This document shows positions 1-47,448 of a DNA stretch of 47,448 bases, one piece after another. This DNA comes from an uncultured Verrucomicrobiales bacterium (GTDB lineage Bacteria > Verrucomicrobiota > Verrucomicrobiia > Limisphaerales > UBA1100). How positions within the stretch are numbered: position 1 is the stretch's first letter; each line of letters opens with the position of its first letter. The stretch is taken from assembly GCA_913042895.1 (NCBI GenBank), contig CAJWMQ010000005.1:1-47448 (forward strand). The letters run 5' to 3'. The notes below the pieces were generated by a model. It was not told the origin of the DNA, searched no databases, and worked only from the letters and a program-made list of their open reading frames with translations. Both the position numbers and the translations under genes were made by a program.

Positions 1-193
1 CGGAATAGTTCGCGGTAAACCGCATGCCTTCGCGCGCAAGCTGGTCAAGGTGTGGCGACTTGATTTTCTTTTGTCCGTAGGAGCCCAGCTCCGTCCAGCC
101 GAGGTCATCGGCCATGATGAAAATGATGTTGGGCTTATCCGCCAGCAACGAGGGCACGAGAATAAACAGGCACAGAAAAAATAGACGTTTCAT
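1..193 (-). CDS. Sulfatase, N-terminal fragment (runs off the window)
   Basis: Only the first 64 codons are inside the window. The start is the ATG at 193, followed by a hydrophobic signal peptide (about residues 1-18) and then the opening strand of the S1 sulfatase fold, [13 protein letters not shown], whose paired Asp residues bind the active-site calcium in this family. The catalytic CxPxR segment lies beyond the window edge, so activity cannot be judged. It is downstream of and collinear with the GH71/99-like gene (57 bases between), so it is probably the last visible gene of the 4238-to-1 operon. Predicted exported hydrolase of sulfate esters. Confidence 0.85.
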
Positions 194-250
194 GGTGTGC
201 GTCCAGTTTGCCAGAATGGCGGGCGTTTGCAATCGGAATGCCAGCGCGCA

Positions 251-1459
251 CTACGGCTTCACACGGTTCCACAGTGCCAGCAACGTTTTCCGGGCTTCTA
301 CTGTCCGGTTGGAAAACAGCTGTAAGGCGATGGCATCGTAGTGGGGGTCCAGTTGCTTGATCTTCGGATCGTGCTTGCGGAGCTGGTACAACATCACCGG
401 CAGACGGAGATCGGCCGGGATGAAATGGAAGGCTGGATCAATTTTCGCCCGCCGGCCTTGGAGCGATTCGAGGTAGCGATAGCCAAACTCTTGCGTTGGC
501 TCGATGATGGTGCCCTCGCCAAAATCATTCCACGTGGCGATCTGGATAATGCGTGCCTTGCCGCGCCATGCCCGGTCCAGCGTCTGCTCAAAGGTCTGGC
601 CGTTTTGATCGTCTAGATATCCGTAGCTGTCATGCAGGCCGGCTTCCTGGTATATGTCATGAAACTTCGGAAACACCGCCGCGATGATGGATTCCCCATC
701 GGCGGCCCTTTGGTCGAGATCGTTCAGATATTGATTCCAATCAGCCGGGGTCAACCGTTTGCCGCCATGCACCGGCGGCCAGCCGAAGGCACCGGAGCCG
801 GGAAGTCGGGAGGTGAGATGCGGTAGGGCGTAGGTGGCAGGTGCCGGCTTCAGTCCGTTCGTTAGCTGTGGCCATTGGGCGGCTGTAAAGTGTTGCGGGC
901 CGAAGACCAGCAACAACGGCCGATCACCGTTTTGCGCGTAAGCCGGGTCCCGAAACCAATTCGTTTGCAGCCAGCGCATCACTTCCTGCCCATGCGGCAC
1001 GTCCTGCGCGGGCGGGAGGATTTTGGCGGTGACCATGTGTTTCACGGTCTGGTCCTCGTAGCACACGGCGAATTTCAGGCCGGCGCGTCTGAGGTGCTTG
1101 ATGAAATGCTGCGAGTTGCGATGGATGACCGCGTAATCGTTGTGCTTACGTATGCCGTACCAGTCGAGAATCGCGCCGTCTATGCCGGCGAATTTCATCA
1201 ATAGCGCATGACACTCAAGGGCATGCGGATCGTTCGAATCGTATGCGCCAATCAGCGGCCGATAATGCGAGGCCAGTTCACGCCGACCCTGGACGACTTT
1301 GTCCGGCTGAAACTTGTTCATCGTCCAGTGCCAGCCCCACTGGCCGCTTACTGCCTTGGACTCATACCACGGCATGTAATGCGCGAGCACTAGTTTACGC
1401 TCAGCGGCTGTGCCGGGGAGGGAAAACCACAGCAGCGCGATGAACCCCAACCAGCACAT
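251..1459 (-). CDS. GH71/GH99-like glycoside hydrolase
   Basis: 402 residues with a signal peptide (about 1-18). The mature protein opens with LAHYMPWYESK and a Trp-rich stretch (GQWGWHW), then GIDGAILDWYG near residue 90, and ends with ATWNDFGEGTIIEP around residue 310. These are hallmarks of the GH71/GH99-like (alpha/beta)8 barrels that include endo-alpha-mannosidases and alpha-1,3-glucanases; the late Glu/Asp-rich motif is the likely acid/base region. The substrate cannot be told from sequence; an alpha-linked mannan or glucan is an inference. The ATG shares one base with the stop of the upstream phosphoesterase gene (TAATG arrangement), implying translational coupling. Expected in the periplasm or outside the cell. 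Confidence 0.85.
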   Translation of the reverse strand: MCWLGFIALLWFSLPGTAAERKLVLAHYMPWYESKAVSGQWGWHWTMNKFQPDKVVQGRRELASHYRPLIGAYDSNDPHALECHALLMKFAGIDGAILDWYGIRKHNDYAVIHRNSQHFIKHLRRAGLKFAVCYEDQTVKHMVTAKILPPAQDVPHGQEVMRWLQTNWFRDPAYAQNGDRPLLLVFGPQHFTAAQWPQLTNGLKPAPATYALPHLTSRLPGSGAFGWPPVHGGKRLTPADWNQYLNDLDQRAADGESIIAAVFPKFHDIYQEAGLHDSYGYLDDQNGQTFEQTLDRAWRGKARIIQIATWNDFGEGTIIEPTQEFGYRYLESLQGRRAKIDPAFHFIPADLRLPVMLYQLRKHDPKIKQLDPHYDAIALQLFSNRTVEARKTLLALWNRVKP

Positions 1460-2985
1460 TATTCCACCCGCAGAATGCGTTTGGTGGTGTATTCACGGCC
1501 GTACATATCGCGTGTGATGGCTTCGAGAAGGTGGGCGCCCTTGGGAAGGTTGATGGGCAAGGGGCCTTTCCAGAGATGATACGAATTACGCGCGGGGTTC
1601 AGCTCGGGTGACACCTTGGCGAGTTTTTCCGCGGCGTGTAATTGCACGTAATATGGATCCGGCTCGATCGTTTTTTTCAGCGGCGTCCATTTGCCGCCGT
1701 TCACGCGCAGTTTCACAGTGGATTTCTCCGAACCGGCAAACACATTCACATATACGGACGTCTTGGCCACATCAGCGGCGGCGAGCGCCACGGGCGCGTG
1801 GATGCGTAGCTGGTGGTTGGCGGGGAATCGCGAGGCCTTAAAGTCGAAGGTGGCCTTGGCGCCGTCGAAGGTGATGATCGAATAGCCGTTGGGCGCGCCG
1901 TCGCGCATGGTCGTGTGCGGTATACCACGCTCGTCCTTGGCCCCTTTCCACCACGTGCCGCTCACGGTGACGTTGACGATGTGATGATGCGGTTTCGCTC
2001 CCATCCAGCCGTCACCACGGTCAATAAACTGGTGCGCCTGCCAGTGCGTGTGGCCGGAAATGCTCAATGTGTACGGGCGCTTTTCGATTAAGCGATACAG
2101 CGCTTGCCGATCACCCGTGCCGGTGAGGGGGATATGCATCATCAGCATCACCAGCCGATCTTTCGGCACACGCGCGAGGGAGGCTTTCACGAAGGCGAGC
2201 TGCCGCTTGCCAAACGCGCCGCGGTAGGCCGATCGCTTGCGTGCCTCGTCGTGGTACCAGTCCACGTTGTCCAGCACGATAAAGTGCACCTTGCCGTAGT
2301 CATACGAATAATACGCTGGGCCGTAAATGCGCTCAAAGGTCTCGTCGGAATGTTCGTCCAGCTTAGCCTCGAAGTTTAAATCGTGATTGCCGATCACGTT
2401 GTACCAAGGGATGCCGATTAACGCCACGGTGCGGTTGAGGCTGCCGAATAGTGACAGATTATCATTCATGATATCGCCCAAGGTCACGCCGAACTTCGCG
2501 TCCGTGCCCACCAGTTCCGCGACCACGTCATTGGCGATGTAATCAATCTGCGTCTGTGACGTCGGCTGCGGGTCGCCAAAGAACACCGCGCGAAATTGGT
2601 CCGGCTCCGTTTGTTTGCGTAGCGGAAAATCTATCGACTTCGGTAACGGCCCCGTTGGCTTGCTTCCGGGGAAACGTGATGGCGGGGAGCCTTTCGGTTT
2701 ATGAATGTAATGAAACTGCGGCAGCTTGTGCGCGTTGAGCGGCGTCATCCAGCCGCTGGGTTTGAGCACAAACAGAATTGTATCGTCAGTCACCGGCAAT
2801 TGCCAGCGCCCGTCTGGATCCGTCTCCACAATCGCCTCGCCATTGGACACGCCCACACCCATGAGTCCCTTCTCGTTCGGGTCGCGCTGGCCATTTCCGT
2901 TGGCATCGTTGAACACAGTCCCCGAAGCCATTTCCGCCGCCCAAGCAATGCTTGCGGTACAAAATAGAGTGATGATCGTTTTCAT
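1459..2985 (-). CDS. Calcineurin-like metallophosphoesterase with N- and C-terminal accessory domains
   Basis: 508 residues from the ATG at 2985; a longer open frame exists but runs into the upstream gene and this ATG is followed by a signal peptide (MKTIITLFCTASIAWAAE). Residues about 20-100 form an SdrD/collagen-adhesin-like beta domain (GTVFNDANGNGQRDPNEKG), as in the MetallophosN class. The catalytic core shows all metal motifs in order: GDPQP, TLGDIMND, NVIGNHD, MMHIPL and SGHTH. The last 130 residues resemble the MetallophosC domain. Likely an exported phosphomono- or diesterase; substrate unknown. Two bases separate it from the upstream PQQ-like gene and it overlaps the downstream glycosidase start. 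Confidence 0.9.
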   Translation of the reverse strand: MKTIITLFCTASIAWAAEMASGTVFNDANGNGQRDPNEKGLMGVGVSNGEAIVETDPDGRWQLPVTDDTILFVLKPSGWMTPLNAHKLPQFHYIHKPKGSPPSRFPGSKPTGPLPKSIDFPLRKQTEPDQFRAVFFGDPQPTSQTQIDYIANDVVAELVGTDAKFGVTLGDIMNDNLSLFGSLNRTVALIGIPWYNVIGNHDLNFEAKLDEHSDETFERIYGPAYYSYDYGKVHFIVLDNVDWYHDEARKRSAYRGAFGKRQLAFVKASLARVPKDRLVMLMMHIPLTGTGDRQALYRLIEKRPYTLSISGHTHWQAHQFIDRGDGWMGAKPHHHIVNVTVSGTWWKGAKDERGIPHTTMRDGAPNGYSIITFDGAKATFDFKASRFPANHQLRIHAPVALAAADVAKTSVYVNVFAGSEKSTVKLRVNGGKWTPLKKTIEPDPYYVQLHAAEKLAKVSPELNPARNSYHLWKGPLPINLPKGAHLLEAITRDMYGREYTTKRILRVE

Positions 2986-2987
2986 TT

Positions 2988-4238
2988 TTAATTTTTCCCA
3001 ATGCAATACAGCCACTCCTGCCGTCCGCCGCGTTTGGTTGTGACTCGGAGGTAGAGGCGGCTGCCGCTGATAACCGGGGAGGCGTACGTTTCCTCGCCAA
3101 GTTGATTGGTGGCCAGCAACTTGAACTCTTTCGGGTCCGTGCTGAACACGTAGCTTTTGCCAGCGAGATTGGTGGCATAAATGCGGTTGCCAGCGAGAAC
3201 CGGGGAGGCGAAAAAGGCGCCGCCGAGCCGTTCCTTCCAGCGTTCCTTGCCGGTAGCCGAATCCCAGCACACCGCAAAACCGGCATCCATCGTGGCATAG
3301 AGTTGATCGCTCTTCACCAGCATGGAAGGCACGTACACGCGCGCGGTATTTTGCCAGGCCACCACGCCGGATCCATCAGCCTCCACGGCCATGGTGTGAT
3401 TCTTCGGCCAGCCGCCGCTGATGAATACGCGTTTGCCGTCGGTCACCGTGGTCGTTACGCACTCCTGCGTGCTGCCCTTGATCTCCCAATGCTTCTTGCC
3501 TGTGAGAGGGTCGAGGCTGGTGATGAGTTCAGCACCGGCAAACACCATCTGCAATTGGTCATGCGCGGTCACCATCACCGGCGTGGTGTAGTTCGGATAC
3601 TTCGGTCTTTGAATGCGCCATAGCTCCTTGCCGGTCCGCTTGTTGAACCCGACCACCGCGCCGCCAATGTGTTTGCTGTCCGCCTTGGCCACCACCACGT
3701 TTTGATAAACCATCGGCGAGGTGCCATAGCCTTGGTGGATCACGTAATCGCTCACCGGTTGTTGCCAGCGCACCTTTCCGTCCATGCCCAACGTCGTGAG
3801 AAAGACCTGCTTATCATTCGGGAACGTCACGTACAACTGCTCCCCGTCGCATACCACCGATGAGGAGGCATGTGACGCGTGTTTGTTGCCGCCCTTCAAA
3901 AACTTACCCGTGTGCACCGGCGTCCGCCAAATCAATTTCCCCGTTGCTTTCGCGAGGCAGAGCACCGATTGCACCTGCGAATCCGCCTCCGCCGTGGCGA
4001 GATAAATATGGTCGCCCACAATCGTCGGCGTACTGTGCCCGCGCCCCGGCAGCGCTGTTTTCCATGCAACATTTTCCGTGATGCTCCATTTTAAGGGCAA
4101 GCCCTCGACTGCCTGCGCATGGCCATCGCCCTGCAATCCCCGCCATGTCGGCCAGTCGGTGGATTGAAACTTAACGGGTTCAGCTAAACTGATGACGCTT
4201 GTGCCAAGGGCGATGATGAGCATTGAACACCAATTCAT
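2988..4238 (-). CDS. PQQ-like beta-propeller protein (exported)
   Basis: 416 residues from the ATG at 4238, which gives a signal peptide (MNWCSMLIIALGTSVISLAEP). The mature part begins DWPTWRGLQGDGHA, the usual opening of PVC outer-membrane-assembly/PQQ-like propellers, and then carries repeated blades of the type AxxxxTGKxxWxxxx (for example LAKATGKLIWRTP, FNKRTGKELWRIQ, LDPLTGKKHWEIK, WDSATGKERWKER). No quinoprotein dehydrogenase catalytic signature or heme motif is visible, so it may be a binding or scaffold protein rather than an enzyme. First gene of the operon running down to position 1 and divergent from the dehydrogenase gene at 4317. Confidence 0.85.
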   Translation of the reverse strand: MNWCSMLIIALGTSVISLAEPVKFQSTDWPTWRGLQGDGHAQAVEGLPLKWSITENVAWKTALPGRGHSTPTIVGDHIYLATAEADSQVQSVLCLAKATGKLIWRTPVHTGKFLKGGNKHASHASSSVVCDGEQLYVTFPNDKQVFLTTLGMDGKVRWQQPVSDYVIHQGYGTSPMVYQNVVVAKADSKHIGGAVVGFNKRTGKELWRIQRPKYPNYTTPVMVTAHDQLQMVFAGAELITSLDPLTGKKHWEIKGSTQECVTTTVTDGKRVFISGGWPKNHTMAVEADGSGVVAWQNTARVYVPSMLVKSDQLYATMDAGFAVCWDSATGKERWKERLGGAFFASPVLAGNRIYATNLAGKSYVFSTDPKEFKLLATNQLGEETYASPVISGSRLYLRVTTKRGGRQEWLYCIGKN

Positions 4239-4265
4239 GTCGGTAGCCTTGCCGGAAACTGGATC

Positions 4266-4289
4266 ACGGGCAAGGTGGAACTTGCCCGT
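4266..4289. repeat. Perfect 9-bp inverted repeat in a divergent promoter region
   Basis: ACGGGCAAG, six spacer bases, then CTTGCCCGT. It lies in the 78-base gap between the divergent genes starting at 4238 (minus) and 4317 (plus). It could be an operator, a leader hairpin of the plus-strand gene or a small REP-like element; the sequence alone does not decide. The core CTTGCC/GGCAAG recurs in the hairpin at 43368-43400, also just upstream of a gene start. Confidence 0.5.
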
Positions 4290-4316
4290 CCTTGGAGCAT
4301 CGGTCATGCTTCGGAT

Positions 4317-6248
4317 ATGCAAATTCGGTTGGCGGTGGCCGCGGTATTGTGGAGTGGAGTGACAGTTCTGTTGGCGGCGGTAAAGCCCAGCCAACCGGTG
4401 GTGGAGAAACCGTTTCCGCCGGGGGAGGCGGCCCGGACGATGCAGGTGCCGACGGGGTTCAACGTGACGCTCTTTGCGGGGGAGCCGGCCATCACGCAGC
4501 CGATTGGATTTTGCATTGATGATCGCGGGCGGTTGTGGGTGGCGGAGGCGAAGAATTATCCCGACAAGAAGGCGGGCCAGAACGATCGCATTATCATTCT
4601 CGAGGACACCGACGGCGACGGTCGGCATGATAAGCGGATCGTATTTTACGACAAACTTGAGTATGTGAGCGGTATCGAGGTCGGTTTCGGCGGGGTGTGG
4701 GTGATGTCGTTGCCAAATTTTTATTTTATCCCGGATGAAGATTACGATGGCGTGCCAGACGGGAAACCCAAGGTGTTGCTCGATGGCTTCGGCACACACG
4801 CGAACGCGCACAATATCGCCAATGGTTTTGCCTGGGGTCCGGACGGTTGGCTGTACGCTACGCACGGACGCTCCAACTGGTCGCTAGTGGGTAAGCCGGG
4901 CACGCCGGAGGATGAGCGTCGGCGTATTGATGGCGGCGTGTGGCGGTATCATCCGGTGCAGCATCGATGGGAAATCTTTGCCGACGGCACGACTAATCCG
5001 TGGGGCATTGACTGGAACGACTACGGCCAGGCCTTTGTCTGCAACTGCGTGAACCCGCATCTCTTTCACGTGATCCAGGGCGCGTACTATGAGCCGAGTC
5101 GCAATCGGCCTACCGGCCGGTTTGCTTATGAACGCATTGCGACTATTGCCGATCATTTACATTTCACGAACACTAAGACCATCCGCGCAGGCATCGGCAC
5201 GCCCGAGGAGGACAAGGCTGGCGGCGGTCACGCCCACTGCGGCACGATGGTGTATCTCGGCGATAATTGGCCGGCGAAATATCGTGGGCAGGTGTTCATG
5301 AATAACATCCACGGCCGGCGCGTGAACATGGATGTGCTCGCACGCAAAGGCAGCGGGTACACTGCCACGCACGCGCCGGATGTCCTGCGCGCGGCCGATC
5401 CGTGGTTTGTGGGAGTGAGCCTCGCGTACGGGCCGGATGGAGGCGTGTATGTCAGCGATTTTTCGGACACCGGCGAATGCCATCACACGCGCAACACCCG
5501 CAAGCATACGGGGCGTATTTATAAAATCACCTACGGCAAACCCGAGCCGTGGCGCGGGGATATTAATAAGCTCAAGACCGCCGAACTCGCCGCGCTGCAA
5601 TTGCACGACAACGACTGGTTCGTGCGCCACGCCCGCCGCGTGCTGTATGAGCGACTGGATTACACGCGCAAAATCTGGAGCCCCGCCTTGTCGGATCCAA
5701 AGAAAAACCACGCCGCTTGGCGGTCGTTCCGTGAGGGGCACTTTGCCGCGATGGATACAGTTTTAAAGAAACAACTCGCTGAACACAAAAGCGTGCCCAA
5801 GCGACTGCGGGCTTTATGGGCCTTGTACGTGACCGACGGCGTGGAGGAGGATGATCTGATCGAGCTGTTCAAGGATCGCAACGAGCACGTGCGTGCCTGG
5901 GCGATCCAGTTACTCATGAATGATTTTCGCATGGCCAAGGGCGGTGTGGCTTTGCTCACTGAAATGGCGGAGAACGACAAATCGCCGCTGGTTCGCCTGT
6001 ACCTCGCCAGTGCTGCCCAGCGCGTGCCGGTGAATTTGCGCGCGCCACTGCTTAAGGCGCTGCTCGCGCATAGCGAGGATGTGGGAGATCCAAATTTGCC
6101 ACTTATGTACTGGTACGCTACTGAACCCGTCGTGGCCGCCGATCCCAAAATCGGAGTACAACTCCTCGCCGTCTGCAAGCTCCCCAAAGTCCGCCAATTC
6201 ATCACTCGCCGGATGGCGACTGGACGTGAGACGTCTGAACCGGAATAA
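4317..6248 (+). CDS. PVC-type membrane-bound dehydrogenase (TIGR02604-like) with HEAT-like tail
   Basis: 643 residues from the ATG at 4317, chosen because it starts a signal peptide (MQIRLAVAAVLWSGVTVLLA). Residues about 35-420 form the propeller domain typical of Planctomycetes/Verrucomicrobia sugar-dehydrogenase relatives: TGFNVTLFAGEP, Ca-binding-like DTDGDGRHDK, NGFAWGPDGWLYATHGR, and GVYVSDFSDTGECHH. Residues about 430-630 are helical and HEAT-like (DRNEHVRAWAIQLL). The usual C-terminal heme domain (TIGR02603) is absent here and is found on the next gene, 10 bases downstream. Predicted periplasmic oxidation of a carbohydrate or alcohol, electrons going to the neighbouring cytochrome; the substrate is unknown. 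Confidence 0.88.
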   Translation: MQIRLAVAAVLWSGVTVLLAAVKPSQPVVEKPFPPGEAARTMQVPTGFNVTLFAGEPAITQPIGFCIDDRGRLWVAEAKNYPDKKAGQNDRIIILEDTDGDGRHDKRIVFYDKLEYVSGIEVGFGGVWVMSLPNFYFIPDEDYDGVPDGKPKVLLDGFGTHANAHNIANGFAWGPDGWLYATHGRSNWSLVGKPGTPEDERRRIDGGVWRYHPVQHRWEIFADGTTNPWGIDWNDYGQAFVCNCVNPHLFHVIQGAYYEPSRNRPTGRFAYERIATIADHLHFTNTKTIRAGIGTPEEDKAGGGHAHCGTMVYLGDNWPAKYRGQVFMNNIHGRRVNMDVLARKGSGYTATHAPDVLRAADPWFVGVSLAYGPDGGVYVSDFSDTGECHHTRNTRKHTGRIYKITYGKPEPWRGDINKLKTAELAALQLHDNDWFVRHARRVLYERLDYTRKIWSPALSDPKKNHAAWRSFREGHFAAMDTVLKKQLAEHKSVPKRLRALWALYVTDGVEEDDLIELFKDRNEHVRAWAIQLLMNDFRMAKGGVALLTEMAENDKSPLVRLYLASAAQRVPVNLRAPLLKALLAHSEDVGDPNLPLMYWYATEPVVAADPKIGVQLLAVCKLPKVRQFITRRMATGRETSEPE

Positions 6249-6258
6249 TCCCCCGCCG

Positions 6259-7461
6259 ATGATACGACTGTTCATTTTACTGTTGGCCGGATTGCTCTGG
6301 CAGCCCGCCCTGACCCGCGCGCAGGATGCGGAGGCGTTGGGGGCGTTGGTGGGGGTGTTGAAGGATGTGGATGATCCGGCGTTTCAACTGGACATCCTAA
6401 AAGGGATTGCTGAGGCCCTCAAGGGGCAGCGCAATGTGAAGCCGCCTAGGGGTTGGGCGGAGGTGGCGCCGAAACTGGGCAAAAGTCCCAAGGTTGAGGT
6501 GCGCCAATTGGCTCAGCAATTATCGCTGACCTTTGGCAGTAAAGACGCGTTGGCGTCCTTGCGCAAGGTGTTGCAGGACAAGAAGGCCAAGCCGGCGGAT
6601 CGCCGCAAGGCGCTGGCGTCCTTGATTGATGCTCGGGATACGCAGTTACCTGTGGTACTGCGGGCGTTGCTCGCCGAACCAACCATGCGGCTCGATGCGT
6701 TGCGCGGCTTGGGCGCGGTGGAGGACTCCGCCACGCCCGGCGCGATTCTAAAGATTTATAACACGTTGGACACCGCTGGTCGGCGCGATGCCTTGACCAC
6801 GCTGGCCTCGCGCGTGAACTACGCCAAGGCGTTGATGGCGGCCGTGGCGGCTGGCACGGTGAAGGCCAATGAACTACCGGCTGATACCGTGCGGCAATTG
6901 CGCGCGCTCGGGCAAAAGGAGATTAACGTGCAGCTCGACAGGGTTTGGGGCGTGAGCCGGTCGACGCCGGAGGCAAAGCTCAAGGAGATCGAGAAATATA
7001 AGAAGCTGCTCTCCACGCGTATCAGTGTGCCGGATAATCTTTCGAACGGCCGCGCCTTGTATCAGCGTACCTGTGCCCAATGCCACAAGCTCTACGGCGA
7101 AGGCGGTGAGATTGGCCCGGACATCACCGGCTCCAATCGCAACAACCTCGATTATCTACTGCAGAACATTCTCGATCCAAATGCGGATATCCCGAACGAT
7201 TACCGGACCACTATCGTGCGCCTGAAAGATAAGCGGGTGTTGGTGGGCGTGATCCGCCAGAGCGAAGGGCAGTCTGTGACGCTGGCGACGGTGTCCGGCT
7301 TGGTGACGGTGGCTAAGTCGGACGTGGCGGCCATTGATCCGCAGAATTTTTCCATGATGCCAGAAGGCCTTGTACTCGCCTATAAGGAGCGCGAGCTACG
7401 AGATCTCATCTCATATTTGCGCGCTGGAACTCAAGTGCCTCTACCTAAGAAAGAGGATTAA
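6259..7461 (+). CDS. HEAT-repeat c-type cytochrome (TIGR02603-like heme protein)
   Basis: 400 residues from the ATG at 6259, with its own signal peptide ([21 protein letters not shown]). Residues about 25-240 are helical repeats. The C-terminal part has CAQCHK (CxxCH heme attachment, near residue 275), [13 protein letters not shown] and the trailing beta domain of the PVC heme-binding family ([20 protein letters not shown]). In many relatives this is fused to the dehydrogenase; here it is a separate exported protein, so it is probably the dedicated electron acceptor of the preceding gene. Its stop codon overlaps that of the convergent transaldolase gene in a TTAA tetranucleotide. Confidence 0.9.
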
Positions 7462-8390
7462 AGTTTTGGGAGGATGAACGATTCAAGTTTTTCAGTGTCC
7501 GCTGCAAAGCGCCGAATTCCTTCAGAGAGTTTTTCAGTTGCGCAGGCATCTTCATTTAGTTCCCAACGAAAGGCTGACTCATTTAAAGTCACCCGCTCAT
7601 CAGGACTAGCTACGGCAGAGGCCCTAGAAAGTTTACGCTGTATTTCCCCTCTAGTCTCTTGAAGCTGGTCTAGCAGTTTCGGGCTGATAGTTAATAGATC
7701 ACAACCCGCTAGTTCTGTGATTTCGCCTATATTTCGGAAGCTGGCACCCATGACTTCGGTAGCGTAATCAAATTTTTTGTAATAGTTGTAGATTCGCGTT
7801 ACTGATTGCACACCTGGATCATCAGTAGGCGAAAATTCTTGGCCAGTTTTGGCTTTATGCCAGTCCATAATACGACCGACAAAAGGACTGATCAATCGCA
7901 CTTTAGCCTCTGCGCATGCTATGGCTTGAGCGAAAGAAAAGAGAAGAGTTAGATTACAATGGATGCCCTCTTTTTCTAGTTCTTCAGCAGCACGAATACC
8001 TTCCCAAGTGGAGGCGATCTTGATCAGGATGCGTTCGCGATTGATGCCATTTTTCTCATAACGAGCTATCAATGACCGAGCTTTTTTCAGTGTTGCGGTT
8101 GTATCAAAGCTCAAGCGAGCATCTACTTCTGTACTGACCCTTCCCGGTACAATTTTCAAAATTTCGAGCCCAAAAAGGACTGCAAGTTTGTCCAATGCAT
8201 CGTCAATGTTCTTGGCTTCATATGTGACCTTATTTACGAGCTCAGAGTACTCCTCCATCTGCGCAGCTTTAAGGATGAGACTTGGGTTGGTGGTAGCATC
8301 TCGTGGTGTATACTTCCGGATGGATTCAAAGTCCCCTGTATCTGCCACGATCGTCGTGTGTTCACGTAGTGATTCCAAATAATTACACAT
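7458..8390 (-). CDS. tal: Transaldolase
   Basis: 310 residues, close to the 317 of E. coli TalB, and cytosolic (no signal peptide). It moves a dihydroxyacetone unit between sugar phosphates in the non-oxidative pentose phosphate pathway. Active-site residues are in place: Asp17 in VADTGD, the TTNPSLIL motif, Lys124 in [11 protein letters not shown] (Schiff-base Lys132 in TalB) and [11 protein letters not shown]. The ATG at 8390 has no clear Shine-Dalgarno sequence. The gene is AT-rich compared with the dehydrogenase genes on its right-hand side of the coordinate axis (lower coordinates). Downstream of the large fusion gene by 70 bases, which contain a weak AAACCC/GGGTTT dyad; it may be co-transcribed or have its own promoter. 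Confidence 0.97.
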
Positions 8391-8460
8391 TTGTTAAAAT
8401 TTCTTATTTTTTATTTTACAAACCCTTAAATTCTTTCTTGAGGGGTTTATCCAAATTTAA

Positions 8461-11400
8461 TTACTCCACTTGCATGACTCCCTTCATCAGCTGCCAATGA
8501 CCTGGGAAAGTACACAAGAAAGGATAATCTCCGGGATTATTCGGCGCAACGAAGTAGAGGGTATGACTGCCTTTAGGTTGCACAACATAGGTAGATGTAA
8601 TTACAGAATCCAGATTAGGCACATAGTGTTTGTCGACAGCCTTAGGGTCACTTAGCATATCAATAGATGCTGATCCAACTTCCTTGTAATTTCCGGGTTT
8701 AGTAATAACTAAGTTGTGAGGCATATCGGTTTTGTTTATCAAAATTAATTCAATGGGCTCACCGGCCTTTACTTTGAATGTATCAATATTAAACTTAATT
8801 TGCTCAACACATATAATTTCAATTTTTCTGGACCCTTTTTGCTTTGTTCCTGAACTGGTAATCAGAGGTTTTTTGGTTTCCGCTACATCAATCATATGTA
8901 AACCATCGATATGAACTTTTTGTTCCATTAATTGTTTTTTAATTACTTCCACTGTATTATTTGAGGCGTTAGCCAGACCAATTTTTAATGCAGTCGCAAT
9001 TTTTTCAGTGCTGCCCCATTTTTCACGAGCATAATACGGACCAGTAGTGTCCGGGCGAGTTCCCCACCATCCCTCGGAATAAGAACCCTCGCGATAGTAA
9101 AGTCGTGCTAACGTAGCAAGAGTTGCAGTGTCAGGATTTTTGGTGGCGCGATCAATTAGTGCAGTAACTACCTTGTCGTCGTGGATGTATTTTAGGACAC
9201 TAAGCGCGGTATCTCTATTCGTACCATCCAGTGCACTAATCAACGTGTTTATTGGTTTAAGTGTGACCAGTGCTCGCGTTGCAATGTGTGGGATAACACC
9301 GGCCGGATTTGGTTCATTTTGGGCGGGAGTTTTCTCGAGCTTAGGAAAGCTGGCGTAGGGTAACATCGTTGCAGCCGCAGAGGCATCTCCCAGACGACCC
9401 AAGCTAATAAGTGCTTGCGCTCGTACGCGAGCGTTTTTGCTTTCAAGAGCGGACACAAACACGTCTTTTTTCAAGTTTTGTAGTTCCCCGCTTCGATCAG
9501 TGAGTGCGCGAAGGGCGAACTCAGTCACCACTGGATCATCGATGAGCTTTAAGAGATCAGCATGGGATTTAGCACCGTTGAGTTGCTTGAGAGTAAATAT
9601 GGCAGCTACGCGACCCGCTAGCGGTACGGCTTTGTCACTGGCCAGAGCATTTAGCTTCATGGTGCGGGCGAGGGTGGGGCCGCGACGGAGTAGTTCGAAT
9701 TGTGCATGCAGATTTTGTTGCTGGCTCGGACCAATGAGTAGATTAAACAGATTGGCGTCATCAATCTTTGTGATGTCCGGAAAGGGTTCAGGTTTGAAAT
9801 CTTTTGGAACAACTTGAACGACAAAACCAACGTTTGGTCCGCTGTAGGAGAACTTACCGCCATGCCAACTGGCCACGTACATACGGCCGCTGGCGTCCAC
9901 ATCGATATCGGTCGGGCGTGGGATGGTCAGAAAGGTTTCCTGATGCGCGTCAAAGGTGGGGCCGTTGGCGGGCGGGTTATGTAGGAACACCGCGCTGCGG
10001 CCCCAGTCGCAGGTGTAGGCGCCGTGGCTGAAGGGCTTGGGCCAGCGGGTGTCATGATAAAACATGCCGCCACAGCCGGAACCGCCGCCGTAGTCCTTGA
10101 GGGTCGGGAAAATTTCGCCGGGGAAATTCTTGTACCATGACGGGTAACCGTACTCGGCGCTTTGCATGATGTGGCTGAAGCGCACGTTCCAGCCGCCGCC
10201 GTCGTTGGTGTTGTCGCGCGTGAAAATGTTCAGGTACGGATCGACGCAGGCGTCCAAAATATTGCGCAGACCCCAACAGTAGATTTCCATGTCCGTGCCG
10301 TCCGGTCGCACGCGTACGATACCACCGCCGCGCCGGCTTAATACACGGCCATCTGCCCCCACAGCCTTAGTGAAACCGAAATCCCCCACGGCGATATAGA
10401 TCCAGCCGTCGATACCCATACGGATGCCGTTAGTCGTATGGTCTGCTCCTCGCTTGGAAACGTAATCGGTGCTGATGCCCTCGATCAGGCACTTCTCCTT
10501 GTCAGCCACGCCGTCGCCGTTGGTGTCCTCGTACAAGGTGAGGAAGGGTGGATGCAGCACCCAGAGTTTGCCGTTGTCGTAAATCAATCCGCGCGGATGA
10601 TCCATCTTAGCGAAGGTGTTCACCTTGTCCGCTTTGCCATCACCGTCGGTATCAATACAGCGTACTACGCGGCCGCGGCCTTTTTCTTTACCAAGACTCC
10701 CTTGCTCATCGATGCCCACAAACACCTCGCCGGTAGGGGCGGCTGTAAGGCAGACGGGGTAATTAACTTCCGGAGGTGCAGCAAAGAGATTCACCTCAAA
10801 CCCTTCAGGTGCCTTCACGCCGTTCATACCATTTATGGAGTCGTTACTACCATTCTCGGCAGCCTTCATCACCTTGCGCGGCAATTCGGGCAGGGGGCCG
10901 GTATACGCCTCAAATTCCCACAAGCTGCCCCACACGCCAGTGCTCGATCCTTGGAAGGTGATTTTGAAAAACTTTGTGCCCTTCGCATCAACCTTGTGGG
11001 GCGTGATTTGTTTGACGTCCTTGTTCTTCGACTGATCGACAACCTGATTCCAGTTCTTGCCATCGGCCGAAGCCTCGACGGTGTAACGGTAGGCGGCGTT
11101 GTTTTTCTCCCAGAGGATGCGGATATTTTGAATGTCTGCCGCTTCCTTTAACTCAATCTTTAGCCATTGACCGGTGCCCCCCCCTGCGGCGCACCAACGT
11201 GTGCGTGGGTTTCCATCAACGGCGTTTTTCGCAAAATTTTTTTTATTCGTCTCCTCAGAACTTGCCTTGGCACTAGCTCCCGTGGCCGCATTCTTGGGGA
11301 CTGCGGCTACTGCATCACCTTTTTTTTGGGCGCTCGTCGCAGCCGGTTTGGTGTTTAGCGTGAAGGATTCCTTCTCTGGTTCTGCGATCGACCAAGATTC

Positions 11401-12171
11401 ATTCTTGGTTGCCCAAAGAATACCGCGGGCAATGAAATTCAAATAACGTTTGTCTGCTACAGTTACATTAAAATGTCCAAGTGAAGTGCTGAAAACACGT
11501 GCGCCATGATATTCATTAGCCCACGCCACCACGGCCTCAGCGTTACCCTGCGTGCCACGGGCAATCACCTTGGTATTCGGGAACACCTGAATATTGTTAT
11601 AGAGTTCCTCATTTTGAGTGGTCCAGTCTTTTAATCCCTTAGTGATGAACGGCACACTATTCTCAAACGTGACATCAATCGGCTTTTTGGGTCCGTGACC
11701 ACTTGATTGTAGGCCAATGTACTCGAACCACTTTGCGTTGTCGTCGGTCATTTTCACCGGCGCGCGAAAGTTTCCAAACCGGTATGAGTGCATGGCGCAG
11801 TGCAGATTTACTCCCGGTATGCCTTTTTTATGTGGGGCGAGCACTCCGGCAATTACTTTAGGGTCGCTGATGCCCGCTGAGCATTCGTCATGAATTATAA
11901 GGTCGTAACCCTTTGCGTAATCAGGGTTACCATATATGGCGATGGGCGGTTTGGTGCTTTTGTCCGGGGAATGAGCATGGTCGATCTTAATATTGATCCG
12001 GCGCTCTAATCCCTGCTTGAGAATATCCTTTTGAGTGGCGTAATCATGGCAGCAACCACCAGTGATCAGCAGCGCCCGGATCGGCTTGGGCAAAGGTTTC
12101 TTTTTATCCTCAGCATAAAGTTCTTCAGTCAATAGGCCGGCTAAGGTGAGGGTCAGAATAATCGCTCTCAT
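8461..12171 (-). CDS. ThuA - F5/8C discoidin - PVC dehydrogenase - HEAT - azurin fusion protein
   Basis: 1236 residues with a signal peptide (cleavage likely after Ala20). Domain order: ThuA-like glutamine-amidotransferase fold (about 30-255; LLITGGCCHDY, GARVFSTSLGH); F5/8 type C discoidin carbohydrate-binding domain (about 300-425; NAVDGNPRTRW, WGSLWEFEAYTG); TIGR02604-like propeller (about 447-805; GFEVNLFAAPP, DTDGDGKADK, DASGRMYVASWHGG); HEAT-like helices (about 830-1060); and an azurin-type cupredoxin (about 1120-1236) with all type 1 copper ligands, His in MPHNLVI and Cys-His-Met in CTFPGHWQLM. The copper domain takes the place where relatives carry cytochrome c. Predicted periplasmic dehydrogenase delivering electrons to copper. 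The 3' third is AT-rich, the centre GC-rich. It follows the ceramidase-like gene by 45 bases. Confidence 0.9.
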   Translation of the reverse strand: MRAIILTLTLAGLLTEELYAEDKKKPLPKPIRALLITGGCCHDYATQKDILKQGLERRINIKIDHAHSPDKSTKPPIAIYGNPDYAKGYDLIIHDECSAGISDPKVIAGVLAPHKKGIPGVNLHCAMHSYRFGNFRAPVKMTDDNAKWFEYIGLQSSGHGPKKPIDVTFENSVPFITKGLKDWTTQNEELYNNIQVFPNTKVIARGTQGNAEAVVAWANEYHGARVFSTSLGHFNVTVADKRYLNFIARGILWATKNESWSIAEPEKESFTLNTKPAATSAQKKGDAVAAVPKNAATGASAKASSEETNKKNFAKNAVDGNPRTRWCAAGGGTGQWLKIELKEAADIQNIRILWEKNNAAYRYTVEASADGKNWNQVVDQSKNKDVKQITPHKVDAKGTKFFKITFQGSSTGVWGSLWEFEAYTGPLPELPRKVMKAAENGSNDSINGMNGVKAPEGFEVNLFAAPPEVNYPVCLTAAPTGEVFVGIDEQGSLGKEKGRGRVVRCIDTDGDGKADKVNTFAKMDHPRGLIYDNGKLWVLHPPFLTLYEDTNGDGVADKEKCLIEGISTDYVSKRGADHTTNGIRMGIDGWIYIAVGDFGFTKAVGADGRVLSRRGGGIVRVRPDGTDMEIYCWGLRNILDACVDPYLNIFTRDNTNDGGGWNVRFSHIMQSAEYGYPSWYKNFPGEIFPTLKDYGGGSGCGGMFYHDTRWPKPFSHGAYTCDWGRSAVFLHNPPANGPTFDAHQETFLTIPRPTDIDVDASGRMYVASWHGGKFSYSGPNVGFVVQVVPKDFKPEPFPDITKIDDANLFNLLIGPSQQQNLHAQFELLRRGPTLARTMKLNALASDKAVPLAGRVAAIFTLKQLNGAKSHADLLKLIDDPVVTEFALRALTDRSGELQNLKKDVFVSALESKNARVRAQALISLGRLGDASAAATMLPYASFPKLEKTPAQNEPNPAGVIPHIATRALVTLKPINTLISALDGTNRDTALSVLKYIHDDKVVTALIDRATKNPDTATLATLARLYYREGSYSEGWWGTRPDTTGPYYAREKWGSTEKIATALKIGLANASNNTVEVIKKQLMEQKVHIDGLHMIDVAETKKPLITSSGTKQKGSRKIEIICVEQIKFNIDTFKVKAGEPIELILINKTDMPHNLVITKPGNYKEVGSASIDMLSDPKAVDKHYVPNLDSVITSTYVVQPKGSHTLYFVAPNNPGDYPFLCTFPGHWQLMKGVMQVE

Positions 12172-12216
12172 GAATTTGTAGTTTCCGCGGAACGCTACCT
12201 TCAGCGGCGACTGGAA

Positions 12217-13626
12217 TCAATCTTTGCCCGCTACTTTTTCCAGCATTCCTAGCAGGGTTTTTTGGATTTTAACCGATGCGAGGAGTTCCAGGGTGCATGT
12301 GCCCATCCAGGTCTCGTAGCCGCCGAGGGTGTGTTGGCGGGGCGTGGGGAGGTAGCCGTTGTGGCCGTTGGCCAGCTCGATGGTGAAGGTGGCCTGCGGT
12401 AGCGGGCTCTTCGCCTTGAGTGTGAGGCCGATTTCGCAGAGTACTTCGCAGGGAATACTGGTGATGCCCACTTCGCCGAGCCGCAGGGCTTGCAGGACGA
12501 TTTCCTCTTCGCGCGGCCCATTGGCCAGGGCGAGCGTGCGGTGGGCATAGGCGTTGGCAAGGCCGGAGAGGGGCTCGGGCGCGGTGCCACCGAGGACGGC
12601 TTTGGCGTAGGCGATTTGTTTGGCGGTGGGTTGGCGGTTCTTGAGCGTGAGTAGGGTTTGCTCCATTGCAAGGGTGATGTCCTTGCGGAAGGCTACTTGC
12701 TTGTGCGCGGCGAGTACGCGGTCGGCGACGAGTTGGGCGACCTCGTTCATGCGTTGCATGGGTTTCTGGCGCGGACGCGGGACGCGGAAACTGATGTTGT
12801 TGATATCGCCGCTGGTGCCGTTGGACATCATGGCGACATAGTCTTTGTCTGCGCCGAGGGCTTTCTCGATCATCCCAGCGAACACGCCAAAGTAATCTGC
12901 GGATACACCGTCAGCTGGCAGGCCGCCGACGTAGTGCAGCGAGTAATTGGCCAGCAAGGCAATCGGCCGGCCATCCTCCGTGCCGCGTAGGGAAATGAAA
13001 TGCACCTCTGGATCAGTCGGCCCGGCCGGGCGATCGATGAGGTTGCGCGGCGGGTTCATGCGCACGATGTCATTCGGGCTGCCGAAGGGGTTCACCGCAA
13101 TGCCGCCGGATTTCATATGCCAGCGCCGGTTAAAAATTTCCTCGGGCACGAGCGCCACGCCGTGCGCCATCTCGGCGGGGACAAGGTTCTTCTCAGCCTG
13201 CGCAATGGCTTCGGCAATGCCTTCGACCAGTTGTTTGAAGTAGGCGCGATGGGCGGCGTCATCGCGGTTGGTGCGGCGATCCTTGCCCGGCGGCGCGGTG
13301 TGCGTGTGGGTGGCAGCCACGAGAATACGGTCGGCTCGCAGTCGGGTGTGCTCGGCCGCCAGTGCTTTGGCGCGATCGAGGTAATTGCGACCGATTAGGC
13401 AGTTGTCCACGATCACAATGGCCAGTCGCGTTTGGCCGTCATCACACACAATCGCACGAGCGAAAAGAGGATCATGCGCCTTGTCCGCCAGCCGTTCGTG
13501 AAAGGAGCCCACCATCTGCACAGGCCAGACCTTGGGCGTGATATCCACCTTTGCCGAGCCGGCACGAAACTCCGCCAACCCAGTGGTGGCAAGCAGTAAC
13601 AGGGTGGCGAGCAGTTGCAGACTCAT
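12217..13626 (-). CDS. Neutral/alkaline ceramidase-like hydrolase (copy 1)
   Basis: 469 residues, exported (signal peptide about 1-18). Features of the neutral ceramidase superfamily: N-terminal AGSAKVDITP, the zinc-site motif AATHTHTAPPG (His107, His109), LANYSLHYVGG with a further candidate zinc His, and NGTSGDINN near residue 270, which corresponds to the nucleophilic-serine region of ceramidases. It is shorter than classical neutral ceramidases (about 650 residues) and ends at LGGYETWMGT plus a short tail, so the immunoglobulin-like C-terminal domain is missing. True ceramidase activity is uncertain; PVC homologues are abundant and mostly untested. The stop of the sulfatase gene abuts its ATG. 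A paralogue lies at 38723-40165. Confidence 0.85.
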   Translation of the reverse strand: MSLQLLATLLLLATTGLAEFRAGSAKVDITPKVWPVQMVGSFHERLADKAHDPLFARAIVCDDGQTRLAIVIVDNCLIGRNYLDRAKALAAEHTRLRADRILVAATHTHTAPPGKDRRTNRDDAAHRAYFKQLVEGIAEAIAQAEKNLVPAEMAHGVALVPEEIFNRRWHMKSGGIAVNPFGSPNDIVRMNPPRNLIDRPAGPTDPEVHFISLRGTEDGRPIALLANYSLHYVGGLPADGVSADYFGVFAGMIEKALGADKDYVAMMSNGTSGDINNISFRVPRPRQKPMQRMNEVAQLVADRVLAAHKQVAFRKDITLAMEQTLLTLKNRQPTAKQIAYAKAVLGGTAPEPLSGLANAYAHRTLALANGPREEEIVLQALRLGEVGITSIPCEVLCEIGLTLKAKSPLPQATFTIELANGHNGYLPTPRQHTLGGYETWMGTCTLELLASVKIQKTLLGMLEKVAGKD

Positions 13627-15081
13627 TTATCGGCCTTCGCGTTTGCCGGGATCGAAGTTGGCGTTCTTGGTGGGCATGCGGGCGCCGGTGTCCTTGCGCC
13701 AGGCGGCGAGCTTGGTGGCGAGCGCTTTCACCTTGTCGGGATGTTTCTTGGCAAGGTTGGTTTTCTCGCCGATATCATCGGCCAAATTGAACAGCTCCAG
13801 CCGCCCGTCCTCGTACCATTCGATGAGCTTCCAGTCGCCCTCACGCACGGCTGCCGTGGGGGCGTTGCCCTGATTGCCGTAGTGCGGGTAATGCCAGTAG
13901 AGCGCGCCGCGGTCTTGGGGTTTACCGCGTAGGGCGGTGGTGAAACTCACGCCGTCAATGGGCAGAGGCAGCTGCGGCTTGAGACCGGCCATTTCCATGA
14001 TAGTCGGGAAAAAATCCGTGCTGGTAACGGGGGTGTCATTCACGCTGCCGGGCTTAGTGACACCTGGCCAGCGGACCATCATTGGTTCGCGGATGCCGCC
14101 TTCGTACATCCAGCCTTTGCCGCCGCGCAGGGGGAGGTTGCTGGTGGGATGCCCTTCGCTGGTGGAGAGGCCGCCGTTGTCGCTCATGAAAAACACAACG
14201 GTGTTGTCCTCTAACCCGTGTTCCTTAAGGCCGTCGAGCACCTTGCCGACGGCGAGATCCATCGCCTCCACCATGCCGCCGTACACGGCGTGCTCCTGCA
14301 CGAGGCGCACCTGCCGGTTGTGTTCCTTGCCCCACTTGGCCTCCAGACCACGCTCTTTCTTGCGGGCAAGATATTTGTCGCGCAGATCGGTGCGCGAGAT
14401 CAGTGGAGTGTGTACGGAATAAAACGAGAGATAAGCTAGGAACGGCTTACTCTTATTGGCAGCCATGAATTTCACCGTTTCGCTGGCAAGCCGATCGGGT
14501 AAATGTTCGCCGTCCGGGCCGTCCTTAAGGCGCGGATTGCCATAGGGCGAAAAGTATTTTTTGCCGCCATAAGGTCCACCACGATGATGGCCGCCCTGGT
14601 TGATATCGAATCCCTGATCCTCAGGCCAGAATCCCTCGTTGCCTAAGTGCCATTTACCAGCGAAGAAGGTGGCGTAGCCGTTTTCCTTGAGTGCCTCGGC
14701 GAGAGTGAACTCCTTGAGCTCCAGCTGGCGCGTGTAGGTTGCGGGCAGGAGTCGGGTGTTGCGCCGCCACGCCTTGCCGGCGGCCGCGCCGATGTAATCC
14801 GTCACGCCCGTGCGCGTGGGGTAACGGCCGGTCATGATACTCGCACGCGTAGGGCTGCACACTGGGCAGGCGGCATAGGCGCTGGTGAATTTCATGCCCG
14901 AAGCCGCGAGCCGATCGCAATTGGGCGTGTCGTAAAACGAGCTACCAAAGGTTTTTAAGTCGCTCCATCCGAGATCATCAACGAGAAAAAAGACAAAGTT
15001 GAGAGGCTTGGTCTTTTGATCGGCCTGAACCACAGCAGGGCACAGGAACGCCAGTAACAGAAGAACGCGAAACACTTTCAT
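13627..15081 (-). CDS. S1 family sulfatase (arylsulfatase A-like), copy 1
   Basis: 484 residues with a signal peptide (about 1-20). N-terminal FFLVDDLGWSDL supplies the calcium-binding Asp pair; Cys75 in VCSPTRASIMTGRYPTR is the CxPxR site converted to formylglycine; AGKWHLG carries the Lys/His active-site residues; VVFFMSDNGGLS gives the later Asp-Asn pair. Exported sulfatases of this class remove sulfate esters from glycans or lipids; the substrate is not predictable here. First gene of a run leading to the ceramidase-like gene (no gap) and the fusion dehydrogenase. No formylglycine-generating enzyme gene is visible in the window, so maturation must depend on one elsewhere. Confidence 0.95.
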   Translation of the reverse strand: MKVFRVLLLLAFLCPAVVQADQKTKPLNFVFFLVDDLGWSDLKTFGSSFYDTPNCDRLAASGMKFTSAYAACPVCSPTRASIMTGRYPTRTGVTDYIGAAAGKAWRRNTRLLPATYTRQLELKEFTLAEALKENGYATFFAGKWHLGNEGFWPEDQGFDINQGGHHRGGPYGGKKYFSPYGNPRLKDGPDGEHLPDRLASETVKFMAANKSKPFLAYLSFYSVHTPLISRTDLRDKYLARKKERGLEAKWGKEHNRQVRLVQEHAVYGGMVEAMDLAVGKVLDGLKEHGLEDNTVVFFMSDNGGLSTSEGHPTSNLPLRGGKGWMYEGGIREPMMVRWPGVTKPGSVNDTPVTSTDFFPTIMEMAGLKPQLPLPIDGVSFTTALRGKPQDRGALYWHYPHYGNQGNAPTAAVREGDWKLIEWYEDGRLELFNLADDIGEKTNLAKKHPDKVKALATKLAAWRKDTGARMPTKNANFDPGKREGR

Positions 15082-15189
15082 GGATGCGCATTAATCTGGA
15101 TTTTTATTCGCTATAATCAAGAATGGAATGGATTTCATTTCACAATATGACGCTATCAAAACATGATTTGATTTTTATCACAGGAAATG

Positions 15190-15216
15190 AGCCCGATGAT
15201 GGTCGTAGTCCGGGCT
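15190..15216. other. Weak stem-loop in the gap after the light locus
   Basis: AGCCCG, a 15-base loop, then CGGGCT, in the 176-base gap between the membrane protein stop (15258) and the sulfatase start (15081). On the plus strand it is followed by a T run, but no plus-strand gene ends here. On the minus strand, where it would terminate the light operon, no T run follows. I see no other recognisable element in this gap apart from the probable sulfatase promoter region. Confidence 0.25.
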
Positions 15217-15257
15217 AGGTTATTTTTGCAATACCATCTGAGAAATGGATCATTTCT

Positions 15258-16346
15258 CTAAGCTGTCGGTGGCATGATCCAAAGAGGCGGTCGACCAACA
15301 TTACAATGAACTGATCGTGCAGTGAGATTCAAAGTTGCCCAACTCAGAAAAAGATTAGTCCGGGAGAGAGGTCCCCACTGGAAAGAAGTTCTTTGGTCCA
15401 ATGTTTTTAATCTCAGTTCAGAGCTAGGTATGGGATAAAAGATTTTTTGAACAAAAGAATTTTTATGCCCATCTTCATCGATGACCTCCGGGAAGTTTTC
15501 TATATAAGCGGCTAGAGATTCAGGGTCTTCCTGATGTGCCGCTTGATCTGCAGCAAAAACTGTGGAGTGACTCAGTGAGGGAAGAACAAGCAGTGATGTA
15601 AAACTCCATAAAGTCATCCAAGAACTAAAATAGAGGATAGTAAATGCGACACTATTTGAATCAAAAATGTTTAGCCAGTCACCTATGGCTACGCCTACCA
15701 AATTCCAGGCGACTACGATTAAAAACGCCCTAAACGGGAGGCCCCGGGAAGCCATATAATTACGTCGTATGATTTCTAAATCTAAAGATTTACTCGCCTT
15801 CCAATTTTCAGGGATCACATGCTTATGTTTGCCTAAACCTGCTATAATTCCTCCGGTGAATGTGGGTTCCGGACAATCAACCATAAACGTTTTACCCTGA
15901 AAATCAGTCGGGTCATCGATCTTTTGAGAACTACCGTTCACCCAATTTAAGCAAATTAATTGGGTGAAACTCAGCAAGAGGATTCCTAGCAAGCACGCTA
16001 TACAATAACCTGTGCCTAAATAATTGGCTAAAATAATTAAAGCAGACAGGAGTGTCCAAAAGATAGTCTGTAGAGCAACACCCTTAACCCACTGCTTTTT
16101 GAATTCCGGATTCGTTTCCACCCGACTGCCTAAGTAGCCGGCACCAATCCAGTCAAAGACACCCTGGACTGCGAGATATCCACCTAATCCAATGATCCAA
16201 ATCCAAACAGGTTGAATTTGCGTAGCCGATGACTCTAGTGTGGCTCGGAAGCTAAGAATTGTTGCGGCAATTATGACCCAGAAACCAACGTTAAAAATCC
16301 CCAGTCTTAGCCGTTGCGCTCTCGTGGGGGGAGTCACAGATTTCAT
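15258..16346 (-). CDS. Uncharacterised polytopic membrane protein of the light locus
   Basis: 362 residues. I do not recognise the family. About six hydrophobic segments are visible: near residues 17-35, 47-65, 88-106, 112-132, 200-222 and 235-260. A soluble loop of roughly 55 residues (NGSSQKIDDP to RRNYMASRG) separates the fourth and fifth segments, and the C-terminal 95 residues are mostly soluble. There is no HExxH, so the loose resemblance to M48-type membrane proteins cannot be supported as a protease call. The ATG overlaps the stop of the 71-residue gene in an ATGA, so it is translationally coupled to the end of the light operon. Probably an inner-membrane protein; role unknown. Confidence 0.75.
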   Translation of the reverse strand: MKSVTPPTRAQRLRLGIFNVGFWVIIAATILSFRATLESSATQIQPVWIWIIGLGGYLAVQGVFDWIGAGYLGSRVETNPEFKKQWVKGVALQTIFWTLLSALIILANYLGTGYCIACLLGILLLSFTQLICLNWVNGSSQKIDDPTDFQGKTFMVDCPEPTFTGGIIAGLGKHKHVIPENWKASKSLDLEIIRRNYMASRGLPFRAFLIVVAWNLVGVAIGDWLNIFDSNSVAFTILYFSSWMTLWSFTSLLVLPSLSHSTVFAADQAAHQEDPESLAAYIENFPEVIDEDGHKNSFVQKIFYPIPSSELRLKTLDQRTSFQWGPLSRTNLFLSWATLNLTARSVHCNVGRPPLWIMPPTA

Positions 16347-16558
16347 GATTTGCTCTTGATGAAAGTATCGGTCAGTGCTCTGCTCGCAGCTGCTATTTGC
16401 TTTAGTTGATCCAAGCCTTGAATGGCTTCGACCGTGTCAACTAGTTGAACTTTCCGAAAACACCCAGTACAAAATGCTAGATGTGATTCACCGCACCCTT
16501 CCAATGCATCCCATTTTTCAGGGCAACATTCACTTTTGCAATTCACAATGACACTCAT
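16343..16558 (-). CDS. Small Cys-rich protein (71 aa)
   Basis: Short soluble protein with six cysteines, arranged as CKSECC near residue 7, a single Cys near 22, then CTGC near residue 30, followed by a helical tail. The spacing suggests a zinc-ribbon or other small metal site. It starts in an ATGA overlap with the SOUL gene and ends in an ATGA overlap with the membrane protein gene. This double coupling is the best evidence that it is a real gene. No function can be assigned; a zinc or redox-sensing adaptor for the neighbouring heme and membrane proteins would be speculation. Confidence 0.75.
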   Translation of the reverse strand: MSVIVNCKSECCPEKWDALEGCGESHLAFCTGCFRKVQLVDTVEAIQGLDQLKQIAAASRALTDTFIKSKS

Positions 16559-17133
16559 TTTTTTCTTTCAGTCACGGGTATCAGCAATTCATTTCTCCTA
16601 AGAAAGCCCGGTGTCCATGGAGGATCATAGAAAGCTTCGATAGGATCACCAGCAGCAACTAGGTTATTTTCATTAATCCACTCCCTTAGTTTAGAATCAA
16701 TTTTCACAGGCGTTATTCGGTGTCGGCCGGAATAACGATAGGCTGCGAACAGCATCTCGGGTTGAATTGTATTTCTTACAGTATCAAGATTCGGTAATGG
16801 CACATCTTCTTTGTTGAATTTGTCTGGAAGGACAAACGCCATAGTAGATTCCCCATTTTTTCTGGTAGTGAAAACGGGAGTTGTCATGGCTATTTTTTGT
16901 TGTTTGTCGTTTCCACCGTCAATATATCGAAAAAGACGCATGAAACCGTTGTCTTGGTCGCTGGACATAGTGGTTTGGATTAGTTGAAGTTCCGAATAAT
17001 GGCGCAATTCCGCACTACCCTCTTTCTTTAAAACTTTATGGGAAGCTTCTTCGTAACCCGCTCTAGTGAACTTAGTCGCGGCACAGGCTGAAGCCATGCT
17101 GATGCAGATGAGGATTATTAATTTTTGTATCAT
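16555..17133 (-). CDS. SOUL-family heme-binding (lipo)protein
   Basis: 192 residues from the ATG at 17133. An in-frame TTG at 17157 would overlap the GPx gene, and the ATG gives a clean hydrophobic leader ending SMASACAA, a weak lipobox. The mature protein is a standard SOUL domain: KFTRAGYEE opening, ELRHYSELQLIQT, FRYIDGGNDKQQKIAMTTPV (the conserved MTTPV strand), FVLPDKFNKEDVPLP, and the C-terminal LLIPV. SOUL proteins bind heme or porphyrin and are frequent in bacterial photolyase clusters, where they may bind or buffer photosensitising porphyrins (inference). Eight bases or fewer separate it from the GPx gene; its stop overlaps the next start. Confidence 0.93.
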   Translation of the reverse strand: MIQKLIILICISMASACAATKFTRAGYEEASHKVLKKEGSAELRHYSELQLIQTTMSSDQDNGFMRLFRYIDGGNDKQQKIAMTTPVFTTRKNGESTMAFVLPDKFNKEDVPLPNLDTVRNTIQPEMLFAAYRYSGRHRITPVKIDSKLREWINENNLVAAGDPIEAFYDPPWTPGFLRRNELLIPVTERKK

Positions 17134-17140
17134 TTTAAAC

Positions 17141-17635
17141 CTACAGAAGTTTTTCAATAGCCGAGGTTAATTGGTCTGATTCAGGATCTATAAAAGTGTG
17201 AAACCTGTCCACGACATCGCCGTCTCGATTGATTAGGAATTTCGTGAAATTCCATTTCACGATTCCACCATGTTCTGTATGGCTGGTTAACCAACGATAG
17301 AGAGGGTGGATGTTCCGTCCCCATACACTAATCTTGGAATACATTGGAAACGAAATGTTGAATCGAGTTTTGGCGAATTTATGTATTTCCTCATCGCATC
17401 CGGGTTCTTGAAAGAGAAAATCATTGGATGGAAAACCACAGATTGTAAGTCCCATAGGACCATACTTTTGCTGCAAATTTTCCAAACCTTCATATTGAGG
17501 GGTGAAACCACAGCGCGAGGCTAAGTTTACAATAAGGAGTATTTTTCCTTTGTAATCACCCAGAGTGGAGTCAGTTCCGTCAATGGTGGTTAGGGGTATA
17601 TCGTAAATTGGTGAGGTGTTGCTAACGGTGTTCAT
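17141..17635 (-). CDS. Glutathione peroxidase-family thiol peroxidase
   Basis: 164 residues, no signal peptide. All GPx signatures are present: NLASRCGFTPQYEGLE with the peroxidatic Cys42 (Cys rather than selenocysteine), ICGFPSNDF with a second Cys, and WNFTKFLI carrying the catalytic Trp and Asn. Bacterial Cys-GPx enzymes usually run on thioredoxin rather than glutathione and detoxify hydrogen and lipid peroxides. Here it sits between the CPD photolyase (ATGA overlap) and the SOUL protein, fitting a role against photosensitised lipid peroxidation. Confidence 0.97.
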   Translation of the reverse strand: MNTVSNTSPIYDIPLTTIDGTDSTLGDYKGKILLIVNLASRCGFTPQYEGLENLQQKYGPMGLTICGFPSNDFLFQEPGCDEEIHKFAKTRFNISFPMYSKISVWGRNIHPLYRWLTSHTEHGGIVKWNFTKFLINRDGDVVDRFHTFIDPESDQLTSAIEKLL

Positions 17636-19029
17636 GCTTTAGTTTTCTCATATGCTTTCAGCGCTCTATCTCTGGCATCTGAATGGTTAACAATTGGGCT
17701 AGGGTAATTCTGACCTCTATCAACTTTAGAAGGTTCAAAAATATCAGGAGCAGACACGTGGCGTAATTCAGGGACCCACTTGCGTATGTAATCCCCTTCA
17801 GGATCAAATTTAATCGCTTGGGTCGTTGGGTTGAAAATTCTGAAGTAAGGAGCTGCATCTGCTCCTGAACCAGCTGTCCATTGCCATCCCTGGGTGTTGG
17901 AGGCAAGATCGGCATCCACCAAGGTGTCCCAAAACCAATCTGCCCCGTGACGCCAATGAATCAAAAGGTGTTTCACGAGGAAAGATGCTACCACCATTCT
18001 TACTCTGTTATGCATCCAGCCGGTGGCCCATAACTCCCTCATACCTGCGTCCACAAGCGGGTAACCGGTTTGTCCCTTTTGCCATGAGCGCAATTGAGGT
18101 GAATTCTCTCTCCACGGGAATCGATTAAATTGCGGCCTTAATGGCTCCCGCACAGTGTGGGGGAAATGATACAAGAGATGGTAGCCAAATTCGCGCCACC
18201 CAATTTCGGATAAATAATGAGACTCCTTCCAGTGGGTATGGCCGGATTGCATGAGGGAATGCTTAATTTGCCGCGGGCTTACTTCACCAAACCTTAAATG
18301 TGGAGATAATCTGGAAGTCCCCTTGGTGTTTGGAAAGTTACGATTCTGAGCGTATTCATTAAACGAATCATTGATGAATAGTTCTAAAGCTGAAGCAGCC
18401 CCCGGTTCCCCCGGGGTCCAAACCTCATTCATGCTGTGTCCCCAATCTTGCTCGGGCTTCAGGTTTAGTTCAGATAGTTCGGTGGTCCTTAAAGATACCT
18501 TGGGGGGTTTAACTTTTTGGGGGGCTGGAAGAGGAGTACTAGCATTTAATTTTTTGAGGCAATGTTTCCAGAACGGCGTAAATACCTTAAACGGTAAACC
18601 ACTTTGATTTTCAATCTCCTCTGGTTCCGACAGGAGACTTGCTTTAAAAGTTTTTACTGTAAGCCCTGCTTGTCGGAGTTGACACGCAATCTCATCATCC
18701 CTCTTCCGGATCATCGGCTCATAGCGCCGATTCCAATAGACTCCTGTTGCTCCGGTATCCTCCGCCAGTTTCTTTAAATTTTTGATGGATTCGCCCGTTC
18801 TTAATGTGAGCGTGGTACCGAGTTTTTCTAAACTTTCCGTTAGGCTTTTTATTGAATGATGTAGCCACCAGCGTGTGGCAGCCCCGGGACTCATATCCTC
18901 TTCTTCTGGAGACCAGATAAATACGGGTATGATTCTACCTTCTTTGGCTGCTTCAAATAAAGCAGGATTATCTTGGATCCGTAGGTCAGTACGGAACCAG
19001 ACAATTATTGTTTGATCGTTGGTGCTCAT
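17632..19029 (-). CDS. phr: Deoxyribodipyrimidine (CPD) photolyase, class I
   Basis: 465 residues, the usual length for class I CPD photolyases. N-terminal Rossmann-like antenna domain (about 1-130; IIVWFRTDLRIQDNPAL) and C-terminal FAD domain (about 200-465), with TSRLSPHLRFGEVSPRQI, ELWATGWMHNRVRMVVASF, WFWDTLVDADLASNTQGWQW and YFRIFNP. The enzyme reverses cyclobutane pyrimidine dimers with blue light using FADH-. Start and stop are both in ATGA overlaps, with the FeS cryptochrome upstream and the GPx downstream, so the three are translationally coupled. AT-rich like the rest of the locus. Confidence 0.98.
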   Translation of the reverse strand: MSTNDQTIIVWFRTDLRIQDNPALFEAAKEGRIIPVFIWSPEEEDMSPGAATRWWLHHSIKSLTESLEKLGTTLTLRTGESIKNLKKLAEDTGATGVYWNRRYEPMIRKRDDEIACQLRQAGLTVKTFKASLLSEPEEIENQSGLPFKVFTPFWKHCLKKLNASTPLPAPQKVKPPKVSLRTTELSELNLKPEQDWGHSMNEVWTPGEPGAASALELFINDSFNEYAQNRNFPNTKGTSRLSPHLRFGEVSPRQIKHSLMQSGHTHWKESHYLSEIGWREFGYHLLYHFPHTVREPLRPQFNRFPWRENSPQLRSWQKGQTGYPLVDAGMRELWATGWMHNRVRMVVASFLVKHLLIHWRHGADWFWDTLVDADLASNTQGWQWTAGSGADAAPYFRIFNPTTQAIKFDPEGDYIRKWVPELRHVSAPDIFEPSKVDRGQNYPSPIVNHSDARDRALKAYEKTKA

Positions 19030-20582
19030 GCAGCCAGCAAAACGTTGCCCTGCTCCCGTATTAGGGCGGCTTGTTCCTTAATTAATTGTAGTTGTAACGG
19101 CTCAATACGTTCAAGATTTCTCAACTGTAAACTCATTCGGGGATTAGTTTTTAATTGTTCATGATGTCTATCCAAAAAGTCCCAATATAAAGTTGTGAAC
19201 GGGCATGCTTCCTTGCCTGTAGATTTTGACGGATCATATCTGCAACTCTTACAATAGTTGCTCATCCTGTTTATATATTTTCCCGTAGCTACGTAAGGTT
19301 TTGAACTCATTACACCACCGTCGGCGAATTGGGACATTCCAATCACATTCGGCATTTCCACCCACTCAACGGCATCTACATACATAGATAAAAACCACTC
19401 ATGAACTTGCTTCGGATTAACCCCGAGCATCAATGTATAAAGGCCGGTAACCATTAGGCGTTGAATGTGATGGTTATAGCCCGTGCTCAGCGTTTGTTGG
19501 ATGCAATCCTTAAGGCAGGACATCTCTGTCTCGCCTGTCCAGAAGAAACCCGGTAAATCCTCTTGGGCATTGAGTGAATTAGAGTTCACATATTCAGGCA
19601 TTCGGTGATGATGAATTAATCGAACGAACTCACGCCAACCGAGAATTTGGCGAATAAACCCTTCAACGGATGACAGCGAAGCATGATCTGAGTGATAGGC
19701 TCTCTCAGCAGCGGTTAACACTTCCCTCGGAGAAATTAACTTTAGGTTTAAGCATACAGATAGGCGGGAATGGTATAACCAGGATTGACCAGACCACATG
19801 GCATCTTGGAATTTTCCAAAGTTAGGCAGGCGGTTTTGAACAAAATCGTCCAATGCTTCAAGTGCTTGGCTTCTGGTGACGGGCCAATTGAAATTTTCAA
19901 TCGATCCGGGATTCTCGGGAAATGCATTCTCCACCTCCAGCATCACTTCATTTGTTATTTTATCGCTCTTAAAAAAAATAGGATCAACAAGATTTTGGGG
20001 GCCATTTTTCTTGAAGGAACCTCGGTTCTGCTCGTCATAGTTCCACTTCCCTCCAATCGGCAAATTGCCTTCCATTAGGTAACCAGTCTCTTTTCGAAGT
20101 CTTCGGTAAAAAAACTCCATCCTCAGGTTTTTATCTTTTGCACCGAAACTCTTGAAGTTATGTGGATCACATATAAAATGATTGTCCCTCACAATTTCAT
20201 AATTTTGATTATGCTCATCCAAGACATTAGTTAACTCTCGCTCCACCCTAAAATCACCCGGTTTGGTCAGAACCACTGTTTTAATACGGTGATCGGTTAT
20301 GGTTTTTTCGAGTGCTGATGCCAGTGACTTCTGTCTCTCACTTAAAGGATGGTATAACACACGGCGACCGATGCCTTGTTGCTCGGCACAAAAGTGCCGC
20401 ATTGCACTCAAAAATAAGACGCTTCTGGATTTATGAGAGGGAACGTGGAGATTTTCATCGTTAACCTCGGCCATCCATATTACGTCAGCAGCATTATCAA
20501 ACTCATCTAAGGCAAGTGCCTGATGGTCCAATTGGTCACCTAGAACAATGACTAGCTTCCTAATTACTCTGGGATGATTCAT
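19026..20582 (-). CDS. FeS-BCP cryptochrome / (6-4) photolyase
   Basis: 518 residues from the ATG at 20582, giving MNHPRVIRKLVIVLGDQL, the usual N-terminus; an earlier TTG at 20609 lies deeper in the SRPBCC gene. Family: bacterial cryptochrome/photolyase with an iron-sulfur cluster. The four cluster cysteines occur as C-x87-C-x2-C-x12-C, in MSCLKDC and NYCKSCRYD...EACPF, which matches the spacing I recall for Agrobacterium PhrB (Cys350/438/441/454). Other marks: GWREFVRLIHHHRMPEY, WNYDEQNRG, MSQFADGGVMSSKPY. Known members repair (6-4) photoproducts or act as blue-light photoreceptors; which applies here is open. It overlaps the SRPBCC gene by 23 bases and the CPD photolyase by four. Confidence 0.95.
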   Translation of the reverse strand: MNHPRVIRKLVIVLGDQLDHQALALDEFDNAADVIWMAEVNDENLHVPSHKSRSVLFLSAMRHFCAEQQGIGRRVLYHPLSERQKSLASALEKTITDHRIKTVVLTKPGDFRVERELTNVLDEHNQNYEIVRDNHFICDPHNFKSFGAKDKNLRMEFFYRRLRKETGYLMEGNLPIGGKWNYDEQNRGSFKKNGPQNLVDPIFFKSDKITNEVMLEVENAFPENPGSIENFNWPVTRSQALEALDDFVQNRLPNFGKFQDAMWSGQSWLYHSRLSVCLNLKLISPREVLTAAERAYHSDHASLSSVEGFIRQILGWREFVRLIHHHRMPEYVNSNSLNAQEDLPGFFWTGETEMSCLKDCIQQTLSTGYNHHIQRLMVTGLYTLMLGVNPKQVHEWFLSMYVDAVEWVEMPNVIGMSQFADGGVMSSKPYVATGKYINRMSNYCKSCRYDPSKSTGKEACPFTTLYWDFLDRHHEQLKTNPRMSLQLRNLERIEPLQLQLIKEQAALIREQGNVLLAA

Positions 20583-21057
20583 CGAAAAGTTCCGGATGCA
20601 CTTCTCCAAATTCGTTGATTAAGATCTGATGGCGATACCCGAAAACTTGGCGAAGTTTATTCACGACAAGAGGCGAAAATGCTGAGTGGATCAATTTACC
20701 GCCGGGCATCACAAACTCAATTTCATCACGCATTAAACACCCTCGCGAGTCGCCGGCTAGGAACAAGTGTTTATGTTTCCACATTTTGAAGGGCCCATCA
20801 ATTTGCCGATCACTAAATTCACGGCCTGGCTGCACATTTTCCAACTCCGCGGTCCAATTCACATACAAGCAGCAACCTAATAAGGGAATCCTAAGGTGGG
20901 CTTGATTACCGTCTCCAAGTTTTGCAGCTTTAATAACGTCAATTGCATCTTCCTCGGGTGTGAGTCGTTGTAACGCGGAAGGCTCCTCGTGCCACCTGTA
21001 GACTTTATCGGGCGGGGCATTTAAGTGAGTTTGGTGGATGTATTTTGTCGTGCACAT
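20560..21057 (-). CDS. SRPBCC-fold ligand-binding protein
   Basis: 165 residues, cytosolic. START/Bet v1-like features: HQTHLNAPPDKVYRWHEEPSA at the N-terminus, a central antiparallel-strand pattern, and a C-terminal helix (SPLVVNKLRQVFGYRHQ). SRPBCC proteins with this opening are common partners of bacterial photolyase and cryptochrome genes, where their ligand is unknown; a lipid, porphyrin or carotenoid-like hydrophobic molecule is conceivable. Its 5' end overlaps the preceding 69-residue gene by 37 bases and its 3' end overlaps the FeS cryptochrome gene. Confidence 0.88.
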   Translation of the reverse strand: MCTTKYIHQTHLNAPPDKVYRWHEEPSALQRLTPEEDAIDVIKAAKLGDGNQAHLRIPLLGCCLYVNWTAELENVQPGREFSDRQIDGPFKMWKHKHLFLAGDSRGCLMRDEIEFVMPGGKLIHSAFSPLVVNKLRQVFGYRHQILINEFGEVHPELFDESSQSN

Positions 21058-21230
21058 TCTAAATCAGTCAGGATTTTGTTTTTGATGGCCATGTGTGTTT
21101 TTTTTTTGCTCACCTTATTTGATTCTTCCCCTCGGTTTAGATCCTGCAGCAACCCAACGAGGTTGTGGCAAATGGCGGAAGTCACGAGGAATCCGAATAA
21201 TAAGATCACGAGCAATATTGGATCTTCCAT
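21021..21230 (-). CDS. Small single-span membrane protein (69 aa)
   Basis: ATG at 21230. One hydrophobic helix at about residues 4-27 (ILLVILLFGFLVTSAICHNL), then a charged cytoplasmic-like tail rich in Lys and Asn. I do not recognise a family. Support for a real gene: correct strand and position in a tight operon, its start five bases after the stop of the previous small gene, and a sensible topology. Against it: a 37-base overlap with the SRPBCC gene. It may form a pair with the next upstream small membrane protein. Confidence 0.55.
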   Translation of the reverse strand: MEDPILLVILLFGFLVTSAICHNLVGLLQDLNRGEESNKVSKKKTHMAIKNKILTDLECARQNTSTKLT

Positions 21231-21235
21231 ACTTT

Positions 21236-21421
21236 TTACTCCTCTTTTATCTGATTTTTTTCAATTTGACACAACTTATGTACCGCCCACAGCGCAAGAA
21301 TACTTGGCACCCATATTCCTACGTATGCACCGTATTCACGATTAATAGTAAACCAGAGTAATATGCTTACGAACATACTGCTCGCCGCACAAGTCCCGTA
21401 TATGATGTCTGTTTTCTTCAT
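21236..21421 (-). CDS. Small two-span membrane protein (61 aa)
   Basis: ATG at 21421, 13 bases after the sigma factor stop. Two hydrophobic segments: about residues 7-25 (IYGTCAASSMFVSILLWF) and 32-50 (YVGIWVPSILALWAVHKLC), a short loop between, and a charged C-terminus. Unrecognised family. Context suggests co-expression with the sigma factor; a membrane-bound partner of the sigma factor or of the next small protein is one possibility, but nothing in the sequence proves it. Confidence 0.6.
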   Translation of the reverse strand: MKKTDIIYGTCAASSMFVSILLWFTINREYGAYVGIWVPSILALWAVHKLCQIEKNQIKEE

Positions 21422-21434
21422 CGTTCAAAGCTTT

Positions 21435-22313
21435 CTAAGCAGCCATCGGAAGTGCCGCATCTTTCAAAGTTAAGGCACTGCGCAATTTATTAAGGGCAGT
21501 TTTTTGAATCTGTCGTATTCTCTCTCGGGTTAATCCGTAATCTTTGGCGATTTCTCCAAGGGAACGATTTTTCCCCGTACCGATTCCATAACGTTGCCGC
21601 ACAATGTCGCATTCTCTTTCATCGAGTACATGCATTGCTTTTTCAATGTAGGCAAAATCATGATCGCAAGTTGCGGCGACATCAGGAGCAGGTGAGTTTT
21701 CATCGGCTAATCTTTCATGAAGAGAACGCACTTCTTCGTTCTCATCTTCATCCAGTGAGAACGAAGCCTTTTGGGATCTTTTCATCAATTGGATTTTCTC
21801 AAGTGTCATGCCAGTAGCCTCAGCGAGTTCCTCGTCCATAGGTGGGCGCTTCAATTGGCGGTTAAGCTCAATTTCAGCCCTCCGCATTTTTTGAATGTGA
21901 TCCACCAAATATACAGGCAGTCTTACTGTTCGTCCCTGATTAGCGAGAGCACGACGGATGAATTGCCTTACCCAAATAGCGCAAAGCGTTGAGAAACGGC
22001 AGCCATATTCAGGATCAAATTTTTCGGCTGCTCTGATTAGCCCAAGATTTCCTTCGGATACCAAATCCATGTACTCGAGGCCCAAATTCTGGTATTCCTT
22101 TGCAATCTTAAGCACCAGGCGAAGGTTGGCTTGCACAAGTTGATTGACGGCTTCTTTATCACCAGCTTGGACACGTTTTCCCAACTCAATTTCTTGATCG
22201 TGCGAAATACGGTCCCATTCGGACATTTCACGCAGGTACCGGGTTAAATTCGTTACCTCATTCGACCTTGGTTCGTATGTTGTGCTTACTTCAAATTTTT
22301 CTGTGTTTTTCAT
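21435..22313 (-). CDS. RpoD-like (group 2) alternative sigma-70 factor
   Basis: 292 residues from the ATG at 22313; an in-frame ATG at 22355 lies within a hairpin and adds only a Pro/His/Lys-rich stretch. Regions 1.2 (LTRYLREMSEWDRISHDQE), 2 (NLRLVLKIAKEYQNLGLEYMDL), 3 (RRAEIELNRQLKRPPMDEEL) and 4 (SLGEIAKDYGLTRERIRQIQ) are present; region 1.1 is absent, as in group 2 factors. Region 4.2 keeps the -35-reading residues (TRERIRQ). Region 2.3-2.4 reads FSTLCAIWVRQFIRR where housekeeping factors have FSTYATWWIRQAITR: two melting aromatics and the Thr equivalent to E. coli Thr440 are replaced. Expect a normal -35 but altered -10 preference. Probably drives the light locus. Confidence 0.93.
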   Translation of the reverse strand: MKNTEKFEVSTTYEPRSNEVTNLTRYLREMSEWDRISHDQEIELGKRVQAGDKEAVNQLVQANLRLVLKIAKEYQNLGLEYMDLVSEGNLGLIRAAEKFDPEYGCRFSTLCAIWVRQFIRRALANQGRTVRLPVYLVDHIQKMRRAEIELNRQLKRPPMDEELAEATGMTLEKIQLMKRSQKASFSLDEDENEEVRSLHERLADENSPAPDVAATCDHDFAYIEKAMHVLDERECDIVRQRYGIGTGKNRSLGEIAKDYGLTRERIRQIQKTALNKLRSALTLKDAALPMAA

Positions 22314-22333
22314 GAATAAGGGCTCTTTTTTGT

Positions 22334-22362
22334 GAGGGGGATGGATTAGTTCCATCCCCCTC
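22334..22362 (-). other. Intercistronic hairpin between FAS1 and sigma genes
   Basis: Perfect 12-bp inverted repeat (GAGGGGGATGGA / TCCATCCCCCTC) with a 5-base loop, 18 bases after the two-domain FAS1 gene stop and 21 bases before the sigma factor ATG. On the transcribed strand an A-rich stretch follows, not a U run, so it is not a classical intrinsic terminator. It could stabilise the upstream mRNA, attenuate read-through to the sigma gene or be a processing site. Confidence 0.7.
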
Positions 22363-22380
22363 GTTTAAGGTTTGTTAAGT

Positions 22381-23325
22381 TTACTTAGCGCTCGTCTTCT
22401 GCGTCCTGTCCTTAGGGAGAAGTACTTTGTCTATAACGTGAATTACGCCATTGGCAGTGTTGATGTCGGCTTTGATTACGTTCGATTTGTTGATGAACAC
22501 CTGCCCATCTTTCAGCTTGAGTTTCACCTTCTCACTGGCAACGGTCTCAACCTTGCCTGGCTTGATGTCCTTGCTCTCAACTTTTCCGGCAACTACATGG
22601 TATGTAAGTATTTTGATCAGTTTGTCTTTATTTTCAGGCTTCAAAAGACCTTCAACTGTTCCCTTAGGTAATTCCGAGAAGGCTTTGTCGGTCGGTGCAA
22701 ATACGGTAAATGGCCCTTTGCCTTTGAGGGTGTCTACCAAGCCGGCCGCTTTAAGTGCAGCTGCGAGAGTTTTGAAGTTCCCTGCGGCGACAGCAGTATC
22801 AACAATGTCGGCAGATTTACTTTTGCCTGATGTGGAGGTGAATTCTGTCTTTGGTTTCGGAGGTAGCATGACACGATCAATCACGTGCACTATTCCGTTA
22901 TCAAACTTCACGTCAGCTTCCCGCACCCGTGTATGGTTGTTATTCAGCAAGACGTAGTTGCCCCATTTCTTAACTGCGAGGTGGGCGCCATTCACAGTTT
23001 CTAACTCACCGCTTCGAAGGCTGCAGGATGTGCGAGCTTCTCCCAAAACGTGGAAAGTAAGAATGGACTTCAGTTGCTGCTTGTTCTCGGGTTTGAGTAG
23101 GTTTTCTACGGTGCCTTTCGGTAATCTCGCGAATGCGTGATCGTTAGGAGCGAAAACAGTGTAATTGCCCTTGCTTGATAACGTCTTGGAAAGGCCTGCG
23201 GCTTTTACGGCAGTGACGAGTGTCTTGAATTGTCCGCAATCTTCTAAAGCAGACATGATGTCTTTGGCTTGAGCTGTGGCGGTCGATAGGCCGGTTATTG
23301 CGATTATGGTGAGTAGATTTTTCAT
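22381..23325 (-). CDS. Secreted protein with two FAS1 (fasciclin) domains
   Basis: 314 residues from the ATG at 23325 ([20 protein letters not shown] signal peptide; a TTG further upstream falls inside a hairpin). Two FAS1 domains, about 22-150 and 170-305, each with the H1-type motif ([24 protein letters not shown]), LPKGTVExLLKPENK, a YH or FH motif ([16 protein letters not shown]) and the H2-type end ([24 protein letters not shown]). The first domain has an extra Cys pair region (TSCSLRSG). FAS1 proteins are adhesive or ligand-binding; in photolyase clusters their role is unproven. Probably arose by duplication of the single-domain gene upstream. Confidence 0.95.
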
Positions 23326-23342
23326 TTTTTCCCTTTGTGTTA

Positions 23343-23369
23343 AAGGGAGGGGGCACAACCCCCTCCCTT
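23343..23369 (-). other. Intercistronic hairpin between the two FAS1 genes
   Basis: Perfect 11-bp inverted repeat (AAGGGAGGGGG / CCCCCTCCCTT) with loop CACAA, in the 73-base gap between the two FAS1 genes. Like the hairpin at 22334-22362 it contains a GAGGGGG-type core, follows a FAS1 gene and lacks a U tract on the transcribed strand. Same possible roles: 3'-end stabiliser or partial terminator setting expression steps in the operon. Confidence 0.7.
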
Positions 23370-23398
23370 AATGTGGTTTATTTCTTCGGTAGCCGTTT

Positions 23399-23875
23399 TT
23401 ATTTAGACTTGGGGATAATCACGGAATCGATCACATGAATAACGCCGTTGTCGGCCATTACATCCGTGGCTACAACTTTGGCTTTGTCTACATGGACTCC
23501 CTTTTTGGATACCTTCAGCTTGAAAGAAGAGCCTGACGCAGTCTTTACCATGCCGGATTTCACATCCTTTGCCATTACCTTACCTGGAACTACGTGGTAC
23601 GTGAGAATGGAGATCAACTGCTGCTTGTTCTCCGGCTTGAGAAGGCTCTCGAGAGTTCCCTTCGGCAACTTGGCAAAAGCTTCGTCGGTAGGAGCAAAAA
23701 CCGTAAAAGGGCCGTCGCTCTTGAGGGTGTCAACCAAATCAGCTGCTTTCACGGCGGCTACCAAGGTTTTGAAGGATTTATTCGAAGCAGCAACATCTAC
23801 GATGTCACCCGCTTGGAGTTGAGCGGACATCATTAGGGTGAAAGCCGCGGCGAGAAGGGTTTTAAGGTTTTTCAT
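23399..23875 (-). CDS. Secreted single-domain FAS1 (fasciclin) protein
   Basis: 158 residues with a signal peptide (cleaved after about LQA, residue 22). One FAS1 domain: [55 protein letters not shown] and [13 protein letters not shown], the standard motifs of the family. Periplasmic or surface location expected. It is the first gene of the long co-directional run that includes the sigma factor and photolyases, preceded by a well-formed promoter-like sequence (TTGACA, see 23937-23964). Abundant secreted FAS1 proteins in light-stress clusters are common but functionally undefined. Confidence 0.95.
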
Positions 23876-23936
23876 TTACTATCTCTTGATTAGGTTTTGT
23901 TTATGTTTTAGCGCTACAATAGCTGCAGCGCACATA

Positions 23937-23964
23937 AATTTACTCCTAAAAAGAGATGTGTCAA
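23937..23964 (-). promoter_or_regulatory. Predicted promoter of the light operon (upstream of FAS1)
   Basis: On the minus strand: a perfect TTGACA (23959-23964), 16-base spacer, then TAAATT (23937-23942), 61 bases before the FAS1 ATG. The -35 lies in GGTTGACACAT, nearly identical to GGTTGGCACAT before the MerR gene. A CACAT/ATGTG pair 20 bases apart brackets the spacer. Retained -35 plus a non-consensus -10 fits the altered region 2.4 of the sigma factor encoded in the operon. The rest of the 154-base gap has a GCGCTACAATAGCTGCAGCGC dyad-like patch near 23911-23931 and nothing else I can name. Confidence 0.55.
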
Positions 23965-24029
23965 CCTTTTGTGAAGAAAAAAACTCTACAAATCATGAAC
24001 AGAGTATTTCCGTGGAATTACCGAATTAA

Positions 24030-25001
24030 TTACGATTTGAATGTTATATTCTCGTGTTCAACGAGCTTGTCCATTGCTTTTTCGAGACAAGCTCGCGATT
24101 TGGCAGCAACTTTGTGAAGGTATTGATGAACTTCGGCGTCTTTGGTGTTGCGGTTTTCGCAGTCCTTCATATAGGACTCAAAATTGTTTAGGCTAAATAA
24201 TATGTGTGAAAGATGTTGGGGGCATTCACACTTAATCGCGTTAGGTTGGTTCACGATTTCCCATAATTGTGAATCGCTGTATCGCCTTTGCTGCACATTC
24301 TCTCCATCTTCTTCATGGATTTGTGGTCGGTCGGCGAATCCCACAAGATGATTGGCTGCTAGTGTGAGCTCCTGAACATTGATAGGGGCTCGCAGTGGTA
24401 GGATGGTATCAGTTGTTAAATTCCTAATTACTTTTTTAGGGCCAAAAGCATAGACCACGCAGGCTCCGATTGCACCGGATAGCGTAATCGCTTGATGAAT
24501 AAAATCTAAGCTGTCTGGCTGAAGACTGGCAATTTGAAAGATAAGCAAATCAGGGTTGCATGCGTTAATATCCTCAGATAGCGCATTTTCAGGATTGAAC
24601 TGCCCCACCAATTCTAAAGGGGCAGTATAAGAACTTACTTGTGCACTGGTTAGTTGGGGGATTCCATATCCCAATATGGCAACTTTAATAGGCGATTGGT
24701 TAGAGGGGTTTCTTTTTGGTCCGCGCTTTGCCTCTAGTTCATTAAGGCGTTTTTTCAATTCGTCCACACTCAAACCGGCAATCATTCCAATGCTATCCCC
24801 CTGCTCGGTGAGTTCTTTCAGTAAGCTGAGTTTGGTAAGATCGTTTTCAGTGTAAAGGCGCTGTTTTCCCTCTGTACGAACCGGTTTTACGGCATCATAG
24901 CGGGTCTGCCACATCCGGATTGTAACGGGAGTAATGCCCGTTAAACGGGCAATCGCACCGATTTTGTATAGCTGTAATTTTTCCGGATTCATCATAATCA
25001 T
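24030..25001 (-). CDS. MerR-family regulator of the light locus (LitR-like, without B12 motif)
   Basis: 323 residues if the ATG at 25001 is used; ATGs at 24995 and 24992 are equally possible. MerR winged helix at about 10-80 (YKIGAIARLTGITPVTIRMW, RLYTENDLTKLSLLKEL). Residues about 105-215 look Rossmann-like (KVAILGYGIPQL, PDLLIFQIASL, GACVVYAFGPKK), but there is no DxHxxG cobalamin motif and no W-x9-EH cap. The C-terminal helical part has IKCECPQHLSHILFSLNNFE, which I recall from MerR regulators in proteobacterial photolyase clusters that act with LOV proteins instead of B12. No LOV gene is in the window. Probably a repressor of the FAS1-to-membrane-protein operon and of itself. Confidence 0.85.
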   Translation of the reverse strand: MIMMNPEKLQLYKIGAIARLTGITPVTIRMWQTRYDAVKPVRTEGKQRLYTENDLTKLSLLKELTEQGDSIGMIAGLSVDELKKRLNELEAKRGPKRNPSNQSPIKVAILGYGIPQLTSAQVSSYTAPLELVGQFNPENALSEDINACNPDLLIFQIASLQPDSLDFIHQAITLSGAIGACVVYAFGPKKVIRNLTTDTILPLRAPINVQELTLAANHLVGFADRPQIHEEDGENVQQRRYSDSQLWEIVNQPNAIKCECPQHLSHILFSLNNFESYMKDCENRNTKDAEVHQYLHKVAAKSRACLEKAMDKLVEHENITFKS

Positions 25002-25007
25002 AAACAA

Positions 25008-25035
25008 TTCTTACACATAGCGTTGTATGTGCCAA
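25008..25035 (-). promoter_or_regulatory. Predicted promoter and MerR-type operator of the regulator gene
   Basis: On the minus strand: TTGGCA (25030-25035), 16-base spacer, TAAGAA (25008-25013). The spacer is filled by a dyad, CACATA-6-TATGTG (25014-25031), the position MerR-family proteins bind at their promoters. If this promoter is right, transcription would begin close to the ATG at 25001, giving a leaderless or very short-leader mRNA. It shares GGTTGRCACAT with the FAS1 promoter. The remaining bases up to the RidA-family stop at 25131 hold nothing recognisable beyond an A/T-rich run. Confidence 0.5.
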
Positions 25036-25130
25036 CCGAACTGGTAATCAGTTAGCTTTTTTTTACAATTTCACCCACGAAAACTTTTTCGCAGGTAAAT
25101 CCCAAATGTTTAAAAACAGGATTTAAGATT

Positions 25131-25571
25131 CTAGCTGATGATTTCGAAGATTGCCTCCACTTCCACGGCGGCGCCGGTGGGTAGAGCGGCGAAGCCGAGG
25201 GCACTGCGGGCATGGTAGCCGTCGCCGTCCTTGTCGTAAATTTCGTGGAGTAGATCGCTCGCGCCGTTGATTACGAGGTGTTGGTCGGTGAAGTCCGGCG
25301 CCGAGTATACGCAGCCAAGCAGCTTGATGACCTTCAGCCCGTTGATCGTGCCGTGCGCGTTGTGGACGGAGTTCAGTATTTTTTCCGCGCAATCTCTCGC
25401 CGCAGCGTAGCCGTCCTCGACGGACAAGCCGCTACCAAGCACGCCAGTGGCTGTGCTAGTGTGGCCGCTGGTGAAAAGCAGGTTGCCGCTGCGGATGCAG
25501 AGATTCAAATAACCGGGCTCCAATTGAGTGAACGCTACGCCCAGTTCCCTCGCTTTTTCCTCGGGAGACAT
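25131..25571 (-). CDS. RidA (YjgF/YER057c/UK114) family protein
   Basis: 146 residues, cytosolic. Typical fold marks: GNLLFTSGHTSTATGVL, an N-terminal strand with Leu/Tyr, KVIKLLGCVYSAPDFTDQHLVINGAS and the C-terminal HARSALGFAALPTGAAVEVEAIFEI, which carries the conserved Arg of the imine-deaminase site. RidA enzymes hydrolyse reactive enamines and imines such as 2-aminoacrylate. The subfamily is not the E. coli RidA type but the longer form with a central insert, often of unknown substrate. Last gene of the GC-rich run 32414-25131, 43 bases after the hydrolase. Confidence 0.92.
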   Translation of the reverse strand: MSPEEKARELGVAFTQLEPGYLNLCIRSGNLLFTSGHTSTATGVLGSGLSVEDGYAAARDCAEKILNSVHNAHGTINGLKVIKLLGCVYSAPDFTDQHLVINGASDLLHEIYDKDGDGYHARSALGFAALPTGAAVEVEAIFEIIS

Positions 25572-25614
25572 GCGGAAATCGTGCCGTGCCGTGCGCTACG
25601 GCGCAATGCTGAAT

Positions 25615-27513
25615 TCAATCACGCGACTGACGCAGCTCTTTCAGATCCGGCAAGTCGTAATGCTGGAGGGCGCGGGGGTGGATGGTGTGTAGGTGTAGGT
25701 TGGCTTGGCGGTGGGTGAGGAGGGTTTGCCAGTCGGGGGATGGTTCAGTGAGGGTGAGCTTGTTGAAGAGTTGCGGCTCAAGCGCGGCAGCATGTTGGGC
25801 GGCGGTGGCGGTTCCACCGTGGGCGATGATCTGGATGGATTTCGTTTTGTGCGACTCGGCCAACCAATTGGCACAGGCAAAAATATCCTCGGTGCGCATG
25901 GCGAGGTATGAGCGGCCGAGCAGGTAGGCGATGTACCAGTCCGCCCCGGAAAAGCGCCAGTTGCGGGTGGCGGTTTCGCCTAGGTCACGGAGGTCCACGG
26001 CCAGCACGGGATGCCCAGCGGCTTGGAGCTTGGCGACCCGTGGCAGCACGCTGTTGAGGCCGGCATCGGGAGTAATGAGCACGGGCGCTTGTTTGCCCTG
26101 CGGCCAGTACAGGGTGGGTAGGGAAATACCGGGTTCCGGATGGAAAATGAGCGGCGCGGGCAGGTCTTTGCGGAGGAGTTTGGTGGTCTTGAGCACGGGC
26201 AGCTCCTTGAGCCTGCGAATACCGGTGATGGCACGCAGGCGTTCGCGGGTAAGCGGCGGGCGTTGGGCGGCCAGTTGCCGGGCATCAATCTCCAGCCAAT
26301 CGAACATGGAGCGTGCATTTTTGAGCTGCAACACATTTCCCCCGGACGTGACCTGCAACTCGGCGTCGGCGCGAACGCGTACGTTTTCCGCCTCAATGAT
26401 TTCCACCACGCGCCCCTGCAGCCAGCGCGCAAAGAACCGTACGGCACCCTCGCGTAGGTGGCGGGTAAATCCATGCTTTTCATTGGTCTCCACCAACGCC
26501 ACACGCTCGGGGTGACCGAGCACGGTGTAGGCGCGCTTGGCCTGCCGATACCCTTCCCATGTGCCTTCGATAGGCACGAAATCAGCCGTGGCGGCGAGGA
26601 TGAGCGTGGGCTTGGGCGCGCGGGCGAGAATGAAATCCGGATGATCAAAGCCCTCGCGAATTTGCGCGAAAAGATTCTGTTCCGCATCGCCCGGGCCGGG
26701 GAATTCATTTTTGCGTCGGTGCGTGGTTATGAAACAACCCGGCGCCGCGGCCGCAATGCGGTCGTCATACGCCATCAGAAAACTCGTCAGGTTACCGCCG
26801 CCTGAATTGCCCATACAACCCAGTCTTTTGTCATCTACATCTGGCCGACCAGCAAGATAATCCAGCGCGCGCACTCCGTCCCACAACATCCAACGGCCCA
26901 GCCCGCCGCCCAGCAAAATGGGCGCTGGCCCCAGCACGGCGTGTTCGCTAGTGGGCCTGAGTGGCAAGCGTCCATCCGCATTGACCAACTGCCGTCGTTC
27001 ACCCTGGCCGATGGGGTCGTAACACAACACCACGAACCCGTGCTGCACCAGCAGGCGATTGGCCTTTTGATATTCCCGGTACGCTTTGCCGTTGGCCGAG
27101 TGGCCGCACGGATGCAGCACGGCGGGAAACGGCCCCTTGCCCGCGGGCCGGTAGACATTCGACGTTACATGAAATCCCGGCCTGCTTTCGAAGAGCACCT
27201 TTTCGATCGTGAAACCATCCTCGCGCAACACGCCGGTGACGCGCGCATTCAGCGGCGTGCGCTTGGGCATCTCACCTAGAGTCCAACGCAGGAACCCGCG
27301 CCGTTTCTCTTGATACACCGTTAGCGCCTTGGGCGATTGCAGAGCGGCTTCCAGATCCTTCAAGCGCTGATCCATCTTCGCGTGCACCTGCTGACGCAGG
27401 TAGGACCGCATCATCTGCTGTTCCTTATCCGTGTTAAACTCCGGCGGCAACACCCGCAGCGCAGCCGGCACCGTTTGCACCACGGCCAACAGAACAAGAA
27501 TCAGGCGAACCAT
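25615..27513 (-). CDS. Exported double alpha/beta-hydrolase (acetyl xylan esterase-like)
   Basis: 632 residues from the ATG at 27513, which starts a signal peptide (MVRLILVLLAVVQTVPAALR); an earlier TTG is less likely. The first hydrolase domain (about 95-385) has FPAVLHPCGHSANGK, CYDPIGQGERR, nucleophile Ser in GCMGNSGGGN, Asp in ADFVPIEG and His in NEKHGFTRH, a complete triad. The second domain (about 460-632) has the same topology (APVLITPDAG, VLAVDLRDLGE, IIAHGGTATAA), but its elbow reads HGGTA rather than GxSxG, so it is probably catalytically dead. Likely a carbohydrate esterase in the periplasm. PVC genomes have many such two-domain proteins. Confidence 0.85.
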   Translation of the reverse strand: MVRLILVLLAVVQTVPAALRVLPPEFNTDKEQQMMRSYLRQQVHAKMDQRLKDLEAALQSPKALTVYQEKRRGFLRWTLGEMPKRTPLNARVTGVLREDGFTIEKVLFESRPGFHVTSNVYRPAGKGPFPAVLHPCGHSANGKAYREYQKANRLLVQHGFVVLCYDPIGQGERRQLVNADGRLPLRPTSEHAVLGPAPILLGGGLGRWMLWDGVRALDYLAGRPDVDDKRLGCMGNSGGGNLTSFLMAYDDRIAAAAPGCFITTHRRKNEFPGPGDAEQNLFAQIREGFDHPDFILARAPKPTLILAATADFVPIEGTWEGYRQAKRAYTVLGHPERVALVETNEKHGFTRHLREGAVRFFARWLQGRVVEIIEAENVRVRADAELQVTSGGNVLQLKNARSMFDWLEIDARQLAAQRPPLTRERLRAITGIRRLKELPVLKTTKLLRKDLPAPLIFHPEPGISLPTLYWPQGKQAPVLITPDAGLNSVLPRVAKLQAAGHPVLAVDLRDLGETATRNWRFSGADWYIAYLLGRSYLAMRTEDIFACANWLAESHKTKSIQIIAHGGTATAAQHAAALEPQLFNKLTLTEPSPDWQTLLTHRQANLHLHTIHPRALQHYDLPDLKELRQSRD

Positions 27514-27549
27514 ATCAGTCAGTTTGGCTAGCCTGCCGGTAGAGCGCAA

Positions 27550-28884
27550 CTATTTCGCCAAGCTGTAGCAGCGGATTTCGCGATCGTTGCGGAGGTACAC
27601 GCTACGGTTGGCGAAGGCGGGGTGCGACCAGACGAGGGTGCGTTGGCCCACGCGATGGGTCGGCTCAATGAGCTTCGCGCGGCTGATTTCCTCGTAACCT
27701 TTGGGGCTGAGCCGAGCAATGATCAACTCGCCAAAATCGTTCGCGAGAAAATATCGGTTACCGTGCCGGACGGTAAACACATTGGCCCAACTCACCGGTC
27801 GTTCGCCGGCGGCTGGTGCGAAGGTGCTCCAGACGCGTTCTCCATCGGCCAGACGCGCGCAGATGAAGTTGCCGCCATTGCCGCAGGCGTAGAGATGGCC
27901 GTCGGCCAGAAACGCGGTGTTATGCACGCCACCCGCGCCTCGCCGTGTGTTGCCGCGCCAGGCGATTTGGGCGGATTGGCCGTCTGCCGCCACCTCGATG
28001 CAGGCGGAGACGCGGTTAAAGCTCATCACAAACAACCGGTTGCCTTCGGCTATCGGTTGGCCGATGGACATCCCGAAAGTGGGCCGCAATGGCATGCTCC
28101 AATACAACTCACCGGTAAGGGGGTTCAGTGCTTCCACGGCGTCGCTATGCCAGATGATCAACTGCCGTAGACCGCCGAAGGTGTGGATGACCGGCGGACA
28201 ATATCCCGGTTGCCGGCTCGTGAGCGCGCGCCACAGTTCCTTGCCTGTGCGTTTGTCGAACGCCACGCACGTGGTGCCCGCGCCGCCCACTACACAGATC
28301 AACCGGTCGCCATCCACCAACGGATGCGCCGCCGTACCCCACTCGGGGATTTTTAGGTTGTAAGCTTTCTTGAAATCCTTTTGCCACATGATCGCGCCAT
28401 CCTTGACCGCGAAACAAAACAGATGCCCCTCCGCGCCTAGTGCGTACACGCGGTCGCCCTCCACGGTGGGCGTGGCCCGTGGGCCGATGGCATAGGTGGT
28501 CACGGTGGTGTAAGGGCAATCCCATTGCTGCTTCCAGAGCACGCGGCCGGTCGCCTCATCGAGGCACTGCAGGCGTTCCTGGCCGGGTAATAATTTGCGC
28601 AGAAAATTTTCATTCCGCGGCGGTTGTCCCTCATGCAATACCTTGGCCTTGGCCGGATCAATCAGCTCGGCAATGCGGTCCATGACAAACACACGCCCTT
28701 GCGCCACTGCCGGCCCGGAATATCCGCCGCCCAACGGCGCACGCCACCGTAGCTTCGGACCTTCCCTGGGAAAAGCATCGAGAATACCGTCCTCCCGCCA
28801 CACCGCATCCCGCCTAGGCCCCAACCACTGCGGCCAATCCGCAGCCGAAAGTGTCCCGCTCAATATCAGAATAAATAAAAGCAT
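27550..28884 (-). CDS. PQQ-like beta-propeller protein (exported), second copy
   Basis: 444 residues from the ATG at 28884 (a GTG six bases earlier is the alternative), with a signal peptide (MLLFILILSGTLSAADWP). The mature start DWPQWLGPRRDAVWRE is the typical PVC PQQ-like opening, followed by blades such as LDEATGRVLWKQQ, FDKRTGKELWRAL and LNPLTGELYWSMP. No dehydrogenase active-site or heme motif. Possibly a glycan-binding or quinone-cofactor-dependent exported protein; function unknown. It sits between the DUF1501 gene (84 bases upstream) and the hydrolase (36 bases downstream). An imperfect hairpin (GTGCCCGGCAC core) lies just before its start. Confidence 0.85.
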   Translation of the reverse strand: MLLFILILSGTLSAADWPQWLGPRRDAVWREDGILDAFPREGPKLRWRAPLGGGYSGPAVAQGRVFVMDRIAELIDPAKAKVLHEGQPPRNENFLRKLLPGQERLQCLDEATGRVLWKQQWDCPYTTVTTYAIGPRATPTVEGDRVYALGAEGHLFCFAVKDGAIMWQKDFKKAYNLKIPEWGTAAHPLVDGDRLICVVGGAGTTCVAFDKRTGKELWRALTSRQPGYCPPVIHTFGGLRQLIIWHSDAVEALNPLTGELYWSMPLRPTFGMSIGQPIAEGNRLFVMSFNRVSACIEVAADGQSAQIAWRGNTRRGAGGVHNTAFLADGHLYACGNGGNFICARLADGERVWSTFAPAAGERPVSWANVFTVRHGNRYFLANDFGELIIARLSPKGYEEISRAKLIEPTHRVGQRTLVWSHPAFANRSVYLRNDREIRCYSLAK

Positions 28885-28968
28885 TTGCACATCCCCAGTG
28901 TGCCCGGCACAAGGGGTAGGCCAAGCTTCATTTTAATTCAGCGAACGGGATGTCTCCCCTGAGCTCCC

Positions 28969-30312
28969 TTAGAACAACGGCAGGGGATTCCCATCGCAGA
29001 GCTGGAAGGGGCGGTCGAGTTGATCGTGCAGTTCGGTGCGTGGATCAATGCCCATGGCGCGGAAGGCGGTGGCGTGGATGTCCGCCGGAGAACAGGCACC
29101 GGCCGCGGGCTCAGTACCCTTCTTGTTGCTGGCACCATATACCTGACCACCTTGGATGCCACCGCCGGCGTAGGCCAGCGAGTAGACATTAGGATAATGA
29201 TCGCGGCCACCGTTGCCGTTCACCTTGGGCGTACGGCCGAAGTCGGTGAGGAATACCACCAGGGTTTCCTCCAACATACCGCGCATCTCCAGGTCGGTGA
29301 GCAGGGCGGATACGGATCGGTCAAAGACGGGCAGGAGCCGGTCTTTCATTTTTGGAAAATGATTGCGGTGCGTATCCCAGTTGTCTCCGCTACCGCCAGC
29401 GAGGTCGCTGGCGGAAAGGAGGGTTTGCACGACGGGCACACCGGCCTCAACCAGACGTCGGGCAAGCAGGAGGGATTGGCCGCCCATGTGGTCGCCGTAC
29501 ATATTGCGGATCTTGGGATCCTCCTTCTCCAGATCGTAAGCATCGCGCACCGGCGACCCGAGCAGCATGTCGGCGGCCATGCGCGAATAATGATCGAGCT
29601 GCTCGTAGGCCGTCTCTTCACTGCGCGCGTTGTCCAATTGGGTGAGCAAGGTTCGGCGGTCGGCGATGCGGCTCTTGTCGAGGTTCAGCTTCAGGTTCAG
29701 CTCGCGGTCGGTGTAGCGGTTAACGCCACGCCACGGTTCGCCGGCCGGCGTGCGCACGAGGATGGGATCGTACTGGGAGCCGAGCCAGCCGCCGTGTTCG
29801 CCGGATTGTTGGCCGCCGTTGTCGAACATCGAGTAAGGCATACGGATGGCCCGTGGGGTGCCGGCGGCCGGGTTGTGGAAATAAGACATCATCGATGCCA
29901 GCGACGGCCAGTTCTTGGTGCTCTTGGGCTTGGCCCCTACGGGGTTGTGGCCGGTCATGTTCACGTACATGGCTGAGCCGTGGCCGCCGTGCTTGTGATG
30001 CACAGAGCGCACAATGGCTAGCTTGTCCGAGTGCTTGGCCAGCATCGGGAGGTGTTCGCAGAAATGAATACCGGGCGTGGCGGTCTTGATGTGCTTGAAT
30101 TCACCGCGGATTTCCGCGGGGGCTTCAGGCTTGGGGTCGAACGATTCGTAATGGCTCATGCCACCCCACGTGTAGACGATGATGCACGACTTGGCTTTGC
30201 GCTGCGGTGCGGTCGTGCTGGCGGTGGCCTTGAAATACGTGGGCAACGTCAGCCCAGCCAATCCCACGCTTGTGCGCAGGAAATCTCTTCGACTATGGTT
30301 CAGGCTTAGCAT
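28969..30312 (-). CDS. DUF1501 protein, Tat-exported sulfatase-like fold
   Basis: 447 residues. A twin-arginine signal (HSRRDFLRTSVGLAGL) opens the protein, so it is exported folded, probably with a metal. The core is the DUF1501 family: CIIVYTWGGMSHYESFDPK, VHHKHGGHGSAMYVNMTGH, GGQSLLLARRLVEAGVPVV, WDTHRNHFPKMK, VVFLTDFGRTPKVNGNGGRDHYP. This family has an alkaline-phosphatase/sulfatase-like fold; reactions are undefined. In PVC bacteria it is usually beside a DUF1549/DUF1553 cytochrome, but no such partner lies next to it here. 73 bases separate it from the LRR-VHL gene upstream. Confidence 0.93.
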   Translation of the reverse strand: MLSLNHSRRDFLRTSVGLAGLTLPTYFKATASTTAPQRKAKSCIIVYTWGGMSHYESFDPKPEAPAEIRGEFKHIKTATPGIHFCEHLPMLAKHSDKLAIVRSVHHKHGGHGSAMYVNMTGHNPVGAKPKSTKNWPSLASMMSYFHNPAAGTPRAIRMPYSMFDNGGQQSGEHGGWLGSQYDPILVRTPAGEPWRGVNRYTDRELNLKLNLDKSRIADRRTLLTQLDNARSEETAYEQLDHYSRMAADMLLGSPVRDAYDLEKEDPKIRNMYGDHMGGQSLLLARRLVEAGVPVVQTLLSASDLAGGSGDNWDTHRNHFPKMKDRLLPVFDRSVSALLTDLEMRGMLEETLVVFLTDFGRTPKVNGNGGRDHYPNVYSLAYAGGGIQGGQVYGASNKKGTEPAAGACSPADIHATAFRAMGIDPRTELHDQLDRPFQLCDGNPLPLF

Positions 30313-30385
30313 CGAGTCTTGGACGCTCCGAACGTTGTACCAATTTACTGACTCAAAGCGGAATTTTCAAGATTAGAGAACTGGA

Positions 30386-31243
30386 TCATTTTGGAATCAC
30401 AGCCAGGGCCGTCTTGGTGCCAGCGACAAAATAACCGAGGGGTTTGTCTTTATTATCAGTCACCAACCAGACGGCGTCGGAATAGGTGTTTTGCTTGCGC
30501 TCGGCGCCCTTGGAAATTTCGCCGTAAAGCTTTTTGCCGCCACCATAATCGACCCAGTAGAGTTTCACATCCTGATTACTCTTGTTCTGGAACGTGATGA
30601 TGAGAAAGGAGCCGGGCTTGCTTTTTGCCGGCGGTTTCTCCGGGCCGCCGAAGGCCAGCCATTTGAGGTTTTCCTCCGGTTTGGGCTCTTCTTTTTTTAC
30701 GATCACAATCTTGCTGAGATCGACGCCTTTCACGATTTTCAGGTTGGGCAGTGCCTTGTTTATCTTGGCTACGCCGTCGTCGGTCACCTCGGTTTGCCAG
30801 ACGTATAGTTGCCTGAGATTCTTGAGGCTGCTCAACTGGTCCAGTGCCTTATCGGTGATTTTAGTGCCGTACAAGTTGAGATACTCAAGGTTCTCCAGAC
30901 CGGTCAGGTGACTAACCCCCGCATCGTCTACGGCCGTGCGTTCTAGGTGCAGGCGCTTGAGCTTGGACAGGCCCTTGAGGTGCTTGAGGCCTTCACTGGT
31001 GATTTTCGTGTCGCGCAGGTTCAGGGCTACCACGGTTTTCAGAGCCGCAACGGCGGATAGGCCGTCATCTTCGAGGTCTCGGCCGCGCAGGTGGAATTCC
31101 ACCTCCCACGCGTCCTGTTCCCCAGGCCAGGGCAGGACGAGGCCGCCACTTTTTTCAATTGCTGAAATCACTGATTTATCCGCGGCCAATCCCGTCGGCA
31201 GGCCGACGCCTAGGAGAAGTCCAATGATCAATGCTTTTTTCAT
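30386..31243 (-). CDS. Exported LRR protein with a C-terminal VHL-like beta domain
   Basis: 285 residues with a signal peptide (about 1-20). Residues about 45-175 are leucine-rich repeats of the RNI type (VVALNLRDTKITSEGLKHLKG, then four more at about 24-residue spacing). After a Lys/Pro/Glu linker, residues about 215-282 align without gaps, as I recall human pVHL, from N220 to W259: Trp230, Tyr240, Gly246, Arg249, Tyr254 and Trp259 match human Trp88, Tyr98, Gly104, Arg107, Tyr112 and Trp117. Thr253 and Ala257 replace Ser111 and His115, two residues of the hydroxyproline pocket. No alpha domain (elongin-C binding) follows. Probably a protein- or peptide-binding periplasmic module; ligand unknown. 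Confidence 0.85.
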   Translation of the reverse strand: MKKALIIGLLLGVGLPTGLAADKSVISAIEKSGGLVLPWPGEQDAWEVEFHLRGRDLEDDGLSAVAALKTVVALNLRDTKITSEGLKHLKGLSKLKRLHLERTAVDDAGVSHLTGLENLEYLNLYGTKITDKALDQLSSLKNLRQLYVWQTEVTDDGVAKINKALPNLKIVKGVDLSKIVIVKKEEPKPEENLKWLAFGGPEKPPAKSKPGSFLIITFQNKSNQDVKLYWVDYGGGKKLYGEISKGAERKQNTYSDAVWLVTDNKDKPLGYFVAGTKTALAVIPK

Positions 31244-31262
31244 GGAATGATTTTGTTGAGGG

Positions 31263-32414
31263 TTAGTTTAAATTCTTAGGGACGGATCCGTTGCCGGTTA
31301 GTTTTCCGCCATCCAGGATCCAAGCGAGATTGAAGCGCGCCACGGCTGAGCCGCCTTTGGGGCCGCCCTCGAAATGGTGAAAAATCATACCTTCGGTGAT
31401 GGTCCCCGGTCTGCCAGAGGTCATTGAGGAATAGGCGTGGCGGCCTTGGTACACCAGCTTCTTGATCGGCCAAGTCTTGCCGCCATCGAAGCTGGCCCAC
31501 ACCGTACCGCGATCGCGGCCGGAAGGGCTGTCGCAGTTGCTGTAGATCAGGATGTCATGCCCTTTCACGGCCAAGCGCGTGAGGCCGGCCATGCAGCCGT
31601 AGTTGGTGTTTTGTGGACCGTCGGGCAGCACCTCGCAGAAGGTAAGGTTTTTCCAGGTATGGCCGCCGTCCGTGCTGGTGGCGGTCCAGCGCCGACGGGG
31701 GTTGGCGCCTTCCTCGGCCCAGTGCCGTCGGGAGTTGTAATAAATAGTACCGTTGCTCAACTCGGCGATCGTCGCTTCGCCGGTGCCCTTGGCGGGGAAG
31801 GGCTCGCTGGCCTGCCACGTCTTGCCGTCATCATCACTGTAAATGGCGTTGGTGTAATGTTCGGGCCATTTGCTGCGATGGTTTTGGCCAGCGTACCAGC
31901 GGGAAGGGCGGATCAGACGGCCCTTGTGTTTGCCGTGGCGCAAGGTGATGCCGTGATCGTTCATGTGCATGGACGGCGCATTGCCTTTTGAGTCGGGCTT
32001 GATCTTGGTGGGAATCTTCTCCCACGACTTGCCGTCATCGCTGCTCACGTACACGTGGATCGGGGCGGGCGGATGGCGATCTTCCACAAACGCGATGATG
32101 TCGCCATTGGCTTCGTTTACGGTGACGCCGCCCGGTTGGAAGCCGGGCTTGGCGATAACAATTTCCGGTCCCCACGTCTTGCCGCCATCCTCGCTGCGCT
32201 TGGCTCGCACATGGCTGGTGCCCCAGGTGGCGATGACCGTGCCTTTCATGGAAACCACAATGTTGCCGAACCGTTCGCCCTTGAAGACCTGTTGCAGGTC
32301 CATGTGTGGGTTTTCCAAATGCGGCTTCAATGGACCTTCCACTTCAGCGGCCGTGGCAATGCTTTGGCCCCACACCATCACGGCAGTCATCAACATGAGA
32401 AATAGTTTTTGCAT
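31263..32414 (-). CDS. BNR/Asp-box sialidase-like protein (copy 1)
   Basis: 383 residues from the ATG at 32414, chosen for the signal peptide that follows (MQKLFLMLMTAVMVWGQSIA). Five Asp boxes of the form SxDxGKxW are visible (SEDGGKTW, SSDDGKSW, SDDDGKTW, STDGGHTW, SFDGGKTW), diagnostic of six-bladed sialidase propellers. Arg residues of an Arg triad are plausible (RAKRS, RPSRWYAG, SGRPGT), but I cannot place them with certainty. It may be an exo-alpha-sialidase (GH33) or one of the many PVC BNR proteins with other glycan targets. First gene of the run to 25131 and divergent from the lipoprotein gene, 98 bases apart. Confidence 0.85.
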   Translation of the reverse strand: MQKLFLMLMTAVMVWGQSIATAAEVEGPLKPHLENPHMDLQQVFKGERFGNIVVSMKGTVIATWGTSHVRAKRSEDGGKTWGPEIVIAKPGFQPGGVTVNEANGDIIAFVEDRHPPAPIHVYVSSDDGKSWEKIPTKIKPDSKGNAPSMHMNDHGITLRHGKHKGRLIRPSRWYAGQNHRSKWPEHYTNAIYSDDDGKTWQASEPFPAKGTGEATIAELSNGTIYYNSRRHWAEEGANPRRRWTATSTDGGHTWKNLTFCEVLPDGPQNTNYGCMAGLTRLAVKGHDILIYSNCDSPSGRDRGTVWASFDGGKTWPIKKLVYQGRHAYSSMTSGRPGTITEGMIFHHFEGGPKGGSAVARFNLAWILDGGKLTGNGSVPKNLN

Positions 32415-32512
32415 ACGGCCCAAGAGTGCCATCAAAGCATCCGTTGTCAACGGGTTCGATCAGAGTTATTCACTGGTCAAGGCTCGAACGGTTTTTTAGG
32501 GTTGTCCATTCC

Positions 32513-33379
32513 ATGCGCTGGTGTTGGTTCATATTGATCTGTCTGTTGGGGTTATCAGGGGCGACGGGCTGTCTGACGGCCGGAGGAGCGGTTGTGCGCG
32601 GTCTGGATCACGAAGCGAATGAGCGGGTGGTGCCATTGACTGCGGAGGAAATTGTCGAGCGATATCGTGCGACCGAGCGGTCGCGGGCCAGTGCCACGGA
32701 GTCGGGGGTGGTGTTCATTTACCAGAGGGATATTCGGATTACCGATTTCGATTCGGAAGGCGAAGTGGAACGCCTGCAGACCCGGCGGTTTAAGTCGTTC
32801 ACTGATAACCGCGTACCCGTGCTGGTGTTGCGCGACGGCAAGAAGCCGACCCCGGAACAGGTGGCCAAGGAACATCGCAACATCCGTAAAAAGCAGCTGA
32901 AGTTTTTGGGCACCCAAGCCAAGGCCGGACCGGCGGGCGAGAAAAAGGATGAAGGCGATGCGCGGTTGATCGTGCGCCAGATCGAAAAGTACGGGGAACA
33001 GTTTGAGCCGCACCTGCTGGGCACGGAATCGGTGGAGGGGCGACCGGCGTATGCGCTACAGTTTTTCGTGAAACCGGGCGAGGTGTTTAAGGACCCGATT
33101 GTGAACCTTGTGCTGCATCACCTAATCATCAAGGTATGGATCGATCGGGAGGAATTTCAGTTGTCTAAGCTTGAGGCCGAGCTGGCCAATCCGCTGTACG
33201 CTATCGGCGGACTGGCAGCTAAGCTGGAGCGGTTCAAGGTGGTGGCCGTGCAGAAACGGCTGACGGCTCAAATTTGGACGGACGGCGAGGTGCGTGCCGA
33301 GGCGTCAGGGCGCGTGTTGTTTGATCCTTTTACCGTGCGCTTTGAAAGCAAGTCCTCCGTCTTCGAGCCGCTCAAGTGA
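32513..33379 (+). CDS. Uncharacterised lipoprotein (LolA/LolB-like size and style)
   Basis: 288 residues from the ATG at 32513. The leader MRWCWFILICLLGLSGATGC ends in a lipobox-like Cys at residue 20, so it is probably membrane-anchored. The mature part is rich in alternating strands (TESGVVFIYQRDIRITDFDSEGEV, YALQFFVKPGEVFKDP) with a C-terminal LFDPFTVRFESKSSVFEP. The pattern resembles outer-membrane lipoprotein-sorting proteins, but I see no decisive motif. Alone on the plus strand between two minus-strand runs; its stop lies 16 bases from the beta-helix gene stop (convergent). Confidence 0.75.
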   Translation: MRWCWFILICLLGLSGATGCLTAGGAVVRGLDHEANERVVPLTAEEIVERYRATERSRASATESGVVFIYQRDIRITDFDSEGEVERLQTRRFKSFTDNRVPVLVLRDGKKPTPEQVAKEHRNIRKKQLKFLGTQAKAGPAGEKKDEGDARLIVRQIEKYGEQFEPHLLGTESVEGRPAYALQFFVKPGEVFKDPIVNLVLHHLIIKVWIDREEFQLSKLEAELANPLYAIGGLAAKLERFKVVAVQKRLTAQIWTDGEVRAEASGRVLFDPFTVRFESKSSVFEPLK

Positions 33380-33395
33380 GCCGCCACGGCGCACG

Positions 33396-34739
33396 TCACG
33401 AATCGATCGTCTTGACGTTGCCCTCGATGGGCTTGCCGGAAGTTTTGCCGACTGAATTGTGCGCTGCAGAGTTGCCTTCGCCAAGGCCGGTAAACCGAAT
33501 GGCGTGTTGAGCGGTGGGTTGCTCGCGGGTGTCGTGCAGGGTGTTGCCGGTGAGAGTCACAAGGCTGCAATCTTTGCCGTCCACGCCGATGGCGCCATTG
33601 AGAAACTGGCTGCCGCTGATGTTGATGCGCTGACATCTTTCAAGTTCCAGCAAGGCGGTGAGATCAGGTTGGCCTTCGGCGGTCTCGTCATGGATGCCGC
33701 ACCCAGTGAAGGTGATGTCGCTGGAGCCAGTGAAGCGCACGCCGGTGCCGTACCGTGGGGTATGGCGGCGGAAGGTGTTACCGCTCACATTGATGAGGCG
33801 CGAATCCTCAATGAGCAGATTCCGATTCTCACAGGAGTAAATCGTGTTGCCGCTCAGGGCGATGCCGTAGCAGCCGGTGAGGTGCACGTTGTTTTCTTGG
33901 CTGCCGATGATGTTGCCGCTGATGGCAAAGAGGCCGGGCGGCCGGGATTGATCGGGCGTTTCCTTGATGCGGATGTTTGCACCCTCGGGTGAGCCGGTGG
34001 CTTGAATGGTGTTCGAGGCGATGGTCACTTCGTTCACGCTGGCACCTTCGGCGGTGGCGTCGATGTAAATTTCGGCGGTCGGCTCAGGCTCGGCCCCGTG
34101 CGATTTATGATTGTTGTACTCGATGTCGTTGCCGGTGATTTGCAGGTTGCGCACCTCCGAGCGGTCGAGTCGGATGCCGCCCAGCCGGTTGTAGCTGATG
34201 TGGCTGCTGGCAATGTTGATCTGGTGCAGGTTCACTCCATCGAGATACACGCCCACGCCGGTATTAAAATAGATGTGGCAATGACTAATGAGTACGTTGC
34301 GATTCCGTTGGATGAGATGAATGCCATGCCGACAGCGCGTGACTAGTACGCCCTCGAATACGGATTGCATGGTCTCGATCAGTTCGAATCCATCAGCCTC
34401 CGTGTGTGCGCCTTCCACCTCGATATTGCGGATGGTTGGAAGGCGTTGATGTGAGGCGACGTTGCCCTTGCGGCTGCCTGGATCGCCCGTGCCGCCATGC
34501 GTGCCTACCAGCCGAAACGCCGGCCCCTTACCGTCCATCACCACTCGCGCCGTGCCGCCCGTGCCGTCGATGCCCAATGGCCCGCGTTCGGCCAGCTTGA
34601 TCTCGATGGGCTCGGTGATGCGATAGGTGCCCGGCGGAAAATGCAGCACGCCATCGCCCTGCGTCACGGCATGTTGGATCGCCTCCGTATCATCCGCCAC
34701 GCCATCGCCGATCGCGCCAAACCGCGTCACATTGCTCAT
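33396..34739 (-). CDS. Right-handed beta-helix (pectate-lyase-like) protein without signal peptide
   Basis: 447 residues. It begins VTRFGAIGDGVADDTEAIQHA, the standard opening of Pectate_lyase_3/polysaccharide-lyase-like beta helices, then PPGTYRITEPIEI and many coil repeats with the GNxI and NxxxNxxxG patterns (VLISHCHIYFNTGVGVYL, NLQITGNDIEYNN, ISGNTFRRH). No signal peptide is present at this ATG, and the in-frame upstream codons run back without another start to the DUF1552 stop, so as written it would be cytosolic. That is odd for the family and for this operon. Could be a glycan-binding or lyase-like protein. Confidence 0.85.
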   Translation of the reverse strand: MSNVTRFGAIGDGVADDTEAIQHAVTQGDGVLHFPPGTYRITEPIEIKLAERGPLGIDGTGGTARVVMDGKGPAFRLVGTHGGTGDPGSRKGNVASHQRLPTIRNIEVEGAHTEADGFELIETMQSVFEGVLVTRCRHGIHLIQRNRNVLISHCHIYFNTGVGVYLDGVNLHQINIASSHISYNRLGGIRLDRSEVRNLQITGNDIEYNNHKSHGAEPEPTAEIYIDATAEGASVNEVTIASNTIQATGSPEGANIRIKETPDQSRPPGLFAISGNIIGSQENNVHLTGCYGIALSGNTIYSCENRNLLIEDSRLINVSGNTFRRHTPRYGTGVRFTGSSDITFTGCGIHDETAEGQPDLTALLELERCQRINISGSQFLNGAIGVDGKDCSLVTLTGNTLHDTREQPTAQHAIRFTGLGEGNSAAHNSVGKTSGKPIEGNVKTIDS

Positions 34740-34787
34740 GGCAAAAAACTGCCCGCGCGAACCGGTGCTGTCAACGGTGCGGGCTGG

Positions 34788-36149
34788 TCAGGCTTGAAGT
34801 CCCGCGATCTTGCCAGTGCTGTCCGCGTAGCGGTCTTGGTCGATGCCGAGGGCGTGCAGGTGCGTGAGCCAGAGGTTGGCCAGGGGTGTGCCGCGGTGGC
34901 AGTTGATGTGTTGGCCCTGTCTGAGACCAGTGGCGCCACCGCCGGCGACGACGATGGGCAGATCATTGTACTGGTGCGTGGTGCCGTCGCCCATGCCGGC
35001 CCCCAGAGTGAAGATGGTGTTGTCCAGTAACGAGGTGCCGTTGGCTTCCTCAATCTTGTCCATCCGCTCGAGCAACCGCGTGAAGGCCAGCACATGAAAC
35101 TGATCAAGCTTCAGCAGCTGCTCTACATGACGGGCGATGGAGTGAGTCATGGCATGGTGACTGTACGGTTTGTCGAGGATACCTTCCCAGTTCGTGGCGG
35201 TGGTCCAGCGCTCGGGACCAACCATGAGGGTGCCCACTCGGGTGAGGCCGGCTTGTAGCGCGGTGACGAGCAGGTCGCCCATGAGGTGAATGTATTCATT
35301 GCGCGGTAGATGCTCAGCGGGCCGCTTGATCTTCGCGGCGGCAAGCTGGGTCTTCATGTTTTCGATTCTATCCATGCGCGTCTCAATGGTGCGTACGGCT
35401 TCGAAATATTCCTCGAACTTGCCGCGATCGCCGGTGCTGAGGCGGCGCTGCAGGGCACGGGCATTTTCCAGTGCGAGATCGGTGATGTTGCGCGATTGCG
35501 TGTGGGCCTGCGTGCCAAAGAGTCGGTCATAAATCTTGCGCGGATTGCGCATGGACGGCGCCACATGGCCGGTCGCGTACCACGACATGTTGTCGAAGTA
35601 GATCGATTCGATGTTGTTCTTGTGATCGTTGCAGCTCAATTCCAGCGTGGAGTAGGGCGTGGCTTGGCCGATGTGATCGGCGACGATGTGATCGAGCGTG
35701 CGCGCCAGCGGATACGCCGAGCCTTTCACTTCAAACGGCGCCACGCTGGTGAGAAAGCACGAGGCGCATTGCGCGTGCGAATCAGTGCCGTGCTGAAAGG
35801 TTCGGTCGAGCCCGGTAATCAGCGAAATCTTTTTGCGCATCACATTCAGCGGCGCGAGCGTGGGGGTGAAGGTGAGCGGATGGGTGCCGACCGGCACGGT
35901 CTTGCCCTCGAACCGCCACACGTTGTTTTGCCCGGCAAACTTCGGCAGCGCGCGGTCGCCTTCGCCCGGGAAAAACCCGCGGCGCGTGATGCCGTTGGGC
36001 AGGTAATAAAACGCCATGCGTTTGGCGGGGCGGGCGTTCTTTTCGCCATTGGCATGCGCGAGGCTCTCCAGCCATGGCAGGCCGAGCATGGCGCCACCGG
36101 TGCAGGTGAGAAATTGGCGTCGTGAGGTTTGGGTAGTGGGATGGTTCAT
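34788..36149 (-). CDS. DUF1552 protein, Tat-exported
   Basis: 453 residues with a twin-arginine signal (TSRRQFLTCTGGAMLGLPWLES). The family pattern follows: RMAFYYLPNGITRRGFFP, GLDRTFQHGTDSHAQCASCFLT, STLELSCNDHKN, FDNMSWYATGHVAPSMRNPRKIYDRLF, GMGDGTTHQYNDLPIVVAGGG. This family shares the DUF1501/sulfatase-like fold and is typically encoded next to a DUF1592-type cytochrome, exactly as here. The ATG overlaps the stop of that gene (ATGA), so the two products are made together and probably form an exported complex. Reaction unknown. Confidence 0.93.
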   Translation of the reverse strand: MNHPTTQTSRRQFLTCTGGAMLGLPWLESLAHANGEKNARPAKRMAFYYLPNGITRRGFFPGEGDRALPKFAGQNNVWRFEGKTVPVGTHPLTFTPTLAPLNVMRKKISLITGLDRTFQHGTDSHAQCASCFLTSVAPFEVKGSAYPLARTLDHIVADHIGQATPYSTLELSCNDHKNNIESIYFDNMSWYATGHVAPSMRNPRKIYDRLFGTQAHTQSRNITDLALENARALQRRLSTGDRGKFEEYFEAVRTIETRMDRIENMKTQLAAAKIKRPAEHLPRNEYIHLMGDLLVTALQAGLTRVGTLMVGPERWTTATNWEGILDKPYSHHAMTHSIARHVEQLLKLDQFHVLAFTRLLERMDKIEEANGTSLLDNTIFTLGAGMGDGTTHQYNDLPIVVAGGGATGLRQGQHINCHRGTPLANLWLTHLHALGIDQDRYADSTGKIAGLQA

Positions 36150-38638
36150 GGCTTCGAGTTTAACGTGTTCTTGTGATGAAATGGTTCGCTCAGGGCCACG
36201 GCCTTGAGGATGGAGCGGAGCCGGTCATCGCCGGTCACGGCCTGAGCGGCCATGGCCTCGAGCACCGGAGTGTCGGCCGGACCCAGCTCGCGGCCCAGGG
36301 CGTAGCTCAGCAGATGTGCGATGAAGCCGCGCACAAACCGCGGTTTCTGTTGTACGAGCAGTTTTTTAAATTCGTTGAAGTCGGCGAACTTGTGCTGATT
36401 GAAGAGTACGTTGCTGACATCCACCTCGCGACCGTTCTCATACTTGTCGCGCCACACACCGGTGGGTCCGAAGTTTTCCAGCGCAAACCCGAGCGGATCG
36501 ATCTGGTTATGGCACCCGGCGCAATCCGCGCGCTTTCGATGGGCCGCAAGGCGTTCGCGGATGGTGAGCTTAGCGAGATCTTCCTCGTTCGATTCATCGA
36601 GCGGCGGCACATCGGCCGGTGGCGGTTTGGGCGGGTCATTGAAAATCACGGCGTTGATCCATGTGCCGCGCGTGATCGGCTGCGTGCGTGAGGGCGTGGA
36701 GGTCATCGTTAGCACTGCCGCGCTGGTGATCAACCCACCGCGGCGCGGATCGGTGACCGGCACGCGCTTAAACAACTGCACCTGCACATCGCGCCCGCCG
36801 CGATTGTGGCCGGCGTAGTTGGCCTTCAGCATGGTACTTTCCCAGGTGAAATCCGGCGCGATCAGGTCCATGACCGAGCGGTTCTCCACCAGTACTGTTT
36901 CAAACAACAGCAGCGGCTCGCTCATCATGTGCATGCTGGTGCGGTAGCCGTGGTAGTAAAAATACGGGAACTGTTTCGGGTCTGGAATGGAGGTCACCAA
37001 CCGGTCGAGCTGTAGCCATTGGGCGGGGAAATTATCGAGGAATCGACTGACTTTTTTGTCGTTCATCATCCGCTCGATCTGGGCATTGAGCACCTGCGGC
37101 TCGCTCAGCTTGCCGGCCTCGGCTTGCTCCAGCAACTTGTCATCCGGAATGCTGCTCCAAAAAAACTGCGCCAACCGCGTGGCTAACTCGAAATCATTGA
37201 TGCGCTGTCGGCCGGCCGGTTTGCTGCCGGGATTCGGGCTCTCGTAGATGTATAGAAAATCCGGCATGCCCAACACCGCGCTCACCACCCGGCGCATGGT
37301 CGTTTCCCAGGTCGCGCCGGCGGCCAGCTGTTGTTCTGCATACTTCGCAAAACGCTCCACGGTGGCCGGTTCGGCCGGTTGGCGGAAGGCCCGCCGCAAT
37401 AGTCGGGTGATTCGATCGCGTACGTCCTGAGCCTCTGTGATTTCCACCGACGGCTTAGGCGCCGCCTTTAGGCCGGTGTGATCGATTTGATCTAGCCCAA
37501 AAAAGAAGCGCTTGGATCGGTCATCCTTGCCCGTGCATTTGAAGGTGAGCGTGTGCGGTCCCGGCGCGATGGCGGCGGTCAACTGATGTTCCATGCGCGT
37601 CACGCGCGTGCCGTACAGATTCACCGTCGGGCCGATTTTTTTGCCATCCAGATAAATATCGAACGCGCCGTAATCGCCCGCCCGCGTGAAGCCGAGCCGC
37701 AAACCGGTGGCCGCTTCGGTGGCGGTCCATTTCACCTGCAACTCGCGATCGGCTCCTTCATTGCGCCAAAACAACTGCGCATCCCCGCTCCATTGATCGC
37801 CAAAGCCTTTCATGTCTTGCCGGCCTGTCGGATCCTTGGGCGGACGGGCCACCTGCACTTGAGCCGCCGCTTCCGCTTCTAGCCGACCCCGCACTGCTTC
37901 GCGTACCGGCTTACCGGGCGCGGCGAAGAGCCAGTTCCAGCTTTTGCATTCCTTCGCGTTGATGTCCGGACTCTCGGCGATGGTTTGGCTGAGCTTGAGG
38001 AACGACTCCATCAACAACGGCGAAATCGTCAAGTGATCCGCGCGGTTATCGAACCCATGCTCCGCGCGTTTGTCCTGCGGAAAGGCCGATACGCCGCGGA
38101 ACCCTTCCGGCCGCTGATTGTCGATATCCTTGCTGAGGGGCCGACTCGATACGCGCACTTCGTTCGGCATCTTTTTGGAAGCCGGATTAAAGTACTCACT
38201 ACGCCGCCGCATCAGCCGCTCGTTCATTTGGAAAATATCGCGGTCGAGCTCCAGTAAATCCACCACCGCGTTGTTGTACTGAAACCGGTTCATCCGTCGC
38301 ATTGGCGTCGCCAAAAACGCCTGCTCTTTCGCCGCCGCACTTAAGAGGCCGCGCAGGGCCTCGATCAATTGCTGTCGATCCGCCGCCTGCATGGCCGGCT
38401 CGTCTTCCGGTGGCATCTCGCGATCTTCGAGTACGGCAATCATGTCCTCCAATAAAACGGGCCGCGCCTGCATATCCGCCAACTTCTTGAACGGCAGAAG
38501 ATTGACTTTCCCCTTCACCTTACCGTCCTGCCCGTGACACTTCACGCAATGCGCCTGGACTAACGCCAATGGCTCCGCCGCGCACGGTTGCAGGGCAAAG
38601 AGAGCGATCAAGGTGAAGATGAGGGAAAACCGATTCAT
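36146..38638 (-). CDS. Di-heme c-type cytochrome of the DUF1587/1592/1588/1585 family
   Basis: 830 residues from the ATG at 38638, which gives a signal peptide (MNRFSLIFTLIALFALQPCAA); a longer frame lacks one. Two CxxCH heme sites: HCVKCHG near residue 35 (PSCyt-like N-terminal domain) and DCAGCHN about residue 690. Family blocks are clear: MRRMNRFQYNNAVVDLLELD (DUF1587), a carbohydrate-binding-like insert (about 255-385), RLLRRAFRQPAEPATVERF (DUF1595), FELATRLAQFFWSSIPDD (DUF1592), RRGGLITSAAVLTMTSTPSRTQP (DUF1588) and PRFVRGFIAHLLSYALGRE (DUF1585). Predicted periplasmic electron carrier or oxidase subunit, acting with the DUF1552 protein. Confidence 0.95.
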   Translation of the reverse strand: MNRFSLIFTLIALFALQPCAAEPLALVQAHCVKCHGQDGKVKGKVNLLPFKKLADMQARPVLLEDMIAVLEDREMPPEDEPAMQAADRQQLIEALRGLLSAAAKEQAFLATPMRRMNRFQYNNAVVDLLELDRDIFQMNERLMRRRSEYFNPASKKMPNEVRVSSRPLSKDIDNQRPEGFRGVSAFPQDKRAEHGFDNRADHLTISPLLMESFLKLSQTIAESPDINAKECKSWNWLFAAPGKPVREAVRGRLEAEAAAQVQVARPPKDPTGRQDMKGFGDQWSGDAQLFWRNEGADRELQVKWTATEAATGLRLGFTRAGDYGAFDIYLDGKKIGPTVNLYGTRVTRMEHQLTAAIAPGPHTLTFKCTGKDDRSKRFFFGLDQIDHTGLKAAPKPSVEITEAQDVRDRITRLLRRAFRQPAEPATVERFAKYAEQQLAAGATWETTMRRVVSAVLGMPDFLYIYESPNPGSKPAGRQRINDFELATRLAQFFWSSIPDDKLLEQAEAGKLSEPQVLNAQIERMMNDKKVSRFLDNFPAQWLQLDRLVTSIPDPKQFPYFYYHGYRTSMHMMSEPLLLFETVLVENRSVMDLIAPDFTWESTMLKANYAGHNRGGRDVQVQLFKRVPVTDPRRGGLITSAAVLTMTSTPSRTQPITRGTWINAVIFNDPPKPPPADVPPLDESNEEDLAKLTIRERLAAHRKRADCAGCHNQIDPLGFALENFGPTGVWRDKYENGREVDVSNVLFNQHKFADFNEFKKLLVQQKPRFVRGFIAHLLSYALGRELGPADTPVLEAMAAQAVTGDDRLRSILKAVALSEPFHHKNTLNSKP

Positions 38639-38722
38639 GCCATCAATCGATTTCAGTGTGGTGGCCCCAATAAGGGCTGTCAAATGCTTACGGACTACCT
38701 GCAAATTTCGATCCGGAAAAGA

Positions 38723-40165
38723 TCAATTAACTTTTTGAAGTTCCTTCAGCATTTCCAGCAGATTACGCGTGAGGAGGGGGGAGGCATTGGGGAGAAAACG
38801 AGAAGTGCCCAGCCAGGTTTCGTAGCCGCCGAGCTCGTGTTGGTTGGGCGGCGGGAGATAGCCGTAGCCGCCGTTGGCCAGTTCGATGAGAAACGTATGT
38901 GGAAACGGGCTCTTGTCTTTGATCTCTAAACCGATCTCCACCAGCACTTCAAACGGCATGGAGACAATGGCTTGGTCGCCGATGCGGATAGCTTGGATGA
39001 TGACCTTCTCCGTGCGAGGGGCGTTCGGTTCGGCGAATCGCATCGTGTGTGTGGCGTAGGAACTGGCCTTGCTGTGAAGCTCCGCGCGTTCCTTGGCCGG
39101 CAGCGCAAGAATCTGGCGGGCGCGAGTCACTTCGGTATCCGTGGGCACACGGTAACGCAGTTCCACCTCGCGCTGGCGCATGGCGATGATGGGGTTGTCG
39201 TGATAGGTCTCAATGCCTTTCACGGCGTGCCAGGCGGCCGTGGCGGTCTTGGTGGCGACCACGCGCACCTGCTCGAAGGGCGCGCGCGGCGGGCGTTTGC
39301 TGTCGAAGTCGATGTTGTTGATGTCGCCCGAGGCGCCGTTGCTCATCATGGACACGAAATTGTCCGGCGGATTCAGGCCGCCCACGCGGTGCGGCATGAT
39401 GCGGGCAAATTCCCCAAAGTAATCGGCGGAGGCCATGCCGACCACGCGGCCATCCTTCTCGGTGACGCGCGGAATGCCGCCGACGTAATGCAGGGCGTAG
39501 TTGGCGATCAAACCCAGCGGTTTGCCGCGGTTCGTGCGGACGTAGATCACGCACAGCTCGGGATCAATCGGCCCAGCCGGCTTTACAATTGCATCGCGCG
39601 GCGGATTCATGCGCACCTTATCCTGGAGACCCCATGGATTGGGATCCATCCGGCCAGGCTTGAGATACCAGCGGCGGTTGTACACTTCGCTGGCTTCCTC
39701 GGCGGAGCCGAAGCCGACCTTCGCCGGTTCCAACGATTGAATGGCTTGGATGAGCGCTTGGCGCAGACCCTCGCGCCGGGTCTTCTCGTAGGCGATACGT
39801 TCGGGCGAAGTGTCGCCGCCTTTGGGCGCGGTGTGCGTGTGCGTGCCGGCGATGAGCATGTGCTCGGGCTTCCAGCCGGTGACCTTGGCGGCGGCGGTCT
39901 TGGCTTCGTCGCACATCTCGCGGCCCACGCCGATAGCGTCCATCACGGCAATCACTACTCGGCCCTGGCCGTTTTCAAACGCCACCGCCCGCACATGCAA
40001 GGGATCATGCACGTAAGTCGATTTGCCCGAGCGCAACTGGAACGGTTTCACCGTCGGCGAAATATCCACCACCGCCGTGCCCACCCGCAGGCCATCAGCC
40101 CGGAGGGGGAGGGTGATGAAGAGGAGGAGAAACAGTGGGGCTAGGAGGAGGAGGTGGCGGTGCAT
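38723..40165 (-). CDS. Neutral/alkaline ceramidase-like hydrolase (copy 2)
   Basis: 480 residues, exported (MHRHLLLLAPLFLLLFITLPLR leader). Same family and length as 12217-13626: VGTAVVDISPTVKP, zinc-site GTHTHTAPKGG, IANYALHYVGG, the NGASGDINNID serine region and LGGYETWLGTSRF near the end. Identity with copy 1 is obvious through YNRRWYLKPG and NPPRDAIVKPAGPIDPE, but insertions differ (for example VTEKDGRVVGMASADYFG). An amide or ester hydrolase is likely; a ceramide substrate is unproven. Nine bases downstream of the sugar dehydrogenase gene and 84 bases upstream of the DUF1592 gene. Confidence 0.87.
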   Translation of the reverse strand: MHRHLLLLAPLFLLLFITLPLRADGLRVGTAVVDISPTVKPFQLRSGKSTYVHDPLHVRAVAFENGQGRVVIAVMDAIGVGREMCDEAKTAAAKVTGWKPEHMLIAGTHTHTAPKGGDTSPERIAYEKTRREGLRQALIQAIQSLEPAKVGFGSAEEASEVYNRRWYLKPGRMDPNPWGLQDKVRMNPPRDAIVKPAGPIDPELCVIYVRTNRGKPLGLIANYALHYVGGIPRVTEKDGRVVGMASADYFGEFARIMPHRVGGLNPPDNFVSMMSNGASGDINNIDFDSKRPPRAPFEQVRVVATKTATAAWHAVKGIETYHDNPIIAMRQREVELRYRVPTDTEVTRARQILALPAKERAELHSKASSYATHTMRFAEPNAPRTEKVIIQAIRIGDQAIVSMPFEVLVEIGLEIKDKSPFPHTFLIELANGGYGYLPPPNQHELGGYETWLGTSRFLPNASPLLTRNLLEMLKELQKVN

Positions 40166-40174
40166 GAGGTTGGG

Positions 40175-41872
40175 TTACTTTTTCAATTGGTTAAGGAACA
40201 GGATGGTCTCGACCATGGCACGGGCTTCCTTGGCGGTGTGTTGGGGATGCGGTGCCATGGGAATTTGGCCCCACTCGCCAACGCCGCCCAGGATCACTTT
40301 GTCCGCTAATTTTTTTGGAGCCGTCTTGTTGTCGCGGTACCGTTCGGCGATCTCGAAGAACGTGGGGGCCACCAGCGGACGCGTCCATTGATGGCAGTTG
40401 AGGCAGTCGCTCTTGGTCATAAGCTGGAGGCCACGCTTGGCGAGCGGTGATTTCTTCACGTGGCGCGGGGGTTGTTCCAAACCATGAACGAGCGCCTGCG
40501 CAATGGCACTCTTGACGGCGCCTTTGTTTTCGATTCGCACGAGAGCACCCTGATCATCCTTGGTGTAGTACAGCACGTGCAGGCGGCCTTGCGGGCCGAG
40601 CTTGAGGTTGGTGGGCTTACCGAGTCGCAGGGGCGGAAGAACAGGATGGATGCTCAGGAGTTTGCCCTGGGTATCCAGTTTCGCGGCCTTGACCCAGCCG
40701 CGGGCGTACTCGCCGATGAACCAGCAACTCTCGTAGCGCGCGGGCAAGGCGAGCTTTGCGGGATACGTTTGGAGGTGGCGATAGATCGGGCCGGCAATGG
40801 CGGATTCGCCGCCATTCCCGAGTTCGGGAAATTCTTTCTGCAATCCGGCGTACCAGATAAGCGGCGGCTGGGAAGGTGGCAGGTTGCGGATGCCGGTGTT
40901 TCCAGAATGGCGATTCATCGGCGCCTTGGGGTCGATCACGGGGCCGGTTTTCATGGTGGCAGGATCGTAGTGCGTGAAGGGTTCCTGATTGGCGATGACC
41001 AGCGGGTAGCCATAAAACCCGGCGCGTTTGGCGAGGTTGAATTCGTCGTAACCGAGCGGGATGCTTTTTTGTTTGTCCAACGGTGTGCCGGGCGCCCAAT
41101 GGTTGGGCGGTCCGTTCTCGCCCCAGAGCAACCAGCCGGTCTGGGGATCCACGTGGATGCGGAAGGGGTTGCGCAGGCCCATGATATAAATCTCCGGCCG
41201 CGTCTTGGGCGTGCCGGGCGGGAAAAGGTTTCCCTCGGGAATGGTGTAGCCGCCCCCGGCCGTGGGTCGGATGCGGAGAATTTTGCCGCGGAGATCATTG
41301 CTGTTGGCCGAGGTCTTGCAGGAAAACAAATATTCCGAACGGATTTGGTTGTCGCCTACTGAGAGGTACAATAGGCCGTCTGGACCGAAGGCGATGGAGC
41401 CGGCTTCGTGGATGCGGTTCTCCGCCGAGGCACGAATTTTCAACAACACCTTTTCCGAGGCGCGATCAATGCGCTCCGTACCAACGGTGAACCGGCCGAG
41501 GTGATGCACGTACACGGCGGGGTCATCCGGCGCGGGCACGGTATGCTGAAGATAAATCCAGTTGTTCTTCTCAAAATCCGGATCCAAGGCGATGCCCATC
41601 AGGCCGGCTTCACGCCGGGTGTCGGACTTGAGGTCGATCAATTCGGTCAGTCCACCGGGCCGGTCCGGATGCCACAGCTTCACCTTGCCGGGGCGTTCGG
41701 CGAGGAACACGCGGCCATCTCGGGCGATGGACATCTCCATCCCCTCGCGGATGCCCGTTGCGAGCAGACTCAATTCCAGATCGGGATCCGCCGCCAGTTG
41801 GGCGTTGGGTGCTGCGGTTAATGCACCTCCTAACGCTAGCAGAATTGGAAGAAGGGTGGAATTCTGCTTCAT
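40175..41872 (-). CDS. Sugar dehydrogenase (sorbosone/glucose dehydrogenase-like) fused to cytochrome c
   Basis: 565 residues with a signal peptide (about 1-21). The propeller (about 35-445) has GMEMSIARDGRVFLAERPGKVKLW, LMGIALDPDF, GSIAFGPDGLLYLSVGDNQ, LRGKILRIRP and YIMGLRNPFRIHVDP, the GSDH/sorbosone dehydrogenase pattern; PQQ or another cofactor may bind. The last about 85 residues are a cytochrome c with CLNCHQ and a candidate Met ligand in IPMAPHP. Electron transfer is thus built in, unlike the split pair at 4317-7461 or the azurin fusion at 8461. Three bases after the sulfatase stop. Confidence 0.92.
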   Translation of the reverse strand: MKQNSTLLPILLALGGALTAAPNAQLAADPDLELSLLATGIREGMEMSIARDGRVFLAERPGKVKLWHPDRPGGLTELIDLKSDTRREAGLMGIALDPDFEKNNWIYLQHTVPAPDDPAVYVHHLGRFTVGTERIDRASEKVLLKIRASAENRIHEAGSIAFGPDGLLYLSVGDNQIRSEYLFSCKTSANSNDLRGKILRIRPTAGGGYTIPEGNLFPPGTPKTRPEIYIMGLRNPFRIHVDPQTGWLLWGENGPPNHWAPGTPLDKQKSIPLGYDEFNLAKRAGFYGYPLVIANQEPFTHYDPATMKTGPVIDPKAPMNRHSGNTGIRNLPPSQPPLIWYAGLQKEFPELGNGGESAIAGPIYRHLQTYPAKLALPARYESCWFIGEYARGWVKAAKLDTQGKLLSIHPVLPPLRLGKPTNLKLGPQGRLHVLYYTKDDQGALVRIENKGAVKSAIAQALVHGLEQPPRHVKKSPLAKRGLQLMTKSDCLNCHQWTRPLVAPTFFEIAERYRDNKTAPKKLADKVILGGVGEWGQIPMAPHPQHTAKEARAMVETILFLNQLKK

Positions 41873-41875
41873 GGT

Positions 41876-43360
41876 TTACTTCTTGGGATAATCTTTTTCA
41901 CGCAGGCTATTGAGCACGGAGCGTTGCCAAGCGCGCAGTTCGCGGGAGAGCCGGTTGGTGATTTCAGGATGTTGTTCCGCAATGTTTGTTTCCTCGGCGG
42001 GGTCGGTTTGCAGGTCGTACAGCTCCGGTTTGGAACCGGTTAGGACAAGCTTGTGGCGGTTGTCCAGCCATACGCGTGGGCCGGCGGTGTAGTCGGCCTC
42101 CTCAATGGGCGGTTGATGGTAGTTGCGAAAATTGCGTGTGGGAATGTCGCCCATCAATTTCACGAGCGGTGTGGTGCCGCGTTGTTGCTCGGCGGTGAAG
42201 TAGGGCTTGGCGCCATTGCGTGTGGCGCGGCGGGCGCTGTAGCTCCAGAAACCGATCGGCTGAGGGCGCGTCTTCATTTTGCCTTCTACTAAGGGCGTGA
42301 GGCTGATGCCATCCAGCGGCCTATCCGGCAGTGCCACGCCGGCCCACGCGCACAGGGTGGGCAACATGTCGCTGGTTACGCCGTTCACCTTGCTGATGCG
42401 GCCTTGCTTGATTTTTGCCGGCCATTCGATGAGGCCAGGCACGCGGATACCACCTTCGTAAACGTGTCCTTTCTCCTCGCGGAACGGCGTCACCACCCGG
42501 CCGTAGCTGGGCGGGCTGCCGTTGTCGCCGCAGTACCACAGCACCGTATTCTCGCGTAGGTTCAGCTCTGTCAGGCGCGTGCGCAACTGGCCGATCGCGC
42601 GATCCATCGCCGTGATCTCCGCGTACCGTTCGCGCAACACCTCGCGCAATAGCCGTTTCGTCCGTCGACCGGTTTCATTGGAAGTGAGGCTCACCGTGCG
42701 CTCGGCGTATTCCTTAGGCAGGTTGTCGTACAGGGCGAGATCTTTCGGTAACCCACTGTATGGTTCATGCGGAGAACCGAACCACACCACGGCTAGAAAC
42801 GGTTGCTCGCGTTGCTGCGCGTCTTCAATGAATCGGATTGTCTCGTCAATCGTCACCTCCGAGCCTTCGCCTTTGATGACGACAGGCGGACCGCCATTGC
42901 GCGAGAAGGGCGGGTCCATCTCATAAAAATTATCGTGCGACACATATTCATGAAACCCCATCGCGCGCGGGTTGGTGGGCGAACTTTTCTTTACCGGTCC
43001 CACATGCCATTTTCCAAAATGCCCGCAACGATACCCGGCCTTGGCCAGCAAATGCGCGATGGTGATCTCCTGCGGCCGCAACGAATAGCCCGGCGCAAAC
43101 GTGCCGTAGCGATTGGGATGACGGCCGGTGAGCACGCTCCCGCGCGTGGGTGAACACGACGGATGCCCCGCATAAAAATGATCCAGCCGCAGCCCCGTCC
43201 GCGCCATCTCATCCATCACCGGCGTCTTGAGATGCGGATGGCCGTAATAGCCCGTCTCCGCCCAGCCATGGTCATCGCCCATCAGCAGGATGATATTCGG
43301 CCGATTTGCCGCGGTAACCGTGACAGCACACAAGGCTGACAAAAGGAAAAAAAAGCGCAT
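41876..43360 (-). CDS. S1 family sulfatase, copy 2
   Basis: 494 residues with a signal peptide (MRFFFLLSALCAVTVTAA). Calcium-site Asp pair in NIILLMGDDHGWAETGYYG; formylglycine Cys69 in PSCSPTRGSVLTGRHPNRYG; HFGKWHVGP; VLWYCGDNGSPP; and a C-terminal KLVLTGSKPELYDLQTDPAEETN typical of the family. Exported sulfate-ester hydrolase of unknown substrate. Head of the run 43360-33396. Its leader holds a strong hairpin (43368-43400) whose loop exposes a perfect AAGGAGG, so translation may be influenced by that structure. Confidence 0.95.
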   Translation of the reverse strand: MRFFFLLSALCAVTVTAANRPNIILLMGDDHGWAETGYYGHPHLKTPVMDEMARTGLRLDHFYAGHPSCSPTRGSVLTGRHPNRYGTFAPGYSLRPQEITIAHLLAKAGYRCGHFGKWHVGPVKKSSPTNPRAMGFHEYVSHDNFYEMDPPFSRNGGPPVVIKGEGSEVTIDETIRFIEDAQQREQPFLAVVWFGSPHEPYSGLPKDLALYDNLPKEYAERTVSLTSNETGRRTKRLLREVLRERYAEITAMDRAIGQLRTRLTELNLRENTVLWYCGDNGSPPSYGRVVTPFREEKGHVYEGGIRVPGLIEWPAKIKQGRISKVNGVTSDMLPTLCAWAGVALPDRPLDGISLTPLVEGKMKTRPQPIGFWSYSARRATRNGAKPYFTAEQQRGTTPLVKLMGDIPTRNFRNYHQPPIEEADYTAGPRVWLDNRHKLVLTGSKPELYDLQTDPAEETNIAEQHPEITNRLSRELRAWQRSVLNSLREKDYPKK

Positions 43361-43367
43361 GCCTGAA

Positions 43368-43400
43368 GAAACCTTGCCGTCTCCTCCTTGGCAAGGTTTC
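43368..43400 (-). promoter_or_regulatory. Leader hairpin with Shine-Dalgarno in the loop, before the sulfatase
   Basis: Perfect 11-bp inverted repeat GAAACCTTGCC / GGCAAGGTTTC (43368-43378 and 43390-43400), loop 11 bases. Read on the minus strand the loop is AAGGAGGAGAC, containing a full anti-16S match, and the arm ends seven bases before the sulfatase ATG at 43360. Linear distance from AAGGAGG to ATG is too long (22 bases), so a normal role would need the hairpin to shorten it, or the site is incidental. Could equally be a protein-binding dyad shared with the divergent LRR gene. Confidence 0.5.
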
Positions 43401-43549
43401 TAGTGCTCAATATAATATACTTGGATATTTCAGGTCTGAGTGGAGACATATTCATTCGAGATCACTGTTTTTCTTGCTCGCATTCGCTTAGCAAATATAC
43501 GAAAGTCTGGCGCTTGACCTCAGAACTAATAGAACCATTCGTTCGCAGG

Positions 43550-44092
43550 ATGGCTAAGAATCCCAAAGGGAAACTCACAAAAGCTGATTATGCTAAGGTG
43601 GCCGAAATTAATTTTTCCAATAAAGGAATAGTTAATATAAATCCATTGTCAAAGTTTACATCAATTAACAATATAACTTTGACTGAAAACGCGATTATAG
43701 ATCTTAAGCCTATTGCTAAATTAGATCAACTGGAGAGTTTGCAGCTTCAATCGAACCATATTAAAGATCTGAAACCTTTGAGCGGATTATTTCAACTTAA
43801 GCGACTCAATCTTAGTAAAAATAACATTACGAACATTGGTCCATTAAAAAAGTTGATCAACTTGCAGCGGTTGAATCTGATTAATAATAACATTTCTGAT
43901 CTATCCGCGGTATCTGACATGAAGGAGTTAAGATGGCTTGGACTCAACTTCAATAAGGTTAGTAATATTGAACCTCTAGTTGGCTTGAAAAAGCTAAAAG
44001 TTGTTATGCTGACAAATAATGTGGGCCTTGATTACTCTGATGTGGAAGAGCTTAGGGAGTTGCTGCCCAATTGCATGATTGAGTGCAATTAA
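43550..44092 (+). CDS. Internalin-type leucine-rich-repeat protein
   Basis: 180 residues from the only ATG in this frame (43550); the frame is open from 43388 and the bases before the ATG encode LTSELIEPFVRR, which fits the usual N-cap of PVC LRR proteins (a TTG at 43514 would include it). After GKLTKADYAKVAEINFSNKG come six 22-residue repeats of the type LESLQLQSNHIKDLKPLSGL. No convincing signal peptide, so either the start is non-ATG, or the export signal has been lost. Strongly AT-rich compared with the sulfatase gene next to it. LRR proteins of this type bind proteins; target unknown. Confidence 0.8.
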   Translation: MAKNPKGKLTKADYAKVAEINFSNKGIVNINPLSKFTSINNITLTENAIIDLKPIAKLDQLESLQLQSNHIKDLKPLSGLFQLKRLNLSKNNITNIGPLKKLINLQRLNLINNNISDLSAVSDMKELRWLGLNFNKVSNIEPLVGLKKLKVVMLTNNVGLDYSDVEELRELLPNCMIECN

Positions 44093-44243
44093 AGGTAGTT
44101 TTAATGATACGGATGGGCAGTTCATTCCGGTGATCAGGGTTGAGAAAGCTAATCCTCATTATATGACGATCAACCGGATCTACCATGTGTCCGCACTTTT
44201 TCGGTTTCAAAAATAATTTTATTCAGATTATTATTCTTTAAAA

Positions 44244-45518
44244 ATGAAAGTAAACGCGAGGTTGGTCGTAGCGATTCTAGGGGTTTTTGTATTCTATGAA
44301 GTGATACAGGCTGCTGAAATAAAAGTGCCTGATTTTAAACACTCGGTTACGACTGAGAAAAAACCATGGACGGATAAAAAATTTCTGAACAACCCTGCCA
44401 ATTTTCAGTTTGCCATTGTTGCGGATAGAACCGGCGGGGTTCGTCGTGGGATTTTCACCGAGGCAGTCAAAAAAGTTAATGATTTACGTCCGGAGTTTGT
44501 GATGAGTGTGGGTGACTTGATAACCGGTGGTTCTCGTCAGAGAAATGAGTCGGTCATAATGAACCAATGGAAGGAATTTAATTCCTTCGTCAAGGGCTTT
44601 GATATGCCCTTCTTCTACCTACCGGGAAATCATGATGTGAGTAACGAAGTTGGTGATCGTGTTTGGGATAAACTATACGGAGTACGGTATTATTCCTTCA
44701 TTTACAAAAATGTCCTTTTTCTATGTTTGAACACTCAAGAAGGGCCCGGTTGGAGGCCGCCTTCTCTTGGTGATAAACAAATCCAGTGGATTAATGAGGA
44801 GCTTAAAAAACATGATCAAGTTCGTTGGACCATGGTTTTCCTCCATCAACCATTATGGTTAATGGAGGAAGGGATTTTAATTAGGCGAGAAGGACAAAAG
44901 ACATTACGTAAATCTGATACCGGATGGCCTAAAGTAGAGAAGGCATTGGGCGATCGTGAGTATACAGTCTTCGCAGGTCACATCCATCATTACGCAAAAT
45001 ATATCAGAAACAATCGGTCCTACTATATGCTTGGAACCACCGGTGGCGGCAGTCAATTACGGGGCACTTCATTCGGCGAATTTGACCATGCCACATGGGT
45101 CACCATGACTGATCAAGGACCGCAACTTGCTAACCTTCGTTTGGATGGGATTTTGGGAGATGATGTGAGCACAGAGAGTCACCAGAAGTTTTGGCGAAGT
45201 CTTGCCTTTGAGGAATACTTTTCAGACGGCCTTCTTTTGGAAGGTAAAGAACTGACTTTGCCGATCCGTAATCATTTTGATTTCGAAATTCAAGGTACGC
45301 TTAAATGGAGCCTATCTAACAAGTCTGCCTGGAAAATAACTCCCGAAAATGCCGAAGTGATACTCAAGCCCAATGCAGAAAAAATTATGAAATTTAAAAT
45401 AAGCCGGATTCAAGGTGCTAACGGAATCCTTCCGTTGCCACGCCTTGAAGTTAAGTTTCAGGGAGGGGAAAAGAAGCTCGATTTGAGGACCCTCTTGGAT
45501 TTTCCGATCGGGAATTAA
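44244..45518 (+). CDS. Exported calcineurin-like metallophosphoesterase, AT-rich copy
   Basis: 424 residues with a signal peptide (MKVNARLVVAILGVFVFYEVIQA). Metal motifs in order: FAIVADRTGG, MSVGDLITGG, LPGNHDVSNE, FLHQPLW and FAGHIHHYAKY. A beta-rich C-terminal domain (about 300-424) follows. It differs from the phosphoesterase at 1459-2985 in lacking the N-terminal SdrD-like domain. Probably an exported phosphoesterase with unknown substrate. The 151 bases upstream are AT-rich; they hold a 38-codon open stretch (44099-44215) without a start codon that may be a gene remnant, and a TATTATTCTTTAAAA patch just before the ATG. Confidence 0.9.
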   Translation: MKVNARLVVAILGVFVFYEVIQAAEIKVPDFKHSVTTEKKPWTDKKFLNNPANFQFAIVADRTGGVRRGIFTEAVKKVNDLRPEFVMSVGDLITGGSRQRNESVIMNQWKEFNSFVKGFDMPFFYLPGNHDVSNEVGDRVWDKLYGVRYYSFIYKNVLFLCLNTQEGPGWRPPSLGDKQIQWINEELKKHDQVRWTMVFLHQPLWLMEEGILIRREGQKTLRKSDTGWPKVEKALGDREYTVFAGHIHHYAKYIRNNRSYYMLGTTGGGSQLRGTSFGEFDHATWVTMTDQGPQLANLRLDGILGDDVSTESHQKFWRSLAFEEYFSDGLLLEGKELTLPIRNHFDFEIQGTLKWSLSNKSAWKITPENAEVILKPNAEKIMKFKISRIQGANGILPLPRLEVKFQGGEKKLDLRTLLDFPIGN

Positions 45519-45523
45519 ACTGT

Positions 45524-45697
45524 TTAAGGTGCAGCTCCACGCACCTGATTACCATCCAACCATGTGGATAGCACCTGTGTGGTCTTTACCTCGTCCACTT
45601 TGCAAGTTAGGAGGTTGCGGTCGAGGATGACGGGGTCTGCATGTTTTCCTAGTCCAAGAGAACCAATCTCCTTCTCGCACCGCTTGAGCCAGAGCAT
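45524..45697 (-). pseudogene. Amidohydrolase remnant (C-terminal about 50 codons)
   Basis: In the 207-base gap after the phosphoesterase, the minus strand reads EKEIGSLGLGKHADPVILDR, then NLLTCKVDEVKTTQVLSTWL, then DGNQV and a stop at 45524. This is the C-terminal strand pattern of metal-dependent amidohydrolases (GSLxxGKxADxVVLDRDLLT ... VxxTxxxGxxV). No catalytic part exists: upstream of about 45676 the reading becomes unrelated and is soon followed by the sialidase-like gene stop at 45726. So this is a 3' fragment left after deletion or replacement of the rest of the gene. Confidence 0.7.
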
Positions 45698-45725
45698 TAT
45701 GACAACAGCAACGAAGCGATTTGCT

Positions 45726-47000
45726 TCAGGGGGCCAGCGTAAGCAATTCCGTTAACTTGTCAGTTCGTAATGTGCGGGTAATGCGGAAGACGCCGGCGGG
45801 GCCGTTGGGGTGACCGGTGTAGATGAAGATGTGCTGGACGCCACGCTGGGGATCGATGACGGCGCCGGCTGGATGGAAGCCGTCGGCCTCGGCGTAAAAC
45901 CGGCCGGAGCGGGCGAGTAGACGGCATTCGCGGCGCCATTTGCCGGTGGCCCAGTCGGCAGGATCAATGCTCCACAGCCAAAGCTGCATGCGGTGACGTT
46001 CGGAGCGCACCAATTCCAGCCGCTTGGTGAGGGGATTGAAGGAGAGGTCCACGGTGTCAACAAGGCGCCGGTCGTGCAGGTTGGTGGGGGTAATGACTGG
46101 CTTTTGACCGGGTTGCCACGTCATTTGCCGATGGGCTCGCACTTGGTTTTGGTCGCGTGTCACCAGCAGGTAACGGTCATCATGCAACAGCGCGGCCGGC
46201 TCGTATTGCTTGAAGCCCACCGGATGCTCCTCCACGCCCCAAGACGCGCCACCGTCGTGCGAGTTCAGGGCAACCAGTTTCTCAGAATACTTGTGGTACT
46301 GATCCACTTCGCCGAACCAGTTACCAAAAACCAAAAGACCACGTTTTGGGTCATCTAGGATGCGCGGACCGATATTGATGATGGGATGCTTGAACGTGTC
46401 TTCGCGCAGCGCCTGAAAAAAATGTTTCCACGTTCGGCCGGCGTCCTCACTGCGAAACACGCCGTGGTTGTTCACCGCCACCACCGCGCCATCGCGCGCC
46501 GTGCCGATGGCGTGTAGGTGCACCTTGTAGCCGAGTGGCGACTTGTTGTCTTTGTCGAACTTCGCCCGGTGCGAGAGCGGCACCACGCCGCCGCGATTGC
46601 GGTCAGCCGGTTTCATGCAGTTACGCAGGTCGTAAGGTGCGCTCCATGTTTTGCCGCCATCCGTGCTGCGCAGCACGACTCCATAGGACATTTTGGGGTG
46701 CGGCCCACCTGCGCCTTTGGCTCGGTGGCCGGGAATACGACGGTGCATCACGATGAGCGCATCCCCTGCCAATGTCGCCACCGGCCAGCCGTAATGATTG
46801 CAGTCGCCTGGCGCGTTCACCGGCAAATGCACGGGCGCCACCTCCAGCGCGCCTGCCTCGGCCGCCCGTGCCCAAACAGCCTGCTGCGCCGTATCCACGC
46901 CGAGGAGCTTGGCGGCTAAATCGGTGGGAGCGGGTTCAGTGGCCGAAAGCGTGATGCCTACTAGCAGCAGGCCAATAGGCAGAATCCGAAAGCGGTTCAT
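45726..47000 (-). CDS. BNR/Asp-box sialidase-like protein (copy 2)
   Basis: 424 residues from the ATG at 47000, beginning a signal peptide (MNRFRILPIGLLLVGITLSA). Three Asp-box-like motifs: STDGGKTW, SEDAGRTW and SHDGGASW. Other landmarks are VNAPGDCNHYGWPVAT, HRRIPGHRAKGAGGPH and YTGHPNGPAG. It is only distantly similar to the sialidase-like protein at 31263 and is richer in Cys and His. Could be an exo-sialidase or another exported glycan-processing propeller. Upstream of the amidohydrolase remnant and downstream of the edge gene at 47103, all on the same strand. Confidence 0.82.
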   Translation of the reverse strand: MNRFRILPIGLLLVGITLSATEPAPTDLAAKLLGVDTAQQAVWARAAEAGALEVAPVHLPVNAPGDCNHYGWPVATLAGDALIVMHRRIPGHRAKGAGGPHPKMSYGVVLRSTDGGKTWSAPYDLRNCMKPADRNRGGVVPLSHRAKFDKDNKSPLGYKVHLHAIGTARDGAVVAVNNHGVFRSEDAGRTWKHFFQALREDTFKHPIINIGPRILDDPKRGLLVFGNWFGEVDQYHKYSEKLVALNSHDGGASWGVEEHPVGFKQYEPAALLHDDRYLLVTRDQNQVRAHRQMTWQPGQKPVITPTNLHDRRLVDTVDLSFNPLTKRLELVRSERHRMQLWLWSIDPADWATGKWRRECRLLARSGRFYAEADGFHPAGAVIDPQRGVQHIFIYTGHPNGPAGVFRITRTLRTDKLTELLTLAP

Positions 47001-47102
47001 AATCTGCAAGACTCCGCCAACGAATTGCCCTAAGCAAGATCAATGAGCCATTTAAAACTACGTTCGCCCCGAGTTTATAGATACGAAGCGTTGAAGGTTT
47101 GT

Positions 47103-47448
47103 TCAACGTTCGTATTTCGGGAAGATGGCTGGAGTGGGAAAACGGATATCGATCCCGTCACGGTTGTGGTGAATGTATTCTTCCCGGGGCACTTCAAGAA
47201 TCGGCCAACTTTCGGGACGGATTCTTATTACTTTTCCGGGTCTAAAGCCTTCGGTGACGAGGTCGGTCTCGAGACTGACTTGAATGCCACTGCTTCCCAA
47301 GGGTACTCTTTTGTTGGTTTTTGAAACTTCTAGTAATATCCCCTTGCTTGCCATCTGGGCGGTTCCTGCAGTTCCCCCCGCCCAATGCTTCAGGGTGTTT
47401 TCCGAGGAGGCAAGCATGGCCTTTTGTCCTTTCTTGAAATCGGCATAC
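47103..47448 (-). CDS. Unrecognised protein, C-terminal part (runs off the window)
   Basis: The frame is open to the window edge, so at least 114 C-terminal residues are seen. They include KAMLASSENTLKHWAGGTAG, then a strand-rich part (GILLEVSKTNKRVPLGSSGI, KVIRIRPESWPILEVPREEY) and a Pro-rich end. An internal ATG at 47417 is not necessarily the start. I do not recognise the family; the strand pattern would suit a small beta domain. 102 bases separate its stop from the sialidase-like gene start. Confidence 0.55.
   Translation of the reverse strand, partial: YADFKKGQKAMLASSENTLKHWAGGTAGTAQMASKGILLEVSKTNKRVPLGSSGIQVSLETDLVTEGFRPGKVIRIRPESWPILEVPREEYIHHNRDGIDIRFPTPAIFPKYER

Follow-up and report, generated by a model that had tools for sequence, protein, structure and literature searches.

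Animal oxygen sensing centres on the hydroxyproline (Hyp) pocket of human pVHL, which many degrader drugs also use as their handle. In pVHL the Hyp is surrounded by Trp88, Tyr98, His110, Ser111, His115 and Trp117, with its hydroxyl bonding Ser111 and His115 and its carbonyl bonding Tyr98 (PMC9528729, PMC6105673). The Drosophila protein (dVHL) carries W, Y, T, H and W at positions 88, 98, 111, 115 and 117 (PMC4195687). Trp117, together with Phe76, also belongs to the core of pVHL (PMC3688787).

The existence of bacterial VHL beta domains is already established (Pfam PF01847). One of them, in EMK97_00595 of Litorilituus sediminis, has been treated in an annotation paper (PMC9002001), the consulted passages of which describe neither LRR, S9, sulfatase or SASA fusions nor the bacterial pocket pattern. 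A paper surveying the architectures of prokaryotic prolyl oligopeptidases leaves VHL unmentioned in its main text (PMC4522959). In the open-licence literature we found no description of a bacterial VHL domain fused to LRR, S9, sulfatase or SASA, or of the pocket pattern; the same holds for the LRR-VHL architecture dealt with here and its derived pocket variant.

Results and discussion

A secreted LRR protein with a VHL beta domain

The LRR-VHL gene and its surroundings are summarized in Table 1, in which positions are those of the window, i.e., the whole stretch of 47,448 nucleotides that was analysed. The protein is that of a marine bacterium, and its closest named relatives are found in Verrucomicrobiota metagenome genomes, a Pedosphaera sp. 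among them.

Table 1. LRR-VHL gene, parts of its product and adjacent genes.
Feature	Position	Strand	Basis
LRR-VHL gene	30386..31243	-	ORF, ATG start, 285 aa, secreted; 12 further orthologs at 49-99% identity
Probable signal peptide, residues 1-20 (MKKALIIGLLLGVGLPTGLA)	31184..31243	-	Sequence and hydrophobic core in hydropathy
Leucine-rich repeats, residues 50-175	30719..31096	-	Pfam LRR_4/LRR_8/LRR_6; model
Mobile module, residues 186-285: LKW... lead-in, VHL beta domain, ...GYF....IPK tail	30389..30688	-	Models; similar lead-in/tail on other proteins
Pfam VHL core match, residues 216-265	30449..30598	-	Pfam
Pocket stretch W230-W259 (pVHL Trp88-Trp117)	30467..30556	-	Alignment to pVHL and orthologs
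BNR_2 (sialidase-like repeat) protein, directly upstream	31263..32450	-	Pfam; conserved neighbour
DUF1501 protein, directly downstream	28969..30312	-	Pfam; conserved neighbour
PQQ_2 beta-propeller protein, next in cluster	27550..28890	-	Pfam and locus comparison
S9/acetyl-xylan-esterase-like hydrolase	25615..27549	-	Pfam; present in L077 too
RidA/L-PSP-like protein	25131..25595	-	Pfam; kept in several relatives' clusters, sulfatase following there

An earlier note, made from the letters of the window, had described a secreted LRR protein with a VHL-like beta domain and no alpha domain, and this description holds. The N-terminus reads as a signal peptide, both in sequence and in hydropathy, with the boundary between MKKALIIGLLLGVGLPTGLA and AD; the repeats, matched by Pfam, extend over residues ~50-175, and a short linker connects them to the C-terminal VHL beta domain. 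The chain stops at the equivalent of pVHL residue ~143, so that the alpha domain, and with it the elongin C contact, is absent, and the protein is not a pVHL in the functional sense of an elongin-binding E3 subunit. The LRR_6/LRR_8 repeats are shared with bacterial LRR proteins of the kind matched by internalin-like NCBIfam models, but an internalin-type LRR was rejected, the score being only 29.3 bits against a cut-off of 1050.

The C-terminal domain is a true VHL beta domain, homologous to that of pVHL. Pfam VHL matches with E 4.9e-6 and 26.9 bits (the curated cut-off is 21 bits), a significant profile match of the kind on which the earlier description depended. A PDB search with the single sequence retrieved only pVHL, weakly (E ~1), and the profile of the protein's own orthologs reached pVHL at E only ~0.03. 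A profile built solely from bacterial S9-type VHL domains had pVHL alone as its PDB match (E ~2e-12), and hhalign linked this profile (proteins such as L071 and L073) to that of the window group with 99.6% probability; these two steps establish homology to pVHL independently of Pfam. The AlphaFold2 model, for which the input alignment consisted of 13 orthologs, had a mean pLDDT of 86 for the whole protein, and the last 100 residues were modelled with pLDDT 91.6 and pTM 0.83. When this domain model was compared with the PDB by Foldseek, all 50 matches listed were pVHL (best 1vcb, E 2.5e-5; TM 0.61-0.71 on query length), i.e., the predicted fold is the VHL beta sandwich, as expected from the earlier note. 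With the whole-protein model, LRR structures lead the list, the first pVHL chain standing at rank 19 (E 2.0e-5, rmsd 2.1). Profile, fold and orthologs together rule out a chance pattern as the source of the likeness.

The putative binding face of the window protein

Besides the fold, the protein shares with pVHL and dVHL a pocket stretch that aligns without gaps (offset +142), in which W230, Y240, G246, R249, Y254 and W259 correspond to Trp88, Tyr98, Gly104, Arg107, Tyr112 and Trp117. The alignment also confirms the two replacements noticed earlier, T253 for Ser111 and A257 for His115, to which N252 for His110 and D256 for Gly114 can be added. The six frames of the window contain a single instance of the full gap-free spacing pattern and a single one of a looser pattern (W, Y, S/T and W), for which the expectation from shuffled windows is 0.15.

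The threonine is no real loss, since dVHL has the same residue at 111 (PMC4195687); one ortholog (L046) has Ser there and Ala at 115 (SFSKATW). Position 115 is Ala in 13/13 aligned orthologs, which indicates a stable state of the family and not an error, and the equivalent of Gly114 is Asp in most of them. Thus, from the set of five residues that would characterize a Hyp reader (Trp88, Tyr98, Ser/Thr111, His115 and Trp117), the window orthologs have four and lack His115.

The LRR domain and the gene cluster

The concave face of the LRR domain, its positions assigned by hand from the LRR motif, is invariant among the 13 orthologs at 13 of 16 positions (N75, R77, R97, H99, E101, R102, Y121, N123, Y125, G126, Y147, W149 and Q150), compared with 17 of 63 for the other non-hydrophobic LRR positions (Fisher p 1e-4).

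The gene is placed 19 bases after the BNR_2 gene and 73 bases before the DUF1501 gene, all on one strand. This cluster is conserved. In 14 of 16 distinct related loci, compared and counted by hand, the next gene downstream, in the same orientation, is DUF1501; the exceptions are L045, with one gene between, and L046, where it is divergent. BNR lies upstream in 11 of the 15 loci in which this could be assessed. In most relatives a sulfatase follows; in the window the PQQ_2, S9/esterase-like and RidA-like genes come next. PSD, DUF1552 and sulfatase genes are also found within the window. Verrucomicrobial sulfatase genes, near PSCyt genes, have been linked to the use of sulfated polysaccharides (PMC5615132).

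Some other features of these loci deserve mention. A 317-aa protein encoded beside the cluster (32426-33379, plus strand) is conserved in L036 and L077 and gave no match in Pfam. Further away (8461-12171), a 1236-aa protein joins ThuA, F5/8 type C, DUF7133, HEAT and cupredoxin domains. The G+C content is 0.43-0.46 over 16001-24000, vs 0.56-0.62 over 26001-40000 around the LRR-VHL gene. The L045 contig is labelled Planctomycetota, yet its LRR-VHL protein groups with those of Verrucomicrobiota; it is perhaps mis-binned.

We lean towards the view that the protein is a secreted, non-catalytic adaptor, whose VHL face would be a protein- or glycoprotein-binding module acting alongside the cluster proteins. 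The label of adaptor comes from the presence of two conserved faces and of no recognized enzyme domain. The small LRR domain would bind one partner through its invariant concave face and the VHL beta domain a second one through the face that pVHL uses for its peptide, and the protein might act, jointly with the products of the sulfatase, BNR and DUF1501 genes in the cluster, on extracellular glycoprotein or glycan-protein material. Several facts count against this: part of the pocket conservation may be structural, Trp117 and Phe76 being core residues of pVHL; the window copy has Ala, Asp and Asn in place of His115, Gly114 and His110; and the BNR, DUF1501 and PQQ proteins point to no named substrate.

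A mobile module of secreted hydrolases

The source genome has four VHL-beta proteins above the cut-off. At least one was found in each of 51 of 98 near-relative genomes (the source genome counted in), and the module profile was matched in 140 of 293 genomes of a wider draw of the order, whereas a draw of the whole phylum gave only 21 of 388 genomes; the enrichment of the order over the rest of the phylum has p ~1e-25, with kinship among genomes ignored. Pfam scans of representatives identified the carriers as DPPIV/S9 peptidase-family proteins (the commonest form in the order, with the module N-terminal or sometimes C-terminal), sulfatases, SASA esterase-like, M90-like (scoring under the M90 cut-off), DUF885 and ankyrin proteins, and two types of LRR protein. 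In this verrucomicrobial order, VHL-beta looks like a mobile module shared by a range of secreted hydrolases, in which it may serve for binding.

What it would bind could also be a common bacterial protein (a scaffold, a surface protein or a cluster member), the module being then a docking domain that assembles hydrolases and the LRR protein. A lead-in and tail like those of the LRR-VHL module also occur on SASA, GH127, C-terminal S9 and sulfatase proteins, enzymes that are unrelated and differ in chemistry, and in L045 the GH127, LRR and SASA genes stand side by side (L045:3-3687), each bearing the module. However, we identified no conserved partner, and a shared substrate would explain the conservation of the pocket equally well, and we consider docking possible but not likely.

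The module is found in other arrangements. In the source genome (C46), L069:6557-8266 codes for a sulfatase with C-terminal VHL-beta; in it and its relatives Tyr112 is replaced by Arg and His115 by Ala, constantly in seven proteins. At L118:4149-7735, proteins of 580 and 616 aa are encoded next to each other, and both carry at the C-terminus a VHL-beta module like that of the sulfatases (RPGAVW). Proteins of ~400 aa (L011, L065, L070) have VHL-beta preceded by an N-terminal part with weak, sub-cut-off M90 or ATLF (metallopeptidase-type) matches.

Conservation of the pocket and its history

In the S9 proteins the module most often lies towards the N-terminus, between it and the matched propeller (L071, L073, L084 and others). 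These proteins differ from LRR-VHL in belonging to a peptidase family and in having, in most cases, the complete W-Y-T-H-W pocket, i.e., all five residues of the Hyp-reader set; typically there is one such protein per genome in the order. Conservation was measured on 27 proteins, each 670 aa or longer, that were sorted by their length and by where the module lies; nearly all are of this type, five representatives of which were scanned with Pfam. Of 53 positions, W88, W117, H115 and Y98 ranked highest in conservation, and H110, T111 and F/Y112 were also within the top ten. That all seven pocket positions (88, 98, 110, 111, 112, 115 and 117) fall in the top ten has a chance probability of 8e-7, which becomes 2e-5 when the two Trp are left out. 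Two residues that line the edge of the site in pVHL, R107 and F91, ranked 18 and 43 and showed no special conservation.

These figures bear on another alternative, that VHL-beta is a structural stabiliser, or a carbohydrate-binding module, which binds no peptide and whose aromatics are core or sugar-stacking residues. Since Trp117 and Phe76 are core residues in pVHL (PMC3688787), their conservation alone proves no binding, and the companions of the module are mostly glycan enzymes. Nonetheless, H115, Y98 and Thr111, which belong to the pocket and not to the core, are among the most conserved positions of the S9 group, and this group is a peptidase family, not one of glycan enzymes. We find this alternative rather improbable.

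His115 is retained in the S9 N-terminal, M90-like, DUF885 and ankyrin proteins and in one LRR type, whereas the window LRR type, the sulfatases, the SASA proteins and the C-terminal S9 copies have Ala. In a tree of 69 rows and 77 columns, the small number of columns limiting its resolution, the Ala115 rows form one group with support 96/75 (L046 counted as Ala115). The window copy is thus part of a single branch lacking His115, which has spread to LRR, sulfatase, sialate-esterase-like and C-terminal S9 proteins and, once, to GH127. We infer that His115 was lost rather than gained, because His is more widely spread and is present in animals. If the pocket is intact in the bacterial S9 proteins and was later modified in the LRR and sulfatase proteins, its recognition chemistry could be studied outside the HIF pathway; one could then test where the pocket came from, and VHL beta domains that stand alone, with or without His115, would be available as natural variants.

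The hydroxyproline question

The earlier note had suggested a binding module, possibly for modified proline. The binding part fits with the spread of the module over peptidase-family, sulfatase and esterase-like proteins and with the conserved cluster. The Hyp part is weakened for this protein: the Hyp hydroxyl is held by hydrogen bonds from two side chains, and for one of these, His115, all 13 aligned orthologs have Ala. Within the adaptor reading, the face of the window copy would probably not recognize 4-hydroxyproline in the manner of pVHL, but proline without the modification, a different residue or a partner protein.

An endogenous Hyp ligand was rejected: 2OG-FeII_Oxy_3, the sole hydroxylase family searched, had no match in the source genome (82% complete), and its genes did not co-occur with those of VHL (7/51 vs 7/47 genomes, p = 1). 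A Hyp ligand would therefore be foreign or the product of another hydroxylase family. The GH127-VHL neighbour in L045 was dropped as a general clue to Hyp-arabinosides, being a single case; among the matches listed in 293 genomes of the order none spans both parts.

It is quite unlikely that the window domain is a true reader of Hyp-rich algal or other eukaryotic glycoproteins in which Thr253, with some other group, takes over the contact made by His115: W88, Y98, W117 and the dVHL-like Thr111 are kept, the sister S9 proteins have the whole pocket and those GH127 enzymes that have been characterised act on arabinosides linked to Hyp (PMC6085000), but the invariant Ala, the frequent Asp at 114, the solitary GH127 fusion and the hydroxylase results all weigh against it.

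With their whole pocket, the S9 cousins make a Pro/Hyp origin of the face more plausible than the window protein alone would. Canonical Hyp reading by the S9 group is plausible, though less likely than not, in view of the intact pocket and the prolyl-peptidase company; a bacterial DPP IV, going by the title of a 2008 J Bacteriol paper cited in PMC5807507, reportedly acts on a 4-hydroxyproline substrate. As a conjecture, VHL-beta could be a bacterial Pro/Hyp-binding module with which S9 proteins capture Hyp-containing proteins by the pocket of animal VHL, the branch without His115 having been re-used on LRR, sulfatase and esterase-like proteins. If true, Hyp reading would exist in bacteria outside oxygen sensing. 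The S9-VHL proteins can also be considerably extended, as in L075:4538-8842, where a protein of 1435 aa has ~600 extra N-terminal residues with no Pfam match.
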